NCBI RefSeq assembly: GCF_002934265.1
Contig: NZ_PTIX01000012.1
Location: 1-64,000, forward strand
Reading direction: 5' to 3'
DNA from: Actinokineospora auranticolor
Lineage (GTDB): Bacteria; Actinomycetota; Actinomycetes; Mycobacteriales; Pseudonocardiaceae
Length of the DNA stretch: 64,000 bases
Made by a program: the position numbers and the translations under genes. Shown here piece by piece: positions 1 through 64,000 of the stretch. Below the pieces are notes generated by a model. It did no database searches. It was not told where the DNA came from and saw only the letters and a list, made by a program, of their open reading frames with translations. Numbering within the stretch: the stretch's first letter is position 1; each line of letters starts with the position of its first letter.

Positions 1-172
1 TGAAATAGAAGACCAACCGAGCAGGCAATGCGCGGGTCCGCTGTTCCCGACGCCAATACTGGTCAATGACCCGATCGACCAACTCCACCGGAAACGTCCG
101 AGTCAGCACACCAACCGCAGCTCGGTCGGCCAGACCGCCGCCCTCGCGCACACCCAACCCAAGATCCACCAC
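1..172 (-). CDS. IS4-type transposase, N-terminal part (cut by window edge)
   Basis: The minus strand encodes about 57 residues from a GTG at 172 to the window edge. They read like the N-terminal domain of IS4-family transposases: 'LTRTFPVELVDRVID' followed by 'RTRALPARLVFYF'. The catalytic DDE part would lie outside the window. An ATG further upstream (near 194) runs into a stop after four codons, so the GTG is the likely start unless the 5' end is already damaged. No terminal inverted repeat was recognised between this gene and the HAD gene. Whether the transposase is intact cannot be judged here. Confidence 0.6.
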   Translation of the reverse strand, partial: MVDLGLGVREGGGLADRAAVGVLTRTFPVELVDRVIDQYWRREQRTRALPARLVFYF

Positions 173-216
173 CGCAGGCTACAGCCCCGCCATGACCTAA
201 CCGACCGGCATTGGGC

Positions 217-876
217 CTAGGCGAGCAGGTACGGGATGTCGGCCACCGACGGGAGCAGGTGGGTGTGGCGCTCCCGGCCGAGGGTCTCGGCGTCTTGGGC
301 GCCGGTGAGCACGCCGAGCACGTAGCGCGCGCCCGCGTTGGTGCCCGCGCGCAGGTCGAGGATGGTGTCGCCCGCGGTGAGGACGGCGTCGGCGCGCAGG
401 ACGCCGGTGGCCTCCATGGCGTGGAAGATCATGTACGGTGCGGGCCTGCCCGCCGCGACCTCGTCGGCGGTGACCAGCGCGTCGATCGCGGCGCCGACCT
501 GCCAGCCCAGCACGTCGAGGATGCCCTCGGCGACGTCGCGGGAGAAACCCGTGGTCAGGGCCACCTGCACGCCTCGGGCACGCAGCTCGGCCAGCGCCGA
601 CTCGACACCGGGCAGGGCCGTGGGCGGTTCGGCCTCGTAGGCGGCGGCGAGGCGCGCGCGGAAGTCGTCGAACACCGTCTCGACCTCGGCCGGGGCGCCC
701 GCGAGCAGGGCCGCGATGGCCTCGCGCTTGTCCGCGCCCATCCAGCGCCGGATGTCGGCCTCGGGCACGGGGCGGCCCGCGGCGGCGGCGACCGCGTCGG
801 CCAGCGCCCGGTACACCGCGCCGCTCTCCTGCACGGTGGTGCCCGCCATGTCGAGTGCGACCAGCTCGATGGTCAC
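217..876 (-). CDS. Phosphonatase-like HAD hydrolase (PhnX-like, TIGR03351 type)
   Basis: This 219-aa HAD-superfamily hydrolase has the nucleophile motif 'DMAGTT' at residues 9-14 and a late acidic motif around 'AGDTILD' (about residue 168). The DxAGTT variant, rather than DxDGT, is typical of phosphonoacetaldehyde hydrolase and its relatives, which cleave C-P bonds. The family usually sits beside a TIGR03364 FAD oxidoreductase and phosphonate transporters, and both occur here. The start ATG overlaps the stop of the upstream GntR gene by 4 bp (ATGA), so the two are translationally coupled. By inference it breaks down a phosphonate aldehyde made by the divergent FAD enzyme. The exact substrate is unknown and may differ from phosphonoacetaldehyde. 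Confidence 0.85.
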   Translation of the reverse strand: MTIELVALDMAGTTVQESGAVYRALADAVAAAAGRPVPEADIRRWMGADKREAIAALLAGAPAEVETVFDDFRARLAAAYEAEPPTALPGVESALAELRARGVQVALTTGFSRDVAEGILDVLGWQVGAAIDALVTADEVAAGRPAPYMIFHAMEATGVLRADAVLTAGDTILDLRAGTNAGARYVLGVLTGAQDAETLGRERHTHLLPSVADIPYLLA

Positions 877-1646
877 GAGGTCTCCTTGAGTACGTGTTGG
901 CCCGCGCGGCCCGTCTGGGCGTTGTCGATGGTGAAGGTGACGAGGTCCGGTCGGTAGCGGTCGTCGCCGTACTCGACCCGGGCGCCGGTGGCGTCGGTGG
1001 CGCGGCGGCGTTCCCGCAGCAGCGGCGCGCCCTCCGCGATGGTGAGGTGTTCGGCGTCGACCGCGTCGGCGCCGATCGCGTCGATGGTGTGCCGGGCCGC
1101 GCGCAGGTCGACGCCGCGGCCGAGCAGGTGCTCGTAGATCGAGCCGGAGTCGGGGTCGAAGTCGAACAGCAGCCGCCCGACCGGCTCGACGAAGCTGCTG
1201 CGCTCCAGCATGGTCGGGATGCCGTCGAGCAGCCGCAGCCGCAGCACCTCGACGACCGGCGCGCCCTCGTCGATGCCCAGCGCGTCGGCGGCGACCGGGC
1301 TGGCGCCGCGGCGGGCGACCTCGATGGTGCGCTGCCCCGGTTCGCGGCCCATCTCGCGGGCCCAGCGGGTGAAGGAGAGGAACGTCTCGAACGGCTGGGC
1401 GACCGCGGCCTGCCGCACGACCGGCGGTTTACCCTGGCCACCGCCGATCAGGCCCTCGTTGCGCAGCGCGGCGAGCGCCTGGCGGACGGTGCCGCGCGAG
1501 GCGGTGAACTCCTCGCAGAGTTGCGCTTCCGACGGCAGGGCGGCGCCGACCGGCAGTTGGCCTCGGCTGATCCGGCCGCGCAGGGCGTCGGCCACCCTCA
1601 GGTGCAGCGGTGGGGTCACGGACTTGACCATACGAGTCGAGGACAC
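873..1646 (-). CDS. GntR-family regulator with UTRA domain (phosphonate module)
   Basis: This 257-aa protein has an N-terminal winged helix (about residues 12-75, with 'LPSEAQLCEEFTASRGTVRQAL') and a C-terminal UTRA ligand-binding domain, the HutC/PhnF architecture. It is the first gene of a minus-strand pair with the HAD hydrolase and is divergent from the FAD oxidoreductase and ABC transporter genes. Two inverted repeats between the divergent genes (1700-1739) are natural operator candidates. The likely role is a repressor of uptake and catabolism relieved by a phosphonate-derived ligand. The ligand is not deducible from sequence. Confidence 0.88.
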   Translation of the reverse strand: MSSTRMVKSVTPPLHLRVADALRGRISRGQLPVGAALPSEAQLCEEFTASRGTVRQALAALRNEGLIGGGQGKPPVVRQAAVAQPFETFLSFTRWAREMGREPGQRTIEVARRGASPVAADALGIDEGAPVVEVLRLRLLDGIPTMLERSSFVEPVGRLLFDFDPDSGSIYEHLLGRGVDLRAARHTIDAIGADAVDAEHLTIAEGAPLLRERRRATDATGARVEYGDDRYRPDLVTFTIDNAQTGRAGQHVLKETS

Positions 1647-1699
1647 CCCGCTGTCAAGTTCTGTGGTGCACGGCTCTGAACAGGGTTAACAACGCGGAA

Positions 1700-1739
1700 A
1701 CTTGTCTGAACAAGTGGCGCTCACCCCTTGTGATCAAGG
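1700..1739. promoter_or_regulatory. Two inverted repeats, candidate GntR operators
   Basis: Two short palindromes lie in the divergent region: ACTTGT-CTGA-ACAAGT at 1700-1715 and CCTTG-TGAT-CAAGG at 1726-1739. Both have a 4-nt spacer and a CTTGT/ACAAG-like arm, and their centres are 25 bp apart. This fits dimer sites of the adjacent GntR/UTRA regulator. They also argue that the FAD gene starts at ATG 1765 rather than at TTG 1702, because the TTG lies inside the first palindrome. Confidence 0.55.
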
Positions 1740-1764
1740 CGGGTGGCACCGCACCTTTCTCGGC

Positions 1765-2892
1765 ATGGCACCCCGTACACCTCCCACCGGGCACGTCGAC
1801 CTCGCCATCGTCGGCGCGGGCGTCGTCGGCCTCGCGCACGCGGTCGAGGCGGTCGAGCGCGGGCTCTCCGTCGTGGTCCTCGACCGCGACGAGCGGGCCG
1901 TCGGCGCCTCGGTGCGCAACTTCGGCCACATCTGCCTGACCGCCCAGCACGGGCCCGCGCTCGAGTACGGGCTCGCCGCCCGCGAGCGGTGGCTGGCGAT
2001 GGCGGCCAAGGCGGGGTTCTGGGTGTCGGAGGCGGGCACGGTCGTCGCGGCCCGCACCGCCGACGAGCACGCCGTGCTCGCCGAGTTCGCCGCCGAACGG
2101 GGCGATCAGGTCCACCTGCTCGACGCGGCCGGGGTGCGGTCGAAGCTGCCCCGGGTGTCCGACGAGGTCACCGGGGGCGCGTGGCTGCCGCTCGACCTGC
2201 GCGTGGACCCGCGCGAGGCGATCCCCGCGCTGGCCGCGTGGCTGGCCGCGCAGGGCGTCGACTTCCGTTGGCACACCTCGGCAACCGGGGTGGAGACCGG
2301 TGCGGTGCACACCACGCGCGGCACCGTCACCGCCGACCGCGTGGTGGTGGCGGTCGGGCACGACGTCGACCGGCTGCTGCCCGGTGTCGCCGAGGCGGCG
2401 GGCGTGCGGCGGTGCCTGCTGCAGATGCTCGAAGTGTCCACACCGGACTCGGTGGTGTTCGACCCGGCGGTCCTGACCGGGCTGTCGATGGTGCGCTACG
2501 CGGGTTTGCGCGCGTGCCCGTCCGCCGACGAGGTCCAGCGCAGGCTCGCCGCCGACCACCCGGACCTGCTCGAGGTCGTCATGAACCTGATGTTCACCCA
2601 ACGCCCGGGCGGCGACCTGGTGATCGGCGACACCCACGCCTACGCCACCACCCACGGCCCCTTCGACGACGAGGCCACCGCCGACCTCGTGCTCCGCGAA
2701 ACCGCCCGGCTGCTCGGCGTCGACCGGCTCACCGTGCGCAGGCGCTGGCGCGGCGTCTACGCGTCGGCCGACGCGGAGTTCCTCGTCGCCCAACCGTTCC
2801 CCGGCGTCCGCGTGGTCTCGGTGACCTCGGGCATCGGCATGACCACCGCCTTCGGGCTCGCCCCCACCGTGCTCGACGACCTGCTGCGCTGA
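1765..2892 (+). CDS. FAD-dependent oxidoreductase, TIGR03364 type (aminophosphonate-associated)
   Basis: This DAO-like flavoprotein has the FAD-binding dinucleotide fold at the N-terminus ('DLAIVGAGVVGLAHA', about residues 11-25) and the conserved 'VRNFGHICLT' segment. TIGR03364 proteins are defined by linkage to phosphonatase-like HAD enzymes and phosphonate transporters. They are proposed to oxidatively deaminate an aminophosphonate related to 2-aminoethylphosphonate. Length is 375 aa from ATG 1765. An in-frame TTG at 1702 would add 21 residues but lies in the operator region. It leads a plus-strand run with the PhnD/C/E-type genes. Substrate is inferred from context only. Confidence 0.85.
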   Translation: MAPRTPPTGHVDLAIVGAGVVGLAHAVEAVERGLSVVVLDRDERAVGASVRNFGHICLTAQHGPALEYGLAARERWLAMAAKAGFWVSEAGTVVAARTADEHAVLAEFAAERGDQVHLLDAAGVRSKLPRVSDEVTGGAWLPLDLRVDPREAIPALAAWLAAQGVDFRWHTSATGVETGAVHTTRGTVTADRVVVAVGHDVDRLLPGVAEAAGVRRCLLQMLEVSTPDSVVFDPAVLTGLSMVRYAGLRACPSADEVQRRLAADHPDLLEVVMNLMFTQRPGGDLVIGDTHAYATTHGPFDDEATADLVLRETARLLGVDRLTVRRRWRGVYASADAEFLVAQPFPGVRVVSVTSGIGMTTAFGLAPTVLDDLLR

Positions 2893-2986
2893 CTTCCCCT
2901 CTTCCCCGCCCGGCATCGTCCCCGACTTGGCGAGCCGGCGCGATCCCCGCTCCCCGCTCACACCTGAACCACAGGAGTTCCCCACC

Positions 2987-3889
2987 ATGAAGCGCATCGT
3001 CGCTCTCGCCGTCGCCGCGGGCCTCGCCCTCACCGCGTGCGGCAGCGAGGAACCCGCCAAGCCCGCGGCCGCGTCGTCCGCGTGCCCCAACGGCGAGGTC
3101 AAGTTCGGCATCGAGCCGTACGAGGACCCCGCCAAGCTCACCCCGGCCTACCAGGTGCTCACCGGCGCGCTGGAGCGCGGCCTGAACTGCGAGGTCAAGC
3201 TGCAGATCGTGCAGGACTACTCGGCCGAGGTGCTGGCCATGCAGAACGGCAAGCTGGAGCTGGCCCAGTTCGGCCCGCTCGGCTTCGTCTTCGCCAACCG
3301 CCGCGCCGGCGCCGAGCCGCTGGTCTCCTTCGGTGACGCGCAGGGCAAGCTGACCAGCTACCAAGCGGGCATCTGGGTCCCCGCGGACTCGGCCGTCAAG
3401 TCGATCGCGGACCTGCGCGGCAAGACCCTCGCGCTGTCCGAGCCCGGCTCCACCTCCGGCGACGCGCTGCCCCGCGCGGCCATGGCCAAGCTGGGCCTGG
3501 ACAAGACCTCGGTCAAGCTCGACTACGCGGGCGGGCACCCGGAGGCGCTGCTGGCGCTGACCAACGGCAAGGTCGAGGCCGCCGAGATCAACACCCAGCA
3601 GCTGGCCACGGCCAAAGCGGCGGGCAAGTTCGACGAGAGCAAGTTCCGCCAGATCTGGTCGTCGGACCCGATCCCGAACGACCCGATCACCGTCGCGGGC
3701 GCGGCCGACCCGGCCTTCAAGGAAGCCGTCCGCAAGGCGCTGCTCAACCTCAAGCCGGACGAGGTCGCCCAGGTCGGCAAGCTGCTCGACGTCGACCCGG
3801 CGGGCCCGATGGTGGCCGTGGACAAGAACACCTACCAGCCGCTGTTCGACCTGGCCGACACCCTCGGGCTGACCGAAGGCGACGTGTGA
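2987..3889 (+). CDS. phnD: Phosphonate/phosphate ABC transporter substrate-binding lipoprotein (PhnD-like)
   Basis: This 300-aa lipoprotein has signal peptide 'MKRIVALAVAAGLALTACGS' with the lipidation Cys in the LTAC lipobox. The mature part has the PhnD-type fold ('FGIEPYEDPAKLTPAYQVL', later 'QFGPLGFVFANRRAGAEPL' and 'SEPGSTSGDALPRAAM'). It should bind a phosphonate outside the membrane and deliver it to the permease. ATG 2987 follows an 'acaggag' ribosome site. An in-frame upstream start would only extend ahead of the signal peptide. The gene overlaps the ATPase gene at its 3' end. Confidence 0.87.
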   Translation: MKRIVALAVAAGLALTACGSEEPAKPAAASSACPNGEVKFGIEPYEDPAKLTPAYQVLTGALERGLNCEVKLQIVQDYSAEVLAMQNGKLELAQFGPLGFVFANRRAGAEPLVSFGDAQGKLTSYQAGIWVPADSAVKSIADLRGKTLALSEPGSTSGDALPRAAMAKLGLDKTSVKLDYAGGHPEALLALTNGKVEAAEINTQQLATAKAAGKFDESKFRQIWSSDPIPNDPITVAGAADPAFKEAVRKALLNLKPDEVAQVGKLLDVDPAGPMVAVDKNTYQPLFDLADTLGLTEGDV

Positions 3890-4719
3890 TCTCCTACGAC
3901 CGGCAGGCGGGAGGGTCCAGGCCCCTCCCCGCCTGCCCCACTCCTCCCGAGCAGCAGCTGACCCCGTTGGACACCGCGCTCTCGGTGAGCGGGCTGCGCA
4001 AGTCCTACGGCGACCGGCAGGTGCTCAAGGGCGTCGACTTCGCGGTCGCGCCCGGCGAGCTGGTGGTCCTGTTGGGCGCCAACGGGTCCGGCAAGTCGAC
4101 GGCGCTGCGCTGCGTCGTGGGGCTGGCCGAGGCGGACGCGGGTGAGATCCGGCTGGCCGGGCGGCGGCTGCGCGGGCTCGGCGGTGCCGAGCTGGCCAAG
4201 GCGCGGCGCGCGGCGGCCATGGTCTTCCAGCAGATCCACCTGGTGCGCAGGCGAAGCGCGCTGGACAACGTGTGCGCGGGCGGGCTCGCCGGGCTGCCGC
4301 TGTCGCGGTCGCTGGCCCCCGCGTTCTTCCCGCGCGAGTTGCGGGAGCGCGCGATGGCGTGCCTGCAACGGGTAGGGCTCGCCGACCGCGCGCACGACCG
4401 GGCGGGGAGCCTGTCCGGCGGGCAGCAGCAGCGGGTCGCCGTGGCGCGGGCGTTGTGCCAGGGGGCCGAGGTGCTGCTGGCCGACGAGCCGGTGTCCGCT
4501 CTGGACCCGGCCGCCGCGACCCAGGTCATGGCGCTGCTGGCGGAACTCGCGCGGCGCGACGGGTTGGCGGTGGCGGCCGTGCTGCACCAGCCGGACCTGG
4601 CGCGCGAGCACGCGGACCGGGTGATCGGGTTGGTCGACGGCGAGATCCGCTTGTCCTGCCACGCTTCCGCACTGTCCGAATCGGACATCGATGCGCTCTA
4701 CCAGTCGGAGGACTCGTGA
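3886..4719 (+). CDS. phnC: Phosphonate ABC transporter ATP-binding protein (PhnC-like)
   Basis: This ABC ATPase has a Walker A ('GANGSGKST'), the signature 'LSGGQQQR' and a Walker B ('VLLADEP') followed by 'SALDP'. The GTG at 3886 overlaps the stop of the binding-protein gene. The first 27 residues are Pro-rich and outside the ABC fold, so TTG 3967 is a possible shorter start. It energises uptake with the downstream permease, whose GTG start overlaps its stop by 4 bp (GTGA). Substrate assignment comes from the PhnD-like partner and the adjacent phosphonate enzymes. Confidence 0.85.
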   Translation: MISYDRQAGGSRPLPACPTPPEQQLTPLDTALSVSGLRKSYGDRQVLKGVDFAVAPGELVVLLGANGSGKSTALRCVVGLAEADAGEIRLAGRRLRGLGGAELAKARRAAAMVFQQIHLVRRRSALDNVCAGGLAGLPLSRSLAPAFFPRELRERAMACLQRVGLADRAHDRAGSLSGGQQQRVAVARALCQGAEVLLADEPVSALDPAAATQVMALLAELARRDGLAVAAVLHQPDLAREHADRVIGLVDGEIRLSCHASALSESDIDALYQSEDS

Positions 4720-5528
4720 CCACCACCGAACGCCCGCGCGTGCCGGTGCCCGCGCGCGACCGGAAACCGTTCTACCTCGGTGTCGTCGTGGTCGCCGTCG
4801 TGCTCGGCGCAGCGCACGTCGGCGCGTGGCGGGTCACCGAGTTCTCCCCCGGCGCGCTGGTCGACGGCTGGCACGGGATGATCCGGTTCCTCGGCGAGGC
4901 GCTGCCGCCGGACCTGGACTGGGCTTCCGTGGTCCAGCCGGGCCTGGAGGCGTGCTTGACCACCCTGGCCATCGGGCTGCTCGGCACCACGCTGTCGGTC
5001 CCGGCGGCGCTGCTGCTGGCGGTGCTCGGCACGCGCGGCCGGAACCGGGTGGTGTACCAGGTCTCGCGGTCGGTCATGTCGCTGCTGCGCGCGGTGCCGG
5101 ACGTGGTGTTCGCGCTGATCTTCGTGACCGCGGTCGGGCTCGGGCCGTTCGCCGGCGTGCTGGCGCTGATCTGCCACAACGTGGGCGTGATGGGCAAGCT
5201 GTGGTCGGAGGCGATGGAGGAGGTCGACCCGGGTCCCGCCGACGCGCTGCGGGTGGCGGGGGCGCGGGAGTCGCAGGTGGTGGCCAACGCCGTGCTGCCC
5301 GCGGTGGTGCCGTCGCTGGTCGGGCTGCTGCTGTACCGCTTCGACGTCAACGTGCGCTCGTCGCTGGTGCTCGGGCTGGTGGGCGCGGGCGGGGTCGGGT
5401 TCCTGATCAACCAGTCGATCCAGCTGTTCGCCTTCGACGAGATGGCGACCTACATCCTGATGGTGCTGGTCCTGATCATCGCCGTCGACCTGCTCAGCGC
5501 GGCGGTGCGCCGACGACTGGCCGAATGA
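4716..5528 (+). CDS. phnE: Phosphonate ABC transporter permease (PhnE-like)
   Basis: This 270-aa inner-membrane permease has about six hydrophobic helices. The binding-protein-dependent transport signature is in the region 'EAMEEVDPGPADALRVAGA' (about residues 168-186), the EAA loop that contacts the ATPase. The start GTG overlaps the phnC stop. It is the last gene of the transporter operon. A strong hairpin follows 8 bp after its stop. Only one permease gene is present, as is common for PhnCDE systems. Confidence 0.87.
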   Translation: MTTTERPRVPVPARDRKPFYLGVVVVAVVLGAAHVGAWRVTEFSPGALVDGWHGMIRFLGEALPPDLDWASVVQPGLEACLTTLAIGLLGTTLSVPAALLLAVLGTRGRNRVVYQVSRSVMSLLRAVPDVVFALIFVTAVGLGPFAGVLALICHNVGVMGKLWSEAMEEVDPGPADALRVAGARESQVVANAVLPAVVPSLVGLLLYRFDVNVRSSLVLGLVGAGGVGFLINQSIQLFAFDEMATYILMVLVLIIAVDLLSAAVRRRLAE

Positions 5529-5536
5529 CGTCTCAT

Positions 5537-5564
5537 CGAACGGGGAAGCGATTACCCCCGTTCG
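5537..5564 (+). terminator. Rho-independent-type hairpin after the phosphonate operon
   Basis: A perfect 9-bp stem, CGAACGGGG / CCCCGTTCG, with a 10-nt loop starts 8 bp after the phnE stop. There is no U-tract, as is usual for high-GC actinobacterial terminators. Confidence 0.7.
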
Positions 5565-5649
5565 GGTGACTACTGAATGTTCAAGTAACAGTTCGTTGCC
5601 AGATACGCGATGCACCCCGCACACGGCTTGGTCCAGAGGGGAGCTTGAG

Positions 5650-6381
5650 ATGTCCACACGGGTGAAGTCCGTAGTGATCACATCCCTGCTCGGCGCCGCC
5701 CTGCTCGCGGGCTGCGGCAACCAGGCCGGTGTCACGGCGACGGGCAGCGCACCGCCCGCCACCCCGGCCGCGGGGTCCACGACCACCGAACGCCCAACCA
5801 CCACGACACCTCCCGCGCCGGCGCAAGCCACGGTGTCCGAAGTGGTCGACGCCCGAACCGTCCTGACCTCGGCGGGCGCGCGGGTCGTGGTGGCGGGCCT
5901 CGCGGCCCCGGGGGACTGCTGGCAGGCCGCGGCGGTCGCGTTCGCCAAGGACACGTTGGTGGGCAAGCCGATCCAGCTGACGAACGCGGGTTCGGCCCTG
6001 CTCGCGGACGGCACTGACTTCGCGGCCCTGGCCATCGGCAAGGGCATGGGCAAGGCCACGGCCGTCGCCACCACGGCGTTGACCGACGCCCAAGCCGCCG
6101 CCCAGTCAGCAGCCCTCGGCCTCTGGGGCGCGCCGTGCAACGGCTCGGACGCTCCCCCGGCCCCACCCGCTCCCCCGGCGCCGCCCAAGACGACCACCGC
6201 CGCCCCCAGGGCAGCCGCGCCACCCGAGACGACGACGGAAGAAGAACCCGCCCCCAAACCCGCCGCCTACTACAAGAACTGCGACGCGGCCCGAGCAGCC
6301 GGCGCGGCCCCCTTGTACACGGGCGACCCCGGCTACCGCGCCGCCCTGGACCGCGACCACGACGGCGTGGCCTGCGAATAG
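5650..6381 (+). CDS. Secreted lipoprotein with C-terminal excalibur calcium-binding domain
   Basis: This 243-aa protein has a lipoprotein signal ending 'AALLAGCGN', a Thr/Pro-rich linker, and a central region with 'VVDARTVLTSAGARVVVAGLAAPGD'. That region resembles the small beta-barrel of Staphylococcus-nuclease-like proteins. A second Pro/Ala linker leads to an excalibur domain (about residues 210-243) with 'YYKNCDAARAAG' and the terminal D-x-D-x-D-G-x-x-C motif. ATG 5650 sits just before the signal peptide. The catalytic Arg/Glu set of thermonucleases is not evident, so a surface-binding role is as likely as nuclease activity. Confidence 0.75.
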   Translation: MSTRVKSVVITSLLGAALLAGCGNQAGVTATGSAPPATPAAGSTTTERPTTTTPPAPAQATVSEVVDARTVLTSAGARVVVAGLAAPGDCWQAAAVAFAKDTLVGKPIQLTNAGSALLADGTDFAALAIGKGMGKATAVATTALTDAQAAAQSAALGLWGAPCNGSDAPPAPPAPPAPPKTTTAAPRAAAPPETTTEEEPAPKPAAYYKNCDAARAAGAAPLYTGDPGYRAALDRDHDGVACE

Positions 6382-6384
6382 CCG

Positions 6385-7014
6385 CTAGGCGAGCCGGTAC
6401 CGCAACGAGTCGATCTGGTCCTGCCGCACGTCCTCGACCGTGAGCCCCGGGTCCCCGATGTGCGCCTGCGCGATCACCGCCGGATCCGGCTGCGCCGACG
6501 CGTCCAGCCAGGACTCGGGCTGCCACACCCTGGACCGCACAAAAGCCTTGGGGCAGTGCGTGAACACCTCCTCGGGCCGCACCACCAACGCGGCCCGCGG
6601 CGGGTTCCCCACCGCGGTCAACCCCGCGAGCAACTCGGCCCGCACAGAAACACAAGCCCGCCCATTGACCCGCAACGTCTGCCCACGACCGGGAATGATG
6701 AAGACCAATCCCACCCGCCCCGTGGCAACCACGTTGCGAAAGGTGTCCAACCGACGATTCCCGGTGGCATCGGGGATGACCACGTCCCCACTGTCCAAAA
6801 CAGACACAAACCCCGGCGGCCCACCCCGCGGCGTGGCGTCGCACCGCCCATCGGCCCCGAAACTGGCCACGAACACCATGGACGAGCAGGCGATGAACTC
6901 CCGAGCCAGCTCATCCACCCCGGAGATCTCCTTGGCCCGGGCATTCGCCTTCGGGTCCTCGTAGATCGAGCGGAGTTCTTCCTCGGAGGCAACGGCGTCA
7001 GCGAAGAGGTCCAC
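6385..7014 (-). CDS. PPOX-class FMN-binding flavoprotein (pyridoxamine-phosphate-oxidase-like)
   Basis: This protein of about 209 aa has the split-barrel PPOX fold. Diagnostic pieces are 'SMVFVASFGADGRCDATPRG', 'IPDATGNRRLDTFRNV' and 'VGLVFIIPGRGQTLRVNGRA'. The type matches the MSMEG_1061-like FMN-dependent flavoproteins. GTG 7014 is chosen because a 'ggcggga' site precedes it. An upstream in-frame start would add 22 Arg/Gly-rich residues outside the fold. It ends 3 bp from the convergent lipoprotein gene. Substrate unknown. Confidence 0.8.
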   Translation of the reverse strand: MDLFADAVASEEELRSIYEDPKANARAKEISGVDELAREFIACSSMVFVASFGADGRCDATPRGGPPGFVSVLDSGDVVIPDATGNRRLDTFRNVVATGRVGLVFIIPGRGQTLRVNGRACVSVRAELLAGLTAVGNPPRAALVVRPEEVFTHCPKAFVRSRVWQPESWLDASAQPDPAVIAQAHIGDPGLTVEDVRQDQIDSLRYRLA

Positions 7015-7080
7015 TCCCGCCACGCTAGCCCGCCCCGGACCACCCCGTCCTGTGCTTTTCCTCGCCCTCCCGCACAGCAA

Positions 7081-7118
7081 AGAGCCCTGGTTGCCCCGAA
7101 CGGGGCAACCAGGGCTCT
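7081..7118. terminator. Long perfect hairpin, original terminator of the tRNA-Thr locus
   Basis: An 18-bp perfect stem (AGAGCCCTGGTTGCCCCG and its complement) has a 2-nt loop. It lies 9 bp outside attL, on the chromosomal side. Before insertion it would have stood directly downstream of the minus-strand tRNA-Thr gene, so it was most likely that gene's terminator. Confidence 0.7.
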
Positions 7119-7127
7119 CGACCTGTG

Positions 7128-7170
7128 GAGCCGCCTAAGGGAATCGAACCCTTGACCTGTTCATTACGAG
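7128..7170. repeat. attL: 43-bp tRNA-Thr 3' fragment
   Basis: This copy is identical to 22887-22929. It holds only the acceptor 3' strand, T-arm, variable loop and the 3' part of the anticodon arm of tRNA-Thr on the minus strand. Beyond 7170 the sequence diverges from the tRNA, so this is an att scar and not a functional tRNA. Confidence 0.9.
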
Positions 7171-7488
7171 CGGCTCGCGGCTGTTTGTTCACCTCGACAA
7201 ACAGGCTGGTCAGCCACCGCGCATCGTCCTAGACAGTCCACGGCGATCCACGGCGATCTAGGGCCGTAGTCACTCGCTTCGTCGCTCACCGCCACCCCGG
7301 CAAACCAGGAAGAGCGGCCGGGACACCCCGGCGGTGTCCCGGCCGCTTGTCCGTGAACCCCGCCCCAGGCAGGTGAAGCGTGACAGCGCGCGGAGCTGTC
7401 ACCGTCAATGTCACTCTCGTTTTCCCAGGTCACCCTGTGCGGTGTGTCAGAGTGACAGGTGTGACACGCGCCCGGTAGAGCCCACGGG
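7171..7488. other. attL-proximal non-coding stretch of the AICE
   Basis: No convincing gene is seen. The stretch contains an 8-bp inverted repeat CTGTTTGT / ACAAACAG at 7181-7204 just inside attL, a tandem 'tccacggcgatc' repeat near 7228-7250, and the first TGTCAC cluster (separate entry). The repeats close to attL are candidate Int/Xis arm sites. That role is inferred from position only. Confidence 0.4.
7380..7466. repeat. TGTCAC/GTGACA cluster 1
   Basis: Copies of TGTCAC or its complement lie at 7380, 7397, 7409, 7452 and 7461. They include the inverted pair GTGACAGC-7 nt-GCTGTCAC (7380-7402) and TGTCA-GAG-TGACA (7444-7456). The same hexamer is iterated at 17786-17931 and 21275-21386, so this looks like a binding site for an element-encoded protein. 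Confidence 0.5.
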
Positions 7489-7692
7489 TCATTCGAGGGC
7501 GTCCAATCCATCGCCGCGTTGCCTGAGCGCGCGAAGGTCGCGTTGGAGCTGGTCGACGTCCCAACGGGCGTGACCTCCTACCGTCTCGCTTGCCGGGGTG
7601 ACGAGTCCCGCGCGCCACCAGGCCCGCAGCGTCTCTCGGCTGATCCCGAGTTCTCTCGCTGCGTCTCCGGTTGACACGAGACGTACGGCCAC
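7489..7692 (-). CDS. MerR/excisionase-like small HTH protein
   Basis: A protein of about 67 aa with the MerR-type helix-turn-helix core 'STGDAARELGISRETLRAWW' followed by 'GLVTPASETVGGHARWDVDQL'. This is the DNA-binding half of the family without an effector domain. GTG 7692 is preferred ('ggcagg' upstream), giving the usual 'MAVRLVSTG' start; ATG 7713 is an in-frame alternative. Its upstream region carries the 9-bp iterons at 7707-7771, which suggests autoregulation. It could be a regulator or a second recombination directionality factor. Confidence 0.75.
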   Translation of the reverse strand: MAVRLVSTGDAARELGISRETLRAWWRAGLVTPASETVGGHARWDVDQLQRDLRALRQRGDGLDALE

Positions 7693-7706
7693 GGGACACA
7701 GCCTGC

Positions 7707-7771
7707 CTGGCATTTCTGGCGTTTGTCCTGGTCACCTGGCGTTAGTGGCGGATCTGGCGATTCTGGCGTTT
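7707..7771. repeat. 9-bp CTGGCGTTT iterons upstream of the HTH gene
   Basis: CTGGC-N-TTT-like units lie at 7707, 7716, 7736, 7754 and 7763, with a degenerate unit at 7745. Units 7707-7724 are in tandem, and 7736-7771 form four consecutive 9-bp steps. On the minus strand they read AAACGCCAG and occupy the promoter/start region of the small HTH gene, so they are likely its operator. Confidence 0.55.
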
Positions 7772-7816
7772 ACTGATGGTTGTCAGGGCTAGCTTTCGAC
7801 TCGAAAGGGTGCCGTC

Positions 7817-8041
7817 GTGCGGCTCCTGTGGTGTACCCGCGACCGCCTGGTTCACCTCTGGGTGTCCCCTGACCCCGTGCCTGGCCGCGTCAAGGAGACC
7901 ATATGCGGCTTGAGCATTCCCGTAGAACTCATCTACGACCGGCGCGGCAGGGTCTGCGCTAGATGCTTGCGTGCTGTTTCAGACATGTCCTGCCGTGCTA
8001 AAGCTCACGAGTCATCGTTCATCTCGTTTAAGGCCATCTAG
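7817..8041 (+). CDS. Small Cys/His-containing protein of unknown function
   Basis: This 74-aa protein starts at GTG 7817 behind a 'gaaaggg' site. The first 57 residues look globular ('LWCTRDRLVHLWVS', 'KETICGLSIPVELIYDRRGRVCARCLRAV') with C-x2-C and two more Cys plus a His, compatible with one small zinc site. The C-terminal tail is Ser/Lys-rich and its last 30 bp overlap the 3' end of the convergent membrane-protein gene, so the tail may be recently acquired. No family is recognised. Confidence 0.5.
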   Translation: MRLLWCTRDRLVHLWVSPDPVPGRVKETICGLSIPVELIYDRRGRVCARCLRAVSDMSCRAKAHESSFISFKAI

Positions 8042-8935
8042 CATCTCTTTCAAGTCAGTAACGTAGGGCGTCGCCCGATGTATTACTAGCAGATCTTTTC
8101 GCCATTTACCGATTTCGTCAATAGCATCCCATAGGAATATGCCATTGTTGCCAAAATAGCCCTTATGGACGAATGACTCCAGCTCGTTGGAAATTTGGGT
8201 TAGACAGTACTCCCATGAATCGCGCGTAAGCGAATGACTAAACAGCCGTGGTATCCATACGTCTGCCTCGGTGATATGCCAGCGTCCTTCAAGCTCAAGC
8301 ACTCTAGGACGTACGTAGTTTTGTAGAAAATTCCATCGCGCCTCCATATACGGGCGAACCAGTTCGCGTTCCGTTGCGGTTGGAAGATACTTCCCGAAAG
8401 CGGCTTTGGTCTCCTTTAGATCGGCCAAGAGCTCTTGTATTGCTGCTTTCAGCTCGTTCGATGCTGGCCTTCTTGCGGATTCTTGCGGATCCACGAGCGA
8501 CCAATTCCGCTCGTCCCTCGCTCGCGCATAGGCAGGCAGTAGAACGCGCACTTTAGGCTCGATAGCTTCTGCGGCCCCGGCGAGGTCTTTATATAGGTCG
8601 AAACCGTTAGGATAATTCAGAATCTGCGCATCCAGTAAGGTCATCACCTCCTCTATTGAGGCTATCGCGAGATTCATCGTCGAGCGCCACTGGGCCTGCT
8701 CTGTCGCTCGACTGATCACATTTTGCAGTACCAAAAGCGCAATCGGTACGCCAATTAACGCTCCGCATGCCGCTGACAATATGTTTGTTAGAAATGGCGC
8801 ATTCTGCAAGGGGTGGGAGCTGGTGAAGTCGAGAATTACTCCGATTATGGCAGATGTTAGTCCCGTAAGGCCGCACACGATTATCGCAATTGTGGTTTTT
8901 CGACCATACCGAGCCGCTCTTTTGGTGCCGCCCAT
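8012..8935 (-). CDS. Membrane protein of unknown function, AICE accessory gene
   Basis: This 307-aa protein has two N-terminal membrane helices (about residues 15-36 and 46-70) and a long, mostly helical cytoplasmic part with many Glu/Arg/Trp. ATG 8935 has a 'ggagaag' site upstream. Base composition is clearly more AT-rich than the neighbours, with codons ending in A or T common, indicating recent acquisition. No enzymatic motif was seen. It sits in the accessory zone between attL and the regulator, where AICEs carry cargo; a defence or superinfection-exclusion role is only a guess. Confidence 0.75.
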   Translation of the reverse strand: MGGTKRAARYGRKTTIAIIVCGLTGLTSAIIGVILDFTSSHPLQNAPFLTNILSAACGALIGVPIALLVLQNVISRATEQAQWRSTMNLAIASIEEVMTLLDAQILNYPNGFDLYKDLAGAAEAIEPKVRVLLPAYARARDERNWSLVDPQESARRPASNELKAAIQELLADLKETKAAFGKYLPTATERELVRPYMEARWNFLQNYVRPRVLELEGRWHITEADVWIPRLFSHSLTRDSWEYCLTQISNELESFVHKGYFGNNGIFLWDAIDEIGKWRKDLLVIHRATPYVTDLKEMLDGLKRDER

Positions 8936-9110
8936 CTCTTCTCCTTGGTGTCATCCGATTCTCCCACGGTTGGAGTCGGGCGCGTATCTAAGCTGGATGA
9001 GTGTGCGCCTGTGGACCCTCTACTGCGACCGCTCGATGAGCTATGTAGCGATGCGAGCCGGTATTGAGTAGAGAATACCTTCCGTTCGTGCGTCCTCGGC
9101 TCAAGTCTGT

Positions 9111-9680
9111 CTATCGACCCTTATCTTTGAAGGGTGTCGGGTTGATATCTGGACCCTTGACATTCGGATCGTAGTTCGAAACTTCTTTCTCGAATAGGGT
9201 TGCGCTTGGGGTCCAATGGTCGCTCACAGTTCTCACGTACTTGAACCCGAGCGATTCGTAGTACTCATGCAGAGACTTGTTGGTGTTCCACGCATCCAAG
9301 ACCAGGTACTGGCGCCCGTGTGAACGAGCCAGATCTTCCGCAAAGGCGATCATCTCCTTGCCGATTCCTTGGCCAGCGTGGCTGCGAGGAACCATCATCC
9401 GATGGACAATATAGGACTTGCTTAGTTCGTCACCGGTCCACAAGCCTTCGTCGGGCACCAGGTCAATTGCGATGGTTCCAACCGGCTCACCGGAATTGTC
9501 AAGGGCGAGCCAGGTCTCTCCTGCCTCAATGGACCTGCTGATGCGACGTTGGAACTCATCGCGAGAGAGGCCAGTACTGTCCCACTGGTCGCTGCCCTTG
9601 CTGTGAATCCAGTCGGTCACCTCCCAGCGCCAGTCGGTGATGAGGTCCATGTCGGCGACTGTGGCACGGCGGAACTGCAT
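9111..9680 (-). CDS. GNAT-family N-acetyltransferase
   Basis: This 189-aa protein has a GNAT fold. The acetyl-CoA binding motif A reads 'VPRSHAGQGIGKEMIAFAEDLA' (R/Q-x-x-G-x-G/A type), followed by 'LVLDAWNTNKSLHEYYESLGFKYV', the usual C-terminal motif B. ATG 9680 begins 1 nt after the stop of the upstream GntR gene (TAG-G-ATG), so translation is coupled. An ATG further up would start inside the regulator's reading frame. The substrate could be a small amine, an antibiotic or a protein terminus and is not predictable. Confidence 0.85.
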   Translation of the reverse strand: MQFRRATVADMDLITDWRWEVTDWIHSKGSDQWDSTGLSRDEFQRRISRSIEAGETWLALDNSGEPVGTIAIDLVPDEGLWTGDELSKSYIVHRMMVPRSHAGQGIGKEMIAFAEDLARSHGRQYLVLDAWNTNKSLHEYYESLGFKYVRTVSDHWTPSATLFEKEVSNYDPNVKGPDINPTPFKDKGR

Positions 9681-9681
9681 C

Positions 9682-10461
9682 CTAGGCCCCTTCACTGTTG
9701 TCAGTGAGATGGGTGATGATGTTTCTGTCGGCCGGAAGGATTTCGACGGTAAGTCGAGTGACTACATCCTTGGCGGTCGCGAGTCGACGGAACAGCAAGA
9801 CGGAAACACCTGGTGCTAGGTCGAACCGTTCGCGTTCATCGGCTCTGGCTGGGCGGCTGCTGATTTCGTGGACGATTCGGTCCTCGACGTAGCCGCGTGC
9901 GGCCATTCGTCGCACCGTTCCTTCGGCGATATCGGTCGGCGTGTCGAGCCCGCATGCCTTGGCTATCTCGTACGGGTAGAACGTGGTCTGCACGGACCAG
10001 GGGATGTCGTTGACGTAACGGAACATCTCGCGCACGACGACGAGGTCATTGACGGCGACGTTCAACCTGTCCGCGATGACGACAGTGGCGGGTTCTATGC
10101 GGAATTTGAAGTCTTGACTGGGCTCCCGGCCGGACTCCCGAACCACAGAAGACCAGGTGTCCGTCACTGTGCCCGTACGGTCCCGTCGTCGCGGGTGTTC
10201 GGCGTCAACGTTGTACTCAAGCAGGGGGAGCCGTCGGATGTAGGTTCCCGCCCGGCCGCGTGTCTCGATCAACCCTTCGGCGGCGAGTCCTGCCAGGGCA
10301 GCCCGGATCGTTCCTCGCCCCGACTGGTAGTGGTCTGCGAGCTCGGGCTCGGTGGGGAGCTTGGCTCCATCCACCAGTTGCACGCCAAGGACCGTCGCCT
10401 CAGCCTGGATGGCTTCCCGCAGTTCGTCGGCAAGCTCTTGGTACCTAGGTCCTGGCCCCAT
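9682..10461 (-). CDS. KorSA-like GntR/UTRA repressor of the AICE
   Basis: A 259-aa GntR regulator: winged helix at about residues 5-80 ('LPTEPELADHYQSGRGTIRAAL'), then a UTRA domain. It is divergent from the element's main operon, the position of KorSA in pSAM2-type elements, where it represses the activator pra and so limits replication and transfer. ATG 10461 is preferred because 'agggtgagg' lies 6 nt upstream; a GTG 12 bp further upstream is the alternative. Two palindromes in the divergent region are likely its operators. The GNAT gene is coupled to it. Confidence 0.85.
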   Translation of the reverse strand: MGPGPRYQELADELREAIQAEATVLGVQLVDGAKLPTEPELADHYQSGRGTIRAALAGLAAEGLIETRGRAGTYIRRLPLLEYNVDAEHPRRRDRTGTVTDTWSSVVRESGREPSQDFKFRIEPATVVIADRLNVAVNDLVVVREMFRYVNDIPWSVQTTFYPYEIAKACGLDTPTDIAEGTVRRMAARGYVEDRIVHEISSRPARADERERFDLAPGVSVLLFRRLATAKDVVTRLTVEILPADRNIITHLTDNSEGA

Positions 10462-10480
10462 GGTCCGCCTCACCCTTTCG

Positions 10481-10571
10481 ATTCGTTCGAACGAATCCTA
10501 CGCAACCTATTGACACCGGTCCAGCCAGCGCCCTAACGTTCGTATCGTTCGAACGCAACAACGATACGAAC
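10481..10571. promoter_or_regulatory. Divergent control region with two palindromic operators and a promoter
   Basis: There is a perfect 16-bp palindrome ATTCGTTCGAACGAAT at 10481-10496. A longer symmetrical site at 10538-10571 has 12-bp arms GTTCGTATCGTT / AACGATACGAAC and an inner CGTTCGAACG. Both share CGTTCGAACG. A plus-strand promoter TTGACA (10510-10515) and TAACGT (10534-10539), 18 bp apart, places the start point inside the second palindrome. Repressor binding there would block the long plus-strand operon, and the first palindrome sits in the GntR gene's own leader. Confidence 0.7.
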
Positions 10572-10591
10572 CGAAAGGACGATGATCGCAG

Positions 10592-10813
10592 ATGGCAAGT
10601 CGACGGTGGTTCGACCCGGAGGGCCGGAGTCGAGCGGACATCGCCGCACTGAGGGTGCCCGAGGCGGAAGGCGGACCGGAGCCCACGACCGCGTTGTTGG
10701 ACGGGTCCGCCCGGGCACGGCGGGAGCGCCGCGAGATGAACCGGGCGTTGGCAGCCGCGGTTCGTGTGTTGCCGGTGGCGGACCAGGAGGTTGTGTGGGG
10801 TGAGGCGGCGTGA
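10592..10813 (+). CDS. Small AICE operon protein, unknown function
   Basis: This 73-aa basic/acidic protein ('MASRRWFDPEGRSRADIAAL', ending 'VADQEVVWGEAA') is the first gene behind the divergent promoter. An 'aaagga' site lies 12 nt before ATG 10592; a competing ATG at 10582 in another frame gives a Gly/Arg-rich, less protein-like product. Its stop overlaps the next gene's GTG by 4 bp. No family recognised. Confidence 0.55.
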   Translation: MASRRWFDPEGRSRADIAALRVPEAEGGPEPTTALLDGSARARRERREMNRALAAAVRVLPVADQEVVWGEAA

Positions 10814-10992
10814 AGCGTGGCGGTTCTGTGCGCTTCGCTGTTGCCGAGTTGGGTCCTGCCCTGCGGCTGGTGTACCGGCCTCGCTGGGTGTCCGATCACC
10901 ACCCGTGGGTGCCGGTCAACGGTGCCCCGTGGCGCTACAGCCACCGGGAGGTCACCGAGACCGCTGTCGATGGTTCGGTGACGGTCTCGTGA
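10810..10992 (+). CDS. Small AICE operon protein, unknown function
   Basis: A 60-aa protein rich in aromatic residues ('LRLVYRPRWVSDHHPWVPVNG'). The GTG start overlaps the previous stop (GTGA), and its own stop overlaps the next GTG in the same way. The chain of overlaps supports it as a real gene. No family recognised. Confidence 0.55.
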   Translation: MKRGGSVRFAVAELGPALRLVYRPRWVSDHHPWVPVNGAPWRYSHREVTETAVDGSVTVS

Positions 10993-11380
10993 GCGCCACG
11001 GTGGTCCGGTTGCCGTGGAGCGGGCAGCACTGGCCGGGTCGTATGGCCGATGGTGTCCCGACCTTCCGCTATCGCGACGTCCCCCCGGGGCTGGTGACCC
11101 GCCGCTGGCTGCGTGCCCGCGGCTTGTGCCCGGGTGGTGCGGACTGGGTGGCGCAGATCCGGTGGCGGCGGGGGCGTCGGTGGGCGGCGCTGTTCCGGCT
11201 GGATCTGGCCCGACCGTCTCCGGGCGCCACGACAGCCCAGTTGGTGTCGCTGCGCAAGGCCCACCGAGTGCTGCGCACCTGTACCGCCTGCGGACTGCTT
11301 GCCCCTACCGCCTACCCGTCTCCAACGGTCGCCGCTGCTGGCCGTGCGAGCGGGCCACGAACTCCGAGTCCACGAACTGA
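10989..11380 (+). CDS. RRQRL-type zinc-binding protein with a likely -1 frameshift
   Basis: From GTG 10989 the frame reads as the small zinc-binding proteins common in AICEs: 'VTRRWLRARGLCPGGADWVAQ', 'IRWRRGRRWAALFRLDLARP', then a first knuckle 'RTCTAC'. The expected second knuckle, 'GRRCWPCERA', lies in the -1 frame, entered at the C-run 11302-11305 and ending at TGA 11378-11380. In the zero frame the protein loses this CxxC and runs into the next gene. Either a base has been lost in the homopolymer, the assembly has an error, or ribosomes slip there. The pre-shift domain and the following gene's good ribosome site support a gene end at 11380. Confidence 0.6.
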
Positions 11381-11399
11381 TCACAGGAAGAGCATCGAC

Positions 11400-11588
11400 A
11401 TGGCCAAGAACAACAGGAACAGCAACTACGACGAGTACGACCCGGAGCAGGACCCGATGTTCGCCGGGATGATCCGGGGCGCCCGCGCCTGCTATCAGCG
11501 GGAGATGGCGGACCTGCACGAGCGTTGGGGCAGGTCGGTGGAGTCCGGCGAGTCGGTGACCGACGACTCGTCCGGGACGGGCAGGTGA
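11400..11588 (+). CDS. Small acidic AICE operon protein
   Basis: A 62-aa hydrophilic protein (Asn/Asp-rich start 'MAKNNRNSNYDEYDPEQDP', then a helical 'ACYQREMADLHERWG'). 'caggaag' lies about 9 nt before ATG 11400. Without the frameshift in the preceding gene the zero frame would fuse into it, but its own initiation signal argues for a separate protein. Function unknown. Confidence 0.6.
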   Translation: MAKNNRNSNYDEYDPEQDPMFAGMIRGARACYQREMADLHERWGRSVESGESVTDDSSGTGR

Positions 11589-11627
11589 ACACCGCATCGG
11601 CCTTCAGGGCCGTGTACGGGATGTGCC

Positions 11628-11687
11628 CCCGGTCTGGCGCTCGAACCGCCAAGAACGCTCGCCAGACCGGGTCGCTCAACCACCACC
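11628..11687 (+). promoter_or_regulatory. Conserved hairpin leader, copy A
   Basis: A 12-bp perfect stem (CCCGGTCTGGCG, 11628-11639; CGCCAGACCGGG, 11660-11671) encloses a 20-nt loop containing 'CCGCCAAGAACGC'. Five nt after the stem comes CAACCACCACC (11677-11687), then the ATG of the RapZ-like gene 26 nt later. The same arrangement recurs at 13341-13400 with different paired bases but the same loop and tail sequence. This suggests a selected cis-acting RNA structure upstream of a coding region. Confidence 0.55.
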
Positions 11688-11713
11688 AGGCAACCGGTAA
11701 TGGAGAGGGACAG

Positions 11714-12139
11714 ATGGTATCCGGAAGTTCGGGCGCGGCCGTGGGTCGTGGGCGCTCGATCAGTGTGGTGTCGTTCGGGTTCCTGCACGGTCCGGCCCCG
11801 GAGGCGGACGTGGTGGTGGACCTGCGCCGCTACCTGCGGGACCCGGCGCGGATGAGCGCGGACCTGCTCGACCTCGACGGGCGGGACCTGGCGGTGATGC
11901 AGGTGGTGCTCGACACCCCGGGCGCGCTGGCCACGGTGCACGAGGTGGTCGCGCTGGTGGAGGCCGCGCCCCGGATGACGTCGGTGGCGTTGGGCTGTGC
12001 GGGTGGTCGTCACCGGTCGGTGGCGCTGGCGCTGTGCGTCGGGTGGGGCCTGCGCGGCAAGGGGCTCGACGTCGACGTCACCCACCGGCACGTCCACCTG
12101 CCCCGTGTCCTCACCAACGGCGAAGGGCAGAGCCGGTGA
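11714..12139 (+). CDS. RapZ C-terminal-domain-like protein
   Basis: This 141-aa protein corresponds to the C-terminal domain of RapZ (YvcJ): 'VVSFGFLHGPAPEADVVVDLRRYLRDP' and 'ALGCAGGRHRSVALA', the signature GC-x-GG-x-HRSV segment, without the N-terminal P-loop ATPase. In RapZ this domain binds RNA and a small phosphosugar; here it may sense or bind RNA. ATG 11714 follows 'ggagaggga'. Its stop overlaps the next start. A conserved hairpin leader precedes it. Confidence 0.75.
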   Translation: MVSGSSGAAVGRGRSISVVSFGFLHGPAPEADVVVDLRRYLRDPARMSADLLDLDGRDLAVMQVVLDTPGALATVHEVVALVEAAPRMTSVALGCAGGRHRSVALALCVGWGLRGKGLDVDVTHRHVHLPRVLTNGEGQSR

Positions 12140-12537
12140 ACACCGTGGTCATGGCATCACAGATCGAGCTGCCCGACGGGGGTTGCTACGGGGTGCGGAT
12201 GCGGGTGCCGGTGGGGGAGCGGGTGTACGCGTTCGACCGGCCGCTGATCCCGGTGTCGCAGGTGGCGGCGGTGGCTCCGGACATCACCGTCACCGACCGG
12301 GCGATCGAGATCCGCACCGACCGGTGGGGCGTGATCGAGGTCCGCGACCCCCACATCGGCGAGCAGGCCCGGGTGCTGCCGGTGGTCTGCGGTGACCCCG
12401 ACCTGGCCGCGCGGGTCGCGTCGGCGTTCACCGCCGACTCCGCCATCGGCTGGGACAGCGACGCGGTGGAGCGCGAGGCGTGGTGCCTGTGCTGGATGTC
12501 CACCTACCACCACGACCGCAACGGAGGCGCCGCGTGA
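12136..12537 (+). CDS. AICE operon protein, unknown function
   Basis: A 133-aa protein with alternating beta-rich segments ('YGVRMRVPVGERVYAFDRPLI', 'AIEIRTDRWGVIEVRDPHI') and a Trp/Cys-rich tail ('EREAWCLCWMSTYHHD'). GTG 12136 overlaps the preceding stop, and the stop overlaps the GTG of a tiny downstream gene. No family recognised. Confidence 0.65.
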   Translation: MNTVVMASQIELPDGGCYGVRMRVPVGERVYAFDRPLIPVSQVAAVAPDITVTDRAIEIRTDRWGVIEVRDPHIGEQARVLPVVCGDPDLAARVASAFTADSAIGWDSDAVEREAWCLCWMSTYHHDRNGGAA

Positions 12538-12653
12538 GGACCCGAACCCACCCCGCCCCGGCCGTGGAGATCGAGCAGGACGAGGCGCTGTGCGAGTGCC
12601 GCTGCGGCCAACTGCCCGGCACCCACACCGCCGGTCAGTGCGGCAGCGCCTGA
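12534..12653 (+). CDS. 39-aa cysteine-rich mini-protein
   Basis: GTG 12534 overlaps the previous stop (GTGA), like the other junctions of this operon, and encodes 39 residues. The core is C-x-C-x-C ('CECRC') followed by 'GTHTAGQCGSA', giving four Cys and one His in the last 20 residues, a possible minimal metal knuckle. It is short, so support rests on the coupling pattern and codon use. Confidence 0.4.
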   Translation: MRTRTHPAPAVEIEQDEALCECRCGQLPGTHTAGQCGSA

Positions 12654-12705
12654 CACCCATCCCCTCCTGCCCCGATAGCACCCCAGTTCAGCGAAAGGAC
12701 GTGCC

Positions 12706-12888
12706 ATGAGCACCCGCGACAACAACGACAAGACGACCCGGCCCGGTGTGAGCGTGGAGGACCTCGACCGACTGATGCAACGCGCGGCCCGCAACGGCGG
12801 CGCGATCGAGCGCGACGGCGTCAGCATCCGCGGCGCCCACCCCGGCCACACCGCGACCGTCGTCATCGACGGCGACTTCCACGCCTGA
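12706..12888 (+). CDS. Small AICE operon protein, unknown function
   Basis: A 60-aa protein with an amphipathic helix ('SVEDLDRLMQRAARNGG') and a beta-like C-terminus ('TATVVIDGDFHA'). ATG 12706 has 'gaaaggacg' upstream. It lies directly before the NUDIX gene (14-bp gap). No family recognised. Confidence 0.6.
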   Translation: MSTRDNNDKTTRPGVSVEDLDRLMQRAARNGGAIERDGVSIRGAHPGHTATVVIDGDFHA

Positions 12889-12902
12889 CAAGGAGATCGA
12901 CC

Positions 12903-13334
12903 ATGGACACGACCAAGCTGATCCTCACCGCCGACGCGGTGGTGTTCACTCGCGCCGACGGGCGCTGGCACGTGCTGCTCATCGAACGCAAGTGGGACCC
13001 CTTCGAGGGCCGGTGGGCGTTGCCCGGTGGCCACATCGACCCCGGCGAGTCCCCGGACGCGGCCGCGGTGCGGGAGCTGGGGGAGGAAACCGGGCTGCTC
13101 ATGCCGACCACCGCCGTCAAGGTCGGTGTCTACGACGCACCGGGCCGTGACCCGCGCGGCCGTTACGCCACCCACGCCTACGCCGCCGTTGTCGACGGTA
13201 TGCCCACCCCGGTCGCCGCCGACGACGCCCGCGCCGCCCGATGGGTGCCGCTGACCGAGGTCACCGCCACCGGGCTGGCGTTCGACCACGGCCGCATCGT
13301 CACCGACGCCATGGCGCAGCTCGCCATCTCCTGA
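12903..13334 (+). CDS. NUDIX hydrolase, Pra-like
   Basis: This 143-aa NUDIX protein has a complete Nudix box, G-x5-E-x7-REL-x-EE-x-GL (about residues 41-63). ATG 12903 follows 'aaggag'. In pSAM2 the NUDIX-related Pra protein activates replication and excision and is repressed by KorSA; the same pairing (KorSA-like GntR plus NUDIX under its operon) is present here. Whether it hydrolyses a nucleotide or acts purely as an activator cannot be told from sequence. Confidence 0.85.
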   Translation: MDTTKLILTADAVVFTRADGRWHVLLIERKWDPFEGRWALPGGHIDPGESPDAAAVRELGEETGLLMPTTAVKVGVYDAPGRDPRGRYATHAYAAVVDGMPTPVAADDARAARWVPLTEVTATGLAFDHGRIVTDAMAQLAIS

Positions 13335-13340
13335 CTCTGC

Positions 13341-13400
13341 CCCGGCCCGGTGGTCCTTCCGGCAAGAACGCCCACCGGGCCGGGCCTTCCAACCACCACC
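13341..13400 (+). promoter_or_regulatory. Conserved hairpin leader, copy B
   Basis: A 13-bp stem (CCCGGCCCGGTGG, 13341-13353; CCACCGGGCCGGG, 13372-13384) encloses an 18-nt loop containing 'CCGGCAAGAACGC'. Five nt later comes CAACCACCACC (13390-13400), and the next ATG is 23 nt downstream. Loop, tail and spacings match copy A at 11628-11687 while several stem pairs differ in both arms. It lies immediately after the NUDIX stop, so it could also act as a terminator or attenuator. Confidence 0.55.
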
Positions 13401-13423
13401 TGACTTCTGTGGAGGCGTTACCG

Positions 13424-13792
13424 ATGGTAGCCACGCCCGACAGGACCGCTGAGGTCCTGGCGCGAGTTGACACGATTCTGACCACTCTGATCACCCTGTC
13501 TGCCGAGCACGGCCTGTTCGTTGACCACGTGGCCGTCAGCGGCGACGCGCACGTGTTCGTGGACACCTTCGACCGGTTCACCGCCTGGGCGCGGCTGCTG
13601 GGTGCCACCAGCCTCGACGCGTGGACCTCCCGCGACCGGGTCACCATCCTGGTCAAGGGGAGGGTCGACGGGATCGACATCACCGTCTTCGGCGAGTTGC
13701 CGCACCTGCCGGGCTTGGGGGAGAAGACGGAGCGGTTCCCGCTCGCCGTCCTGGACACCGTCACCGGTGCCGAGATGGCGGTGGCGGCATGA
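13424..13792 (+). CDS. AICE operon protein, unknown function
   Basis: A 122-aa protein with an N-terminal helix ('AEVLARVDTILTTLITLSAEHG') and a mixed beta region ('DHVAVSGDAHVFVDTFDRFTAWARLLG'). ATG 13424 has 'ggagg' 9 nt upstream and follows hairpin leader copy B. Its stop overlaps the start of the next gene (ATGA). No family recognised. Confidence 0.65.
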   Translation: MVATPDRTAEVLARVDTILTTLITLSAEHGLFVDHVAVSGDAHVFVDTFDRFTAWARLLGATSLDAWTSRDRVTILVKGRVDGIDITVFGELPHLPGLGEKTERFPLAVLDTVTGAEMAVAA

Positions 13793-14700
13793 CCAGCGCC
13801 TACCCCATCACTGTCGATGCGCTGGTCGAGCGGGTCAAGGCTCGTGCGGTCGAGTTGGGTCAGGTGCCCACGCGTAACCGGATCAAGACGGAGTTCAGGG
13901 TCGGTGCTCCGAAGGCGAACGCGGTGCTGGCCGAGTTGGAGGCCACCGGGTTCGACCCCGCCGTCCGGCGCCTGCACACGGTCTCGCCCACCGACCCCGC
14001 CCCGGAGGACGAGCCAGGCCCAGAGAACGAGCCCGCCGAGCCCGGCCGGGGTCAAGGTGAGCCGGTCACGGCCGACCCGGACGAGCCGGTCACGTCCCCG
14101 GTGACGGAAGCGCCCTGGGCGCCTCTGGTCGCCGACGACACGGGAGCCGCGCGGGTGGCCTGCGCCGAGGTCACCGCACCCGTAGACCCGGGTCCCACGG
14201 CCGCCCCGCAACCGGGTCCAGTACCGGCGGAGGCCGGGCAGAAGCCGTGGTGGAGTCGGGGACGGTCGCACTCGTTGCCGTTGCTGGTGATCGCGGCGGG
14301 GGCGTTCGTGGCGATCTGGGGCGGGTGGGTCGGACTCGGCGAGAAGGCCGGGTTCGGGCTCGTCCGGCTGCTGCCGGGCATCGCCGACGAGTTCGTCATT
14401 AACTCGGCGATCACGTTGCCGCTGGGCATGGAGGCGTACGCGGCGTTCGCCCTGCGGGTCTGGTTGACCAGTTCCCGCGCCGCGAAAGGGCGTGGGTTCG
14501 CCAAGTGGTCGGCTATCGCCGCGCTGATCCTCGGGGGACTCGGACAGGTTGCGTACCACCTGATGGAGGCTGCCGGGATCACCGTCGCTCCGTGGTGGAT
14601 CACCACGTTCGTGTCGTGTCTGCCGGTGGCGGTACTCGGATGCGCGGCGGCTCTGCTGCACCTGTGGCGTCAGGACATCGACGGGTCGGACCGGCGATGA
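13789..14700 (+). CDS. Spread-type membrane protein with N-terminal DNA-binding-like domain
   Basis: This 303-aa protein has an N-terminal winged-helix-like segment ('TRNRIKTEFRVGAPKANAVLAELEATG', about residues 23-49), a long Pro/Glu-rich linker (about 65-155), then four membrane helices with the last two near 'WSAIAALILGGLGQVAYHLM' and 'FVSCLPVAVLGCAAALLHLW'. The layout fits the DUF2637/Spd-type proteins of actinomycete plasmids, which help intramycelial spread of transferred DNA. It is coupled by ATGA to both neighbours. Confidence 0.7.
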   Translation: MTSAYPITVDALVERVKARAVELGQVPTRNRIKTEFRVGAPKANAVLAELEATGFDPAVRRLHTVSPTDPAPEDEPGPENEPAEPGRGQGEPVTADPDEPVTSPVTEAPWAPLVADDTGAARVACAEVTAPVDPGPTAAPQPGPVPAEAGQKPWWSRGRSHSLPLLVIAAGAFVAIWGGWVGLGEKAGFGLVRLLPGIADEFVINSAITLPLGMEAYAAFALRVWLTSSRAAKGRGFAKWSAIAALILGGLGQVAYHLMEAAGITVAPWWITTFVSCLPVAVLGCAAALLHLWRQDIDGSDRR

Positions 14701-14957
14701 ACGGGCAGGTCAACAACCCCGTGGACCCGGGTTCGGGGTGGCGGTCGGTGGTGCGTGCGGGCTGGCGCCGGGTGGTGTCGGTGGTGGGGTTCGTCGCGGT
14801 GCCGTTGGACGAGTTGGTGACGGCGTGGCTGGGTGTGGCACCGGTGGTGCCGCGTGTGCGGTGGTGGTGCCAACAGGTGGCCTGCGAGTGGCGTGCGTGG
14901 CGGTGTGGCGTGATCGACGCCGAAGTGGTTGACGGGGAGAAAGGGGTGTGGCGATGA
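14697..14957 (+). CDS. Small AICE operon protein, possible spread protein
   Basis: An 86-aa, Trp- and Val-rich protein with one moderately hydrophobic segment ('VVSVVGFVAVPLDELVTAWLGV'). ATG 14697 overlaps the previous stop and the stop overlaps the next ATG. It is probably membrane-associated. No family recognised. Confidence 0.55.
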   Translation: MNGQVNNPVDPGSGWRSVVRAGWRRVVSVVGFVAVPLDELVTAWLGVAPVVPRVRWWCQQVACEWRAWRCGVIDAEVVDGEKGVWR

Positions 14958-15328
14958 GCAGCAGGGATCGCAGGATCGGTGAGCTGGCCCGGGTGGAGTT
15001 CACCGGGTCGATGGGTGAGGCGATCGGGCACTACTCGGCGGCGTTGCGCACCATCTCGCGTCGCTGGGACACCGAGTTGGGGCTGGCGTCGGCGGACGTG
15101 CGGGCGGCTCTGGTGTCGATCCGCGGGTCGTGGCTGGGGCTGGACAAGGCGGCCCGGCGACTGCGGGCACGGCGGGTCGCGCGGCGGTTGCGGCGGGCTC
15201 AGTCGCTGGCATCGGCGCTGGCCGACCGCGCCGACCGGTTCCGGGTCCAGTACGCCAGGCAGTTCCTGGTGATGAGCGCCGACGAGGCCAAGGACCGCAC
15301 CCGCAAGCTGGACAGGAGCGGCGAATGA
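14954..15328 (+). CDS. AICE helical protein, first of a tandem paralogous pair
   Basis: A 124-aa, Arg-rich, almost wholly helical protein ('RRIGELARVEFTGSMGEAIG', 'KAARRLRARRVARRLRRAQS'). It aligns along its length with the next gene, sharing 'E-F-T-G', the 'L..LD..A/RLRARRVAR.LR.A..L' block and the C-terminal 'F..Q..R.F'. The pair arose by duplication. It lies just ahead of traB with ATGA overlaps, so a role in transfer is likely but undefined. Confidence 0.65.
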   Translation: MSSRDRRIGELARVEFTGSMGEAIGHYSAALRTISRRWDTELGLASADVRAALVSIRGSWLGLDKAARRLRARRVARRLRRAQSLASALADRADRFRVQYARQFLVMSADEAKDRTRKLDRSGE

Positions 15329-15702
15329 AGACCGCAGGGGAACGGATCGAGGAGATCGCCGACTGCGAGTTCACCGGGGACCGGGTGGCGGAGCGCATCG
15401 CCCGCTACGCCCAACTCACCCAGCGACTCGCCCACGACCTCGCCCGGGAACTGGACATCGCCGAGGAAGCGGCGGAGGCGGCGTTGCGGCGGCTCAAGGG
15501 CCACCCGCTGCTGGTGGGGATCGACGTGCGGTTGCGGGCGCGGAAGGTGGCGCGGGAGCTGCGTGAGGCCCGCGATCTGTGCAAGGGCATCTCCGCTGAG
15601 GCGGTCGCGTTCAACCTCCAGTTCCGCCGCGAGTTCGCCGAGGCGCTGGACCCGACCCGGGCCGCGAAGACCAAGCACCACCGAGGGGAGGTCGACCTGT
15701 GA
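15325..15702 (+). CDS. AICE helical protein, second of a tandem paralogous pair
   Basis: A 125-aa, charged helical protein ('GERIEEIADCEFTGDRVAERI', 'VRLRARKVARELREARDL'). It is a paralogue of the preceding gene, with more Glu and fewer Arg, so the two may form a hetero-oligomer. ATG 15325 overlaps the preceding stop, and its stop overlaps the traB start. Function unknown; context suggests conjugal transfer. Confidence 0.65.
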   Translation: MKTAGERIEEIADCEFTGDRVAERIARYAQLTQRLAHDLARELDIAEEAAEAALRRLKGHPLLVGIDVRLRARKVARELREARDLCKGISAEAVAFNLQFRREFAEALDPTRAAKTKHHRGEVDL

Positions 15703-17735
15703 TGCGCCGCAACACCAACGCCGTGACCATGGTCGCCGCCGACGAGGCGACCACACCACGCCTGTGGGCCAAGGTCGGCAGCCAGGCCGGGGTGTTGGCG
15801 CCGCCGTGGTTGTTGCTGGCCGGTACCGCCGGTGCCGGGGCGCTCTCGCACGCGGTGTGGGGCGATCCGGGCGAGGTCACCTGGGCCGCGGTCGCCGCGA
15901 CCCTGGGCACCACCGGCCTGTCCAGCCTGACATGGGCGATCACCCACGCGCGGCGGCTGCTGGGGCGGGTGCACGCCTCCGCCACGGTCGCGGCCACCGG
16001 GGCGTGGCTGACCACCGCCACGGTCACCGGCCTGGACTCCGAGGTGGTCACCGGCGCGCTGTGGTGGGGCGGGGCCGGTCTGGCGCTGTCGTGGAACCTG
16101 CGGACGGTCATCCGCCGCCTGGACCCCGACCAGCAGGGCGGAGCGGACGCGCTGGCCACCCTGTTCGACAAGGCCAAGGACCAAGCCGGACTCAAGGGCG
16201 CCCGCGCCCGGGCCACCCAGGTCACCGACCGCAAGATCAAGGGCGTGGTCGCGCTGGCGCCCGGTGAGGCGACCGTGCACGACGCACAGCGCTCGATCGG
16301 CAAACTGGAGTCCGGGATGCAGGTCCCGCCCGGCACGCTGGCGCTGGCCGCCAACCCCGACCGCGCCGACCTGGCCGAGATCACCGTCTCCGACCCGCGT
16401 GTGCTGCGCACCCCGATCCCGTGGCCCGGACCGTCCCGGCCTGGCGCGTCCGTCGCCGAACCGTTGCGGGTCGGGGGGTGGCAGGACGGCGACGACGGCG
16501 AGTTCATCCTGCCCGGCAGGCACTTGCAGGTCATGGGCATGAGCGGATCGGGCAAGAGCTTCGGCTCGGCCTGGAACACCCTGGCTGAGCTCATGACCCG
16601 CCGCGACGTGCAGATCATCGCCATCGACACCAGCAAGGACGAGCAGACTCTCGGTCCGCTCAAGCCCGGCCTGGCGGCCTTGGTGACCGACCAGAACAGC
16701 GCGGTCGAGATGCTGCGCAGGCTGCACCGCCAGATCCCCGAGCGCACCAAGACGCTGGGCCGCAACGGCTACAGCAAGTGGTCCGAGGGCTGTGGCATGG
16801 ACTTCGTGGTGCTGTGGATCGAGGAAGCCTCCAAGTTCCTCGCCGCGCTGTCGGGAAAGGACGAAGAGCGCTTCGAGGAGATCGTCAAGGAAGCCCGCTC
16901 CGCCGGAGTGGCCATCGTGCTGTCGCTGCAACGCTCCGACTACACCCAGATGCCCACCCTGGTGCGCGGCCAACTCTCCAAGTGGTGCTTCGGACTGGGC
17001 TCCTCCGACGACGCCAAGTGGGGATTGTCCACCCGCCAACAGAAGGTCGACACCGTCGCCCCCGAGGAGTGGGAGGCCAACTACCCCGGCATGTCCTACC
17101 TCGACGCACAAGGCGTCTCTGAGAAGCACGCCATGATGCCGCTGCGCTGCTACAGCTGGGGCGAGACCACCTACAGGGACGCCATGGCCGCCCACCTTGC
17201 CGAGTACCACCAGCCCCACGCCCCCGACCCGCTCACCGCCCGACTGCTGGGCCCAACCGCCACCGACACCCGAGACACCGACCTCACCGACACCGACGAC
17301 GAGGACACCGAGGAGTGGGACGTGGCCGCGGACGAGTTGGACGAGGCGGCCCGGCGTGACCCCGAGCTGGCCGACCCCGACACCGCGGTCACCGCCGCCG
17401 CGCGGCCCGACACCCCGATCCAGCACCCCACCGCCGAAGAGGCCCAGGCGGTGGAAAGCGACCCGCCCGCCCGGCGGGCCACCCCGGCGCAATCCCGCGC
17501 CGCGCTGCACGACTGGCTCACCGAACGCGTCGCGGCCGGACACGACACCTTCACCGCCTCCGACCCCAGCCTCGCCGCGCTGCGCCACCATCTCGGCATG
17601 GGACGCTCCTGGACCTACAAGGTCCTCGGGGAACTCCAGGAAGCCGGACGGCTGACCGTCCACAACGGCGTCTACACCATCGAACCCGACACCGACCACA
17701 CCCCCGACGTCGACACCGGGCAACTCGCCGCCTGA
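15699..17735 (+). CDS. traB: TraB/FtsK-type DNA translocase for conjugation
   Basis: This 678-aa protein has four N-terminal membrane helices (about residues 33-133). An FtsK/SpoIIIE motor domain follows, with Walker A 'GMSGSGKS' (about 279-286) and Walker B 'DFVVLWIEE' (about 367-375). After an acidic linker comes a C-terminal winged helix (about 605-655, 'LAALRHHLGMGRSWTYKVLGEL'). Single TraB proteins of this design move double-stranded DNA between mycelia after binding short clt repeats. GTG 15699 has 'gaggggagg' at ideal distance. A repeat-rich region directly follows the gene and may be clt. Confidence 0.9.
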   Translation: MMRRNTNAVTMVAADEATTPRLWAKVGSQAGVLAPPWLLLAGTAGAGALSHAVWGDPGEVTWAAVAATLGTTGLSSLTWAITHARRLLGRVHASATVAATGAWLTTATVTGLDSEVVTGALWWGGAGLALSWNLRTVIRRLDPDQQGGADALATLFDKAKDQAGLKGARARATQVTDRKIKGVVALAPGEATVHDAQRSIGKLESGMQVPPGTLALAANPDRADLAEITVSDPRVLRTPIPWPGPSRPGASVAEPLRVGGWQDGDDGEFILPGRHLQVMGMSGSGKSFGSAWNTLAELMTRRDVQIIAIDTSKDEQTLGPLKPGLAALVTDQNSAVEMLRRLHRQIPERTKTLGRNGYSKWSEGCGMDFVVLWIEEASKFLAALSGKDEERFEEIVKEARSAGVAIVLSLQRSDYTQMPTLVRGQLSKWCFGLGSSDDAKWGLSTRQQKVDTVAPEEWEANYPGMSYLDAQGVSEKHAMMPLRCYSWGETTYRDAMAAHLAEYHQPHAPDPLTARLLGPTATDTRDTDLTDTDDEDTEEWDVAADELDEAARRDPELADPDTAVTAAARPDTPIQHPTAEEAQAVESDPPARRATPAQSRAALHDWLTERVAAGHDTFTASDPSLAALRHHLGMGRSWTYKVLGELQEAGRLTVHNGVYTIEPDTDHTPDVDTGQLAA

Positions 17736-17785
17736 CCCCCGCGCGCGGCTGCGCGTAGGACACCCGGCCGCCGTGAAAATGATCT

Positions 17786-17931
17786 TGTCACGCGGGTGTC
17801 ACACCCACCCGCGACCGCTGTCACGGCACCTGTCACAGGCGGTGTCACGGCACCTGTCACGACCCGTGACACCGCCTGCGACCTCCCACTCTCCACCCCA
17901 ACCCCGCCCCGCGCGCCACCCCGACTGTCAC
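17786..17931. repeat. TGTCAC cluster 2, 12-bp phased (candidate clt or ori)
   Basis: TGTCAC begins at 17786, 17797, 17819, 17831, 17843 and 17855 with the complement at 17866 and another copy at 17926. Four copies are exactly 12 bp apart (17819-17855), some within a longer 'TGTCACGGCACC' unit. The cluster fills the 280-bp non-coding gap between traB and the HELGH gene; nothing else was seen there. Direct repeats behind traB are typical of clt; iterons before a replication block are typical of an origin. Confidence 0.6.
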
Positions 17932-18015
17932 GCGCGCCGACCGGCACCACCACCACACATCACCCCCAAGGCCACGCCCCCGGTTCGACGCGCCCAAAAG
18001 ACCCGAAGGAGTCCC

Positions 18016-18456
18016 ATGACCACCCAGCCCCCCGACCTCGACCCCCACCGACTCCAGGTCGCCATCCACGAACTGGGCCACTACATCGCCTGGCGCGATC
18101 TGCCCGGCGCCGGCATCCGCGCCGTGCGCGTCACCGGCCACGGACGCCACACCGAGGGCATCACCACCGTCGACTGGCCCACCGACGACAACGGCGCCCT
18201 CGACCACGGCTACCTCGTCGGTCTGCTCGCCGGACGCGAAGCCGACCTGTTCCACAAGCCGCACTCCACCATCCCCTACGACCCCAGAGGCTGCGCGTTC
18301 GACCTCGGCCTGTTCCGCCGCGTGCGCCGCCGTCACCAACCCTCCCGGCAATGGTCGGAACACGACCTACGCGCCAGCGCTCGCGCACTGATCCGCGCCC
18401 ACTGGGCCGAAATCCAACGACTCGCACCACGCCTGGCCCGCCGGGGACGGCTGTAA
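18016..18456 (+). CDS. Small HExxH-containing protein (peptidase-M41/M50-like)
   Basis: A 146-aa protein with 'VAIHELGHYIAWRDLPG' (about residues 16-32), which carries the HExxH zinc-protease motif in the helix context of FtsH-type M41 peptidases. It continues with 'GYLVGLLAGREADLF', resembling the third-ligand helix of that family. No AAA domain or transmembrane segment is present. ATG 18016 follows 'gaaggag'. It starts the replication block. It could be a small soluble protease or an inactive relative. Confidence 0.65.
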   Translation: MTTQPPDLDPHRLQVAIHELGHYIAWRDLPGAGIRAVRVTGHGRHTEGITTVDWPTDDNGALDHGYLVGLLAGREADLFHKPHSTIPYDPRGCAFDLGLFRRVRRRHQPSRQWSEHDLRASARALIRAHWAEIQRLAPRLARRGRL

Positions 18457-18522
18457 CCCAGGCCCCGCCCCGGAGAGCCGACCGCCGCCCCGTCCGTCCG
18501 ACTCCGTCTCGAAGGACTCACC

Positions 18523-19467
18523 ATGACTTCCTTGCTGTCTGCCGCGCTCGCCGCCGTCGAACGCGGATGGACCGTGTTCCCGTTGCAGCGCAACGGAAAA
18601 TTGCCCGCCTTCCACGGGCGCGACCGGTGCCCTCGGACGGGGCCGTGCGTGTCCGGGCACTTGGAGCCGGAGCGGCGGGCGATGGGCGACCCGGAGAAGG
18701 TCCGCTGGTACTGGGGCAGCGAGCGGGGCCGTGACTGCAACGTCGGGATCGCCACCGGCCCATCCGGGCTGTGCGTGGTGGACCTGGACATCGCCAAGGC
18801 CGACGACCCGCCGCGCCCGGCCGCGTGGGACCTCCCGGGTGTGGGGGACGGGGCCGACGTGTTCACCGTGGTCTGCCAGAGCGCGGGCCAGGAGGTCCCC
18901 TGGGACACCTTCACCGCGGCCACTCCCTCCGGCGGCACCCACCTGTACTTCACGGCCCCGGAAGGCGTGGAGTTGCGCTGCACCAACGGGGATCGCGGTC
19001 GTGGGCTGGGCTGGAAGGTCGATACCCGCGCGTGGGGCGGGCACGTCGCGGCCCCCGGGTCCACAGTCGACGGCCGCAACTACACCATCACCTACGACCG
19101 CGAGCCCGCGCCGCTGCCCGACTGGTTGGTGGCCCGGCTGCTCCCGCCCCCGGCCCCGATCGCTCCCCCGTTGCCCACGCGCGTGGGCGAGTCCCGGCGG
19201 GACAAGTACGTCCACGCGGCCGTGGTCGCCGAAACCGCCAAGGTCCGTGACGCCACCCACGACCGCAACGCCACCCTCTACGGCGCCGCTATCGCCCTGG
19301 GGCGCCTGGTCGCCGGGGGCGCGCTCACCGAGGACGACGCCCGCACCGCGCTCATGTCCGGCGCCGCCCGCCACATCGGCGTCCGCCGGTTCAGCGAACA
19401 CGAGGCCCACAAGACCATCACCTCTGGCATGCTCGCCGGAGCCAAGCGACCCCGTCAGGTGGCCTGA
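18523..19467 (+). CDS. Bifunctional DNA primase/polymerase (prim-pol)
   Basis: This 314-aa archaeo-eukaryotic-type prim-pol has the N-terminal 'AALAAVERGWTVFPLQRNGK', the metal-binding 'CVVDLDIAK' (about residues 84-92) and 'TPSGGTHLYFTAPEG' plus 'GGHVAAPGSTVDGR', all canonical of the family. A helical C-terminal part (about 215-314) likely belongs to the PriCT-like region. It is an initiator/primase for element replication with the RepA-like ATPase downstream. ATG 18523 follows 'gaaggac'. Confidence 0.88.
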   Translation: MTSLLSAALAAVERGWTVFPLQRNGKLPAFHGRDRCPRTGPCVSGHLEPERRAMGDPEKVRWYWGSERGRDCNVGIATGPSGLCVVDLDIAKADDPPRPAAWDLPGVGDGADVFTVVCQSAGQEVPWDTFTAATPSGGTHLYFTAPEGVELRCTNGDRGRGLGWKVDTRAWGGHVAAPGSTVDGRNYTITYDREPAPLPDWLVARLLPPPAPIAPPLPTRVGESRRDKYVHAAVVAETAKVRDATHDRNATLYGAAIALGRLVAGGALTEDDARTALMSGAARHIGVRRFSEHEAHKTITSGMLAGAKRPRQVA

Positions 19468-19468
19468 C

Positions 19469-20317
19469 ATGGGCACCATCACCCGCTTGCCGACCGTGCT
19501 GCCGAAGTTCCTGCTGGGTCTGCACCAGCCCAGCGATCTGCCGAGGGCGGGGGTTCCGGCGTTCGTGTCGGATACGCGGCTGCGGGCGCGCAAGACGCTG
19601 CCTCGGGCAGCTGCGCCGGTCGCCTACGACTCCGGCGGGTTCACCCAGTTGCAGAAACACGGCGCCTGGACCATCGGCCCCCGCGAGTACATCGCCCGAC
19701 TGCGCCGCTACCGCGACGAGATCGGCGGCATGCTCTGGGCCGCACAGCAGGACTGGATGTGCGAACCGCTGATCATCAGCGGCGGACGCGCCGGACCGAA
19801 CGTGTTCGTTGGCACCGGGTTGTCGGTGCCCATCCACCAACGCCGCACCGTGGACAACCTCATCGAGATGCGCGCCCTGGCCCCCGACCTATGGATCGTG
19901 CCGTCCTTGCAAGGCTGGGAAGTCGACGACTATCTACGCTGCCGCGACCTCTACGACCGGGCCGGGATCGACCTCACCGCCGAACCACTGGTCGGACTCG
20001 GCAGCGTCTGCCGACGACAAGGCACCAAGGAAGCCGGGCAGATCCTTCGCGTCTTGCACACAGAAGGCATCACCCGCATCCACGGGTTCGGCTTCAAAAC
20101 CCTCGGACTCATCGAACACGGCCACCTGCTCACCTCATCGGACTCCCTGGCCTGGTCCTACGACGCCCGCCAACTCCGACGCCTTTCCGGGCTGCCCGAC
20201 TGCCCCGGCACCCACAAGAACTGCGCCAACTGCCTGCCCTACGCCCTGCACTGGCGTGCCCGCGTCCTCGCAGCTGCCACAACGAACACCACAACCACCT
20301 GGGAGGCAGTCGCGTGA
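19469..20317 (+). CDS. TGT/DpdA-like transglycosylase (DUF7221 type)
   Basis: This 282-aa TIM-barrel protein is related to queuine tRNA-ribosyltransferase and the DNA-modifying DpdA enzymes. 'AYDSGGFTQL' (about residues 52-61) matches the TGT DSGGFQ motif with the catalytic Asp, 'VPSLQGW' (about 144) replaces the substrate-binding QGG loop, 'GLGSVCRRQGTKEAG' (about 176) parallels the GGLAVGE loop, and 'CPGTHKNCANC' (about 245-255) plus a His resembles the zinc site. It sits between the primase and RepA genes, coupled to the latter. It may insert a 7-deazaguanine into element DNA or tRNA. No deazapurine synthesis genes are in the window. Confidence 0.72.
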   Translation: MGTITRLPTVLPKFLLGLHQPSDLPRAGVPAFVSDTRLRARKTLPRAAAPVAYDSGGFTQLQKHGAWTIGPREYIARLRRYRDEIGGMLWAAQQDWMCEPLIISGGRAGPNVFVGTGLSVPIHQRRTVDNLIEMRALAPDLWIVPSLQGWEVDDYLRCRDLYDRAGIDLTAEPLVGLGSVCRRQGTKEAGQILRVLHTEGITRIHGFGFKTLGLIEHGHLLTSSDSLAWSYDARQLRRLSGLPDCPGTHKNCANCLPYALHWRARVLAAATTNTTTTWEAVA

Positions 20318-21354
20318 CCCCGCACCTGAGGCCCGTGGTCGACGCCAAACCGGTCCGTCGGCAGTCGCGGTGGACCGACACCGAACTCATGGCCACCCAG
20401 TTCCCCGAACCCCGCTGGGCCGTCCCCGGCCTGCTCTGCGAAGGGCTCAACATCCTCGCCGGAGCCCCAAAACTCGGAAAATCCTGGCTGTCGCTGGGAC
20501 TCGGCGCGTCCATCTCCACCGGAGAACCCGCCCTCGGTGTCGTCGACGTCGACAAAGGCCCCGTCCTCTACTGCGCCCTGGAGGACACCGGACGCCGCCT
20601 GCAACGCCGCCGTCGACACATGCTCAAAGCCGGTGGCAGGCCCTCACCCCTGCTGACCCTGGAAACCTCCTGCCCGCCCATGACCGCCGGAGGTGACGCG
20701 GTCATCGTGGACTGGTTGGAAGCCAACCCGGCCGCACGGCTGGTCATCATCGACACCTTCGAGAAGATGCGCGGCACCGACACCCCCGGCATGTCCGCCT
20801 ACGCCGCTGACTACCTCGCCGCCGGGCGGTTCAAGCGCATCGCCGACCACTACGAAGTCCCCATCCTGCTCATCCACCACGTCCGCAAACAGGGCCATGA
20901 AGACTGGTCAGCGCTCGTCTCCGGCACCAACGGCCTCACCGGCGCTGCCGACTCCATCCTCGTCCTCGAACGCGGGCGCGGGGAGGACACCGGGGTCCTG
21001 CACGTCACCGGCCGCGACGTCGAGGAAGCCGACTACGCCATGCGCTTCGACTCCGACACCGGCGCCTGGACCAAACTCGATGGCCCCGCCGAGGACTACC
21101 TCATGGCCGACACCCGCGTCCGCCTCATCCACCACATCCGCGCCTACCCCGGCAGCAAGCCCGCCGACATCGCCGAAGCCCTCGACATCAAGCCCGCCAC
21201 CGTCCGCAAAACCCTCGGACGCATGGTCACCGACGGACAACTCCGCAACGACCGCGGCGCCTACCACCCACCCAGTGACACCACCCCCGCCCCTGACCCG
21301 TCACACCTGTCACTCTGTCACTCCACCTCGGTTGACCAGCGGGAACGGCTGTGA
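20314..21354 (+). CDS. RepA-like AAA/RecA-fold ATPase of the replication block
   Basis: This 346-aa protein has Walker A 'GAPKLGKSW' (about residues 49-57) and Walker B 'LVIIDTFEKM' (about 143-152), the KaiC/RepA hexameric helicase type. A C-terminal winged helix (about 268-312, 'KPADIAEALDIKPATVRKTL') follows. GTG 20314 overlaps the previous stop. It probably acts as replicative helicase/initiator with the prim-pol. Its 3' end overlaps the third TGTCAC cluster. Confidence 0.82.
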   Translation: MTPHLRPVVDAKPVRRQSRWTDTELMATQFPEPRWAVPGLLCEGLNILAGAPKLGKSWLSLGLGASISTGEPALGVVDVDKGPVLYCALEDTGRRLQRRRRHMLKAGGRPSPLLTLETSCPPMTAGGDAVIVDWLEANPAARLVIIDTFEKMRGTDTPGMSAYAADYLAAGRFKRIADHYEVPILLIHHVRKQGHEDWSALVSGTNGLTGAADSILVLERGRGEDTGVLHVTGRDVEEADYAMRFDSDTGAWTKLDGPAEDYLMADTRVRLIHHIRAYPGSKPADIAEALDIKPATVRKTLGRMVTDGQLRNDRGAYHPPSDTTPAPDPSHLSLCHSTSVDQRERL

Positions 21355-21386
21355 CACCGCCTGTGACACCCCGACGACCCTGTCAC
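21275..21386. repeat. TGTCAC/GTGACA cluster 3
   Basis: The hexamer or its complement occurs at 21275, 21308, 21316, 21351, 21363 and 21381, with a CGTCAC variant at 21299. The GTGACACC pair at 21351/21363 is again 12 bp apart. It covers the 3' end of the RepA-like gene and the gap before xis. The location upstream of xis/int suggests control of excision or a replication iteron set. Confidence 0.5.
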
Positions 21387-21410
21387 TCCGCACAAACCGG
21401 GGGAAACGCC

Positions 21411-21641
21411 ATGGCCGACCGTCACGTCCCCACCATTGTCCCGCCTCGACACCTCTACAAGGTCGAGGAAGCCGCACAACTGCTCTCCATCAGCCGATCC
21501 GCTACCTACGAACTCATCCGCGCCGGAGAACTCAACACCGTCACCATCGGCCGCTCCCGCCGCGTCCCCGCAACTGCAATCAGCGACTACATCGGCCGAC
21601 TCCTCTCCGGGGCGGAGGTGCGTTATGACCAAGCGTCGTAG
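21411..21641 (+). CDS. xis: Excisionase (Xis)
   Basis: A 76-aa protein with the excisionase-type winged helix 'LYKVEEAAQLLSISRSATYE' followed by 'LIRAGELNTVTIGRSRRVP'. ATG 21411 is preceded by 'gggggaaacgcc'. The 3' end overlaps the integrase start, the usual xis-int arrangement, and the factor should direct excision from tRNA-Thr. Confidence 0.9.
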   Translation: MADRHVPTIVPPRHLYKVEEAAQLLSISRSATYELIRAGELNTVTIGRSRRVPATAISDYIGRLLSGAEVRYDQAS

Positions 21642-22818
21642 TCGAGGTGACGGCAGTCTCCGGTGGGACAAGACTCGCGAACGCTACATCGCTGAAATAA
21701 CCGTGGGCTACACCCCGGCCGGAAAGCGCATCACCCGCAAGGCCAGCGCCAGGACGAGGAAGGCCGCCAACGACAAACTCAAGGAGATGGTGCGCAATCT
21801 CGACGACGGCCTTGCGGCAAAGGCATCGGCGACTTACACGGTCGGCGACGCCGTGAACGATTGGATGGCGAATTACGAGTTGATCGGTCGAGACCCAAAT
21901 ACGGTCAGGACCGTACGGTCGCTCGTCATCCACCATATCCTGCCTGATCTAGGAGCCCGAAAGCTGGTGGACCTTTCGGCCGAGGACGTGGACCGGTGGC
22001 TTGCCGCAAAGGCGCAGACGATGGTCACATCAACCCTCCGAAATCTCCGGTCGATCCTCCGCAGGGCTATCACGCGCGCACTGGCGCGTGACCGAGTAAA
22101 GCGGAATGTCGTACTCCTCTGCGACTGCCCAACCGGGAAGGGGAAGGGGAGACCGTCCAAGTCCCTCACGCTCGCCCAAGCGGAAGCCGTGATGAAGGCA
22201 GCGGAAAAATCACCGATGCGTGGCTACGTCGTTGTGGCCTTGCTGACAGGGGCACGAACCGAGGAATTGCGCGCACTCACCTGGAATGACGTGGACACGG
22301 TTGGGGCGCTTGATGCATCACCGGCCGTGCCTCCCAATATTCAGGTGCTGCGCTCGGTGCGGGCGAGCGGTGACACAAAGACCAAGAAGTCGCGCCGTGC
22401 GCTTGCACTGCCCCAGCGAGCCGTGGACGCGCTCAAAGCGCACAGAAGGCTTCAGGAAATTGCGCGCGAAGCCGCTGGCAAGTTGTGGCGTGACCACGGG
22501 TTGGTGTTCCCCACGATGTTCGGCACTCCCCAGGACGTCAACAACGTGAGACGCGACTTCCGGCGCGTGATCAAAGCGGCGGGATTGCCAGGAGTCCAGT
22601 GGACTCCCCGCGAGTTGCGGCACAGCTTCGTCTCGCTGCTCTCCGACAGTGGCGTCCCCCTCGAACAGATCTCCCGCCTTGTGGGGCACTCCAGCACGGC
22701 CGTCACCGAGCTGGTCTACCGGAAGCAGATCCGGCCCGTCATCGACGACGGTGCGGTGGCCATGGACCGCCTGTTCCCAGGCGCCCAAGACGACCGGGGG
22801 GAGACCGGGGCGGCTTAG
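21625..22818 (+). CDS. int: Tyrosine site-specific integrase
   Basis: This 397-aa integrase has an N-terminal arm-binding domain ('RRSRGDGSLRWDKTRERYIAE'), a SAM-like core-binding domain (about residues 70-150), and a catalytic domain with Arg in 'GARTEELRAL' (about 210-219), H-x-x-R in 'RELRHSF' (about 329), His in 'VGHSS' and the nucleophilic Tyr in 'VYRKQ' (about 366). ATG 21625 overlaps xis. The gene ends 69 bp from attR. It catalyses recombination between the element and the tRNA-Thr 3' end. Confidence 0.95.
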   Translation: MTKRRSRGDGSLRWDKTRERYIAEITVGYTPAGKRITRKASARTRKAANDKLKEMVRNLDDGLAAKASATYTVGDAVNDWMANYELIGRDPNTVRTVRSLVIHHILPDLGARKLVDLSAEDVDRWLAAKAQTMVTSTLRNLRSILRRAITRALARDRVKRNVVLLCDCPTGKGKGRPSKSLTLAQAEAVMKAAEKSPMRGYVVVALLTGARTEELRALTWNDVDTVGALDASPAVPPNIQVLRSVRASGDTKTKKSRRALALPQRAVDALKAHRRLQEIAREAAGKLWRDHGLVFPTMFGTPQDVNNVRRDFRRVIKAAGLPGVQWTPRELRHSFVSLLSDSGVPLEQISRLVGHSSTAVTELVYRKQIRPVIDDGAVAMDRLFPGAQDDRGETGAA

Positions 22819-22837
22819 TCACTCACTTAGTCACTCA
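22814..22837. repeat. Tandem 12-bp repeat at the int/attR junction
   Basis: CTTAGTCACTCA is present twice head to tail (22814-22825, 22826-22837), the first copy covering the int stop codon. A related 'agtcactcgc' occurs near attL at about 7267. This makes the motif a candidate integrase arm site. Confidence 0.45.
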
Positions 22838-22846
22838 GAGACGACT

Positions 22847-22880
22847 CAGGCCCCGTCCACACCACTGTGGACGGGGCCTG
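22847..22880. terminator. Element-borne hairpin between int and attR
   Basis: A perfect 14-bp stem (CAGGCCCCGTCCAC and complement) with a 6-nt loop lies 28 bp after int and 8 bp from the 3' end of the minus-strand tRNA-Thr. It can terminate both int and the tRNA transcript, whose own terminator was displaced to 7081-7118 by the insertion. Confidence 0.75.
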
Positions 22881-22886
22881 ACCTGC

Positions 22887-22929
22887 GAGCCGCCTAAGGG
22901 AATCGAACCCTTGACCTGTTCATTACGAG
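22887..22929. repeat. attR: 43-bp repeat overlapping the tRNA-Thr 3' end
   Basis: Identical to 7128-7170. The repeat covers the tRNA 3' end through most of the anticodon arm, so integration restores a complete tRNA-Thr gene on this side. Confidence 0.9.
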
Positions 22930-22961
22930 TGAACCGCTCTGGCCGACTGAGCTAAGGCGGC
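22888..22961 (-). tRNA. tRNA-Thr (anticodon CGT)
   Basis: This 74-nt cloverleaf reads on the minus strand: acceptor GCCGCCT pairs with AGGCGGC, D-stem GCTC/GAGC, anticodon stem GTTCA/TGAAC with loop CTCGTAA (anticodon CGT), T-stem AAGGG/CCCTT with loop TTCGATT, and discriminator T. CCA is not encoded. The gene is the AICE attachment site and remains intact. Confidence 0.95.
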
Positions 22962-23066
22962 GTGACCGTGGCCAACTATAGCGGGTCCGGGGGCGTGACT
23001 CGCAGGGGGTTACGTCGTTTACTGGGGAGTAGCTGTGCAGCCGAGGTGTCGAGGAGGACCCTGGCG

Positions 23067-24677
23067 ATGCGACGACGTCTGGTGGCCTTGCCCGTGACCG
23101 TGGTGGTGGGGGTGCTGGTGGCCGGGCCCGCCGCGGCCCAGGTCCCCACGACGCCGGTGCCGCCGCCGAGGAACCCCGGGGCGCCACCCGCTTCGGCGCC
23201 TGCGCAGGTCCAGCCGCTGGGGCGGGCGATCGGGGACGCGGGGACCGGGTTGGCCGTGGTGCGGCTCTTACCCAACTCGGCGCCGACGAAGTCGATCATT
23301 CCGGGGGCTGCGGACAAGCTGCCCAGGCAGTCGGCCGTGGAGGTCGGGTTCGGGTTGGCCAGCGCCCAGGCGAACTCCGAGGCCTACCTGGCCTTCGAGC
23401 GGTCCATCGCCCAGTCCTCGCCGGGTGGGATCGCGCTCCAGGGGGCGAGTCCGCAGACCCCGGGAGCCCTCGCCCAGACGGCGCCGCCGAACAACGCGCA
23501 GCCGCGTAGTGGTGGGGTGAATCCGCCGTCAACGCCGTTGAACACGTTGGTCAAGGTGGGGGCGTTGAACGGGCGGGTGCAGGCCCAGTGGAGCGACACG
23601 CTCGGGCCGTGCGTCGACACGATCGCCGACTCGTCCACCGAACTGGCGAGCCTCTCCGCGCTCAACGCGATCCCCACCCTGCCCAGCACCCGCGACCTCA
23701 CCGGGGTCTTCGACGCCCCCAACCTCGACCCGGCCGCCGACCAGTCGATCATCGACGGGCTCAAGTCCCTCACCGGCGGCCTCAACACCCTGGGCGGGGT
23801 GCTGGGCGGCGCGGGCAGCAACACCGGTTCCCTGCTCAGCCTCCCCAACACCATGGCCGCCCGCTCGGTGGTCAAGCTGGTCGACATCCCGGGCTCGAAG
23901 AACAAAGCCGTGCAGTCCACCTCGACGCTCCAGGTCTCCTCGGTCAAGCTGCTCGGGGGCACACCGTTCGAGATCTCGGTCAACGTGGTGAGTCAGCCGA
24001 CGCTGGTGGTCACCTCGACCGGGGACAAGGCCACGTCGACCGTCCAGTACACGGCCCCGGTGGTCGACGTGGTCCAGGGCGGCAAGAGCCTCGGGCGCCT
24101 CGACGCCGCGAACCCCAGGCTGGACATCCCCATCGGGGTTCCACTGCCGACCGGCGCGGCCCTGCCCGGGCTCGAGAAGCTGCCCGTGATCGGCAACCTG
24201 CTGGCGAACGGCCAAGGCGTCCAGGACGCGCTCGGCAACGGTCTGAAGAAGCTGGACCTGGGCGTGCTGCGGCTCTCCGTCGCCGGACTGAACCAGAAGA
24301 CCGAGGAGTCGACCCAGCCGTTCAAGGGCTACCAGCTCGGCGCCACCGCGCGGCTGCTGGACCTCCAGGTCCTGCCGACCGACGCCCTGGGCCTGCCCAA
24401 CCTGCCATCCGCGCTGGCGCAGGTCTCGCTGGGCGAACAGGTCGCCCGCGCCTTCGCCCCCGCCGGTGGTGTGGTCTGCGGGACCGGTACGGCCGCGCCC
24501 GCCGCGCCGCCCGCGGCGACGCCGCAGAACCGCGGTCCCGCGCTGGCCTACACGAACGCCGCCTACCAGTCCGTGCCGATCTTCTGGGCGGGCACCGCGA
24601 TGCTCCTGCTCGGCGTGGTGATCGTGGCCGCGCTGCCGCGCCGCCCGCGCACCGTCAGCCCACGTAGAGCCGGGTGA
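23067..24677 (+). CDS. Secreted, C-terminally membrane-anchored protein of unknown function
   Basis: A 536-aa protein with a signal peptide ending 'VLVAGPAAAQ' and a Pro/Ala-rich region. A large beta-rich ectodomain follows, with repeated hydrophobic-polar stretches such as 'MAARSVVKLVDIPGSK' and 'VSSVKLLGGTPFEISVNV'. It ends with one membrane helix ('IFWAGTAMLLLGVVIVAAL') and a basic tail, giving a type I topology with the bulk outside. ATG 23067 follows 'gaggagg'; upstream in-frame starts lie in the tRNA region. It overlaps the 3' end of the convergent holB gene by 23 bp. Confidence 0.75.
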   Translation: MRRRLVALPVTVVVGVLVAGPAAAQVPTTPVPPPRNPGAPPASAPAQVQPLGRAIGDAGTGLAVVRLLPNSAPTKSIIPGAADKLPRQSAVEVGFGLASAQANSEAYLAFERSIAQSSPGGIALQGASPQTPGALAQTAPPNNAQPRSGGVNPPSTPLNTLVKVGALNGRVQAQWSDTLGPCVDTIADSSTELASLSALNAIPTLPSTRDLTGVFDAPNLDPAADQSIIDGLKSLTGGLNTLGGVLGGAGSNTGSLLSLPNTMAARSVVKLVDIPGSKNKAVQSTSTLQVSSVKLLGGTPFEISVNVVSQPTLVVTSTGDKATSTVQYTAPVVDVVQGGKSLGRLDAANPRLDIPIGVPLPTGAALPGLEKLPVIGNLLANGQGVQDALGNGLKKLDLGVLRLSVAGLNQKTEESTQPFKGYQLGATARLLDLQVLPTDALGLPNLPSALAQVSLGEQVARAFAPAGGVVCGTGTAAPAAPPAATPQNRGPALAYTNAAYQSVPIFWAGTAMLLLGVVIVAALPRRPRTVSPRRAG

Positions 24678-25842
24678 GCATCGCCTCGATCGCGATCCGG
24701 GGCTTCACGTTCTGCTCGATGGCCTCGCGGCAGGACAGCACGGCCTCCAGCCGCCGCAGGGTGGACTCCTGGGTCCACTTCGCGGCGGCCTGGCCGGAGC
24801 CGCGCTCGTGGTCGGGGTGGTTCAGGGTGACCGGCGAGCCCGACGCCGTCACCAGCACGTCCCGGTAGAAGCCCGCCAGGTCGACCAGCGCCAGGTCCAG
24901 CGCGTCGCGCTGGGTCCGGGTCGCGCGGGACTTCTGCCTGCGCTCCAGCTCCTTGATCGCCCCCGCGCTGCCCCTGGTGGCCGACGCGGTGCCCTTGCCG
25001 GTGCCGCCCGCGCCCATGGCCGTCTTCAGGGCTTCCTTCTCCGCCTCGTCGCGGTTGCCGCTGACCTCGGTCGCGTCCGTCTCGGCCGTCTTGACCAGGT
25101 CGTCGGCCGCGGTGAACACGTCGGTCAGGCCGCGCAGGGTGATCGGGATGCGCAGCACCTTGTCCCGGCGCTCGCGGGCCGCCGGGTCGGTGGCCAACCG
25201 CCGCGCGCGGCCGACGTGACCGCCGCACACCGACGCGGCCCAGTTCGCGGTCTCGGCGTCGATGCGGTCGCGCAGCTGCAAGACCTCCGCGATGGCCGCG
25301 GGCGCCGGGGTGCGCAGCGCGATCACGCGGCACCGCGAGCGGATCGTCACCGACACGTCGTCCGGGTGGTCCGACGGCGCGCACAGCAGGAACACCGTCC
25401 GCTCCGGCGGCTCCTCCACGGCCTTGAGCAGCGCGTTCGCCGCGCCCTCGGTCAGCCGGTCCGCGTCGGTGATCACCACGACCTGCCAGCGCCCGCCCGT
25501 CGGCCGCCTGGCCGAGGTCTGGACCAGGGCGCGCATCTCCGCGACCGAGATCGACAGCCCCTCCGGCACGACCATCCGCACGTCGGCGTGGGTGCCGGAC
25601 ATGCTGGTGTGGCAGCCCTGGCACTCGCCGCAGCCCGGCTCGGCCGACGTGCACTGCAACGACGCCGCGAACGCGCGCGCCGCCACCGAGCGCCCCGACC
25701 CCGGCGGACCGGTGAACAGCCAGGCGTGGGTCATCCCCGTCGCGTCGCCGGTCCCGGCGACCAGCCGCGCCGCCGCGCGGGCGGCGGTCCCCAGCACCTC
25801 GGCCGCGTCCGGCTGGCCGACGACCTGGGACCAGACCGTCAT
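24655..25842 (-). CDS. holB: DNA polymerase III subunit delta'
   Basis: A 395-aa clamp-loader subunit. 'VVGQPDAAEVLGTAARAA' starts the AAA domain. The P-loop is the GPPGSGRS form with Arg replacing Lys, usual for actinobacterial delta'. The zinc module has four Cys ('CTSAEPGCGECQGC'), and 'TEGAANALLKAVEEPP' is the SRC-region helix. It overlaps the upstream MFS/TMK fusion gene by 4 bp (ATGA), the arrangement known in actinobacteria. It works at the replication fork with dnaX and holA products located elsewhere. Confidence 0.9.
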   Translation of the reverse strand: MTVWSQVVGQPDAAEVLGTAARAAARLVAGTGDATGMTHAWLFTGPPGSGRSVAARAFAASLQCTSAEPGCGECQGCHTSMSGTHADVRMVVPEGLSISVAEMRALVQTSARRPTGGRWQVVVITDADRLTEGAANALLKAVEEPPERTVFLLCAPSDHPDDVSVTIRSRCRVIALRTPAPAAIAEVLQLRDRIDAETANWAASVCGGHVGRARRLATDPAARERRDKVLRIPITLRGLTDVFTAADDLVKTAETDATEVSGNRDEAEKEALKTAMGAGGTGKGTASATRGSAGAIKELERRQKSRATRTQRDALDLALVDLAGFYRDVLVTASGSPVTLNHPDHERGSGQAAAKWTQESTLRRLEAVLSCREAIEQNVKPRIAIEAMLTRLYVG

Positions 25843-27899
25843 CGGGTGGCCTCGGCGAAGGCCTCGTCGAACTGGGCCAGCCTGCGGCCCGCCAGCGTGG
25901 TCCGCACGGCGAGCCGGACCCGGTCGTGCACGTCCTCCGCCGAGCCGTCGCCGTCGACCACGACGTAGCGGTCCGGGTCGGCGGCGGCCATGTCGGTCAG
26001 CACGGTCTGCACGTGCCAATGATGCTCCGCGTTGCCCGCGCGCGGCGGCAGGGTGCTCGGGTCGCGGTCGAGCAGCACGGTGATGTCCGGGCGCAGGCTC
26101 TCCATGGCCCACGCGGACAGGCCCTCCAGCTCGGACGGGTCCAGTCCTGCCGCCACCGACAGGTGCGCGACCGGGCTGTCGGCGAAGCGCTCCATCACGA
26201 CCAGCGCGCCGCGGTCCAGCGCGGGTTGGATCTCCCGCTCCACCAGGTCGGCCCGCACGGCGGCGGCGACCAGCGCGTGCGCCCGGATCGTGCTCAGCCC
26301 CGCCCCGGTCAGCACCGACCGCAGCCGCACGTCGTCGAGCGCCGGGTCCACGGCGAGCAGGACCTCCTTGCCCGAGACCGCGCGCAGCCACGCGGCGAGC
26401 AGACCGGCCTGGGTGGAGGTGTCGATGTGGGTGTTGCCCTCGACCGCGACCAGCAGGCCCGCGCTGCGCCGGGCCTTGCGGCCGAGCGCGGCGCGCAGGT
26501 CGGACATGATCGTCTCGGGCCGCCGGTCGTCCATCTGCCGGTAGGCGATCACGCCCATGACCGCGGCGAACAGGCCCGCGCCGAGCAGCACCGGCCGGGT
26601 GCCGTCGATGGCCATCTCGCGGCCGAACACCGTGACGCTGTGCGGGCGGACCAGGCCGACCAGCACCGGGGTCAGCGCCATCCCGCCCGCGAAGATGATC
26701 TTCATCAGGGACTGGTAGATGGCGTTGATCCGGCCCCGGATGGCGTCTTCGACCTCGATGCCGATCATCGTCACGCCGGTCAGGAACGCGGCGCCCGCGC
26801 ACGCGCCCAGCAGCGCCACGGTGATCAGCGAGACCGCCAGGTGCGGGGACAGCGCCACCAGCACCAGGTCGGTGCCCGCGGTGACGATGGCGATGCCGAA
26901 CAGCCGGTTGCGCGGCAGCCGCCGGGCCAGCTTCGGCGCCCCGCCCATGCCGGTGGCCAGGCCGATGAACAGCGCGACGAAGAACAGCCCGAAGCTCGCC
27001 TGCCCGCCGAGCACGCTGGTCGCGTAGACCTGCGAGGAGCCGACCAGCGCGCCCGCCGCGACGAACGCGCCGATCATGCCGATGAGCAGCCCCCGGACCA
27101 GCGGCGACGTGCGCACGAACTGGGCGGCGTCGCGCACCATGGCGGCGAACCCGCTGTGCGCGGGCTCGTCCGACTCGGCCGCCTCGACCGGCGCCGACGA
27201 GACCCGGCGCGACAGCTCCGGGACGCGGGTGGCGACCAGGACCGCGCTGCTCAGGTACAGCACCGAGATGATCACCAGGACGAGCTTGGTGGTGCCGGTC
27301 TGCGAGGTGGCCGCCGACTGGAAGCTGAAGTTGGTGCTTATCCCCGTGATGGCCGCGTAGACGCCACCCGCGCTGATGACCGCGATGCCGTAGGTCATCA
27401 CCATGCCGAGCTGGTTGGCGGTCTCCACCTGGTCCGGCCTGCGCAGCAGGTTCGGCACCGCGGCGTCCTTGGACGGGATCCACAGCAGCGAGCAGCAGCC
27501 GACCAGGAAGTTGCCGATGAACAGCCAGATCGGCGAACCGACGACGGCGATGGACAGCAGCAGCCCGAACCGGCCGATGTCGGCGCACACCATGACCTTG
27601 CGCCGGTCGAACCGGTCGGCGAAGAGACCGCCGAGCGGCGCGAACAGCAGCCCGGGCAACAGCTGCGTGAGCACGACCCCCGTGAAGGCGAAGCTCTGCG
27701 CCTTGTAGTCGTTCGTGGCCTGGGTGACCAGACCGGTCAACGCCATCAGCGACAACCAGTCCGCCATGCTGCAGAGGTAGGTCACCCCCCAGAGCCGCCG
27801 GAAGGGCCGGATGGACAGCACGCTGCGTGCCCGGTGGGTCATCGACCCCTCGGAGCCTGACGGTGCCTCCGCACTGCTGTCGCCGTTCAGGGCGCCCAC
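25839..27899 (-). CDS. tmk: MFS transporter fused to a dTMP-kinase-like domain (degenerate P-loop)
   Basis: This protein of about 686 aa has an N-terminal major facilitator domain with about 12 helices ('IRPFRRLWGVTYLCSMADWL', 'LFADRFDRRKVMV' as the loop 2-3 motif). From about residue 470 a thymidylate-kinase-like domain follows. Its P-loop position reads 'VEGNTHIDTSTQAGLL', lacking the Gly-Lys of the canonical EGxDGxGKST. The DRY-x-x-S motif reads 'MERFADSPVAHLS'. MFS-TMK fusions are known in actinobacteria, but kinase activity is doubtful here. GTG 27899 is favoured ('ggaaggtgg'); ATG 27842 is an alternative. Confidence 0.78.
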   Translation of the reverse strand: MGALNGDSSAEAPSGSEGSMTHRARSVLSIRPFRRLWGVTYLCSMADWLSLMALTGLVTQATNDYKAQSFAFTGVVLTQLLPGLLFAPLGGLFADRFDRRKVMVCADIGRFGLLLSIAVVGSPIWLFIGNFLVGCCSLLWIPSKDAAVPNLLRRPDQVETANQLGMVMTYGIAVISAGGVYAAITGISTNFSFQSAATSQTGTTKLVLVIISVLYLSSAVLVATRVPELSRRVSSAPVEAAESDEPAHSGFAAMVRDAAQFVRTSPLVRGLLIGMIGAFVAAGALVGSSQVYATSVLGGQASFGLFFVALFIGLATGMGGAPKLARRLPRNRLFGIAIVTAGTDLVLVALSPHLAVSLITVALLGACAGAAFLTGVTMIGIEVEDAIRGRINAIYQSLMKIIFAGGMALTPVLVGLVRPHSVTVFGREMAIDGTRPVLLGAGLFAAVMGVIAYRQMDDRRPETIMSDLRAALGRKARRSAGLLVAVEGNTHIDTSTQAGLLAAWLRAVSGKEVLLAVDPALDDVRLRSVLTGAGLSTIRAHALVAAAVRADLVEREIQPALDRGALVVMERFADSPVAHLSVAAGLDPSELEGLSAWAMESLRPDITVLLDRDPSTLPPRAGNAEHHWHVQTVLTDMAAADPDRYVVVDGDGSAEDVHDRVRLAVRTTLAGRRLAQFDEAFAEATR

Positions 27900-28140
27900 C
27901 CACCTTCCACGCGGTCGTCGCCGCTGCCCAGCGTAACCGTGGAACCTGTGCGGGCAGGTCATCCGGGTGGCGCACGGCACGCGGGCGCACGGTCACACTT
28001 GGCGACGGGTTACCCCGGGACGACCCCGCGTGGTTGCGCCGTACAGGTGATCCCCCGACCGCCAGTCACCAGGCTAGCCAGGTTTTCCACCCGACCGGGT
28101 GACTTCGGCCGAGGTCGCCACACCTGGCATCGCGGTCCGG

Positions 28141-31026
28141 CTACGACTGGGTCTTGGTCGCCGTCGCGCTCTTGGCCGTCGTGGTCTTCTTCGCGGTCGT
28201 CGTCTTCTTGGCGGCGGTCGTGGTCGTCTTCTTGGCCGCGGTGGTCTTGGCGGTGGTCGCCTTGGCCGTGGTCGCCTTGGCCCGCGTGGTCGTCTTCTTG
28301 GGCGCCGGGCCCTTGGCGCGCTTCTCCGCGAGCAGTTCGGCGCACCGCTCGTCGGTGATGGACTCGACGCTGTCGGACTTGCGCAGCGAGGCGTTGAACT
28401 CGCCGTCGGTGACGTACGGCCCGAACCGGCCGTCCTTGATCACCATCGGCTTGCCGGACACCGGGTCGTTGCCCATCTCGCGCAGCGGCGGCTGGGCCGC
28501 GGCGGCCTGCCTGCCGCGCTTCTTCGGCTCGGCGTAGATCTTGAGCGCCTCGTCCAGCGTGACGGTGAAGATCTGGTCCTCACCGGCCAGCGACCGCGAG
28601 TCGGTCCCGCGCTTGAGGTACGGGCCGTAGCGGCCGTTCTGCGCGGTGATCTCCTCGTTGCTGGCCGGGTCGACCCCGACCACGCGCGGCAGCGACAGCA
28701 GCTTGAGCGCGTCGTCGATGGTGACCGTGTCCAGCGTCATCGACTTGAACAGCGACCCGGTGCGCGGCTTCGGCTTGGCCGGGGCCTTGGCGCGGGTCTT
28801 CTTCGCGCCCTCGGCGGGCGGCGGCGGCTCCTCGACCTCGGGCAGCACCTCGGTCACGTACGGCCCGAAACGGCCCTCCTTGGCCACGATCTCGTGCCCC
28901 GTGACCGGGTCGGTGCCCAGCGAGCGGCCCTCCATCGGGGTGGAGAACAGCTTCTCGGCGATGTCGACGGTCAGCTCGTCCGGCGCCAGGTCCTCGGGCA
29001 GGTTCGCGCGCTGCGCCGCGCCGTCCACCTCGCGCTCCAGGTACGGCCCGTAGCGGCCGACCCGGACCACGATCGGGCGCTCCTCGGCGTCCTTGAACAC
29101 CTCGATCGAGTTCACGACCTTGGCGTCGATGTTGTCCACACCGGAGCCGACCAGCTTCTTGAGCCCGCCGGAGCGGCCCACCGAGCCCTCGGGGCCGACC
29201 GGGCCGCCGAAGTAGAACCCGGACAGCCAGTTGGTCCGCTGCTGGGTGCCCGCGGCGATGCCGTCGAGCTCCTCCTCCATGGCGGCGGTGAAGTCGTAGT
29301 CGACCAGCCGCTCGAAGTGCTGCTCCAGCAGCCCGACCACGGAGAACGCGATCCACGACGGGACCAGGGCCGAGCCCTTCTTCCACACGTAGCCGCGGTC
29401 CTGGATGGTGTTGATGATCGAGGCGTAGGTGGACGGGCGACCGATGCCCAGCTCCTCCAGCGCCTTGACCAGGCTCGGCTCGGTGTAGCGCGGCGGCGGG
29501 CTGGTGGTGTGGCCGTCGGCGGACAGGTCGGTCGCGGTGACCGACTGGCCCTTGGTCAGGATCGGCAGGCGGCGCTCGGCGTCGTCGGCCTCGCCTCCGG
29601 CCTCGGAGTCCACGGCCTCGACGTAGGCGCGCAGGAAGCCGGGGAAGGTGATGGTGCGGCCGGAGGCGGAGAACACGCACTCCTCGCCGCTGGCCGCGTT
29701 GCCGGTGATCCGCACGGTCATCGTGGTGCCGCGCACGTCGGCCATCTGCGAGGCGATCGTGCGCTGCCAGATCAGCTCGTAGAGGCGGAACTCGTCGGCC
29801 TCCAGCTCACCCGCCACCTGGCCGGGGGTGCGGAACACCTCGCCAGCGGGGCGGATGGCCTCGTGCGCCTCCTGGGCGTTCTTGACCTTGCGGGTGTACT
29901 GGCGCGGCGTCGGGTGCACGAACTGCGGGCCGTACAGGTCGGACGCCTGGCTGCGGGCGGCCTCGATGGCGGTGTCCGACAGCGTGGTGCTGTCGGTTCG
30001 CATGTACGTGATGTAGCCGTTCTCGTAGAGCCGCTGGGCTGTGCGCATCGTGCGGTCCGAGCCGAAGCGCAGCTTGCGGCCCGCCTCCTGCTGCAGCGTG
30101 GAGGTCATGAACGGCGCGTACGGCTTCCGCGTGTACGGCTTCTCCTCGACGCTGGAGACCGTCAGCGCGGCACCGCGCAGCGCCTCGGTGAGCCGACGGG
30201 CCTCGGTCTCCTCCAGCCGCAGCACCTCGGTGCCCGCCTTGAGGCGGCCGTCCTGGCCGAAGTCGCGACCGGCGGCCAGCCGGACGCCGTCGACGGAGAG
30301 CAGCCGGGAGCCGAAGGTGGGCGGCTCGGCGGCGGCGCCCGCGTCCATGGTCGCGGAGATGTCCCAGTAGTCGGCGGCCACGAAGGCCATCCGCTCGCGC
30401 TCGCGCTGCACCACGATCCGGGTGGCCACCGACTGCACGCGGCCGGCCGACAGCCGCGGCATGACCTTCTTCCACAGCACGGGGCTGACCTCGTAGCCGT
30501 AGAGCCGGTCGAGGATGCGCCGGGTCTCCTGGGCGTCGACCAGGTCGCGGTCGAGGTCGCGGGTGTTGGCCGCGGCGGCCCGGATGGCGGGCTCGGTGAT
30601 CTCGTGGAAGACCATCCGGCGCACCGGCACCTTGGGCTTGAGCGCCTCCAGCAGGTGCCAGGCGATGGCCTCGCCCTCGCGGTCGCCGTCCGTCGCGAGG
30701 TAGAGCTCGTCGACGTCCTTGAGCAGGCCCTTGAGCTCGGTGACCGTGGACTTCTTGTCCGGGGTGACGATGTAGATCGGCTCGAAGCCGTTGTCCACGT
30801 TCACCCCGAGGTTGGACCACGCCTCGCCCTTGAACCGCTCCGGCACCTCGGCCGCCTTGCGCGGCAGGTCGCGGATGTGACCCCGGGAGGACTCGACGAC
30901 GAAGTTGCGGCCGAGGTAGGACGCGATCTTGCGCGCCTTCGTTGGCGACTCGACGATCACGAGTCGACGTGGCTCGGCACCGCCGGTGCCGTTGCCGTTC
31001 CTCTTCGTCCCAGTCGAGCCTGCCAC
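28141..31026 (-). CDS. topA: DNA topoisomerase I
   Basis: This type IA topoisomerase of about 961 aa has the Toprim domain ('LVIVESPTKARKIASYLG', 'ATDGDREGEAIAWHL') and the active-site Tyr in 'GYITYMRTDST'. Several C-terminal topoisomerase repeats ('GRYGPYLKRG'-like blocks) replace zinc fingers, and the tail is a Lys/Ala/Thr-rich, histone-like tract of about 50 residues, all standard in actinobacteria. It relaxes negative supercoils. GTG 31026 is chosen; an upstream in-frame start would add 19 unconserved residues. The strongly biased composition creates a long antisense frame that is not a gene. Confidence 0.95.
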   Translation of the reverse strand: MAGSTGTKRNGNGTGGAEPRRLVIVESPTKARKIASYLGRNFVVESSRGHIRDLPRKAAEVPERFKGEAWSNLGVNVDNGFEPIYIVTPDKKSTVTELKGLLKDVDELYLATDGDREGEAIAWHLLEALKPKVPVRRMVFHEITEPAIRAAAANTRDLDRDLVDAQETRRILDRLYGYEVSPVLWKKVMPRLSAGRVQSVATRIVVQRERERMAFVAADYWDISATMDAGAAAEPPTFGSRLLSVDGVRLAAGRDFGQDGRLKAGTEVLRLEETEARRLTEALRGAALTVSSVEEKPYTRKPYAPFMTSTLQQEAGRKLRFGSDRTMRTAQRLYENGYITYMRTDSTTLSDTAIEAARSQASDLYGPQFVHPTPRQYTRKVKNAQEAHEAIRPAGEVFRTPGQVAGELEADEFRLYELIWQRTIASQMADVRGTTMTVRITGNAASGEECVFSASGRTITFPGFLRAYVEAVDSEAGGEADDAERRLPILTKGQSVTATDLSADGHTTSPPPRYTEPSLVKALEELGIGRPSTYASIINTIQDRGYVWKKGSALVPSWIAFSVVGLLEQHFERLVDYDFTAAMEEELDGIAAGTQQRTNWLSGFYFGGPVGPEGSVGRSGGLKKLVGSGVDNIDAKVVNSIEVFKDAEERPIVVRVGRYGPYLEREVDGAAQRANLPEDLAPDELTVDIAEKLFSTPMEGRSLGTDPVTGHEIVAKEGRFGPYVTEVLPEVEEPPPPAEGAKKTRAKAPAKPKPRTGSLFKSMTLDTVTIDDALKLLSLPRVVGVDPASNEEITAQNGRYGPYLKRGTDSRSLAGEDQIFTVTLDEALKIYAEPKKRGRQAAAAQPPLREMGNDPVSGKPMVIKDGRFGPYVTDGEFNASLRKSDSVESITDERCAELLAEKRAKGPAPKKTTTRAKATTAKATTAKTTAAKKTTTTAAKKTTTAKKTTTAKSATATKTQS

Positions 31027-31169
31027 GCGTGTCCCGCTCTCTTCTAACCCGTGTCCATCCCGCGTCAGCCTGTCAGTGTGCACGCCGAGGCGGGAATGCC
31101 CTATCCCAGGTCACCCCAGCCAAGTGGATCAGCCGACGAAGTATGGCCCTTTTTCAACCAGTAGCACGG

Positions 31170-31775
31170 TCAGGACACGACACGCATCCGGGAAACGTCC
31201 GGCCACTGGTCGGCGCAGCCCGGTCCGGCGGGTGGCCCGACCAGCTCGCGCAGCCGGGCCAGCCTGCGCCTGCCGACCAGCCGCAGGGCCGGGTCGCCGT
31301 CCCCGGTCGTGTACATCGCCGCAGGTAAACCGGCACGGGCCAGCGCCGCGCGGAGGGGTTCGTGGGTGCCGGGCGCGGCCCCGTCGAGGGGCAGCAGGTA
31401 GGTGCCGTCCTGCCAGCGCCCGACGGCCAGGACCCACATCCGCAGCACCGCGCCGTCCGGGGCGAAGCCGACGGGCACGGACTTCGCCAAGTCGGTGCCC
31501 CAGGCACCGGCGAGCGGGGCCAGGTCGGCCCGGAAAGCGGTGCGCATGGTCGGCGCGCCGGTCTGGTCGCAGGCGGTCACCTCGGCTGTGACACCACGCT
31601 CGGCACAGGCTCTGACCAGCGCGTTCGCCCGCCAGTGGGCGCCGACGGGGAGCAGCAGCCGGGCCGTGGTGCCCGCGAAGACGACCGTCCGACCGGGGCC
31701 GCACAGCAGACCCGCGAGGTCGGCGACGCGGGGTCGGCAGGCCTCGGCGGAGAAGAACGACATCTGCTGCGCCAC
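31170..31775 (-). CDS. Conserved hypothetical protein upstream of topA
   Basis: A 201-aa soluble protein beginning 'MAQQMSFFSAEACRPRVADLAGLL', with 'TVVFAGTTARLLLPVGAHWRA' and a C-terminal Trp/Arg-rich part. It has the same strand as topA, with a 143-bp gap. ATG 31763 (M5) is an alternative start. No catalytic motif or membrane segment was seen, and the function is unknown. Confidence 0.7.
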   Translation of the reverse strand: MAQQMSFFSAEACRPRVADLAGLLCGPGRTVVFAGTTARLLLPVGAHWRANALVRACAERGVTAEVTACDQTGAPTMRTAFRADLAPLAGAWGTDLAKSVPVGFAPDGAVLRMWVLAVGRWQDGTYLLPLDGAAPGTHEPLRAALARAGLPAAMYTTGDGDPALRLVGRRRLARLRELVGPPAGPGCADQWPDVSRMRVVS

Positions 31776-31826
31776 GACGGCCAGGGTAGAACAGCAGTTC
31801 GATCCCCGGGAAGTGACTGGATCGGT

Positions 31827-32333
31827 TCAGCGACGCAGCGCGGGGATCCGGGCGCACTGCGGTGCCCGTTCGGCCCATCGGGTGAAATCGGTGCCGACCG
31901 CGCCCGCGAGCGGTTCGGCGAGGTCGAGCGCGGCGACCTTGGGGGCCACCTCGCCCAACGCCGCCGCCACCCGGTCGGGGGCGTCGGGCCACTCGGCCAT
32001 CGCGGTCCCGGCCTCGGCGAGCGGGGCGCGCAGCAGTCGCAGCGCGTCGACGGCGGCGTGCGCGACCCGGTCGCCGTCGGGGAACGGCGCGGGCCCCATC
32101 GCCCCGATCGCCGTCGCCGCGCTGCCCAGCGCAGCGACCACCCGGTCGAGGTAGGCGCGGAACTCGGTCTGCACGACGGCCGGGTCACCGGGGTCGATCG
32201 ACGGCGGCGCCTGGACCAGCACGACGTCCACGTCCGCGACGATCGCGCACAGCCGGTCGGCCCACGCGGAATTGGCCGCCGGGTCCGGTTCGGGCGCGGC
32301 GGAGCAGGCCGTGGCGAGCAGCACGCCCGCCAC
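31827..32333 (-). CDS. Lipoprotein, second member of a tandem pair
   Basis: A protein of about 168 aa with a lipobox 'LLATACSA' close to the start. It aligns with the upstream neighbour: 'PPSIDPGDPAV' against 'EPSIDPAGDSA', and 'AALGSAATAIGAMGPAPFPDGD' against 'GALDRSAQGVQAAGAPPVADGE'. GTG 32333 leaves a very short signal; the frame is open upstream to the neighbour's stop without a standard start, so the 5' end is uncertain and translation may be coupled. Function unknown; probably a surface lipoprotein. Confidence 0.7.
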   Translation of the reverse strand: MAGVLLATACSAAPEPDPAANSAWADRLCAIVADVDVVLVQAPPSIDPGDPAVVQTEFRAYLDRVVAALGSAATAIGAMGPAPFPDGDRVAHAAVDALRLLRAPLAEAGTAMAEWPDAPDRVAAALGEVAPKVAALDLAEPLAGAVGTDFTRWAERAPQCARIPALRR

Positions 32334-32366
32334 GGCCGCGGTCCACCCCCTGGCCAGCGCCGTGCC

Positions 32367-33053
32367 CTAGGAGGTCGGCGTGCTGCCGGCGCTGCCGGTG
32401 AACGTCTGCTCGAACTTCTTGCAGTTCGGCCCCTGCTTGAAGGCGGACGCCAGCTCCGGGTTCGCGCGCAGCGCCTTGATCGGGTCGGCGAGCTCGTCGA
32501 GCTTCTGCAGCTCCTCGGCGACCTGGACGAACCCGGCCTGGAACTCGGCCGGGTTGGTCGCCGAGACGTTGCGCATCATCGTCTGGGCCTTCTCGGTGGC
32601 TGTCTTGGCGGTGCTGAGCGCGGTGACCTGGGCGGCCAGCAGCTTCTCGCCGTCGGCGACCGGCGGCGCGCCCGCGGCCTGGACGCCCTGCGCCGAGCGG
32701 TCCAGCGCGCCGACGAGCACGCCGAGGAACTTGACCAGGCCGTCACGGGCCTTGGCCGAGTCACCCGCCGGGTCGATGCTGGGCTCGCTGTTGAGCGTGG
32801 CGATCTCGGGCGTCAGCGTGCCGCAGACCTTCTCCGCCCACGCCACGACCTTGTCCCCGGCGGGCGCGGTCCCCGCGGCGGTCGTCGAGGGCACCTCGCC
32901 TGCCGACGCCGAGGCCGACCCCGCCTGCGAGGTGGTGGTGCCCGGCGCGGAAGTGGGGGTGCCGCCGCCCGCGTCGTTGGTACCGCCGCAGCCCGCGAGG
33001 GCGGCGGTCAGGGCGACGGCCGTCACGGAAACCGCGACGAGTCGGCGGGCCAT
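32367..33053 (-). CDS. Lipoprotein, first member of a tandem pair
   Basis: A 228-aa protein with a clear lipoprotein signal ('ARRLVAVSVTAVALTAALAG' then Cys), a Gly/Thr/Ser linker and a helical domain ('WAEKVCGTLTPEIATLNSEP'). Two Cys (in 'EKVCGT' and 'GPNCKKFEQ') may form a disulphide. ATG 33053 follows 'aaggaga'. It is a paralogue of the following gene. Function unknown. Confidence 0.8.
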   Translation of the reverse strand: MARRLVAVSVTAVALTAALAGCGGTNDAGGGTPTSAPGTTTSQAGSASASAGEVPSTTAAGTAPAGDKVVAWAEKVCGTLTPEIATLNSEPSIDPAGDSAKARDGLVKFLGVLVGALDRSAQGVQAAGAPPVADGEKLLAAQVTALSTAKTATEKAQTMMRNVSATNPAEFQAGFVQVAEELQKLDELADPIKALRANPELASAFKQGPNCKKFEQTFTGSAGSTPTS

Positions 33054-33148
33054 GTGCACTCTCCTTGATCGACAAACCGATACGCGCCGAGACCGGGGCT
33101 CGACACGGGGGTAGATGCTCGCACGCGGAACCGACACCACACAGCACG

Positions 33149-33234
33149 GATGAGGCCGGTCCCGCCCACGGCGGAAACCGGCCTCATCTTCGCTCAACTG
33201 GTGTCCCGGTCACCACGGTGTCGTGGTGACCGGG
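33149..33234. terminator. Two hairpins downstream of the pyrophosphatase gene
   Basis: Stem GATGAGGCCGGT / ACCGGCCTCATC (33149-33188, 16-nt loop) and stem CCCGGTCACCAC / GTGGTGACCGGG (33205-33234, 6-nt loop). Both are perfect. They lie between the stop of hppA and the start of the next minus-strand gene, so they should end the hppA transcript. Confidence 0.7.
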
Positions 33235-33239
33235 AATTT

Positions 33240-35546
33240 TCACGCGTTGGCCGGGGCCTCTGCGGGCGTGTCCGCGATGGCGGTGCCGCGGCGCTTGGAC
33301 ACCACGACAGCCGCCACGATCAGCACGACCGCCACCAGCGCAATCGCGACGCGGGTGCCGGTGGAGGCGTCCACGCCAACGGACAACGTGACGATCGCGG
33401 GCGCGATCAGCAGCGAGACCAGGTTCATCACCTTGATCAGCGGGTTGATGGCCGGACCGGCGGTGTCCTTGAACGGGTCGCCGACGGTGTCGCCGATGAC
33501 CGTCGCGGCGTGCGCGTCGGAGCCCTTGCCGCCGTGGTTGCCGTCCTCGACCAGCTTCTTCGCGTTGTCCCAGGCACCACCGGAGTTGGCCAGGAACACC
33601 GCCATCAGCGTGCCGGTGGCGATGGCGCCGCCGAGGTAACCCGCGAGCGGGCCGACGCCGAGGCCGAAGCCGACCGCGATCGGGGCGAGCACCGCGAGCA
33701 GACCGGGGGTGGCCAGCTCGCGCAGCGAGTCGCGGGTGCAGATGTCGACCACGCGGCCGTACTCGGGCTTGCCGGTGCCCTCCATGATCCCGGGGATCTC
33801 GCGGAACTGGCGGCGCACCTCGAACACGATCGCGCCCGCGGCCCGGGTCACCGCATTGACCGCGAGACCGGAGAACATGAACACGACCGCCGCGCCGAGC
33901 GCGATGCCGACGAGCACGTTCGGGCTGTACACGATGTAGGTGAACGCCGAACCCGCGTCCTCCAGCTTGACCCCGACGTCCCTGAGCGCCTCGATGATGG
34001 CGCTCGAGTACGAGCCGAACAACGCGGTAGCCGCCAGCACCGCAGTAGCGATGGCGATGCCCTTGGTGATGGCCTTGGTGGTGTTGCCGACCGCGTCGAG
34101 CTCGGTGAGGATCTGCGCGCCCTCGCCGTGCACGTCACCGGACATCTCGGCGATGCCCTGCGCGTTGTCGGAGACCGGGCCGAAGGTGTCCATGGCCACG
34201 ATCACGCCGACGGTGGTGAGCAGACCGCAGCCCGCGAGCGCGATGGCGAACAGCGCCACGATGACCGAACCGGACAGCAGGAACGCGCCGTAGACGGCGG
34301 CACCGATGACGATCGCGGTGTAGACGGCGGACTCGAAACCCACCGAGATACCCGAGAGGATCACCGTCGCAGCACCGGTCAGCGAGGTCTTGCCGACCTC
34401 CTGGACCGGCTTGTGCTCGGTGCCGGTGTAGTAGCCGGTGAGCCAGAGGATCACGCCCGCGAGCACGATGCCGATGATCACGGCGACGGCCGCGATGACC
34501 GCAGGGCTGCCCGCGACGCTCTTCTGCGCCACGTCTTCCAGTCCGGCGAGCTCGGAGAACGAGCCGGGCAGGAAGATGAACGACGCTGCGGTGCACAGCA
34601 CTGCCGAGATCAGCGCAGAGATGTAGAACGAGCGGTTGATCGCGGTCAGGCCGTTCTCCCCCGGGCGGACCCGGGTGATGTAGACGCCGAGGATCGCGGT
34701 GATCACGCCGAGCGCGGGGACGACCAGCGGGAACAGCAGGCCCAGCGAGCCGAACGCGGTGCTGCCCAGGATCAGCGCGGCGACCAGGGTCACCGCGTAG
34801 GACTCGAACAGGTCCGCGGCCATGCCCGCGCAGTCGCCCACGTTGTCGCCGACGTTGTCGGCGATGGTCGCCGCGTTGCGCGGGTCGTCCTCGGGGATGT
34901 TCTGCTCGACCTTGCCGACCAGGTCGGCGCCGACGTCCGCGGCCTTGGTGAAGATGCCGCCGCCGACGCGCATGAACATCGCGATGAGCGCGGCGCCGAA
35001 GCCGAAGCCCTCCAGCACCTTGGGCGCGGTGCCGGTGTAGACCAGCACGACGATGGCGGCGCCGAACAGTCCCAGCCCGACGGTGGCCATGCCGACCACG
35101 CCGCCGGTGCGGAAGGCGATGCGGGTGGCCTTCTCCCGGCCACCGTCCTCGACCGACGCCGCCGCGACCCGCAGGTTGGCCTGGGTGGACAGCCACATGC
35201 CCAGGTAGCCGATGGTGAACGAGAAGACCGCACCCACCAGGAAGAACAGGGAACGGCCGATCCGTTCGCCCGTACTGTCGGCCGGGAGCAGGAACAGCAG
35301 CAGGAACACGACTGTGCCGAAGATGAGAAGTGTGTTTCGCTGCCGTTTGAGATAGGCCGCAGCGCCCTCTTGGACCGCCTTCGCGATGTCCTGCATCTTC
35401 ACGGTGCCCTGACCCGCGGCCAGGACCTCCTTCAGCAGCACATAACCGACGGCAAGAGCGGCGAGGGCGATCACGGCGACCACGGCGACTACACCGCGGT
35501 CCCCGCCGGTGAGCGTCAAGCTCTCCGCGAGGAACTGCCCGGACAT
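33240..35546 (-). CDS. hppA: Membrane-bound proton-pumping pyrophosphatase
   Basis: A 768-aa integral membrane protein with about 16 helices. The pyrophosphate/Mg site is seen in 'KAADVGADLVGKVEQNIPED' and 'NVGDNVGDCAGMAADLFES'. The sequence 'GNTTKAITKG' carries Lys at the position that distinguishes K+-independent H+-pumps from K+-dependent ones (Ala). It hydrolyses PPi and exports protons. ATG 35546 follows 'aggagga'. Longer in-frame starts run into the divergent helicase leader. Confidence 0.93.
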   Translation of the reverse strand: MSGQFLAESLTLTGGDRGVVAVVAVIALAALAVGYVLLKEVLAAGQGTVKMQDIAKAVQEGAAAYLKRQRNTLLIFGTVVFLLLFLLPADSTGERIGRSLFFLVGAVFSFTIGYLGMWLSTQANLRVAAASVEDGGREKATRIAFRTGGVVGMATVGLGLFGAAIVVLVYTGTAPKVLEGFGFGAALIAMFMRVGGGIFTKAADVGADLVGKVEQNIPEDDPRNAATIADNVGDNVGDCAGMAADLFESYAVTLVAALILGSTAFGSLGLLFPLVVPALGVITAILGVYITRVRPGENGLTAINRSFYISALISAVLCTAASFIFLPGSFSELAGLEDVAQKSVAGSPAVIAAVAVIIGIVLAGVILWLTGYYTGTEHKPVQEVGKTSLTGAATVILSGISVGFESAVYTAIVIGAAVYGAFLLSGSVIVALFAIALAGCGLLTTVGVIVAMDTFGPVSDNAQGIAEMSGDVHGEGAQILTELDAVGNTTKAITKGIAIATAVLAATALFGSYSSAIIEALRDVGVKLEDAGSAFTYIVYSPNVLVGIALGAAVVFMFSGLAVNAVTRAAGAIVFEVRRQFREIPGIMEGTGKPEYGRVVDICTRDSLRELATPGLLAVLAPIAVGFGLGVGPLAGYLGGAIATGTLMAVFLANSGGAWDNAKKLVEDGNHGGKGSDAHAATVIGDTVGDPFKDTAGPAINPLIKVMNLVSLLIAPAIVTLSVGVDASTGTRVAIALVAVVLIVAAVVVSKRRGTAIADTPAEAPANA

Positions 35547-35800
35547 CCGTCCTCCTGATGATCTGCCTGTACAGCGCCGACATCCGCCATTACCACACGG
35601 CTTCCGACGGCCCCGTTTTCGCGTGTGCGCCACCACAATCGGTGGGATGCCGGCGGAGTCTATTGGTAAAGCGGAACACCTACGCGAGCTGTCCCATACC
35701 GTGCACGTTGGGTGACGTTACGCGGGCGGAGTGTGATCAAGCTCTCATGATCATTTTTCGGGATGCCGGGATCGCCGTCGCGGTGTGCGAAGCTCGTCGG

Positions 35801-38125
35801 GTGAGTGTCGACGCGGCGACCGAGCGTGGCACCGTGCTGCTCGGCCGGGTCCTGGCCGGTGTGGCCAGTGGCGAGAACCCGGTGACGCACGTCGCCGAAC
35901 TGCCCGAGCGCGCCGCGCGGCCCGTGCCGTGGCCCGACTGGGTGCCGGACGGCGTCCGCGCGGCCTTCACGCGCTGCGGCGTCGAACTGCCGTGGGCGCA
36001 CCAGGTCGAGGCGGCCGAGCACGCGGCGGCCGGGCGCAGCGTGGTGGTGGCGACCGGGACGGCGTCGGGCAAGTCCCTGGCGTACCAGCTGCCCGTGGCG
36101 ACCGCGCTCACCGAGGACCAGCGGGCCACCGCGCTCTATCTCTCGCCCACCAAAGCACTCGGCGCGGACCAGTTGCGGTCGGTGCGCGAACTCGACCTGC
36201 CCGACCTCCGCGCCGCGAGCTACGACGGCGACACGCCGACGGCCGAACGCGACTGGGTCCGCGCGCACAGCCGGTGGGTTTTCACCAACCCGGACATGCT
36301 CCACCGTGGAATCCTGCCCGCGCACGGCCGCTGGACCACGTTCTTCCGCCGCCTGCGCTACGTCGTCGTCGACGAGTGCCACTCCTACCGGGGCGTCTTC
36401 GGCTCGCACGTGGCCCTGCTGCTGCGGCGACTGCGCCGGGTGGCCCGGCGCTACGGCGCGGACCCGGTGTTCGTGCTGGCGTCGGCCACCGTCGCCGACC
36501 CGGCCGCGTCCGCCAGCCGACTGTCCGGAGTGGACTGCGCGGCGGTCGTCGACGACGGGTCGCCGCGCGGTGCCCGCACGGTGGCGCTGTGGGAGCCGCC
36601 GCTGACCGAGTTGTCCGGGGAGAACGGCGCCCCGGTGCGCCGGTCGGCGGGCGCGGAGACCGCCCGCATCCTGGCCGACCTGGTCCTGGAGGGCGCGCGG
36701 TCACTGGCGTTCGTCCGCTCCCGGCTCGGCGCCGAGCTGACCGCCCTGGGCGCCCGGCGCATCCTCGACGAGGTCGACCCGGCCCTGTCCCACCGGGTCG
36801 CGGCCTACCGCTCGGGCTTCCTGCCGGAGGAGCGGCGGGCCCTCGAACGGGACCTCGGCTCGGGCGAGCTGCTCGGTGTGGCCAGCACGAGCGCGCTGGA
36901 ACTGGGCGTGGACATCGTCGGCTTGGACGCGGTGGTGATCGCGGGCTACCCGGGCACCCTGGCGTCGTTCTGGCAGCAGGCCGGGCGCGCGGGCCGGGCG
37001 GGCGACGGGTCGCTGGTGGTGTTCGTGGCCCGGGACGACCCGCTGGACACCTACCTGGTGCACCACCCGGCGGCGGTGCTGGAGAAGCCGGTCGAGGCCA
37101 CGGTGACCGACCCGGCGAACCCGTACGTGCTGGCCCCGCAGCTGGCGTGCGCGGCGGCGGAGCTGCCGCTGACCCCCGACTGCCTGCCGACCTTCGGCGA
37201 CGGCGCCCGCGCGGTGCTCGACGACCTGGTCGCCGACGGGGTGCTCCGCAAGCGCCCGACGGGCTGGTACTGGACGTCCCGCGACCGCCCGCACGCGTCG
37301 GTCGACATCCGGGGGTCGGGCGGCGAGCAGATCGCGGTGGTGGAGGCCGACTCGGGTCGGATGCTGGGCACGGTCGACCAGGGCCGGGCGTGCTCGACGG
37401 TGCACCCGGGGGCGCTGTACCTGCACCAGGGGAAGTCGTACGTGGTGGACGAGCTGGACCTGGAGTCGTGCCTGGCCCTGGTGCACGCGGAAAGCCCGGA
37501 CTGGACCACGACCCCGCGCGAGGTCGTCGACATCTCGATCCTCTCGACCGCCGAGCAATCGGTGCACCCCGTCCCCGGCGGCGGTGAAGTGACGGTCTGC
37601 CTGGGCGAGGTAGCCGTCACGTCACAGGTAGTCGCCTACCTCCGCCGCCTCCCCACCGGCGAGGTCCTGGACCAGATCCCCCTCGACCTCCCCGAACACA
37701 CCCTCACCACCCGCGCCGTCTGGTACACCGCCAGCACCAAGGCCTTGCTCCCCACGGGCCTGACCCCACAAACCTTCCCCGGCGCCCTCCACGCCGCCGA
37801 ACACGCGGCGATCGGCCTGCTCCCCCTCTTCGCCACCTGCGACCGCTGGGACCTCGGCGGCGTCTCAACGGCCAACCACCCCGACACGGGACACCCCACG
37901 GTCTTCGTCCACGACGCCCACCCCGGCGGCGCGGGCTTCGCCGACCGAGCCCACGCGGCCCTCATCCCCTGGCTCACCGCCACCCGCAGAGCCATCCAAT
38001 CCTGCGAATGCCCCAACGGCTGCCCGTCCTGCGTCCAGTCCCCGAAGTGCGGCAACGGCAACGAACCCCTGGACAAAGCAGGCGCGATCACGGTCCTGAC
38101 CACGGTGCTGTCCGCCCTCACCTGA
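35801..38125 (+). CDS. DEAD/DEAH-box helicase with DUF1998 domain (MrfA/YprA-like)
   Basis: This SF2 helicase of about 774 aa has motif I 'ATGTASGKS', motif II 'VVDECHSY' (DEAH-box variant DECH), and motif VI-like 'QQAGRAGRAG'. The C-terminal DUF1998/MZB region has cysteines C-x-C-x3-C-x2-C-x5-C near residues 737-752, the metal site of the MrfA family. In Bacillus, MrfA acts in mitomycin-lesion repair. The orthologous position next to topA and the Tad locus is conserved in actinobacteria. GTG 35801 is chosen because conservation starts there; ATG 35747 is possible. Confidence 0.82.
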   Translation: MSVDAATERGTVLLGRVLAGVASGENPVTHVAELPERAARPVPWPDWVPDGVRAAFTRCGVELPWAHQVEAAEHAAAGRSVVVATGTASGKSLAYQLPVATALTEDQRATALYLSPTKALGADQLRSVRELDLPDLRAASYDGDTPTAERDWVRAHSRWVFTNPDMLHRGILPAHGRWTTFFRRLRYVVVDECHSYRGVFGSHVALLLRRLRRVARRYGADPVFVLASATVADPAASASRLSGVDCAAVVDDGSPRGARTVALWEPPLTELSGENGAPVRRSAGAETARILADLVLEGARSLAFVRSRLGAELTALGARRILDEVDPALSHRVAAYRSGFLPEERRALERDLGSGELLGVASTSALELGVDIVGLDAVVIAGYPGTLASFWQQAGRAGRAGDGSLVVFVARDDPLDTYLVHHPAAVLEKPVEATVTDPANPYVLAPQLACAAAELPLTPDCLPTFGDGARAVLDDLVADGVLRKRPTGWYWTSRDRPHASVDIRGSGGEQIAVVEADSGRMLGTVDQGRACSTVHPGALYLHQGKSYVVDELDLESCLALVHAESPDWTTTPREVVDISILSTAEQSVHPVPGGGEVTVCLGEVAVTSQVVAYLRRLPTGEVLDQIPLDLPEHTLTTRAVWYTASTKALLPTGLTPQTFPGALHAAEHAAIGLLPLFATCDRWDLGGVSTANHPDTGHPTVFVHDAHPGGAGFADRAHAALIPWLTATRRAIQSCECPNGCPSCVQSPKCGNGNEPLDKAGAITVLTTVLSALT

Positions 38126-38224
38126 GATTGATCAACACTCGTTGATCAACAACCGCCCCAACCCCTCGCACCCAGCCCCGCCCTCCTCCGGCAGGGGTCG
38201 GCAAAGTCATTTCTGGTGGTAGGT

Positions 38225-38905
38225 GGGGATTCCGAGCAGGGTGAGTGGTCGGGCGGTGTGGCGTAGTCCTGGCGTTGGCCGCGGCGGCGGTGTTGGCGGG
38301 TGCGCGGTCGTTCGCCGCGATCGGGGAATGGATCGCCGATGTCCCGCAGTGGGTACTGGCGGCGCTGGGTGCGCGATTCGACCGTCGTCGTCACTATCTC
38401 GTCCCGGACGAGTCCACCGTGCGGCGACTGGCCCGGCAGGTGGACGGTGACCTGCTCCACGCCGCGATCGGCGCCTGGCTCGCAGCGCACACCCCCCGAC
38501 CGAGCCGGTGACCGGGACACCGGGCAGGTCGACACCCCGCCACCGAGCGCGATCGCGGTGGACGGCAAGTCGCTGCGCGGCACGTTCGCCCGCACCGGCG
38601 GAGCCGGGGTCCATCTGCTGGCCGGGATCACCCACACCACCGGTACACACCGCGCCCACGCCGCCCTCGGCCTCACCAACCTCCCCACCGAACTCGCACA
38701 CCCCGCCCGGATCGCCACCCACGTCCGCAACCACTGGCACATCGAGAACCGCCTGCACTGGGTCCGCGACGTCACGTTCCACGAAGACCACTCCCGGGTC
38801 CGCACCGGCAACGCACCCCGCGTCATGGCCAGCCCGTGCAACCTCGCCATCAGCGCCCTACGCCGACACGGATGGAACAACACCGCCAAACAACGACCCG
38901 ACCGG
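38225..38905 (+). pseudogene. ISAs1-family transposase remnant (plus strand)
   Basis: Two frames together give an ISAs1-type transposase. One frame has the N-terminal region 'VLALAAAAVLAGARSFAAIG' to 'LAAHTPRPSR'. Near 38490-38510 the reading shifts frame to 'AIAVDGKSLRGTFARTGG' (first catalytic Asp). It then jumps from 'HLLAGITHTTGTHRAHAAL' almost directly to the C-terminal 'NHWHIENRLHWVRDVTFHED'. The middle of the DDE core is missing, and the very N-terminus is lost. The copy is dead. Confidence 0.75.
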
Positions 38906-39097
38906 ATGCCGCGCACCCCGCCGAGCCCGCGGATCCGGCACCCGCCCGAGATATTCCCGCAGATCGGCCACCCGATCGGGCATGAGCACAGACTCCGCGC
39001 CCGACCCGACACACGGGGCCAATCGATCGAACGCGGCAGGGATCAGGCTGGATTCCGCCACGGGCACGGCTCTCCAACGATCATGCGACATCAGCAA
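38870..39097 (-). pseudogene. ISAs1-family transposase N-terminal fragment (minus strand)
   Basis: The minus strand carries 'LMPDRVADLREYLGRVPDPR' followed by 'ARRGARHPVGSLFGGVV', the start of an ISAs1 transposase. It stops abruptly where the opposite-strand remnant's C-terminus begins. The two fragments face each other, indicating insertion of one copy into or next to another followed by deletion. Confidence 0.65.
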
Positions 39098-39666
39098 TCA
39101 CATGACGTCAAGGGGCGACCGAGTGCGAGTTCCGCTCCGGAAGATGGCGGCAAGGTCGCCGCAGCGGAGCGGGACTGAACAGGGCACTCGGCACCAGAGT
39201 CGAACTCGCCGAGTGGGCGAACGAACCTGGGAACGCAGCAGCGCGCCGGGGGCAACCGGTCGAGGACCGGTCGCGCATCCCGGCGCGCTGCATGCCGCCG
39301 AGTTTCGCGGTTCCGACTCTGCAACCGCCGATCACGGGTGTGTGCGTGGGACTGTCGACGGGGAATACCTCGACCCTGCGTGTGCGGTGGCACCTGGAGG
39401 CGGTAGGTGCCGGGCAGGGCGGTCATCCCGGGGCGGGGTTACGTCGACTGGCGGCGAGGCCGCCGTGGTCCCTTTCCGTGATCTGGCGGGAGAAGCGGAA
39501 TCTCCAGCGGGTTACTCGGCAGGCGCCTGTCCGACGGGCGACACGAACACGGGCGGGAGGTCGTGTCGGCGCCGCTGAACAGGCTGTTGCGGTTGACCGC
39601 GCACCGGGCGGAGGTGACGCGGACAACCACTGTGGTCGGTAGTCGGGTCAGTTCGGTCTTGCTCGC
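39098..39666. other. Non-coding, IS-scarred stretch
   Basis: No open frame here looks protein-like. The stretch contains a 10-bp inverted repeat GCGCGCCGGG / CCCGGCGCGC at 39241-39288 with an inner ACCGGTC...GACCGGT, and a small hairpin GGCACCT / AGGTGCC near 39389-39411. It may be left over from the adjacent IS events. Confidence 0.4.
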
Positions 39667-40290
39667 TCAGCCGGCCACGAGCTGCCGGGTGCGCGCACCC
39701 GCCGACTCCTGGATGGCGTCGAGGAGAGCGTCCTGGACGACCCGCGAGGACGGGATCTGCCAGCCGCACACCTCGGGCTTGACGCGCCAGTGCACCACTC
39801 CGTGCTGGAACGGGCTGGGCGGCAGGGAAATCCAGCCACCCTCGCCGTGGTGGACCACGTCGGCGTTGGCGGCCAAGTCGGCGACGAGCTCGTCACCGGA
39901 GCGGGTGAGGAAGAACCACCGGTGCTCCGGCGTGGCGATGATCGGCACGGGCAGCCCGACCGACCGCAGCACACGCGCGGCACCGCGACCCAGGTCGTCG
40001 CCGACCTCGATCGCGTCGTAGCCCGCGCCGGTCGCCAGCAGGAGGGTGTAGGGGTGACCGGTCCACCAGGTCGCCACCTGCTCCGCCCGAGTGCCGACGC
40101 GGTCGCGCCAGTCGGCGTGCACCGGGACCGGTCCGGTGTCCTCGACACCGTCACGGCCCGCCCAGTGGCCACCCACCGGGTAGGTGCCTGGCAGCACCGG
40201 CCAACCGCGGAACGCCAAGCCGATGGCCTCGGCCCGGAGTTCGACGCGGAACGCTCTCCGCCAGTTGTCCGACCTGTCGCTTCCCAACAT
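39667..40290 (-). CDS. Prim-pol N-terminal-domain-like protein, solitary
   Basis: A 207-aa protein of the 'bifunctional DNA primase/polymerase N-terminal' type: 'AIGLAFRGWPVLPGTYP', 'EQVATWWTGHPYTLLLATG', 'YDAIEVGDDLGRGAARVL' and 'GGWISLPPSPFQHGVVHW'. The position of the catalytic D-x-D reads 'AIEVGDD', so metal binding is altered and catalysis uncertain. It stands alone between IS scars and the Tad locus, with no replication partner and not within the AICE. Its ancestry may be an old element. Confidence 0.72.
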   Translation of the reverse strand: MLGSDRSDNWRRAFRVELRAEAIGLAFRGWPVLPGTYPVGGHWAGRDGVEDTGPVPVHADWRDRVGTRAEQVATWWTGHPYTLLLATGAGYDAIEVGDDLGRGAARVLRSVGLPVPIIATPEHRWFFLTRSGDELVADLAANADVVHHGEGGWISLPPSPFQHGVVHWRVKPEVCGWQIPSSRVVQDALLDAIQESAGARTRQLVAG

Positions 40291-40612
40291 CTCGGGCAGA
40301 GCCTCCTCGCGGCTGCGAGCACCGGGTTCGGCGCCCTACACAACACTCAACGGCACGAACGGGCCCGTCCGAAACTCGGCGTCGGCAACTGGTCGGTCTG
40401 GCGAGGTAAACGACCGGTTGCCCGACCTGAGCGACCAAACTGCGCTTACCGGTCGCCGTCGCCCGACCGCTCACCCACCAGAGCGGCCCGCTGAGCGGGC
40501 AAAACCGCCGCGGCACCCCGCCCAATGCGGCTTCTAGCTGCACAGATGCCGAGCGGCGGCGCCGTGGTCGGAATTCCGCCGGGTCACCCGTTCGCTGGTG
40601 CTGTGATGCCGT
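40291..40612. other. Intergenic gap between the prim-pol-like gene and the Tad locus
   Basis: No gene, strong hairpin or repeat was recognised. The prim-pol-like promoter must lie here, on the minus strand. The Tad operon ends at 40613. Confidence 0.4.
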
Positions 40613-41074
40613 TCACCGTATGGGGCCGACCGCTGATCCGTCGGCGAGCGCGTCGCCGACCGGTCCGGCGCGGGCGCGGGCGAACGCCGGGCCGATGACC
40701 GGCACCGTCGCCGCGGGACGAACGGCGGCCTCCACAGTGCTCTCAACACCCCTGGCCCCCGTCACACCCGACGCGGCGCCGTCCACCACGACAACATCCA
40801 CGGCGACCTCGACCGTGGCGACCCAACCGTCCAGCCCGCACGCGACCAGCCGCGCGCCCATCCGCCGCGCGACCCGTTCCGCCCGGCCGCAGGCCACTTC
40901 CGGCCCGGCCGCGGCGTGCGCCGCGGCGGCCAGCGCACCGAGGTCGGCCGCGCTTTCCGCCCGGTGACGTGCGACCACGGCGGAACCGAGCGCCAACACG
41001 ACCGCCGCGAGCGAGACCATCCCGATCGTCACCACGGCCAACAAGGCCGTGGCGGACCCGCGATCACGCGTCAC
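40613..41074 (-). CDS. Rv3654c-family TadE-like protein
   Basis: A 153-aa protein beginning 'DRGSATALLAVVTIGMVSLA', the TadE/TadG-type N-terminal helix, then 'HRAESAADLGALAAAAHAA', a hallmark of the helicase/secretion-neighbourhood TadE-like family. A single membrane helix leads to an extracytoplasmic beta part. GTG 41074 overlaps the stop of the TadE gene. It is the last gene of the Tad operon. Confidence 0.82.
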   Translation of the reverse strand: MTRDRGSATALLAVVTIGMVSLAAVVLALGSAVVARHRAESAADLGALAAAAHAAAGPEVACGRAERVARRMGARLVACGLDGWVATVEVAVDVVVVDGAASGVTGARGVESTVEAAVRPAATVPVIGPAFARARAGPVGDALADGSAVGPIR

Positions 41075-41412
41075 GGTGGACCGCCGGGTTCCACAACGGC
41101 ATAGGCGTCACCGTGCAGATGCACGGGTAAAAGCCCGGCGCCAACCCGCACGGATACGGACACCGTGTCGCCTTCGGTGCGCACGGTGACGACCGCCCCT
41201 TCAGGAGCGATGTCGGCGGCCGCGCCGAGCGCGCGCTCCCCCTCACCGCGCGCGACCAACCGCGCCGCCTCCCGAGCGGCGTCCACACAACGGATTTGAT
41301 CAACCACCGCGCCGAACCCGGCCAGGCACAGCGCGACGACGGCGAGCAGGCCGCCGATGGCGATCGCCGCCTCGACCGTGACCGAACCGCGGTCCGGTCG
41401 GGTGGCCGTCAC
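41071..41412 (-). CDS. TadE-family pilus assembly protein
   Basis: A 113-aa protein with 'DRGSVTVEAAIAIGGLLAVV', the TadE motif where the Glu follows the processing-like site, a membrane helix, and 'CVDAAREAARLVARGE'. GTG 41412 overlaps the preceding small gene, and its stop overlaps the next. It is a minor pseudopilin of the Tad/Flp system. Confidence 0.85.
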   Translation of the reverse strand: MTATRPDRGSVTVEAAIAIGGLLAVVALCLAGFGAVVDQIRCVDAAREAARLVARGEGERALGAAADIAPEGAVVTVRTEGDTVSVSVRVGAGLLPVHLHGDAYAVVEPGGPP

Positions 41413-41573
41413 CGCAACGCCTTCATGATCAGGTCGAGGACGGCGCCCTCCATCACCGGGCCGGTGAACAAGGCGACCAGCACGCTGGCCAGCGCCGCGA
41501 AGGCGACGATGCAGAGGACGTGCTCGACGGTCGCGGCGCCGTCGTCGGCACCGAAGCGGACACGGGAAAACAT
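41409..41573 (-). CDS. DUF4244 Flp-like small protein
   Basis: A 54-aa protein, 'MFSRVRFGADDGAATVEHVL' followed by one membrane helix ('CIVAFAALASVLVALFTGPV') and a short tail. The Gly-x-x-T-V-E pattern ahead of the helix is that of Flp/TadE pilins. ATG 41573 has 'ggagg' 5 nt upstream and the stop overlaps the TadE GTG. It is the likely major Flp-type pilin of the locus and easily missed because of its size. Confidence 0.82.
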   Translation of the reverse strand: MFSRVRFGADDGAATVEHVLCIVAFAALASVLVALFTGPVMEGAVLDLIMKALR

Positions 41574-41606
41574 ATGTACCTCCATGCATGTGTCTGGTGT
41601 GGATGG

Positions 41607-42293
41607 TCAGTTCAGGGTTCGGCCGACCAGGCCGATCAGCACGGGCGCGACGCCCGCGCAGAGAAAGGCGGGCAGGAAGCACAGCCCCAGCGGCGCCGTG
41701 ACCAGGACCGTGACGCGCTGGGCGCGCGCCTCGGCCAGTTCGTCGGCACGGTCGCGCACGCCGGTGGCCAGCGTGCGGGCGACACCGGCCAGCGCCGCGC
41801 CCGAGCGCGCGCTCCGCCGTGCGCCGCGGGCGAGGGCGGCGGTGTCGGGGCAGTCCAGTGCCGCACTCCAGGCACGCACCGGGTCGGCACCGAGCGCCAG
41901 CGACTCGGCGACCTCCCGCAGCGCCGCACGAGGGTGGTCCGGCAACCCGTCGAGCACCGCACGGATGGCGTCCGGCACGGGCATGCCCGACCGCAGGCAC
42001 GCGGCTAACAGGTCCCAGGTGGCGGCCAGGTCGAATGGGTCGACAGGTGTTGGCCTTGGCTTCAGGAGTCGGACCGCAGTCCACATCGCGAGGGGCGCGA
42101 CGAGGGCTCCGGCAAGGGGCGCGGCCACGACCGCCACCAGTGCGCCCAGTGCTAGGCCGAATACCAGCGGGATTAATTTGCGTAGCGGGCGTTTAGGTGT
42201 ACGTCCGTAGATGCTCGCGAGCCGTTTCCTGACGGGGGCATGCGGGAAGGCGATCAGGATGGCCAGGGCGATAAGGGTCAAGGCGAGGCTCAT
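41607..42293 (-). CDS. TadC-like type II secretion F-family membrane protein
   Basis: A 228-aa protein with N-terminal helices ('IPLVFGLALGALVAVVAAPL'), the GspF/TadC cytoplasmic part ('LAACLRSGMPVPDAIRAVLD') and C-terminal helices ending 'CAGVAPVLIGLVGRTLN'. ATG 42293 overlaps the tadB stop by 4 bp. It forms the inner-membrane platform with TadB. Confidence 0.85.
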   Translation of the reverse strand: MSLALTLIALAILIAFPHAPVRKRLASIYGRTPKRPLRKLIPLVFGLALGALVAVVAAPLAGALVAPLAMWTAVRLLKPRPTPVDPFDLAATWDLLAACLRSGMPVPDAIRAVLDGLPDHPRAALREVAESLALGADPVRAWSAALDCPDTAALARGARRSARSGAALAGVARTLATGVRDRADELAEARAQRVTVLVTAPLGLCFLPAFLCAGVAPVLIGLVGRTLN

Positions 42294-43054
42294 GTGATCG
42301 CGGCCTCGGTCAACCGGTTCGTCCAGAGGATTCCGGCGCAGGCGAGGATGGCGCCGGTGGCCAGCAGGATTTGGCCGGTGGCGGTATGCGCGAGGGTTTC
42401 GTAGGGGTGGGCGCCGACGGATTCGCCCGCGACGAAGCCCAGCAGTGGCAGGCAGGCGAGGATCGACGCGCTGGTACGTGCGCCCGCCATCTTCGCCAGG
42501 ACCTGACGACCGAAGCGGGCTCTGCGCTGGAGGTCGTCGGCCAGTGGTCCTAGCACGTCCGCCAGCGGCAGGCCGTGGCGGTTTGCCAGTTGCCAAGCGT
42601 GGGCCAGGCCGGCGTTCGGGATTTCCGTGGCGGGCGCGCCCAGGCGTAGTGAGGTGGCGAGGGTTTGCAGGACTTGGGCGCCGGGGTGGGTCGCGTCTTC
42701 GGCGGCGCGCTCGGCGGCGTGGGCGGGGTGGGCTCCCGCAGTGAGTTCGGCTACGAAACCTTTGATGGCTTCGCTTGTGCTGTCGAGGTTGTGCAGACGG
42801 GTCCGGATTTCGTTTTTGGCTCGGTGGCGGTGCCAGGTGATGGCAGCGAGCAGGGCAGCGGAGATGGCTCCGGCAGGGCCCAGGAGGAACCAGCCGGTGG
42901 CGGCGGCCAGGGCTGTGCTGGTGGGCATGGTGGGGCGGGGGAGGCGGAAGGGCGGGCGTTTCCGGTGGGCGAGGTTGCGGAGTCGCTGTTGGGGCCGGGC
43001 GGCGCGGGGTTGCCAGGCGAGGGTGGCGAGGGTGAGGAAAAACAGGGGGACCAT
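42290..43054 (-). CDS. TadB-like type II secretion F-family membrane protein
   Basis: A 254-aa protein with an N-terminal helix, a second helix at 'GWFLLGPAGAISAALLAAIT', the F-domain ('SEAIKGFVAELTAGAHPAHA', 'ANRHGLPLADVLGPLADDL') and two C-terminal helices. It pairs with TadC. An 87-bp gap separates it from tadA. Confidence 0.85.
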   Translation of the reverse strand: MVPLFFLTLATLAWQPRAARPQQRLRNLAHRKRPPFRLPRPTMPTSTALAAATGWFLLGPAGAISAALLAAITWHRHRAKNEIRTRLHNLDSTSEAIKGFVAELTAGAHPAHAAERAAEDATHPGAQVLQTLATSLRLGAPATEIPNAGLAHAWQLANRHGLPLADVLGPLADDLQRRARFGRQVLAKMAGARTSASILACLPLLGFVAGESVGAHPYETLAHTATGQILLATGAILACAGILWTNRLTEAAIT

Positions 43055-43141
43055 GACGCTCCCTTCGGTTGTCTGCCATAGACGGTTGTTCTGATGCGCT
43101 GATTGGGGCTTTACGTTGTGGCGAAAAGGAAAGAGGGCGGG

Positions 43142-44299
43142 CTACGGGTGAGCTACTCCTCGAGCGCGCAGGAGGGCGGTCAAGGCGGGGCGGTGACTGG
43201 TCCAGGTTCCGTTGGCCCACAGGGGAACGACCGAAACGCCGGTGGGAGTGCGGGATAGGAGACCGATGTGGGTGAGGGTTCGGGTCGGGGTGCGGTGCAG
43301 GTGGAGGACGAGGTGGATGGCGGCGGCGAGTTGGCTGTGCAGGGCGCCGGGAGTCAGCTGAGCCAGCGCGCCCAGGGCTTCCAGGCGGGCGGGTAGTTCG
43401 GTGGGGGAATTGGCGTGGACGGTTCCCGCGCCGCCGTCGTGGCCGGTGTTCAGCGCGGTGAGCAGGGGAGCTACCTCGGCACCCCGGAGTTCGCCCACGA
43501 CGATGCGGTCGGGGCGCATGCGGAGGGCCTGGCGGACGAGGGTCTCCGGGGACACCTCGCCTGCGCCCTCGATGTTCGGGGAGCGCGTGGTGAGGCGGAT
43601 GTACTGGGGGTGGGCGGGTTGGAGTTCGGCTACGTCCTCGACGCCGATCACGCGTTCGTGGTGGGGGACTTCGCCGAGCAGGGCGGAGAGCAGGGTGGTC
43701 TTGCCCGAGCCCGTGCCGCCGGTGACGAGGAAGGCGAGGCGGGCGTGGACGATGGCGGTCAGCAGGTGGTGGATCTCCTCGGGGAAGGTGCCCAGGGCGT
43801 GGAGGTCCGCGAGGCCGTGGGAGGCCGGGCGGAGGACCCGCAGGGACAAGCAGGTGTGGTCGCTGATCGGGGGAAGGACGGCGTGCAGGCGGACGTGGCC
43901 ACCGGATGCGGCCGGGAGCCATCCGTCCACATAGGGCAGCGCGTCGTCGAGCCTGCGGCCCGCGGACATCGCCAGTCGTTGGGCAAGGCGCCGGACGGTG
44001 TCCTCATCGGCGAAGCGGATGGTGGTGCGGCGCAGTCCTGCGGTGTTGTCGACCCAGACCTGGTCGGGGGCGGTTACGAGGATGTCGGTTGTCGTCGGGT
44101 CGCGGAGCAGGGGGTCGAGCGGGCCTGCGCCGACGAATTCCTGGCGTAGCAGGGTCAGGGCGGTCAGAACGTCCGCGTGCCCCACTACGCCACCGGCCTC
44201 ATCACGCACGGCACCCGCGACGACCGAGGCGCTGACGTCCGTGGGCCCGCCCGCCGAGGCGAGTCGGCGGCGGACTCGGTCGACCAGGTCAACAGGCAT
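43142..44299 (-). CDS. tadA: TadA/CpaF-type secretion ATPase
   Basis: A 385-aa GspE-like ATPase with Walker A 'GGTGSGKTTLL' (about residues 193-203), the Asp box 'VIGVEDVAEL', Walker B-like 'RPDRIVVGELRGAE' and the His box 'GHDGGAGTVHANSP'. It powers Flp pilus assembly. The upstream ssd gene overlaps its start by 11 bp. Both are conserved in this order in actinobacteria. Confidence 0.92.
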   Translation of the reverse strand: MPVDLVDRVRRRLASAGGPTDVSASVVAGAVRDEAGGVVGHADVLTALTLLRQEFVGAGPLDPLLRDPTTTDILVTAPDQVWVDNTAGLRRTTIRFADEDTVRRLAQRLAMSAGRRLDDALPYVDGWLPAASGGHVRLHAVLPPISDHTCLSLRVLRPASHGLADLHALGTFPEEIHHLLTAIVHARLAFLVTGGTGSGKTTLLSALLGEVPHHERVIGVEDVAELQPAHPQYIRLTTRSPNIEGAGEVSPETLVRQALRMRPDRIVVGELRGAEVAPLLTALNTGHDGGAGTVHANSPTELPARLEALGALAQLTPGALHSQLAAAIHLVLHLHRTPTRTLTHIGLLSRTPTGVSVVPLWANGTWTSHRPALTALLRARGVAHP

Positions 44300-45389
44300 G
44301 ACCGGTCCTTGTGGACGGTGCGGTCAGGGCGTGCAGGACCGTTGTGGCGGCTCGGGCCAGGGAGGTTCGTGGGCGGAGGCGGAGGGTGCCTTGGTCCAGC
44401 GTGTTCGGCAGTGATGGGTCATGGCGGTATGTGGTCAGCAGCGGTAGGCCCACTACGGCGGCGATGTCCGTTGGTGACAGTCGGGTCGGGGTTGGGTTGC
44501 GCACCACCAAAGCCGCCGGAACTCCCTGTGCTGCCAGGTAAGCCGCGACGCGCTTGGCGGCGGCGGTGGCGCGGACCTCGGCCGGGGTGATCACCACCGT
44601 CAGGTCCGCGCGGTCCAGGGCGGCGCGGGCCGACGGGCCCGGGGTTCTCGGCACGTCGCAGATGACGGTTTCGCCTGCGCGGCGGCCCGCCTCGACGATG
44701 GCCGCCACCGCGTCCGGGGCGGGCCCGTCGCCTTCCCTGGCACCGGAAAGCAGGGTCAGCCGGGCTCCGCCCTTGGTTCGCCCGGGCAGGGAACTGTGCA
44801 GGCTGGACACCGGTACCCGCCCCGCTTTCAGGCGGAGATCGGGCCACCGCAGTCCCGGCTGCTCCTCCGCGCCCAGCACCAGATCGATGCCGCCCGCCAT
44901 CGGGTCGCAGTCGACGAGCATGGCGTTGTCCCCGGCGTCGACGGCCGCCAGTGCCACCGCGGCCGCGAACACCGACGCGCCCGCACCGCCCCGACCTCCT
45001 ATGACGGCCAGCACTCGCCCCACCGCGCTCGCCGGTGCCTCGGCCGCGTCGGCGAGCGCGCTGATGAGCGCGTTCTCGTCCGCCGGAAGGGAGAACAGCC
45101 GTTCCGCGCCCAACAGCGCCGCGGCCGCGGACAGTTCCGGCGGCGGGGAACCGCTGGCCACGACCACCACCTCGGCCCGGCGCGGCAACGCGGCGGCCAC
45201 GCACGCCGCAGCCGCGGGTTCGTCGAGCACGACCAGCGGTGCCTCGCGCCAGCGGGCGCGGAGGTCGACCGGGTCGGCCGCGCGGGTGGGTTCGGCGCCC
45301 GCGGCGGCGGCCAACCGCAGCACCTCGTCGAGCAGGGTTTCGTCGTGCACGCACACGGCGGGTCGCCGCGGCGGGGTGGTTTCGGGCAT
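44289..45389 (-). CDS. ssd: Septum-site-determining protein Ssd (MinD/CpaE-like)
   Basis: A 366-aa protein with an N-terminal receiver-like domain and a MinD-type P-loop domain. The deviant Walker region reads 'VIGGRGGAGASVFAAA', lacking the usual Lys pair, as in other Ssd proteins. 'AMLVDCDPMAGGIDLVLG' follows. In mycobacteria Ssd affects septation; it also heads the Tad operon like CpaE, suggesting polar localisation of the pilus machine. ATG 45389 follows 'caggagc'. A TTATCCACA-type box lies at 45494-45502 in its upstream region. Confidence 0.87.
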   Translation of the reverse strand: MPETTPPRRPAVCVHDETLLDEVLRLAAAAGAEPTRAADPVDLRARWREAPLVVLDEPAAAACVAAALPRRAEVVVVASGSPPPELSAAAALLGAERLFSLPADENALISALADAAEAPASAVGRVLAVIGGRGGAGASVFAAAVALAAVDAGDNAMLVDCDPMAGGIDLVLGAEEQPGLRWPDLRLKAGRVPVSSLHSSLPGRTKGGARLTLLSGAREGDGPAPDAVAAIVEAGRRAGETVICDVPRTPGPSARAALDRADLTVVITPAEVRATAAAKRVAAYLAAQGVPAALVVRNPTPTRLSPTDIAAVVGLPLLTTYRHDPSLPNTLDQGTLRLRPRTSLARAATTVLHALTAPSTRTGHAC

Positions 45390-45586
45390 CTCGATCGCTC
45401 CTGGTGGGTTGTTCCCGGAAGTTGTGACCAGAATCTGGGGAAAACCCGGAGCGGTGAAAGAGCGCTGGTCAACCTGTGGATGGCTGAGCCGCATGTGGAT
45501 AACTCAGAGGGTTCTTTGGTGGTGCCGACCGCGAACTGTCGGTGCCATGCGGCAGGCTGGAGGGGGGGTGCCCTGTCCGGACATGG

Positions 45587-45675
45587 GACGACCCCCGCCA
45601 GGGGGGAGGGGCGGGGGTCGTCGAAGGGTTCAGCCCCGGGGGGTCGGACTGAACCGGCCTGGCTCGAGGCCAGGT
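45587..45675 (-). ncRNA. 6C RNA (actinobacterial small RNA)
   Basis: On the minus strand, two hairpins carry C-rich loops, the defining feature of 6C RNAs. GGTTCAG/CTGAACC (45627-45655) has a CCCCCC tract in its loop region, and a 13-bp stem GACGACCCCCGCC / GGCGGGGGTCGTC (45587-45622) has CCTCCCCCCT in the loop and doubles as terminator. A short CCTGGC/GCCAGG hairpin (45658-45674) forms the 5' end. TACAGT at 45687-45682 is a suitable -10. The location between ssd and the HAD-IB gene is that of the M. tuberculosis 6C/B11 RNA. The 5' end is estimated. The rest of the 45390-45841 gap holds no other gene. Confidence 0.8.
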
Positions 45676-45841
45676 AGGCATACTGTATCCCCTCGCGGGG
45701 GTCCCTTGGCTACATACGGGAGAAGACACCCGCCCGAGTTCTCCCCGCACCCGGGCGCCGCGCGGGTGGGAAATCCGGCTTCGGCGCCGCTGGCAGGGCC
45801 GTTCGTCCACCGCGGACCGCCGCACCCGGCCACCCGCTCCT

Positions 45842-46672
45842 ATGCTGGGCCGCGTGAGCGAGCCCGACCAGGCCGCGCCCGGGCGGGTCGCGGCGTTCTT
45901 CGACCTCGACAAGACGGTCATCGCCAAGTCGAGCGCACTGGCCTTCAGCAGGCCCTTCTTCCAGGGCGGGCTGATCAACCGGCGGGGTGTGCTCAAGAGC
46001 GCGTACGCCCAGTTCGTCTTCGCCTCCTCCGGCGCGGACGCCGACCAGGTCGAGCGGATGCGCGCGCACCTGACCGCGCTGTGCGAGGGCTGGGACGTCG
46101 AGCAGGTGCGGTCGATCGTCGAGGAGACCCTGCACGACATCGTCGACCCGCTGGTCTACGCCGAGGCCGCGGAACTGGTGGCCCGGCACAAGGCCGACGG
46201 GCACGACGTGGTCGTGGTCTCGGCCTCCGGCGCGGAGATCGTCACCCAGATCGGCGCGATGATCGGCGCCACGCACAGCGTCGGCACCCGCATGGTGGCG
46301 GTGGACGGCCGCTACACCGGCGAGATCGACTTCTACTGCTACGGCCCGAACAAGGCCACCGCGATCCGCGAGCTGGCCGCGGCGCACGGCTACGACCTGG
46401 CCGCCAGCCACGCCTATTCGGACTCCAGCACGGACCTGCCGATGCTGGAGGCGGTCGGCAAGCCGTCGGTGGTGAACCCCGACCGCGGCCTGCGCAAGGT
46501 GGCCGTCGAGCGGGAGTGGCCGGTGCTCACCTTCACCAGGCCCGTGTCGCTGCGGTCGCGCTTCCACGCGCCGTCCGGCACGGCGGTCGCGGTCACCGCG
46601 ATCGGCATCGGCGCGGTGGCCACGGCGGGCGCGGCCGCATGGTACGGGCTGCACCGGCGCCGGAAGAAGTGA
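45842..46672 (+). CDS. HAD-IB family hydrolase (SerB-like) with C-terminal membrane helix
   Basis: A 276-aa protein with the nucleophile motif 'FFDLDKTVIAKSS' (about residues 19-31), motif II region 'VVVVSASGAEIV', and motif IV 'AYSDSSTDLPMLE' (about 194-206). It ends with one hydrophobic helix ('AVAVTAIGIGAVATAGAAAW') and a basic tail, so it is membrane-tethered. It is an orthologue of the Rv3661 type by position. It probably dephosphorylates a small molecule or lipid. GTG 45854 is a possible alternative start. Confidence 0.82.
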   Translation: MLGRVSEPDQAAPGRVAAFFDLDKTVIAKSSALAFSRPFFQGGLINRRGVLKSAYAQFVFASSGADADQVERMRAHLTALCEGWDVEQVRSIVEETLHDIVDPLVYAEAAELVARHKADGHDVVVVSASGAEIVTQIGAMIGATHSVGTRMVAVDGRYTGEIDFYCYGPNKATAIRELAAAHGYDLAASHAYSDSSTDLPMLEAVGKPSVVNPDRGLRKVAVEREWPVLTFTRPVSLRSRFHAPSGTAVAVTAIGIGAVATAGAAAWYGLHRRRKK

Positions 46673-47195
46673 CGAAATCCCCCTGATCGCAACGGTTGCC
46701 GGGCCGGGTGGCGAGGGCAGCGTACGCGTACCGACCGTCGAGGTCGACGTTTCGACATACCTTGACCGGTGCACACGAAAGTGCCCTTGAAGTGACCTTC
46801 CTCACTGGGTAGAAACATAAGTGCGGACCCCGAGTCGGCCAGGGACAGAGCGAAGAGAAGCTCCGATCCACCCCGAGCGGGCTCCGTGCGCGGACACCGG
46901 AGCACCCACGCGCAGCGCGCCGCGGGAGGCATGTCGTCAAGGGACTGCGTACCGGGACGCCGGACGCCGAGTCCAGGTAGGTACGACTTGAGTTGCACGC
47001 TTGGTAAACCGAGTGGTTCGCGCCGCCGGTTTGGGCGGTCCCGCCTGCAGAGCGGGACCGCCTAATCCGTTTTCCGGGCCCTTCTCGCCGCGATTTCCCC
47101 GACTGTTCCACGTGTTGACGCGCTTTCGCGCCAGTGGGTAACTTCCGTCTGATGTTCGACTTTCGGTGAAGACCTCACGAGTCGACGGAGGCCCC
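46673..47195. other. Intergenic region with terminator and GH3 promoter
   Basis: No convincing gene. A strong hairpin GGCGGTCCCGC / GCGGGACCGCC with a 7-nt loop lies at 47034-47062, a likely terminator. The stretch 46780-46990 is unusually free of open frames and rich in short complementary segments (for example around 'gctccg' and 'cggagc' near 46860-46890), so a structured leader or small RNA is possible. No known riboswitch consensus was matched. Confidence 0.4.
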
Positions 47196-49034
47196 GTGCC
47201 CGCAGTCCCGATCCCCCGACACCGCGCCCGGCGGTGGGCGACCGCCGCGGTGGCCGCCACGGCCGTCACCGCCGCACCGGCCGCGGCGGCACCCGGGCAA
47301 GATGGACCCTCGATGTCCACAAGCTCCGATATAGCGATGAACTCCTGGGCCGACAGCCTCTTACGCCACATGCCGTTGGAGCAGAAGGTCGGCCAACTCT
47401 TCGTGGCAACGGTTTGGGGGAAGTCCGCCGACGAGGCGCACCCGGAGAACCGCGCCCACTACGGCGTCGACACGCCCGCCCAGGTGGTGCAGCGCTACCA
47501 GGTCGGCGGGGTCATCTACTTCAACAACGCCTCCACCGACAACGTCGACAGCCCCCGGCAGCTGGCGGCGTTCTCCAACGGTCTGCAACGAGCCGCCCTC
47601 GCCAAGGGGCCGCGCCTGCCGCTGGTCGTGTCCATCGACCAAGAGGGCGGCAACGTCACCCGGATCCCCGCACCCGCCACCGAGTACCCCGGCGCCATGG
47701 CCGTCGGCGCGAGCCGCAACGCGGCCGACGCGCGGACGCTGGCCGCGGTCAACGGTGCCGAGCTGCGCGCGATGGGGGTCACCCAGAACTTCGCCCCCGT
47801 GGCGGACGTGAACTCCAACCCGCTCAACCCGGTCATCGGGGTGCGGTCCTTCTCCGCTGACCCGCAGCTGGCCGGTGAGCTGGTGTCGGCGGAGGTCCGG
47901 GGCTACCAGGGCTCCGGCAGACCGACCGAGACCGTGTCCGCCGCGGCGAAGCACTTCCCCGGCCACGGCGACGCGGCGACCGACAGCCACACCGGCCTGC
48001 CGGTGATCACCCGCACGGCCGAGGCGTGGCGGCGGACCGACCTGCCGCCCTTCCGCGCGGCCATCGCGGCCGGGGTCGACTCGATCATGACCGCGCACAT
48101 CCAGGTCCCCGCCCTCGACCCGTCCGGGGTGCCCGCCACGCTGTCGCGCCCCATCCTGACGGGCCTGCTCCGGGAGGAGCTGGGTTATCAGGGCGTGGTC
48201 GTGACCGACGCGCTCAACATGCAGGGTGTGCGGGAGATGTTCGGCGACGCCGAGGTACCCGTGCTCGCCTTGTCGGCCGGGGCCGACCAGTTGCTGATGC
48301 CACCGGACCTCAACCTGGCCAAAAACGCCGTAGTGAGCGCTGTGCGCAGCGGCAGGCTCACCGAGCGGCGGATAGACGAAAGCGTGCGTCGGGTCTTGGC
48401 GCTGAAATGGAAGCGCGGGGTCATCAGCCGCCCGTTCGTCGAGGAGCGCCAGGTCGACCGGGTGGTCGGGTCGGCGGCGAACCGCGCCACGATCCAGCGG
48501 CTGACCGACCGAACCGTGACGGTGTTGCGGAACGCGACCGACACGCTGCCCCTGTCCGCCCCCGGCAAGGTCCTGGTGACCGGTGTGGGCGACCCGGGCA
48601 ACCCGAACAACTCCCCCAACACCGTCGCCGCGGCCATCGCCGCCCGGGGCTCTACTACGACGTCACTGCCGACCGGCACGCGCCCGGCGGAGTCCGCGAT
48701 CGCCCAGGCCGTGGCCACGGCCCACGAGTCCGACCTCGTAGTGGTGCTGACGAACAACCTCTCCACCTACGAACCCCAGCGCAACCTCTTGGCCGCCCTG
48801 CTCGGCACGGGCAAGCCGGTCGTCGCCGTGGCCGCCCAGGTCCCCTACGACGCCGGTTTCCTCGACGCCCCCACCTGGGTGGCGACCTACTCGTGGCGCG
48901 GTGTGTCGCTGGAATCGCTGGTCAAGGTGCTCTTCGGCGAGGTACCGCCGCTCGGAAGACTCCCCGTGGACGTGCCGTCGAGCACCGACCCGACGAGCGT
49001 CCGCTTTCCGTTCGGGCACGGGCTGACCTGGTAG
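47196..49034 (+). CDS. nagZ: Secreted glycoside hydrolase family 3 beta-N-acetylhexosaminidase (NagZ-like)
   Basis: A 612-aa protein with a signal peptide ending 'VTAAPAAAAPG', then a GH3 TIM barrel: 'LFVATVWGKS', 'LVVSIDQEGGNVTRIPAP', the catalytic dyad loop 'KHFPGHGDAATDSH' and the nucleophile 'VVTDALNMQGV'. A C-terminal alpha/beta domain (about residues 430-612) follows, as in Bacillus NagZ. It removes GlcNAc from muropeptides outside the cell. GTG 47196 has 'ggagg' upstream; GTG 47166 is in frame. It leads a MurNAc recycling cluster. Confidence 0.88.
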   Translation: MPAVPIPRHRARRWATAAVAATAVTAAPAAAAPGQDGPSMSTSSDIAMNSWADSLLRHMPLEQKVGQLFVATVWGKSADEAHPENRAHYGVDTPAQVVQRYQVGGVIYFNNASTDNVDSPRQLAAFSNGLQRAALAKGPRLPLVVSIDQEGGNVTRIPAPATEYPGAMAVGASRNAADARTLAAVNGAELRAMGVTQNFAPVADVNSNPLNPVIGVRSFSADPQLAGELVSAEVRGYQGSGRPTETVSAAAKHFPGHGDAATDSHTGLPVITRTAEAWRRTDLPPFRAAIAAGVDSIMTAHIQVPALDPSGVPATLSRPILTGLLREELGYQGVVVTDALNMQGVREMFGDAEVPVLALSAGADQLLMPPDLNLAKNAVVSAVRSGRLTERRIDESVRRVLALKWKRGVISRPFVEERQVDRVVGSAANRATIQRLTDRTVTVLRNATDTLPLSAPGKVLVTGVGDPGNPNNSPNTVAAAIAARGSTTTSLPTGTRPAESAIAQAVATAHESDLVVVLTNNLSTYEPQRNLLAALLGTGKPVVAVAAQVPYDAGFLDAPTWVATYSWRGVSLESLVKVLFGEVPPLGRLPVDVPSSTDPTSVRFPFGHGLTW

Positions 49035-49040
49035 GGGCGC

Positions 49041-50321
49041 ATGGACAGACGGCGGTTCCTGACCGCGTCGGTGGGGGTCGCCGCGACCGGCTCGACCCTG
49101 GTCGCGGCCACCCCGGCCCAGCCGACCGCGCTGGCCGAGACCCTTGGGCAACCCCGGCCGAGCCGGGTCACCCCGGGCGCGGACGTGCTCGCTGAGCAGC
49201 ACTGGCGCCGCCTCGCGGGGCACCGCGTCGGGGTCGTCTCGAACCCGACCGGCATCACCCGGGACGGCACGCACGTCGTCGACTCGATGGTCGCCGCCGG
49301 GGTCCGGCCGGTGGCGGTGTTCGGCCCCGAGCACGGTTTCCGGGGTACCGCGCAGGCGGGCGGCTCGGAGGGCGACTACCGCGACCCCCGTACCGACCTG
49401 CCGGTCTACGACACCTACGGCAAGACGGCCGCCCAGGTCGCCGCGCAGTTCGCCAAGGCGGGCGTCGACCTGGTGGTGTTCGACATCGCCGACGTCGGCG
49501 CGCGGTTCTACACCTACATCTGGACCATGTACACCGCCATGCACGCGGCGGTGCTCGCCGGCGCGGCCTTCCTGGTGCTGGACAGGCCCAACCCGGTCGG
49601 CGGCAGGGCGTACGGGCCTGTCCTGAACCTGGCATACGCGTCCGCGATCGGCCTCAAGCCGATCGTCCAGCAGCACGGCATGACCGTCGGCGAACTCGCC
49701 GCCCTCTTCGACGCCGAGTTCCTGCCCCAGGACGCGGGCAAGCGCTTGCGCGAACTCCAGGTCGTCGAGGTGCGCGACTGGCGCCGAGACCGGCTCTTCG
49801 CGCAGACCGGGCTCACCTGGGTCATGCCGAGCCCGAACATGCCCACCCCGCAGACCGCGCTGGTCTACCCCGGCACCGGCCTCTTCGAGGGAACCACCCT
49901 CTCCGAGGGGCGCGGCACCACCCGGCCGTTCGAGATCATCGGTGCACCGGGGATGGACTGGCGGTGGGCCGACGCGCTCAACGGGCACGGGCTCGCTGGT
50001 GTCGGTTTCCGCGAGCACTACTTCCAACCGACGTTCGGCAAGTTCACCGGCGTGGCGTGCGGCGGTGTCCAGGTCCACCTGACCGGCGCCGCCGACTACG
50101 ACGCGATCACGACGGCGGTAACGATGCTCGTCTCCGCCCGACTGCTCTATCCGGAGGTATTCGCCTGGCGACCCGACAACTACGTGGACAAACTTTCAGG
50201 TTCCGACCGGCTCCGCCACATGGTCGACGCGGGTGCGGGCATCCTGGAGGTGGTCGGGGCGTGGCAGGCGGAACTGGCGGCGTTCCACGAGAGGCGGGCA
50301 CCGTATCTGCGGTATCGGTGA
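49041..50321 (+). CDS. namZ: Exo-beta-N-acetylmuramidase NamZ-like (DUF1343)
   Basis: A 426-aa protein with a Tat-type signal ('MDRRRFLTASVGVAATGSTL'). The DUF1343/GH171 domain includes 'RVGVVSNPTGITRDGTHVVD', 'VFGPEHGFRGTAQAG', 'LPVYDTYG' and 'VVFDIADVGARFYTYIWTM'. NamZ enzymes release MurNAc from peptidoglycan chain ends after NagZ removes GlcNAc. It lies 6 bp after nagZ, so the two act in sequence. Location is extracytoplasmic. Confidence 0.88.
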   Translation: MDRRRFLTASVGVAATGSTLVAATPAQPTALAETLGQPRPSRVTPGADVLAEQHWRRLAGHRVGVVSNPTGITRDGTHVVDSMVAAGVRPVAVFGPEHGFRGTAQAGGSEGDYRDPRTDLPVYDTYGKTAAQVAAQFAKAGVDLVVFDIADVGARFYTYIWTMYTAMHAAVLAGAAFLVLDRPNPVGGRAYGPVLNLAYASAIGLKPIVQQHGMTVGELAALFDAEFLPQDAGKRLRELQVVEVRDWRRDRLFAQTGLTWVMPSPNMPTPQTALVYPGTGLFEGTTLSEGRGTTRPFEIIGAPGMDWRWADALNGHGLAGVGFREHYFQPTFGKFTGVACGGVQVHLTGAADYDAITTAVTMLVSARLLYPEVFAWRPDNYVDKLSGSDRLRHMVDAGAGILEVVGAWQAELAAFHERRAPYLRYR

Positions 50322-50330
50322 GGGGGAGCG

Positions 50331-52052
50331 ATGGCCGGGAAGGTCCGGACCGGGGTGGCGCTGGTCGCCGTGGGTCTACTCGCAGGCGGCACGGTGACGA
50401 GCGCGACGCCGAACCCGCCGGGGAGGTTCGACCGCCCCGAGATGGGGTTCGCCGCGCCGAGCACCGTGCTGCGCGACGGCCCTCCGGCGTCGGTGGGGCT
50501 GGACCCGGCGCCGATCCGCGAGGCCGACACCGCGATAGCCGAGTGGACGCGGGGCGGCTCACCGCTCTACCCGGGCGCGGTCACGCTCTTGGCGCACAAC
50601 GGCGTCATCGTCGACCGGACGGCCGTAGGGCACGCGGTTAAGTACGCCGACGCGCAGGCGGAGTTACCGGCCGACCGCCAGGTACCCATGCGCCGGGACA
50701 CCATCTTCGACGTCGCCTCGATGAGCAAGCTCTTCACCTCGGTAGCGGTCATGTGCCTGGTGGACGACGGTCGCGTGCGGGTCGGCGAGCGCGTGTCGGT
50801 CTACCTGCCGGAGTTCGGCGTCAACGGCAAGGAATCCATCACCGTCCAGCAGTTGCTCACACACACCTCCGGCCTCGAACCGACCATCCCGCTCTGGCGC
50901 GACTGGCCGGACCGCGCGTCCCGGATCAAGGCGGTCATGGACCGCGCGCCCGCCACGCCCCCGGGTGTGTCCTTTACGTACTCCGACCTGAACCTGATCA
51001 CCCTGGGCGTGTTGGTCGAACGGCTGAGCGGCAAGCCGCTCGACAACTTTGTCGCCGAACGCATCACCGCGCCACTACGCCTCACCGATACCGGCTACAA
51101 CCCCCCAGCGACCAAACTCGACCGGATAGCCGCGACGGAGTTCCAGGCCTCCCCACCGCGAGGCATGGTCCGCGGGCAGGTGCACGACGAGAACGCGTGG
51201 GCACTCGGTGGGGTCGCCGGGCACGCGGGGGTGTTCTCCACGGCGGACGACTTGGCCGTGCTGGGTCAGGCGATCCTCAATGGAGGCACTTACGCCGGAA
51301 GGCGGATTCTGCGGCAAGACACGGTGCGGGCGATGTTGACGAACTACAACACTTCTTTCCCCGAAGACGCGCACGGACTCGGGTTCGAACTCGACCAACC
51401 CTGGTACATGGGCGGCCTCTCCGGCCCCCACTCCGCCGGGCACACCGGGTTCACGGGCACCTCGCTGGTACTCGACCCGGCATCGCGCTCGATCGCCATC
51501 CTGCTGACCAACCGGGTCCACCCGGGGCGGGACCGGGGTTCGATCAACGCCGCCCGGCAGGAACTGGCCACCGGGCTGTCCCGCGCCCTCGCGGTCCGCC
51601 CCTCAGCGGGCGAGCGGCACTGGTCCACCGGTCTCGGCGACTCGGCCGAGGCGACGCTCACCGGGCCCGCCCTCCCGGGCACCCGCGCGCTGCGGGTCGG
51701 GTTCGACGCCTTCGTCGACGCGGGCCCCGGCGACGAGTTGCGGCTGGAGGCCACCGACAGGAACGGCTCGTGGCGGAGCGTGCTCGTGCGTGCGACCGGC
51801 CCGGGTGCTCCGGTTGGCGAAACATCGGCTTTGTCCGGTTATGGCCATCGCAGTTGGTGGAGAGTCAACGCAATCGCGCCGGTCAGCGACAAGATCACTC
51901 TGCGCTGGCGCTACCTCACGGATAGTCGCTACACCGGCCGGGGAGTAATCGTGGATCGGATACTCGTGACCGACGGTAGTCGGATGCTGCTCAACGGTGA
52001 GAAAGAACCCCACTTGATGCGACCGGTCGGGTGGGAACTTGGAAGTCATTGA
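50331..52052 (+). CDS. Secreted serine hydrolase, class C beta-lactamase fold
   Basis: A 573-aa exported protein with the AmpC-like fold: SxxK in 'DVASMSKLFTS' (about residue 130), Y-x-N-like 'YSDLN', and the third motif 'AGHTGFTGTS'. A C-terminal beta-sandwich extension (about residues 430-573) is extra compared with typical family members. It follows namZ by 9 bp. In Bacillus clusters a similar gene (amlB/ybbE type) accompanies nagZ and namZ. The likely role is peptide trimming or D,D-carboxypeptidase/esterase action on cell-wall fragments. Confidence 0.85.
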   Translation: MAGKVRTGVALVAVGLLAGGTVTSATPNPPGRFDRPEMGFAAPSTVLRDGPPASVGLDPAPIREADTAIAEWTRGGSPLYPGAVTLLAHNGVIVDRTAVGHAVKYADAQAELPADRQVPMRRDTIFDVASMSKLFTSVAVMCLVDDGRVRVGERVSVYLPEFGVNGKESITVQQLLTHTSGLEPTIPLWRDWPDRASRIKAVMDRAPATPPGVSFTYSDLNLITLGVLVERLSGKPLDNFVAERITAPLRLTDTGYNPPATKLDRIAATEFQASPPRGMVRGQVHDENAWALGGVAGHAGVFSTADDLAVLGQAILNGGTYAGRRILRQDTVRAMLTNYNTSFPEDAHGLGFELDQPWYMGGLSGPHSAGHTGFTGTSLVLDPASRSIAILLTNRVHPGRDRGSINAARQELATGLSRALAVRPSAGERHWSTGLGDSAEATLTGPALPGTRALRVGFDAFVDAGPGDELRLEATDRNGSWRSVLVRATGPGAPVGETSALSGYGHRSWWRVNAIAPVSDKITLRWRYLTDSRYTGRGVIVDRILVTDGSRMLLNGEKEPHLMRPVGWELGSH

Positions 52053-52205
52053 CGATCAGACGCTAACAATCCGCGTTCGCGTAGCGATGCGGTGGTCAAG
52101 CCCCCACCAGGGCCGACCACGACGATGAACGCGGTTCGGTAGCGTTCCCGCCGCGGTGCCACACAGCGCCTTGTACTACCCCGTAACTGTTAGTAAGTTT
52201 CCCAC

Positions 52206-53138
52206 GTGAGTGCGAGTCAAATGACAGCAGAACACAGCGAGTCAAGCCCGTTGGTCCGCATTCGCTCGCTCCTGCCCGGCCTGGCCCGTGCGGAGCAGCG
52301 GGTCGCCAAGGTCGTGCTCGACAGCCCGTCCACCGTGGCGCGGCGCAGCATCACCGAGGTCGCCGAGGCCGCCGGTACGAGTGAGACGACCGTGACCCGG
52401 TTCTGCAAGGCGATCGGCGTCGGGGGTTACCCCGAGCTGCGCATCGCCCTTGCGGCCGACACGGCCCGCACGGCGGCGCGAGCCGACCGCGACCTGGGCG
52501 GTGAGATCGCACCGGACGACGACCTCAAGACGGTCGTCGGCAAGGTCACCTTCGCCGACGCCCGCGCCGTCGAGGAGACCTCCGAGCAACTCGACATCGA
52601 CGTGCTCGCCAAGGTCGTCGAGGCCTTGGCGACCGCGGGTCGGGTGGACGTCTACGGTGTGGGCGCCAGCGCCTTCGTCGCCGCCGACCTGCAGCAGAAG
52701 CTGCACCGCATCGGTCGGGTCAGCTTCGCGTGGAACGACACGCACATCATGCTGACCTCCGCGGCGGTACTCGGTCCGGGTGACGTCGCGGTTGCCATCT
52801 CGCACACCGGCGCCACGGCGGACACCGTCGAGGCGCTGCGGACGGCTCGGGAGCACGGCGCGACCACGGTCGCGCTCACGAACTACCCGACCTCCCCGAT
52901 CGCCGAGGTCGCCGACCTGGTGCTGACCACCGCGGCCAGGGAGACCACGTTCCGCTCGGGCGCCACGGCGAGCCGCATCGCGCAGCTCACCGTCGTCGAC
53001 TGCCTGTTCATCGGCGTCGCCCAGCACCACCTCGACCAGTCGATCAAGGCGCTGGACTCCACCCGGGACGCGGTCGGCCCGCACCGGCTGGAGACCAGGC
53101 ACGACGGCAGGCGCAAGCCGAGAGAGACCGGGAAGTGA
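52206..53138 (+). CDS. murR: MurR/RpiR-family regulator
   Basis: A 310-aa regulator with an N-terminal HTH_6 domain ('RVAKVVLDSPSTVARRSITE', 'TSETTVTRFCKAIG') and a C-terminal SIS domain ('VDVYGVGASAFVAADLQQKL', 'VAISHTGATADTVEAL') that binds a phosphosugar, presumably MurNAc-6-phosphate. It precedes murQ. GTG 52206 is taken; ATG 52221 is in frame. It lies 153 bp after the hydrolase gene, so a separate promoter is likely. An 'aactgttagtaagtt' imperfect palindrome just upstream may be its operator. Confidence 0.85.
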   Translation: MSASQMTAEHSESSPLVRIRSLLPGLARAEQRVAKVVLDSPSTVARRSITEVAEAAGTSETTVTRFCKAIGVGGYPELRIALAADTARTAARADRDLGGEIAPDDDLKTVVGKVTFADARAVEETSEQLDIDVLAKVVEALATAGRVDVYGVGASAFVAADLQQKLHRIGRVSFAWNDTHIMLTSAAVLGPGDVAVAISHTGATADTVEALRTAREHGATTVALTNYPTSPIAEVADLVLTTAARETTFRSGATASRIAQLTVVDCLFIGVAQHHLDQSIKALDSTRDAVGPHRLETRHDGRRKPRETGK

Positions 53139-53181
53139 CCCGTGGTGCGCGGTTCCGCCGCGCCGGGAAGGGGGACCTGAG

Positions 53182-54105
53182 ATGACCGTGCCACGCCAGT
53201 CGATCCACGTCGAATCCCCAACCGAGTGGCGGAACCCGCGCACCACGGAGATCGACCGGATGTCGACGCTGCAGATCCTGCGGACGATCAACTCCGAGGA
53301 CCAGCTGGTGCCCGCCGCCGTCGCCGCCGCGCTGCCCCAGCTGGGCCGCGCGGTGGACAAGGCCACGGAAGCGCTGCGCACCGGTCACCGCGTGCACTAC
53401 GTGGGCGCGGGCACCTCGGGCAGGCTCGCCACGCTCGACGCCGCCGAGCTCGCCCCCACCTACAACGTCCCCGACGACTGGTTCCAGGTGCACCACGCGG
53501 GCGGCACGGCCGCGCTGCGGGTCACCGCGGAGGGCGCCGAGGACGACGAGTTGGCGGGCGCCGCCGAGATGCGGCGCGACGTCCGACCCGGCGACTTCGT
53601 GCTGGGCCTGACCGCGTCCGGGCGCACCCCCTACGTGTTGGGGGCGTTGGCCGCGGCGCGCGAGATCGGCGCCACTACGGCGCTGGTGTCGAACAACCCG
53701 GACTCCATCGTCCCCGGGGTGGACCTGATGATCGCCGTGGACACCGGTCCGGAGGCGATCTCGGGGTCGACCAGGATGAAGGCGGGGACGGCGCAGAAGA
53801 TCCTGCTGACCTCGTTCTCCACCGCGGTCATGGTGAAGATGGGGCGCACCTACTCGAACCTGATGGTCAGCATGCGGGCCTCCAACGCCAAGTTGCGCGG
53901 TCGCAGCCTGCGCATCCTGCGGGAGGCCACCGGATCGGGCCCCCAGGAGTGCACCGCGGCCCTGATGGCGGCCCACGGCGACCTCAAGGTGGCCATGGTC
54001 CACCTGCTCTCCGGCGTGGACATCCGCGACGCGGCCCGCGCGCTGGCCGAGGCCAGCGGCCACGTCCGCCGCGCACTCGGCCTCCTCGCCGCGCCCGTGC
54101 TCTGA
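53182..54105 (+). CDS. murQ: N-acetylmuramic acid 6-phosphate etherase
   Basis: A 307-aa SIS-fold lyase with all MurQ landmarks: 'VESPTEWRNPRTTEIDRMST', 'VHYVGAGTSGRLATLDAAEL', the catalytic Glu in 'TAEGAEDDELAG' and 'GPEAISGSTRMKAGTAQK'. It converts MurNAc-6-P to GlcNAc-6-P and lactate in the cytoplasm. ATG 53182 follows 'ggggga'. It lies 43 bp after murR. A MurNAc transporter or kinase gene is not in the window. Confidence 0.95.
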   Translation: MTVPRQSIHVESPTEWRNPRTTEIDRMSTLQILRTINSEDQLVPAAVAAALPQLGRAVDKATEALRTGHRVHYVGAGTSGRLATLDAAELAPTYNVPDDWFQVHHAGGTAALRVTAEGAEDDELAGAAEMRRDVRPGDFVLGLTASGRTPYVLGALAAAREIGATTALVSNNPDSIVPGVDLMIAVDTGPEAISGSTRMKAGTAQKILLTSFSTAVMVKMGRTYSNLMVSMRASNAKLRGRSLRILREATGSGPQECTAALMAAHGDLKVAMVHLLSGVDIRDAARALAEASGHVRRALGLLAAPVL

Positions 54106-54138
54106 TCCGGGTGAGCGGAAAACGCGATCAATAGCGAA

Positions 54139-54170
54139 ACTCCCCGGGGACGGATCCGTCCCCGGGGAGT
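54139..54170. terminator. 32-bp perfect palindrome between convergent genes
   Basis: ACTCCCCGGGGACGGA and its complement form a perfect, loop-less palindrome in the 77-bp gap between murQ (plus) and the small secreted protein gene (minus), fitting a bidirectional terminator. Confidence 0.75.
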
Positions 54171-54182
54171 GGCCGCGGCGAA

Positions 54183-54476
54183 CTAATAGTGGCACCCCTG
54201 GATGCGGCCGTCGTTGACGATGTATCCGTCGCTGTGACCATTCCCGTGGCCCAAGGCGTAGCCGTCACCACGCACCTCGTGCAGCCGGAAACCGCCACCC
54301 GCGTCAATGGTGTAAACGTGCTTCCCGCCGGGCGAGTCGAACACCCAGGTGTTGCGGTCGACGTGGCAGAGCGGACCACCTTCGGACGCCTGCGCGGGCA
54401 CGCTGACCACGGTCACGGCCACCATCGCGCCCAGGCTCGCGACCACTAGCGCGAACCGACGAATACTGCTGCTCAT
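54183..54476 (-). CDS. Small secreted protein of unknown function
   Basis: A 97-aa protein with a clear signal peptide ('RFALVVASLGAMVAVTVVSV', cleaved after 'AQA') and a mature part of about 65 residues rich in Gly, His and Asp ('NTWVFDSPGGKHVYTIDAGG', 'ALGHGNGHSDGYIVNDGRI'). Two Cys may form one disulphide. ATG 54476 follows 'agagggg'. The mature part resembles small secreted proteins of other actinomycetes. No function assigned. Confidence 0.7.
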   Translation of the reverse strand: MSSSIRRFALVVASLGAMVAVTVVSVPAQASEGGPLCHVDRNTWVFDSPGGKHVYTIDAGGGFRLHEVRGDGYALGHGNGHSDGYIVNDGRIQGCHY

Positions 54477-54629
54477 GAACCCCTCTTACCCATTGACGAG
54501 GACTGCTATCGGTTAGTTCCTATCTCACCAAAAGCGGTCCGAGATAGGAATCGGCCAATCGGGTTGAGGCAGTCAGAGCTGCCATAACTCCGCGCCAGCG
54601 AGGAGTTATGCGAAATTGGCAGGAATTCG

Positions 54630-55373
54630 TCAGCCGGTAGCGGCGTCGGCGATGCTCGTGGCCTCGCGGGCACCTGCCTGGACTGCCTCGCAGCAGAAGA
54701 CGATCCAGGCGGCGATGGCGTCCGGGTCTCCGGTGGTGAAGCCGTCCGCCAACGCGCCGTAGTGGTCGCGTCGGCGCATGAAGGCGACCTCCGGTACGGC
54801 GAGGCCCTTGGGATCCAGGCCGGTGCCGATGAGGGTCAGTCGGGCCGCCGCTCGGGCTACTACGCCGTCGGCGGTGCCGAAGGGTGTCAACGCCAGCAGC
54901 TCGCCGTGGACAATGGCGGCCAAGACCGGGCCCGGCACCTTCGTACCGCCCGCGACCAGGCCCGCGAGCAAGTCGAGCCTGCTCGTCACGCCCAAGCCCG
55001 CGCGGGGACGGCCCAGGGACTCCTCGTCGGTCAGGTCGGCGGCGGCGAGTACGTGCAGCTTGGCGAGGGCCTGCATGGGGGCTCGTTCCCACGTCGGCAG
55101 CAACGGGCCCAGTGCCTCGGCGACCCGCAGCGCACCCGCCAAGACAGGGTCGCGGACCTCCCCCTCCTCCGGGATCTCCGGATCGCCACCGTCCAAGACA
55201 GCCGACGCGCGGGCAGCGCGCACGGACGCCTCCGCGGCCGTCGCGGGCCAACCCCGGCGGTTGGTCGGGTGGCGGTGGACGTCGGCGACCGCGTCGCGGG
55301 CGGCGGCCACGGCATCGGTGATGCCGGGCAGGTCGAGCAGCGGGGCCAGCGGATCTGTCACGCCGCCGGACAC
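54630..55373 (-). CDS. Fic-fold protein with degenerate active site
   Basis: A 247-aa helical protein. The segment 'ALTPFGTADGVVARAAARL' (about residues 160-178) occupies the place of the Fic motif HPFxxGNGRxxR: Phe, a Gly and the final Arg are kept, but the catalytic His is Thr and the NGR core is altered. 'AKLHVLAAADLTDEESLGRP' matches the region preceding the flap. It is known as an 'oxidoreductase'-annotated family near acs in this order of bacteria. AMP transfer is unlikely. Downstream (54477-54629) there is no gene. Confidence 0.65.
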   Translation of the reverse strand: MSGGVTDPLAPLLDLPGITDAVAAARDAVADVHRHPTNRRGWPATAAEASVRAARASAVLDGGDPEIPEEGEVRDPVLAGALRVAEALGPLLPTWERAPMQALAKLHVLAAADLTDEESLGRPRAGLGVTSRLDLLAGLVAGGTKVPGPVLAAIVHGELLALTPFGTADGVVARAAARLTLIGTGLDPKGLAVPEVAFMRRRDHYGALADGFTTGDPDAIAAWIVFCCEAVQAGAREATSIADAATG

Positions 55374-55383
55374 TACCGGCGCC

Positions 55384-56715
55384 TCACAGCGGCGTGTCGA
55401 GGATCCGCGCGGGCAGCGCCGGGCAGACCCGGACCTGATTCCGACCGCCCTCCTTGGCCTCGGCCAGCGCCTGGTCGGCGCACTCCTGCAGGGTGGCCAG
55501 GTCCGCGCCGTGCTCCGGGGAGAACGCGATCCCCCCGGAGATGGTGAAGCCGCCGACCCACTCGGCGCGACCCGCCTTGGTCAGCCGCACCATCATCGAC
55601 TCCACGGACGCGCGGACGAGCTCGGCGACGGCCCACGCGTCGGAGCGGGTCGTGCTCGGCACCACGACCGAGAACTCCTCACCGCCCCACCGGCACACGA
55701 GGTCGTCGGACCCCACGGAGTCGCGCAGCACCGCCGCCAAGCCCTTCAGCACCTCGTTCGCGCCGAGGTGCCCCAGCCGCGAGTTGACCTGCTTGAACCG
55801 GTCGAGGTCGAACATCAGCACCGCGGTCCGCCGCTGCCTGGCGTGGTCGGCCAGCAGCGCGAGCGCCGCGGCGCGGTTGAACCCGCGCTGGTTGGCCAGG
55901 CCGGTCAGGGGGTCGTGCAGCGCGTCGACCTCCAACCGGTCGCGCTCCTGCTCCAGGAGCTCGATCCGCTGCGTGTGCCGGGTGTACGCCACTACTACGA
56001 CCAGCACGCCCACAAGAAGCGCCCCATTGGCGACACCGGCACCCCACGCGCCGACCAAGCCCAGGCAGAGCGTGACGACCAGGTCGAAGTTCTGTCGCCG
56101 ATCGCCCAGCATGCCCACCAACGACCAACCGGTGCGCAGACCGCGCGCGACACCGATAACGACCGTCTGCGCGACGTAGTAGAGCGCGAACGCGGCGGTG
56201 ACCATGAGTGCCGCCGACGCCACCCGCTCCGGTGGGATCGGCGCGCCTCGAACCCAGTCGTGCACCCCGGACACAGTCGCCACGGCGTGCGCGGCCAGGA
56301 CGGACGAGGTGACGGCGCAGGTCGTGAACACATAGCGACCGAGTGGTTTCCTTATGATGAAGTACCGCCGCAACCGGATCGCCAACACCAGGACGACCAC
56401 TACAGGAACCGGCAGCAACAACGCGCCCGCGAAGGTCCACACCCCCGCGTGGTCAATGTGCTCACCGGTGACGGGAGCGGCCCAGCGGCGCATCTCCGCA
56501 GTGCGGGTGGCCTCTATGTGCGCGACGGCGCACGCGGTCAACAGCCCCAGGACCCACAACGAGTACCCGTCGACCGGCCCCGCGGCCAACGTGCTTACAA
56601 CCACCCACGCGCAGACGGCGACCTCGGCGGCGATTATCCAGAGGAAGCCCGCCGCGGTGGTGTGACCACGCAGGTCGAGCGCCCTGATCCGACGAGCGAC
56701 GGCTAGCCCGCGCAC
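55384..56715 (-). CDS. Membrane-bound diguanylate cyclase (GGDEF)
   Basis: A protein of about 443 aa with six or more predicted membrane helices in the N-terminal 250 residues and a GGDEF domain starting at 'DALHDPLTGLANQRGFNRAA'. The catalytic motif is 'WGGEEFSV' (GGEEF, active variant), with 'MFDLDRFKQVNSRLGH' as metal-binding helix. No RxxD inhibitory site is evident directly upstream. It makes c-di-GMP in response to an unknown membrane signal. GTG 56715 has 'gggggagg' upstream; earlier in-frame GTGs exist. Confidence 0.83.
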   Translation of the reverse strand: MRGLAVARRIRALDLRGHTTAAGFLWIIAAEVAVCAWVVVSTLAAGPVDGYSLWVLGLLTACAVAHIEATRTAEMRRWAAPVTGEHIDHAGVWTFAGALLLPVPVVVVLVLAIRLRRYFIIRKPLGRYVFTTCAVTSSVLAAHAVATVSGVHDWVRGAPIPPERVASAALMVTAAFALYYVAQTVVIGVARGLRTGWSLVGMLGDRRQNFDLVVTLCLGLVGAWGAGVANGALLVGVLVVVVAYTRHTQRIELLEQERDRLEVDALHDPLTGLANQRGFNRAAALALLADHARQRRTAVLMFDLDRFKQVNSRLGHLGANEVLKGLAAVLRDSVGSDDLVCRWGGEEFSVVVPSTTRSDAWAVAELVRASVESMMVRLTKAGRAEWVGGFTISGGIAFSPEHGADLATLQECADQALAEAKEGGRNQVRVCPALPARILDTPL

Positions 56716-57050
56716 ATCAACAGCACCTCCCCCGACTATGTCGGACAGCACAGTCCGACCCCGGATCGGTGCGGTGCGGCCAGTGGAGGAAGTACTCTGG
56801 CGCACCGGTTTTCACCTTGCCGGGCCCCGTAGACCACGGTACGTCTCCGCAAGACCACTTTCCGCGAAATCGGCCGGGGACAGCCGAACGGAGCAGACTC
56901 CGCCCGATCGGCGGAGCCCGAACCGGGGCGTTACTGGTCTATACCTATGCGGTGTCGGACTGTCATGCGCGACCCGCGCGCACTAGATTCCACTCGACAC
57001 CCGGCCGCGCCCGCCGGAGAAGCCGGTATTCACCCGAGGAGGTCAGTTCC
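56716..57050. other. Divergent intergenic region (GGDEF / acs promoters)
   Basis: No gene. It contains TCGGAC-AGCACA-GTCCGA, an inverted repeat near 56740-56760 next to the GGDEF start, and possible -10 sequences for acs ('TAGATT' near 56986). The acs ribosome site 'gaggagg' lies at about 57036-57042. Confidence 0.4.
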
Positions 57051-59030
57051 ATGACCGAGCAGTCCGGTCAGAGTCCGACGCTGGACAACCTGTCGACGGA
57101 GAGCAGGGTGTTCGCCCCGTCCGACGAGTTCAGCGGCGCGGCGAACGTGGGGGCGGCGGCGTACGAGCAGGCTGCGCGGGACCGCGAGGGGTTCTGGGCC
57201 GAGCAGGCCGAGCGGCTCACCTGGGACACCAAGTGGTCGCAGGTGCTGGACTGGGACAACGCGCCCTTCGCCAAGTGGTTCGTCGGCGGCAAGCTGAACG
57301 TCGCGGTCAACTGCGTCGACCGGCACGTCGAGGCGGGCCTGGGCGACCGCGTGGCCATCCACTGGGTCGGCGAGCCGGGTGACGGCCGCACCATCACCTA
57401 CGCCGACCTGCACCGCGAGGTGTCCAAGACCGCCAACGCGCTCACCGAGCTGGGGCTGAACGCGGGCGACCGCGTCGCCATCCAGATGCCGATGATCCCC
57501 GAGGCCATCTTCTCCATGCTGGCCTGCGCCCGCCTTGGCCTGGTGCACAGCGTCGTCTTCGGCGGCTTCTCCTCCACCGCGCTGCGCTCGCGCATCGACG
57601 ACGCGCAGGCCCGGCTGCTGATCACCTCCGACGGGCAGTACCGGCGCGGCGCGCCCGCCCCGATGAAGGACAACACCGACGAGGCCACCGCGCACACCCC
57701 GTCCATCGAGCACGTGCTGGTGGTGCGCCGCACCGGCGGCGAGGTCGGCTGGACCGAGGGCCGCGACATCTGGTGGCACGACCTGGTGGACCGCCAGGCG
57801 GACACGCACGAGGCGCAGGCGTTCGACGCCGAGCACCCGCTGTTCATCCTGTACACCAGCGGCACCACGGGTAACCCGAAGGGCATCCTGCACACCTCCG
57901 GCGGGTACCTCACCCAGGCCTCTTACACCCACCACGCCGTCTTCGACCTCAAGCCGGAGACCGACGTCTACTGGTGCACCGCCGACATCGGCTGGATCAC
58001 CGGCCACACCTACATCGTCTACGGCCCGCTGTCCAACGCCGCGACGCAGGTGGTCTACGAGGGCACCCCGAACACCCCGCACGAGGGCCGCCACTGGGAG
58101 ATCATCCAGGAGCACGGGGTCTCGATCTACTACACCGCGCCCACGCTGATCCGCACGTTCATGAAGTGGGGCGCGGACATCCCGGCCCGCTACGACCTGT
58201 CGAGCCTGCGCGTGCTGGGCAGCGTCGGCGAGCCGATCAACCCCGAGGCGTGGATCTGGTACCGGGAGAACGTCGGCGCGAACCGCACGCCGATCGTGGA
58301 CACCTGGTGGCAGACCGAGACCGGCGCCATCATGATCAGCCCGCTGCCCGGTGTGACGCACACCAAGCCGGGCTCGGCGCAGCGCCCGCTGCCGGGCATC
58401 TCGGCCAAGGTCGTCGACGACAAGGCCGTCGAGGTCCCGCACGGCGGTGGCGGCTACCTGGTGCTCGACGAGCCGTGGCCGTCGATGCTGCGCGGCATCT
58501 GGGGCGACGAGGAGCGCTACCGCGACACCTACTGGTCGCGCTTCGCCGAGGAGGGCTTCTACTTCGCCGGTGACGGCGCCAAGTACGACAACGACGGCGA
58601 CATCTGGCTGCTGGGCCGGGTCGACGACGTGATGAACGTCTCCGGCCACCGGATCTCCACCACCGAGGTGGAGTCGGCGCTGGTGTCGCACCCGACGGTG
58701 GCCGAGGCCGCGGTCGTCGGCGCCACCGACGCGACCACCGGCCAGGGCATCGTGGCCTTCGTCATCCTGCGCGGCTCGGCGGCGCCGTCGCCGGACACCG
58801 TGAAGACGCTGCGCGACCACGTGGCCAGCGAGATCGGCCCGATCGCGAAGCCCCGGCAGATCCTGATCGTCAACGAGCTGCCCAAGACCCGCAGCGGCAA
58901 GATCATGCGGCGGCTGCTGCGCGACGTCGCCGAGAACCGCGACATCGGCGACACCACCACCCTCGCCGACTCCGCGGTCATGGAGCTGATCAGCAGCGGC
59001 CTCAAGAGCTCCACCAGTAGCGAGGATTAA
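57051..59030 (+). CDS. acs: Acetyl-CoA synthetase (AMP-forming)
   Basis: A 659-aa ANL-superfamily ligase. 'TKWSQVLDWDNAPFAKWFVG' and 'GGKLNVAVNCVDRHV' are the Acs-specific N-terminus. 'YTSGTTGNPKGILHTSGGYL' is the nucleotide-binding motif, with 'WWQTETGAIMISPLPG' and the C-terminal 'KTRSGKIMRRLLRD' containing the acetylation-regulated catalytic Lys. It activates acetate to acetyl-CoA. ATG 57051 follows 'gaggagg'. Its position downstream of the Tad/ssd region is conserved in actinobacteria. Confidence 0.96.
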   Translation: MTEQSGQSPTLDNLSTESRVFAPSDEFSGAANVGAAAYEQAARDREGFWAEQAERLTWDTKWSQVLDWDNAPFAKWFVGGKLNVAVNCVDRHVEAGLGDRVAIHWVGEPGDGRTITYADLHREVSKTANALTELGLNAGDRVAIQMPMIPEAIFSMLACARLGLVHSVVFGGFSSTALRSRIDDAQARLLITSDGQYRRGAPAPMKDNTDEATAHTPSIEHVLVVRRTGGEVGWTEGRDIWWHDLVDRQADTHEAQAFDAEHPLFILYTSGTTGNPKGILHTSGGYLTQASYTHHAVFDLKPETDVYWCTADIGWITGHTYIVYGPLSNAATQVVYEGTPNTPHEGRHWEIIQEHGVSIYYTAPTLIRTFMKWGADIPARYDLSSLRVLGSVGEPINPEAWIWYRENVGANRTPIVDTWWQTETGAIMISPLPGVTHTKPGSAQRPLPGISAKVVDDKAVEVPHGGGGYLVLDEPWPSMLRGIWGDEERYRDTYWSRFAEEGFYFAGDGAKYDNDGDIWLLGRVDDVMNVSGHRISTTEVESALVSHPTVAEAAVVGATDATTGQGIVAFVILRGSAAPSPDTVKTLRDHVASEIGPIAKPRQILIVNELPKTRSGKIMRRLLRDVAENRDIGDTTTLADSAVMELISSGLKSSTSSED

Positions 59031-59050
59031 CGAAGTACCGGTCTTGTGAG

Positions 59051-59080
59051 GAGCCCCTCGTCCTAGCGGACGGGGGGCTC
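59051..59080. terminator. Hairpin between acs and the convergent acyltransferase gene
   Basis: A 13-bp stem (GAGCCCCTCGTCC pairing with GGACGGGGGGCTC, one G-U pair) with loop TAGC. It follows acs by 20 bp and overlaps the last codons of the minus-strand gene, so it can serve both. Confidence 0.7.
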
Positions 59081-59809
59081 TTCGCCGCGCAGCTCCGCCA
59101 GCAGCTCGGTGATGGCGTGCATGATGCGCTTGGTCGCCTGGTCCATCGCCGCGCGGTCGGTGCCCTCGATGTCGGACAGGTCCACCGGGTCCCCCGCGAT
59201 GATGTCGACCGTCTTGCGCGGGAACAGCTTCGGGAACTTCGCGGTCGCGGGCAACAACGCGTGCGTACCCCAGTTGACCACCGGGATCACCGGTGCGCCG
59301 GTTTCCAGCGCCACGCGCGCGACACCGTTCTTGACCCGCTGCGACGGCCAGTGGTCGACGTCGTCGGAGAAGCCCGCCTCCGGGAAGAACATCACGCACT
59401 CACCGCGCTGGACAGCCTCAACCGCGCCGGTGAACGCGTCCCGCGCGCGGGAGGTGTTGCGCTCCACCGGGATGTGACCGCCACCCGCGACCACCTTGCC
59501 GATGACCGGCACCTTCCACAGGCTCGCCTTGGCCAGGTACCGGGGGATCCGGCCCGCCGACAGGGCGAACGCGGTGACCGTGACCGGGTCGGCGAACGAC
59601 AGGTGGTTCGACGCCAGCAGCAAGCCGCCGGTTTTGGGCAGCTTGTCCCGACCGCGGAAGCGCAGGCGGGTGGCCAGCGCCATGAGCGGCCAGATCAGAT
59701 CGATGGCGAGGCTGAACCAGAAGCCGCGCCCGCGCCTCGGCACCCGGAACATCATCCCGATCGCCCGCAACGTGCCCATCGGCTTACCCGGTCCACTGGA
59801 GTCGTTCAC
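59063..59809 (-). CDS. 1-acylglycerol-3-phosphate acyltransferase-like (PlsC family)
   Basis: A protein of about 248 aa with the acyltransferase motif I 'NHLSFAD' (H-x4-D), motif II-like 'GGHIPVERNTSRARDAF' and motif III 'MFFPEAGFS' (usual FPEGTRS is altered to PEAGFS), then 'VIPVVNWGTHAL'. An N-terminal membrane-associated helix is present. It acts in phospholipid synthesis at the membrane. GTG 59809 chosen; a GTG 18 bp upstream is in frame. Confidence 0.83.
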   Translation of the reverse strand: MNDSSGPGKPMGTLRAIGMMFRVPRRGRGFWFSLAIDLIWPLMALATRLRFRGRDKLPKTGGLLLASNHLSFADPVTVTAFALSAGRIPRYLAKASLWKVPVIGKVVAGGGHIPVERNTSRARDAFTGAVEAVQRGECVMFFPEAGFSDDVDHWPSQRVKNGVARVALETGAPVIPVVNWGTHALLPATAKFPKLFPRKTVDIIAGDPVDLSDIEGTDRAAMDQATKRIMHAITELLAELRGEEPPVR

Positions 59810-59877
59810 GCCGCAATCCTGCTGCACAACTCCCGGTGGTGGTGGTCGGATCCCCGATCACGGCGGAGAATGCCCCG

Positions 59878-60621
59878 GTGAGCACCGAACGCGACGCCGC
59901 AGTGACACCGGAGGGCGCCACCCACGAGGGTGAGCCGCACCACAATGGATTGGCCAACCGGCTGAACTGGCTGCGCGCGGGCGTGCTCGGCGCGAACGAC
60001 GGGATCATCTCCACCGCGGGCCTGGTGGTCGGTGTCGCGGGCGCGACGGCCGACCGCACGGCGATCCTGGCGGCCGGGGTGGCCGGTCTGGTCGCGGGCG
60101 CGCTGTCGATGGCGGGCGGTGAGTACGTGTCGGTCAGCACGCAACGCGACACCGAGCGGGCCGCGCTGCGGCTCGAGGAGCGCGAGCTGCGGGAGATGCC
60201 CGAGGCCGAGGAGCGCGAGCTGGCGGAGATCTACGAGGAGAAGGGCCTGTCCCCCGAGCTGGCCGCGCGGGTGGCCCGGGAGCTGACCGAGAAGGACGCC
60301 CTGCACGCGCACGCCGACGCGGAGCTGGGGATCGACCCGGACAACCTGACCAGCCCGTGGCAGGCGGCGTGGGCGTCGTTCGTGTCCTTCGCGGTCGGGG
60401 CGCTCATCCCGCTGGTCGCCATCGCGTTGCCGCCGGTGGACGTGCGGGTGTGGGCGTGCATCGTGGCCGTTGTGGTCGGTCTTGTGCTGACAGGGGCTAT
60501 CAGCGCGCGGTTAGGGAACGCGTCCGCGCGGCGGGCCGTGGTCCGCAACGTCGTAGTGGGGACTTTGGCGATGGTGGTCACCTACTTCGTAGGAGTGCTC
60601 TTCGGCGTCACGGTGGGTTGA
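59878..60621 (+). CDS. VIT1/CCC1-family divalent metal transporter
   Basis: A 247-aa membrane protein with 'GVLGANDGIISTAGLVVGVA' in helix 1 and 'AGALSMAGGEYVSVSTQRDT' in helix 2, both typical of VIT/CCC1 iron/manganese transporters. A Glu-rich cytoplasmic loop (about residues 100-150, 'EEREL' repeated) acts as metal-binding domain in the family, and three more C-terminal helices follow. GTG 59878 is chosen over an upstream start that would run into the divergent gene's promoter. Confidence 0.85.
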   Translation: MSTERDAAVTPEGATHEGEPHHNGLANRLNWLRAGVLGANDGIISTAGLVVGVAGATADRTAILAAGVAGLVAGALSMAGGEYVSVSTQRDTERAALRLEERELREMPEAEERELAEIYEEKGLSPELAARVARELTEKDALHAHADAELGIDPDNLTSPWQAAWASFVSFAVGALIPLVAIALPPVDVRVWACIVAVVVGLVLTGAISARLGNASARRAVVRNVVVGTLAMVVTYFVGVLFGVTVG

Positions 60622-60700
60622 GCTTCCGTGCGTTAGAGTCGTGTAAAGGTGCGCCGGGAAGTCTGGTCGGCAATGGATCCGCCCTACCCTGGAGCAGCCC

Positions 60701-61900
60701 TTGTCACGCCGTCGCCGCCCGCACGCCCCCAAGACCCTCACGGAGTTCGCCCGCTTCCTGCGCACCGAGACAGTCGGCGGGATGGTCCTGCTGGGCGCCG
60801 CCGCCCTCGCCTTGTTGTTGGCGAACTCGCCTGTCTCGGGGGTTTACGAGTCCATCCGCGACACGGTCGTCGGTCCACACTTCCTGCACCTGGACCTCAC
60901 CGTCGGCGACTGGGCCAAGGACGGTCTGCTGGCGCTCTTCTTCTTCGTCGCGGGACTGGAGCTCAAGCGCGAATTGGTGCTGGGTGAGCTGTCCGAGTTC
61001 AAGACGGCGTTGTTGCCCGTAGTGGCCGCGTTGGGCGGGATGGTCGTGCCCGCGGTGCTGGCGTTGGCCGTTGCCTGGGGTGATCCGCGCGCGGACGCCG
61101 CGTGGGCGATACCGGTGGCGACGGATATCGCGTTCGCCTTGGGGGTGCTGGCGCTGACCGGGTCGGGGATGCCCAGCGGCGCGCGGGTGTTCCTGTTGAG
61201 TTTGGCCGTAGTGGATGACTTGGGCGCGATAGTGCTAATCGCGATCCTCTTCACCGCTTCCATCAACTTCGTCTCCTTCGGCATCGCGATCGTCCTCTTG
61301 GGCCTGTACTGGTACCTCCAACGTCGAAGGATCACCACGGCGTGGGTGTACGTCCCGCTCGTAGTGGCCGTGTGGCTCGCAGTGCACTCATCCGGCGTGC
61401 ACGCCACCCTCGCCGGGGTCGGGCTTGCCTTGCTGACGAGGGTCAAGAAGGACCCGTACGAGCGAGAAGCCCCCGCGCTGCGGCTCGAACACCGCCTCCA
61501 ACCGTGGTCGGCAGGGGTCGCCGTGCCCGTCTTCGCGTTTTTCGCGGCGGGCGTGCCGGTCGGCGCGGAGGCCCTCAACCGGCTTGTGAGCGATCGAGTG
61601 GCCTGGGCTGTCGCCATCGGGCTCGTAGTGGGGAAGCTGGTCGGGATCGCGGGGTCGGCGCTGCTGGCCGTGCGGCTGCGGCTCGGCGCGCTGCCACCCG
61701 GGCTGGGCAAGCGGGACCTGGTCGCGGTGGCGCTGCTGGGCGGGGTCGGGTTCACCGTCAGCCTGTTGATCTCCGAGTTGGCGCTGCCCCCCGCCGACGC
61801 CGAGGTGGCCAAGGCCGCGGTGCTGCTGGCGTCGGCCGCGGCGGCGCTGCTCGCGGCAGCCGCGCTGATCAGGCGGAGCAAGGCACACCGCGCGGGGTGA
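60701..61900 (+). CDS. nhaA: Na+/H+ antiporter NhaA
   Basis: A 399-aa antiporter with about 12 helices. The ion-binding Asp pair is in 'VVDDLGAIVLIAI', and the partner Asp is in 'PVATDIAFALGVLALTG'. It begins 'TLTEFARFLRTETVGG', the usual NhaA N-terminus. TTG 60701 is the only start that keeps the full N-terminus ('tggagc' upstream). It exchanges Na+ for protons across the cytoplasmic membrane. Confidence 0.92.
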   Translation: MSRRRRPHAPKTLTEFARFLRTETVGGMVLLGAAALALLLANSPVSGVYESIRDTVVGPHFLHLDLTVGDWAKDGLLALFFFVAGLELKRELVLGELSEFKTALLPVVAALGGMVVPAVLALAVAWGDPRADAAWAIPVATDIAFALGVLALTGSGMPSGARVFLLSLAVVDDLGAIVLIAILFTASINFVSFGIAIVLLGLYWYLQRRRITTAWVYVPLVVAVWLAVHSSGVHATLAGVGLALLTRVKKDPYEREAPALRLEHRLQPWSAGVAVPVFAFFAAGVPVGAEALNRLVSDRVAWAVAIGLVVGKLVGIAGSALLAVRLRLGALPPGLGKRDLVAVALLGGVGFTVSLLISELALPPADAEVAKAAVLLASAAAALLAAAALIRRSKAHRAG

Positions 61901-61965
61901 GCGGGCGCGACGCGCGAAACGCGGGGTAGAAGCCCACACGGCCTCCGCTGATCGAGCATGGCACG

Positions 61966-62451
61966 ATGACGCAGGTGACCAGCGCGCACGGAAAAGCAGA
62001 CGGTTCGGGGCTGCCGCAAGTCCCCTCGATCCCCCTGGCTGACGACCGCGCCACCGCGGCGGGGGCCGACCAGTCCATCGGGGCCCTGGTCAAGGACGCC
62101 ACGACCCACCTGTCCACCCTGGTCCGGGCCGAGGTCGAGCTGGCCAAGTCCGAGGTGGCCAAGGAGGTCAAGAAGGGGATCAAGGGCAGCATCTTCTTCT
62201 TCATCTCGCTGTCGGTCCTGCTCTACAGCTCGATCTTCTTCTTCTTCGCCTTGGCCGAGCTGCTCGCCGACGTCGGCTTCAAGCGCTCCGCCGCGTTCGG
62301 CATGGTGTTCGGCTTCATGCTGGTCATCGTCACGCTGTTCGCGTTCCTCGGCTGGCGCAAGGTCAAGGCCATCCGGGCACCGGAACGCACGATCACCACG
62401 GTCAAGGACACCGCCGCCGCGTTGACCCACCGCGGCGAACCCAAGCCCTGA
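61966..62451 (+). CDS. Phage-holin-family (PF07332-type) membrane protein
   Basis: A 161-aa protein with a helical N-terminal part ('GALVKDATTHLSTLVRAEVE', 'LAKSEVAKEVKKGIKG') followed by two membrane helices ('IFFFISLSVLLYSSIFFFFA' and 'GMVFGFMLVIVTLFAFLGW') and a cytoplasmic tail. This is the Rv3669-type housekeeping family, not a phage lysis gene. It precedes the hydrolase gene by 8 bp, so they are co-transcribed. Confidence 0.85.
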   Translation: MTQVTSAHGKADGSGLPQVPSIPLADDRATAAGADQSIGALVKDATTHLSTLVRAEVELAKSEVAKEVKKGIKGSIFFFISLSVLLYSSIFFFFALAELLADVGFKRSAAFGMVFGFMLVIVTLFAFLGWRKVKAIRAPERTITTVKDTAAALTHRGEPKP

Positions 62452-62459
62452 CCCGGGGC

Positions 62460-63398
62460 ATGGCGACGCGGCTGGACCCGTCGAGCGTCCGCATCGACGG
62501 GCCGTGGGCGCACCGGGACGTCCACGCCAACGGCATCCGGCTGCACGTGGCCGAGACCGGCGAGGGCCCGCTGGTGCTGCTGCTGCACGGTTTCGCGGGT
62601 TTCTGGTGGTCGTGGCGCCACCAGCTCACCGCCCTGGGCGACGCGGGCTTCCGCGCGGTCGCGGTCGACCTGCGCGGCTACGGCGACTCCGACAAACCCC
62701 CGCGCGGCTACGACGCGTGGACCCTGTCCGGCGACGTCGCGGGGCTGGTCAAGTCCCTCGGGGAGACCAGCGCCCACCTGGTCGGCCACGACTGGGGCGG
62801 CCTCCTGGCCTGGAGCGTCGCGGCACTGCACGCCCGCGTGGTCACGTCGGTGACCGCGGTGTCCGCACCCCACCCCCTGGCCCTGCGCGCCCAGATCGGC
62901 CGCACCGCGCTGCGCCGCTCCCCCCGCAACCAGGCGCGCGCCCTGGGCCACCTGTTCCGCGCCCAACTCCCCCTCCTTCCCGAACGCCGCCTGACCCGCG
63001 ACGACGCGGCGGCGGTGGAGCGGCAGCTGCGGTCGTGGTCGGGCCGGTACTGGCCGGAGCTGCCGGAGGCGGCCGAGCGGTACCGAGCGGCCATGCTGGT
63101 CCCCGGCGTCGCGCACAGCGCCCTCGAATACCACCGCTGGGCCCTGCGCTCGCAGGTCCGCAGCGAAGGCCGCCGGTACGCCGAGGCCATGGCCCGCAGG
63201 CTGACGACCCCGGTCCTGCAGCTCTACGGCGCGGACGACCCGCTGGTCCTCCCCCGCACCCGACCGTCGTCGACCCCGTGGATCGCAGGCCACACCGAGA
63301 CCCACACGCTGCCCCAGGTCGGCCACTTCCCGCACGAGGAAGCACCGCAGGCGACGAACGCGCGGGTGACGAGCTTCATCAAGAACCTGCGACCCTGA
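62460..63398 (+). CDS. Alpha/beta hydrolase, epoxide-hydrolase-like (EphE-type position)
   Basis: A 312-aa alpha/beta-fold enzyme: oxyanion region 'LLLHGFAGFWWSWRHQL', nucleophile elbow 'VGHDWGGLLA' (Asp as in epoxide hydrolases and haloalkane dehalogenases), acid region 'LYGADDPLVLP' and catalytic His in 'LPQVGHFPHEEAP'. It is cytoplasmic. Next to the holin-like gene as in Rv3669-Rv3670. The substrate is unknown. Confidence 0.87.
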   Translation: MATRLDPSSVRIDGPWAHRDVHANGIRLHVAETGEGPLVLLLHGFAGFWWSWRHQLTALGDAGFRAVAVDLRGYGDSDKPPRGYDAWTLSGDVAGLVKSLGETSAHLVGHDWGGLLAWSVAALHARVVTSVTAVSAPHPLALRAQIGRTALRRSPRNQARALGHLFRAQLPLLPERRLTRDDAAAVERQLRSWSGRYWPELPEAAERYRAAMLVPGVAHSALEYHRWALRSQVRSEGRRYAEAMARRLTTPVLQLYGADDPLVLPRTRPSSTPWIAGHTETHTLPQVGHFPHEEAPQATNARVTSFIKNLRP

Positions 63399-63403
63399 GG
63401 AAC

Positions 63404-63545
63404 TTGTCCACAGGCTGGGTGTGGGGCTTGAACTGGGTGTGACGTGGGTCTTTTGCCTTCCATATCGGGATTTGTCCCCAGGAAGGGATGACCGATCCAC
63501 TGGCAGTCCCCAGTCTGGAGCGGGGTTGTCCACAAGTTATCCACA
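63404..63545. promoter_or_regulatory. DnaA-box-like cluster
   Basis: TTGTCCACA occurs at 63404-63412 and 63526-63534, and a consensus TTATCCACA at 63537-63545, all in the same direction in the 343-bp gap after the hydrolase gene. The gap holds no convincing gene. It could be a DnaA-titration or regulatory site; no AT-rich unwinding region was seen, so it is not a chromosomal origin. Confidence 0.45.
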
Positions 63546-63741
63546 GACTGTCGATGCTGGGGACGACCAGCTCGCGGCACGGGTGGTGACGCTCCTGCGG
63601 ATGCGGGCGGTGGCTGGGGCAGAGCGATGGCTGTGCGGCCGCGCGGCTTGCAGCACCGGTAGGCCGAGCCAGACGGCACTGCGGGTCGGCGTGCCGGCTG
63701 CCGAGCCTTGAGCGGGCCGGCCACGGTGCGGTGGAGGACGG

Positions 63742-64000
63742 TCAGCGGATTGCCGCATTGAGATGGCCTTGCGGCAAGAGATCGGTGGCGGGTGCCGCGA
63801 CCTTGCCGCGCAATTCCCTGCCGAGGCGTACGCCGCTGGCTCGGGGGCAAGGCAGGGCTCGCGGCGGTTCGACGAATCCCCAGCGAAGCGGGTTCACCAG
63901 GTGGGCTGCGAGGTCAGCGGAGTGGGCCAGGCGGGCGAACGTTGTGGTGGATGGGCGGCGCGCTGCGGCAAGGCCGGAGGCTGGGTCGGTGGCAGTGGTT
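63742..64000 (-). CDS. Partial reading frame running off the right edge, unknown
   Basis: An open minus-strand frame of 86 codons enters from the window edge and stops at 63742. It reads plausibly as a protein C-terminus ('FARLAHSADLAAHLVNPLRW', 'VRLGRELRGKVAAPATDLLP'), but third-position GC is somewhat lower than in the neighbouring genes. No family is recognised. The marP-type protease expected from mycobacterial gene order is not evident. Confidence 0.35.
   Translation of the reverse strand, partial: TTATDPASGLAAARRPSTTTFARLAHSADLAAHLVNPLRWGFVEPPRALPCPRASGVRLGRELRGKVAAPATDLLPQGHLNAAIR

Follow-up and report, generated by a model that had tools for sequence, protein, structure and literature searches.

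What does a predicted base-exchange enzyme do among the replication genes of a mobile element? The question is raised by a dpdA-like gene in a stretch of 64,000 nucleotides (the window) from the soil actinomycete Actinokineospora auranticolor. The modification of DNA with 7-deazaguanines is known from phages and from dpd islands. The gene and the relevant features of the window are listed below.

7128..7170, no strand: att repeat, left copy (43-bp exact direct repeat)
12903..13334, + strand: NUDIX hydrolase of the element (PF00293, E 4.4e-27)
14948..15328, + strand: weak TraA-like protein (NF041213, E 0.0011, under the cut-off)
15699..17735, + strand: TraB-like FtsK-type DNA translocase, start at 15699 or 15702 (NF041214, E 7.7e-130, 434 bits, under the equivalog cut-off of 800)
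18523..19467, + strand: Prim-Pol bifunctional primase/polymerase, at the head of the replication block (PF09250, E 4.6e-38)
19469..20317, + strand: dpdA-like gene for a predicted TGT/DpdA-fold base-exchange enzyme of 282 aa (Pfam, PHROG, AlphaFold model)
20314..21354, + strand: Rep-like AAA_25 ATPase with a C-terminal winged helix, GTG start (PF13481, E 1.5e-32, tested from 20317)
21351..21641, + strand: excisionase, Xis (HTH_17 / TIGR01764)
21625..22818, + strand: tyrosine integrase (PF00589, E 2.8e-18; start placed by eye, ORF open from 21436)
22887..22961, - strand: tRNA-Thr (CGT), the integration site (ARAGORN)
22887..22929, no strand: att repeat, right copy, within the 3' part of tRNA-Thr (43-bp exact direct repeat)

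The segment from 7128 to 22929 is an actinomycete integrative conjugative element (AICE) of 15.8 kb, as identified from the 43-bp att repeats at tRNA-Thr, the Int and Xis genes, the replication module and the TraB-like translocase. The conjugative element proposed in the initial annotation is thus borne out by its TraB-like gene content and its direct-repeat boundaries. The same annotation had placed the gene between those for a primase and a RepA-like protein and coupled it to the latter, and the junctions agree. The Prim-Pol stop codon (19465-19467) is separated by a 1-bp gap from the dpdA ATG at 19469, and the dpdA stop codon (20315-20317) overlaps the GTG of the Rep-like gene at 20314 by 4 bp. 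The immediate neighbors of dpdA are these two genes. Of the ten proteins of the element that were scanned with Pfam and NCBIfam, none received the name of a dpd-island partner, DpdB included. At the left end of the element (7128-10000 of the window) the G+C content is low, 0.51-0.65 relative to about 0.7 elsewhere, and the ORFs found there resemble, by reading, a membrane protein, an acetyltransferase and a GntR-type regulator.

The ORF at 19469-20317 (+) encodes 282 aa uninterrupted by stops. The protein was matched by PF23859 (DpdA) at an E-value of 5e-75 (252.6 bits, where the cut-off is 27), and by PHROG 1279 ("queuine tRNA-ribosyltransferase") at an E-value of 7.2e-78. Because of these scores, the assignment of the predicted enzyme to this family is far beyond chance. 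No row for TGT (PF01702) appeared in the Pfam scan, PADLOC returned nothing for the protein, and a single weak NCBIfam match was set aside as spurious. Searches of PDB sequences with phmmer and with a profile gave no relative; the best matches were unrelated dehydrogenases and a transporter, and these were discarded.

The AlphaFold model of the protein is confident (pLDDT 87.5) and shows the TGT-like TIM-barrel fold that is looked for in a DpdA. The DNA preQ0 insertase DpdA (7ui4) is the first PDB match of the model in Foldseek, and tRNA-guanine transglycosylases are matched about equally well. For this reason the fold is compatible with either DNA or tRNA as the target. The enzyme that the initial annotation had described as TGT/DpdA-like, with structure prediction as the proposed check, was thus recovered by both the PF23859 match and the modeled fold.

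The DSGGF motif, also named in the initial annotation, occupies residues 54-58. D54, H205 and D225 are found in every row that has a residue there among 118 distinct relatives, D95 is kept in 117 and Q148 in 116 of the 118. By motif analogy with TGT residues, we take D54 and D225 to be the catalytic pair, with D225 as the nucleophile, and D95 and Q148 to bind the base. Loss of both catalytic Asp residues was named in the initial annotation as a refutation; both are kept in the aligned relatives. The Cys-rich, zinc-like site fared less well. A Cys/His stretch, H249-x2-C252-x2-C255, is present, and H249 and C255 are nearly constant among the 118 relatives; the CxCxxC found at residue 302 of E. 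coli Tgt is absent. The zinc site is uncertain because C252 is replaced by Glu in 37 of the 44 relatives that are linked to a transporter (see below). The residue H205, kept in 118 of 118 relatives, lies in an HGFG motif that pairs with the HGFG starting at residue 196 of the phage 9g DpdA in a weak hhalign alignment. A His at the H196 position is described in PMC6884629 as conserved in DpdA and not in DpdA2. Values of dN/dS of 0.09-0.33 were obtained for 11 close pairs of relatives, and 0.38 and 0.55 for the window gene against two distant relatives, the latter two at high divergence. Judged from the 11 close pairs, the relatives are under purifying selection.

A tblastn search detected relatives of the protein in 399 of 50,697 phage records, 391 of which carry Mycobacterium in their names; for plasmids the count was 50 of 72,556 records. 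PF23859 matches were obtained in 99 of 390 Pseudonocardiaceae genomes. Of 372 Streptomyces genomes, 40 were matched by the window protein; 3 of these had fragments only and were dropped, leaving 37. In Pseudonocardiaceae, the analysis retained 89 full-length places, 4 of which have an in-frame stop, and 45 partial ones, with the six weakest rows set aside; copy numbers are lower bounds, the profile search having scored the best few candidates per genome. Within the fetched flanks of an unpicked set of 42 named loci, Prim-Pol was detected in 22, Int in 22 and Xis in 20. By gene content, relatives are frequent in actinobacterial AICEs. Of 82 other loci, 8 have a Prim-Pol no more than 200 bp upstream of dpdA, and 3 (L019 from Streptomyces, L120 and L127) repeat the exact Prim-Pol-dpdA-Rep arrangement of the window. 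Most Streptomyces loci with a detected Prim-Pol have it downstream of dpdA. A constant partner of the AICE-type dpdA was sought by neighbor clustering and rejected, the clusters being Int, Prim-Pol, Xis and other AICE genes; a transporter cluster was represented by one locus only, that of Streptomyces sp. BR123. The counts lean toward AICE genes, since 13 Pseudonocardiaceae loci of the clustering set had been picked after their contexts were seen.

A different arrangement is found in a sister lineage. In Pseudonocardiaceae, a gene for a YhhQ-type transporter (PF02592, Vut_1) lies directly upstream of dpdA on the same strand at 53 of the 89 full-length places, with 21-149 bp between the profile matches. 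Conversely, 61 of 75 Vut_1 places adjoin a full or partial dpdA. Vut_1 is present in 55 of 75 Pseudonocardiaceae genomes with dpdA versus 11 of 315 others. For five sampled transporters, the NCBIfam queuosine precursor transporter was the best or second-best match, all under the equivalog cut-off. On a tree from a quick search with SH-aLRT support, 42 of the 44 transporter-linked rows fall in one group of 43 (support 96), and the window protein falls in a set of 18 mostly AICE rows (support 97). The transporter label requires 4 changes on this tree versus 36 in shuffles. The two outliers are a Nocardia plasmid row (L080, NZ_CP109568), inside the set of the window protein, and the row from Streptomyces sp. 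BR123 (L010), at the base of the larger AICE branch. Of all the evidence, this linkage of Vut_1 and dpdA argues most strongly for a queuosine-type 7-deazaguanine as the base that the family handles.

Two further observations concern these transporters. On the Nocardia plasmid (L080, 5402-7275), the transporter-dpdA pair directly adjoins transposon genes of the TnsA/TniB/TniQ type. In certain Pseudonocardiaceae genomes (G056, G064, G070, G071, G078, G187 and G188), Vut_1 places that do not adjoin dpdA have a QueC place at a distance of about 2.1 kb, which suggests preQ0 synthesis-transport clusters.

The host of the window was searched for a source of the base. No PF02592 match was found in the host genome (9 of 14 control genomes were positive), and no PF01702 TGT match was found in the whole host genome (14 of 14 controls were positive). 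A QueC homologue is located on host contig C15 and a QueD-QueE-FolE cluster on contig C29. A second QueC match, on contig C21, was rejected upon reading of the sequence, as it sits in an asparagine-synthase-like gene. The initial annotation had noted that no preQ0 genes lie nearby and that the base would come from the host. The window indeed contains no queC or queD homologue, the QueC and QueD matches being on other contigs, and supply by the host is possible because homologues of QueC, QueD, QueE and FolE are encoded elsewhere in the genome. These homologues are divergent. QueC, QueD and QueE score under the NCBIfam equivalog cut-offs and FolE above one, so that a functional pathway is probable, though unproven.

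The C29 cluster has features of its own. The QueD, QueE and FolE homologues (L007:6948-9831 of C29:51000-66000) adjoin a gene for a 270-aa protein that is distantly related, at 24-27% identity, to the "DNA guanine transglycosylase" of a Flavobacterium phage; the 270-aa protein may be the usual client of the cluster. A single-sequence model of it (L007:9019-9828) had a pLDDT of 45 and was discarded. Four Streptomyces plasmids encode a 69-78% identical copy, one of them directly by folE, and the cluster is a possible second, mobile 7-deazaguanine system. It continues (L007:9828-12507) with a weak nucleoside-phosphorylase-like protein, a thymidylate-kinase-like protein and a DUF2797 protein, which might mean a nucleotide-level use of the deazaguanine.

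Whether the base supply tracks dpdA was determined by counting QueC at a threshold of at least 80 bits, set in this analysis because weak PF06508 matches to other ATP-pyrophosphatases occur in most genomes. Among Pseudonocardiaceae, QueC is present in 33 of 75 dpdA genomes versus 35 of 315 others (within-genus permutation, P 5e-5). It is present in 9 of 12 AICE-type carriers, a set chosen after contexts were seen and including the genome of the window (P 0.002 versus dpdA-free genomes; within-genus P 0.022 versus all 378 other genomes, 59 of which have QueC). In Streptomyces the corresponding values are 8 of 37 dpdA carriers and 38 of 335 others (P 0.11). For the 36 genomes behind the named loci, QueC was counted in 9, Vut_1 over the cut-off in 7 and either in 10. 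Because neither was detected in the other 26, most Streptomyces-type carriers appear to have none of the known base sources sought here. This agrees with phage Orion, which has DpdA only: in the account given in PMC6884629, M. smegmatis lacks the pathway, and 7-deazaguanine was absent from Orion DNA in this host. The Orion DpdA is taken to be related to the window protein on the basis of how that source describes the group. Seven Pseudonocardiaceae genomes (G343, G085, G185, G186, G066, G160 and G383) have a strong QueC place on the same contig as dpdA, at a distance of 43-67 kb, as though the two marked the ends of a single large element or prophage.

On balance, and by a narrow measure, we favor the reading that the DpdA-family enzyme marks the double-stranded DNA of the AICE against restriction with a 7-deazaguanine made by the host. 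The predicted enzyme would exchange guanine for preQ0 or a precursor in DNA, with the base drawn from the FolE-QueD-QueE and QueC homologues of the host. Because dpdA would be translated with the primase and Rep proteins, it would act during replication of the excised AICE and ahead of the TraB-driven transfer of the double-stranded DNA, and the modified DNA would then withstand the restriction enzymes of the recipient. As described in PMC3218068, the DNA that AICEs transfer is double-stranded and unprocessed, and transfer depends on replication, so a mark set at replication could protect the incoming DNA. Such DNA can be cut by restriction enzymes of the recipient; a replication-coupled mark would therefore answer an obvious need. 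Protection from restriction by 7-deazaguanine bases is described for phages in PMC6884629.

The low frequency of base sources among carriers and the unmodified DNA of Orion count against this reading. They fit an enzyme that is an active exchanger, idle in most hosts because they lack 7-deazaguanine, and kept for visits to hosts that make or import the base. The 26 of 36 carriers with neither QueC nor Vut_1 over the cut-off, the weak association in Streptomyces and the Orion precedent (PMC6884629) all point this way. Against it stand the purifying selection seen in the 11 close pairs and the invariant catalytic residues, mostly in Streptomyces copies, and the pathway homologues in the host of the window; this explanation is considered unlikely. 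Modification of host tRNA anticodons by a horizontally acquired stand-in for the missing TGT would account for the absence of PF01702 in the host and is allowed by the model, which TGT folds match as well as DpdA does. It is judged quite improbable given the position of the gene inside a replication operon, the assignment to the DpdA family, the His shared at the 9g H196 position, and a protein of 282 aa without CxCxxC as compared with the 375 aa of Tgt.

The coupling of dpdA to Prim-Pol and Rep, and the recurrence of a close upstream Prim-Pol (8 of 82 loci) and of the exact gene order (3 loci), could also reflect a mark on specific guanines, for example at the origin or the att site, that controls replication or excision and not restriction resistance. 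The position of dpdA relative to Prim-Pol is variable, however, being reversed in most Streptomyces loci with a detected Prim-Pol, and related genes occur in phages and on large plasmids; a local regulatory role is therefore regarded as very improbable. With the anti-restriction mark retained as the preferred reading, a wider proposal that also takes in the transporters is plausible, at a little less than even weight: AICEs would hypermodify their own double-stranded DNA with a replication-operon DpdA and a host base, while sister lineages on plasmids and at other loci would carry a portable cassette of preQ0 transporter and DpdA for hosts without the pathway. The transporter linkage makes it testable whether enzymes of the DpdA-only type use a salvaged or a host-made base. 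A DpdA in an AICE replication operon would extend 7-deazaguanine DNA modification to conjugation, where the predicted base swap would perhaps disguise the mobile element from restriction enzymes as it passes from cell to cell.

The enzyme family is known, and literature searches, which covered open-access papers, found no report of DpdA in AICEs. The DpdA proteins of the DpdA-only mycobacteriophages (such as Chris, Roliet and ZoeJ; PHROG 1279 / PF23859) belong to the same sequence family as the window protein, with 46-51% identity over about 90% of it among the matches listed, and share DSGGF, QDWMC, HGFG, DS..W and CxxC. In Chris and ZoeJ, dpdA is phage-borne and adjoins an integrase gene, whereas the window gene lies in the replication operon of an AICE. 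The DpdA proteins of phages 9g, Saguaro and Bipper, which come with a preQ0/G+ pathway, are of the same predicted enzyme class; DSG.F (9g, Saguaro), HG.G and DS..W are shared, but the sequence similarity is very low, and these phages encode preQ0 genes beside dpdA, unlike the AICE. The 9g enzyme inserts preQ0 into DNA in E. coli (PMC6884629). E. coli Tgt, in turn, could be aligned with the window protein over just 18 residues around DSGGF, at a probability of 1.5%. Bacterial dpd islands (DpdA-DpdK), as outlined in PMC11888242, pair dpdA with dpdB, often with dpdC and a restriction operon, and differ in this from the AICE, where such partners went unnamed among the ten proteins scanned. The closest counterpart of the operon itself is that of the SLP1-type AICEs, for which an operon of Prim-Pol and a replication gene, followed by xis and int, is described in PMC3218068. 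The AICE of the window has the same order, with dpdA inserted between the first two genes.
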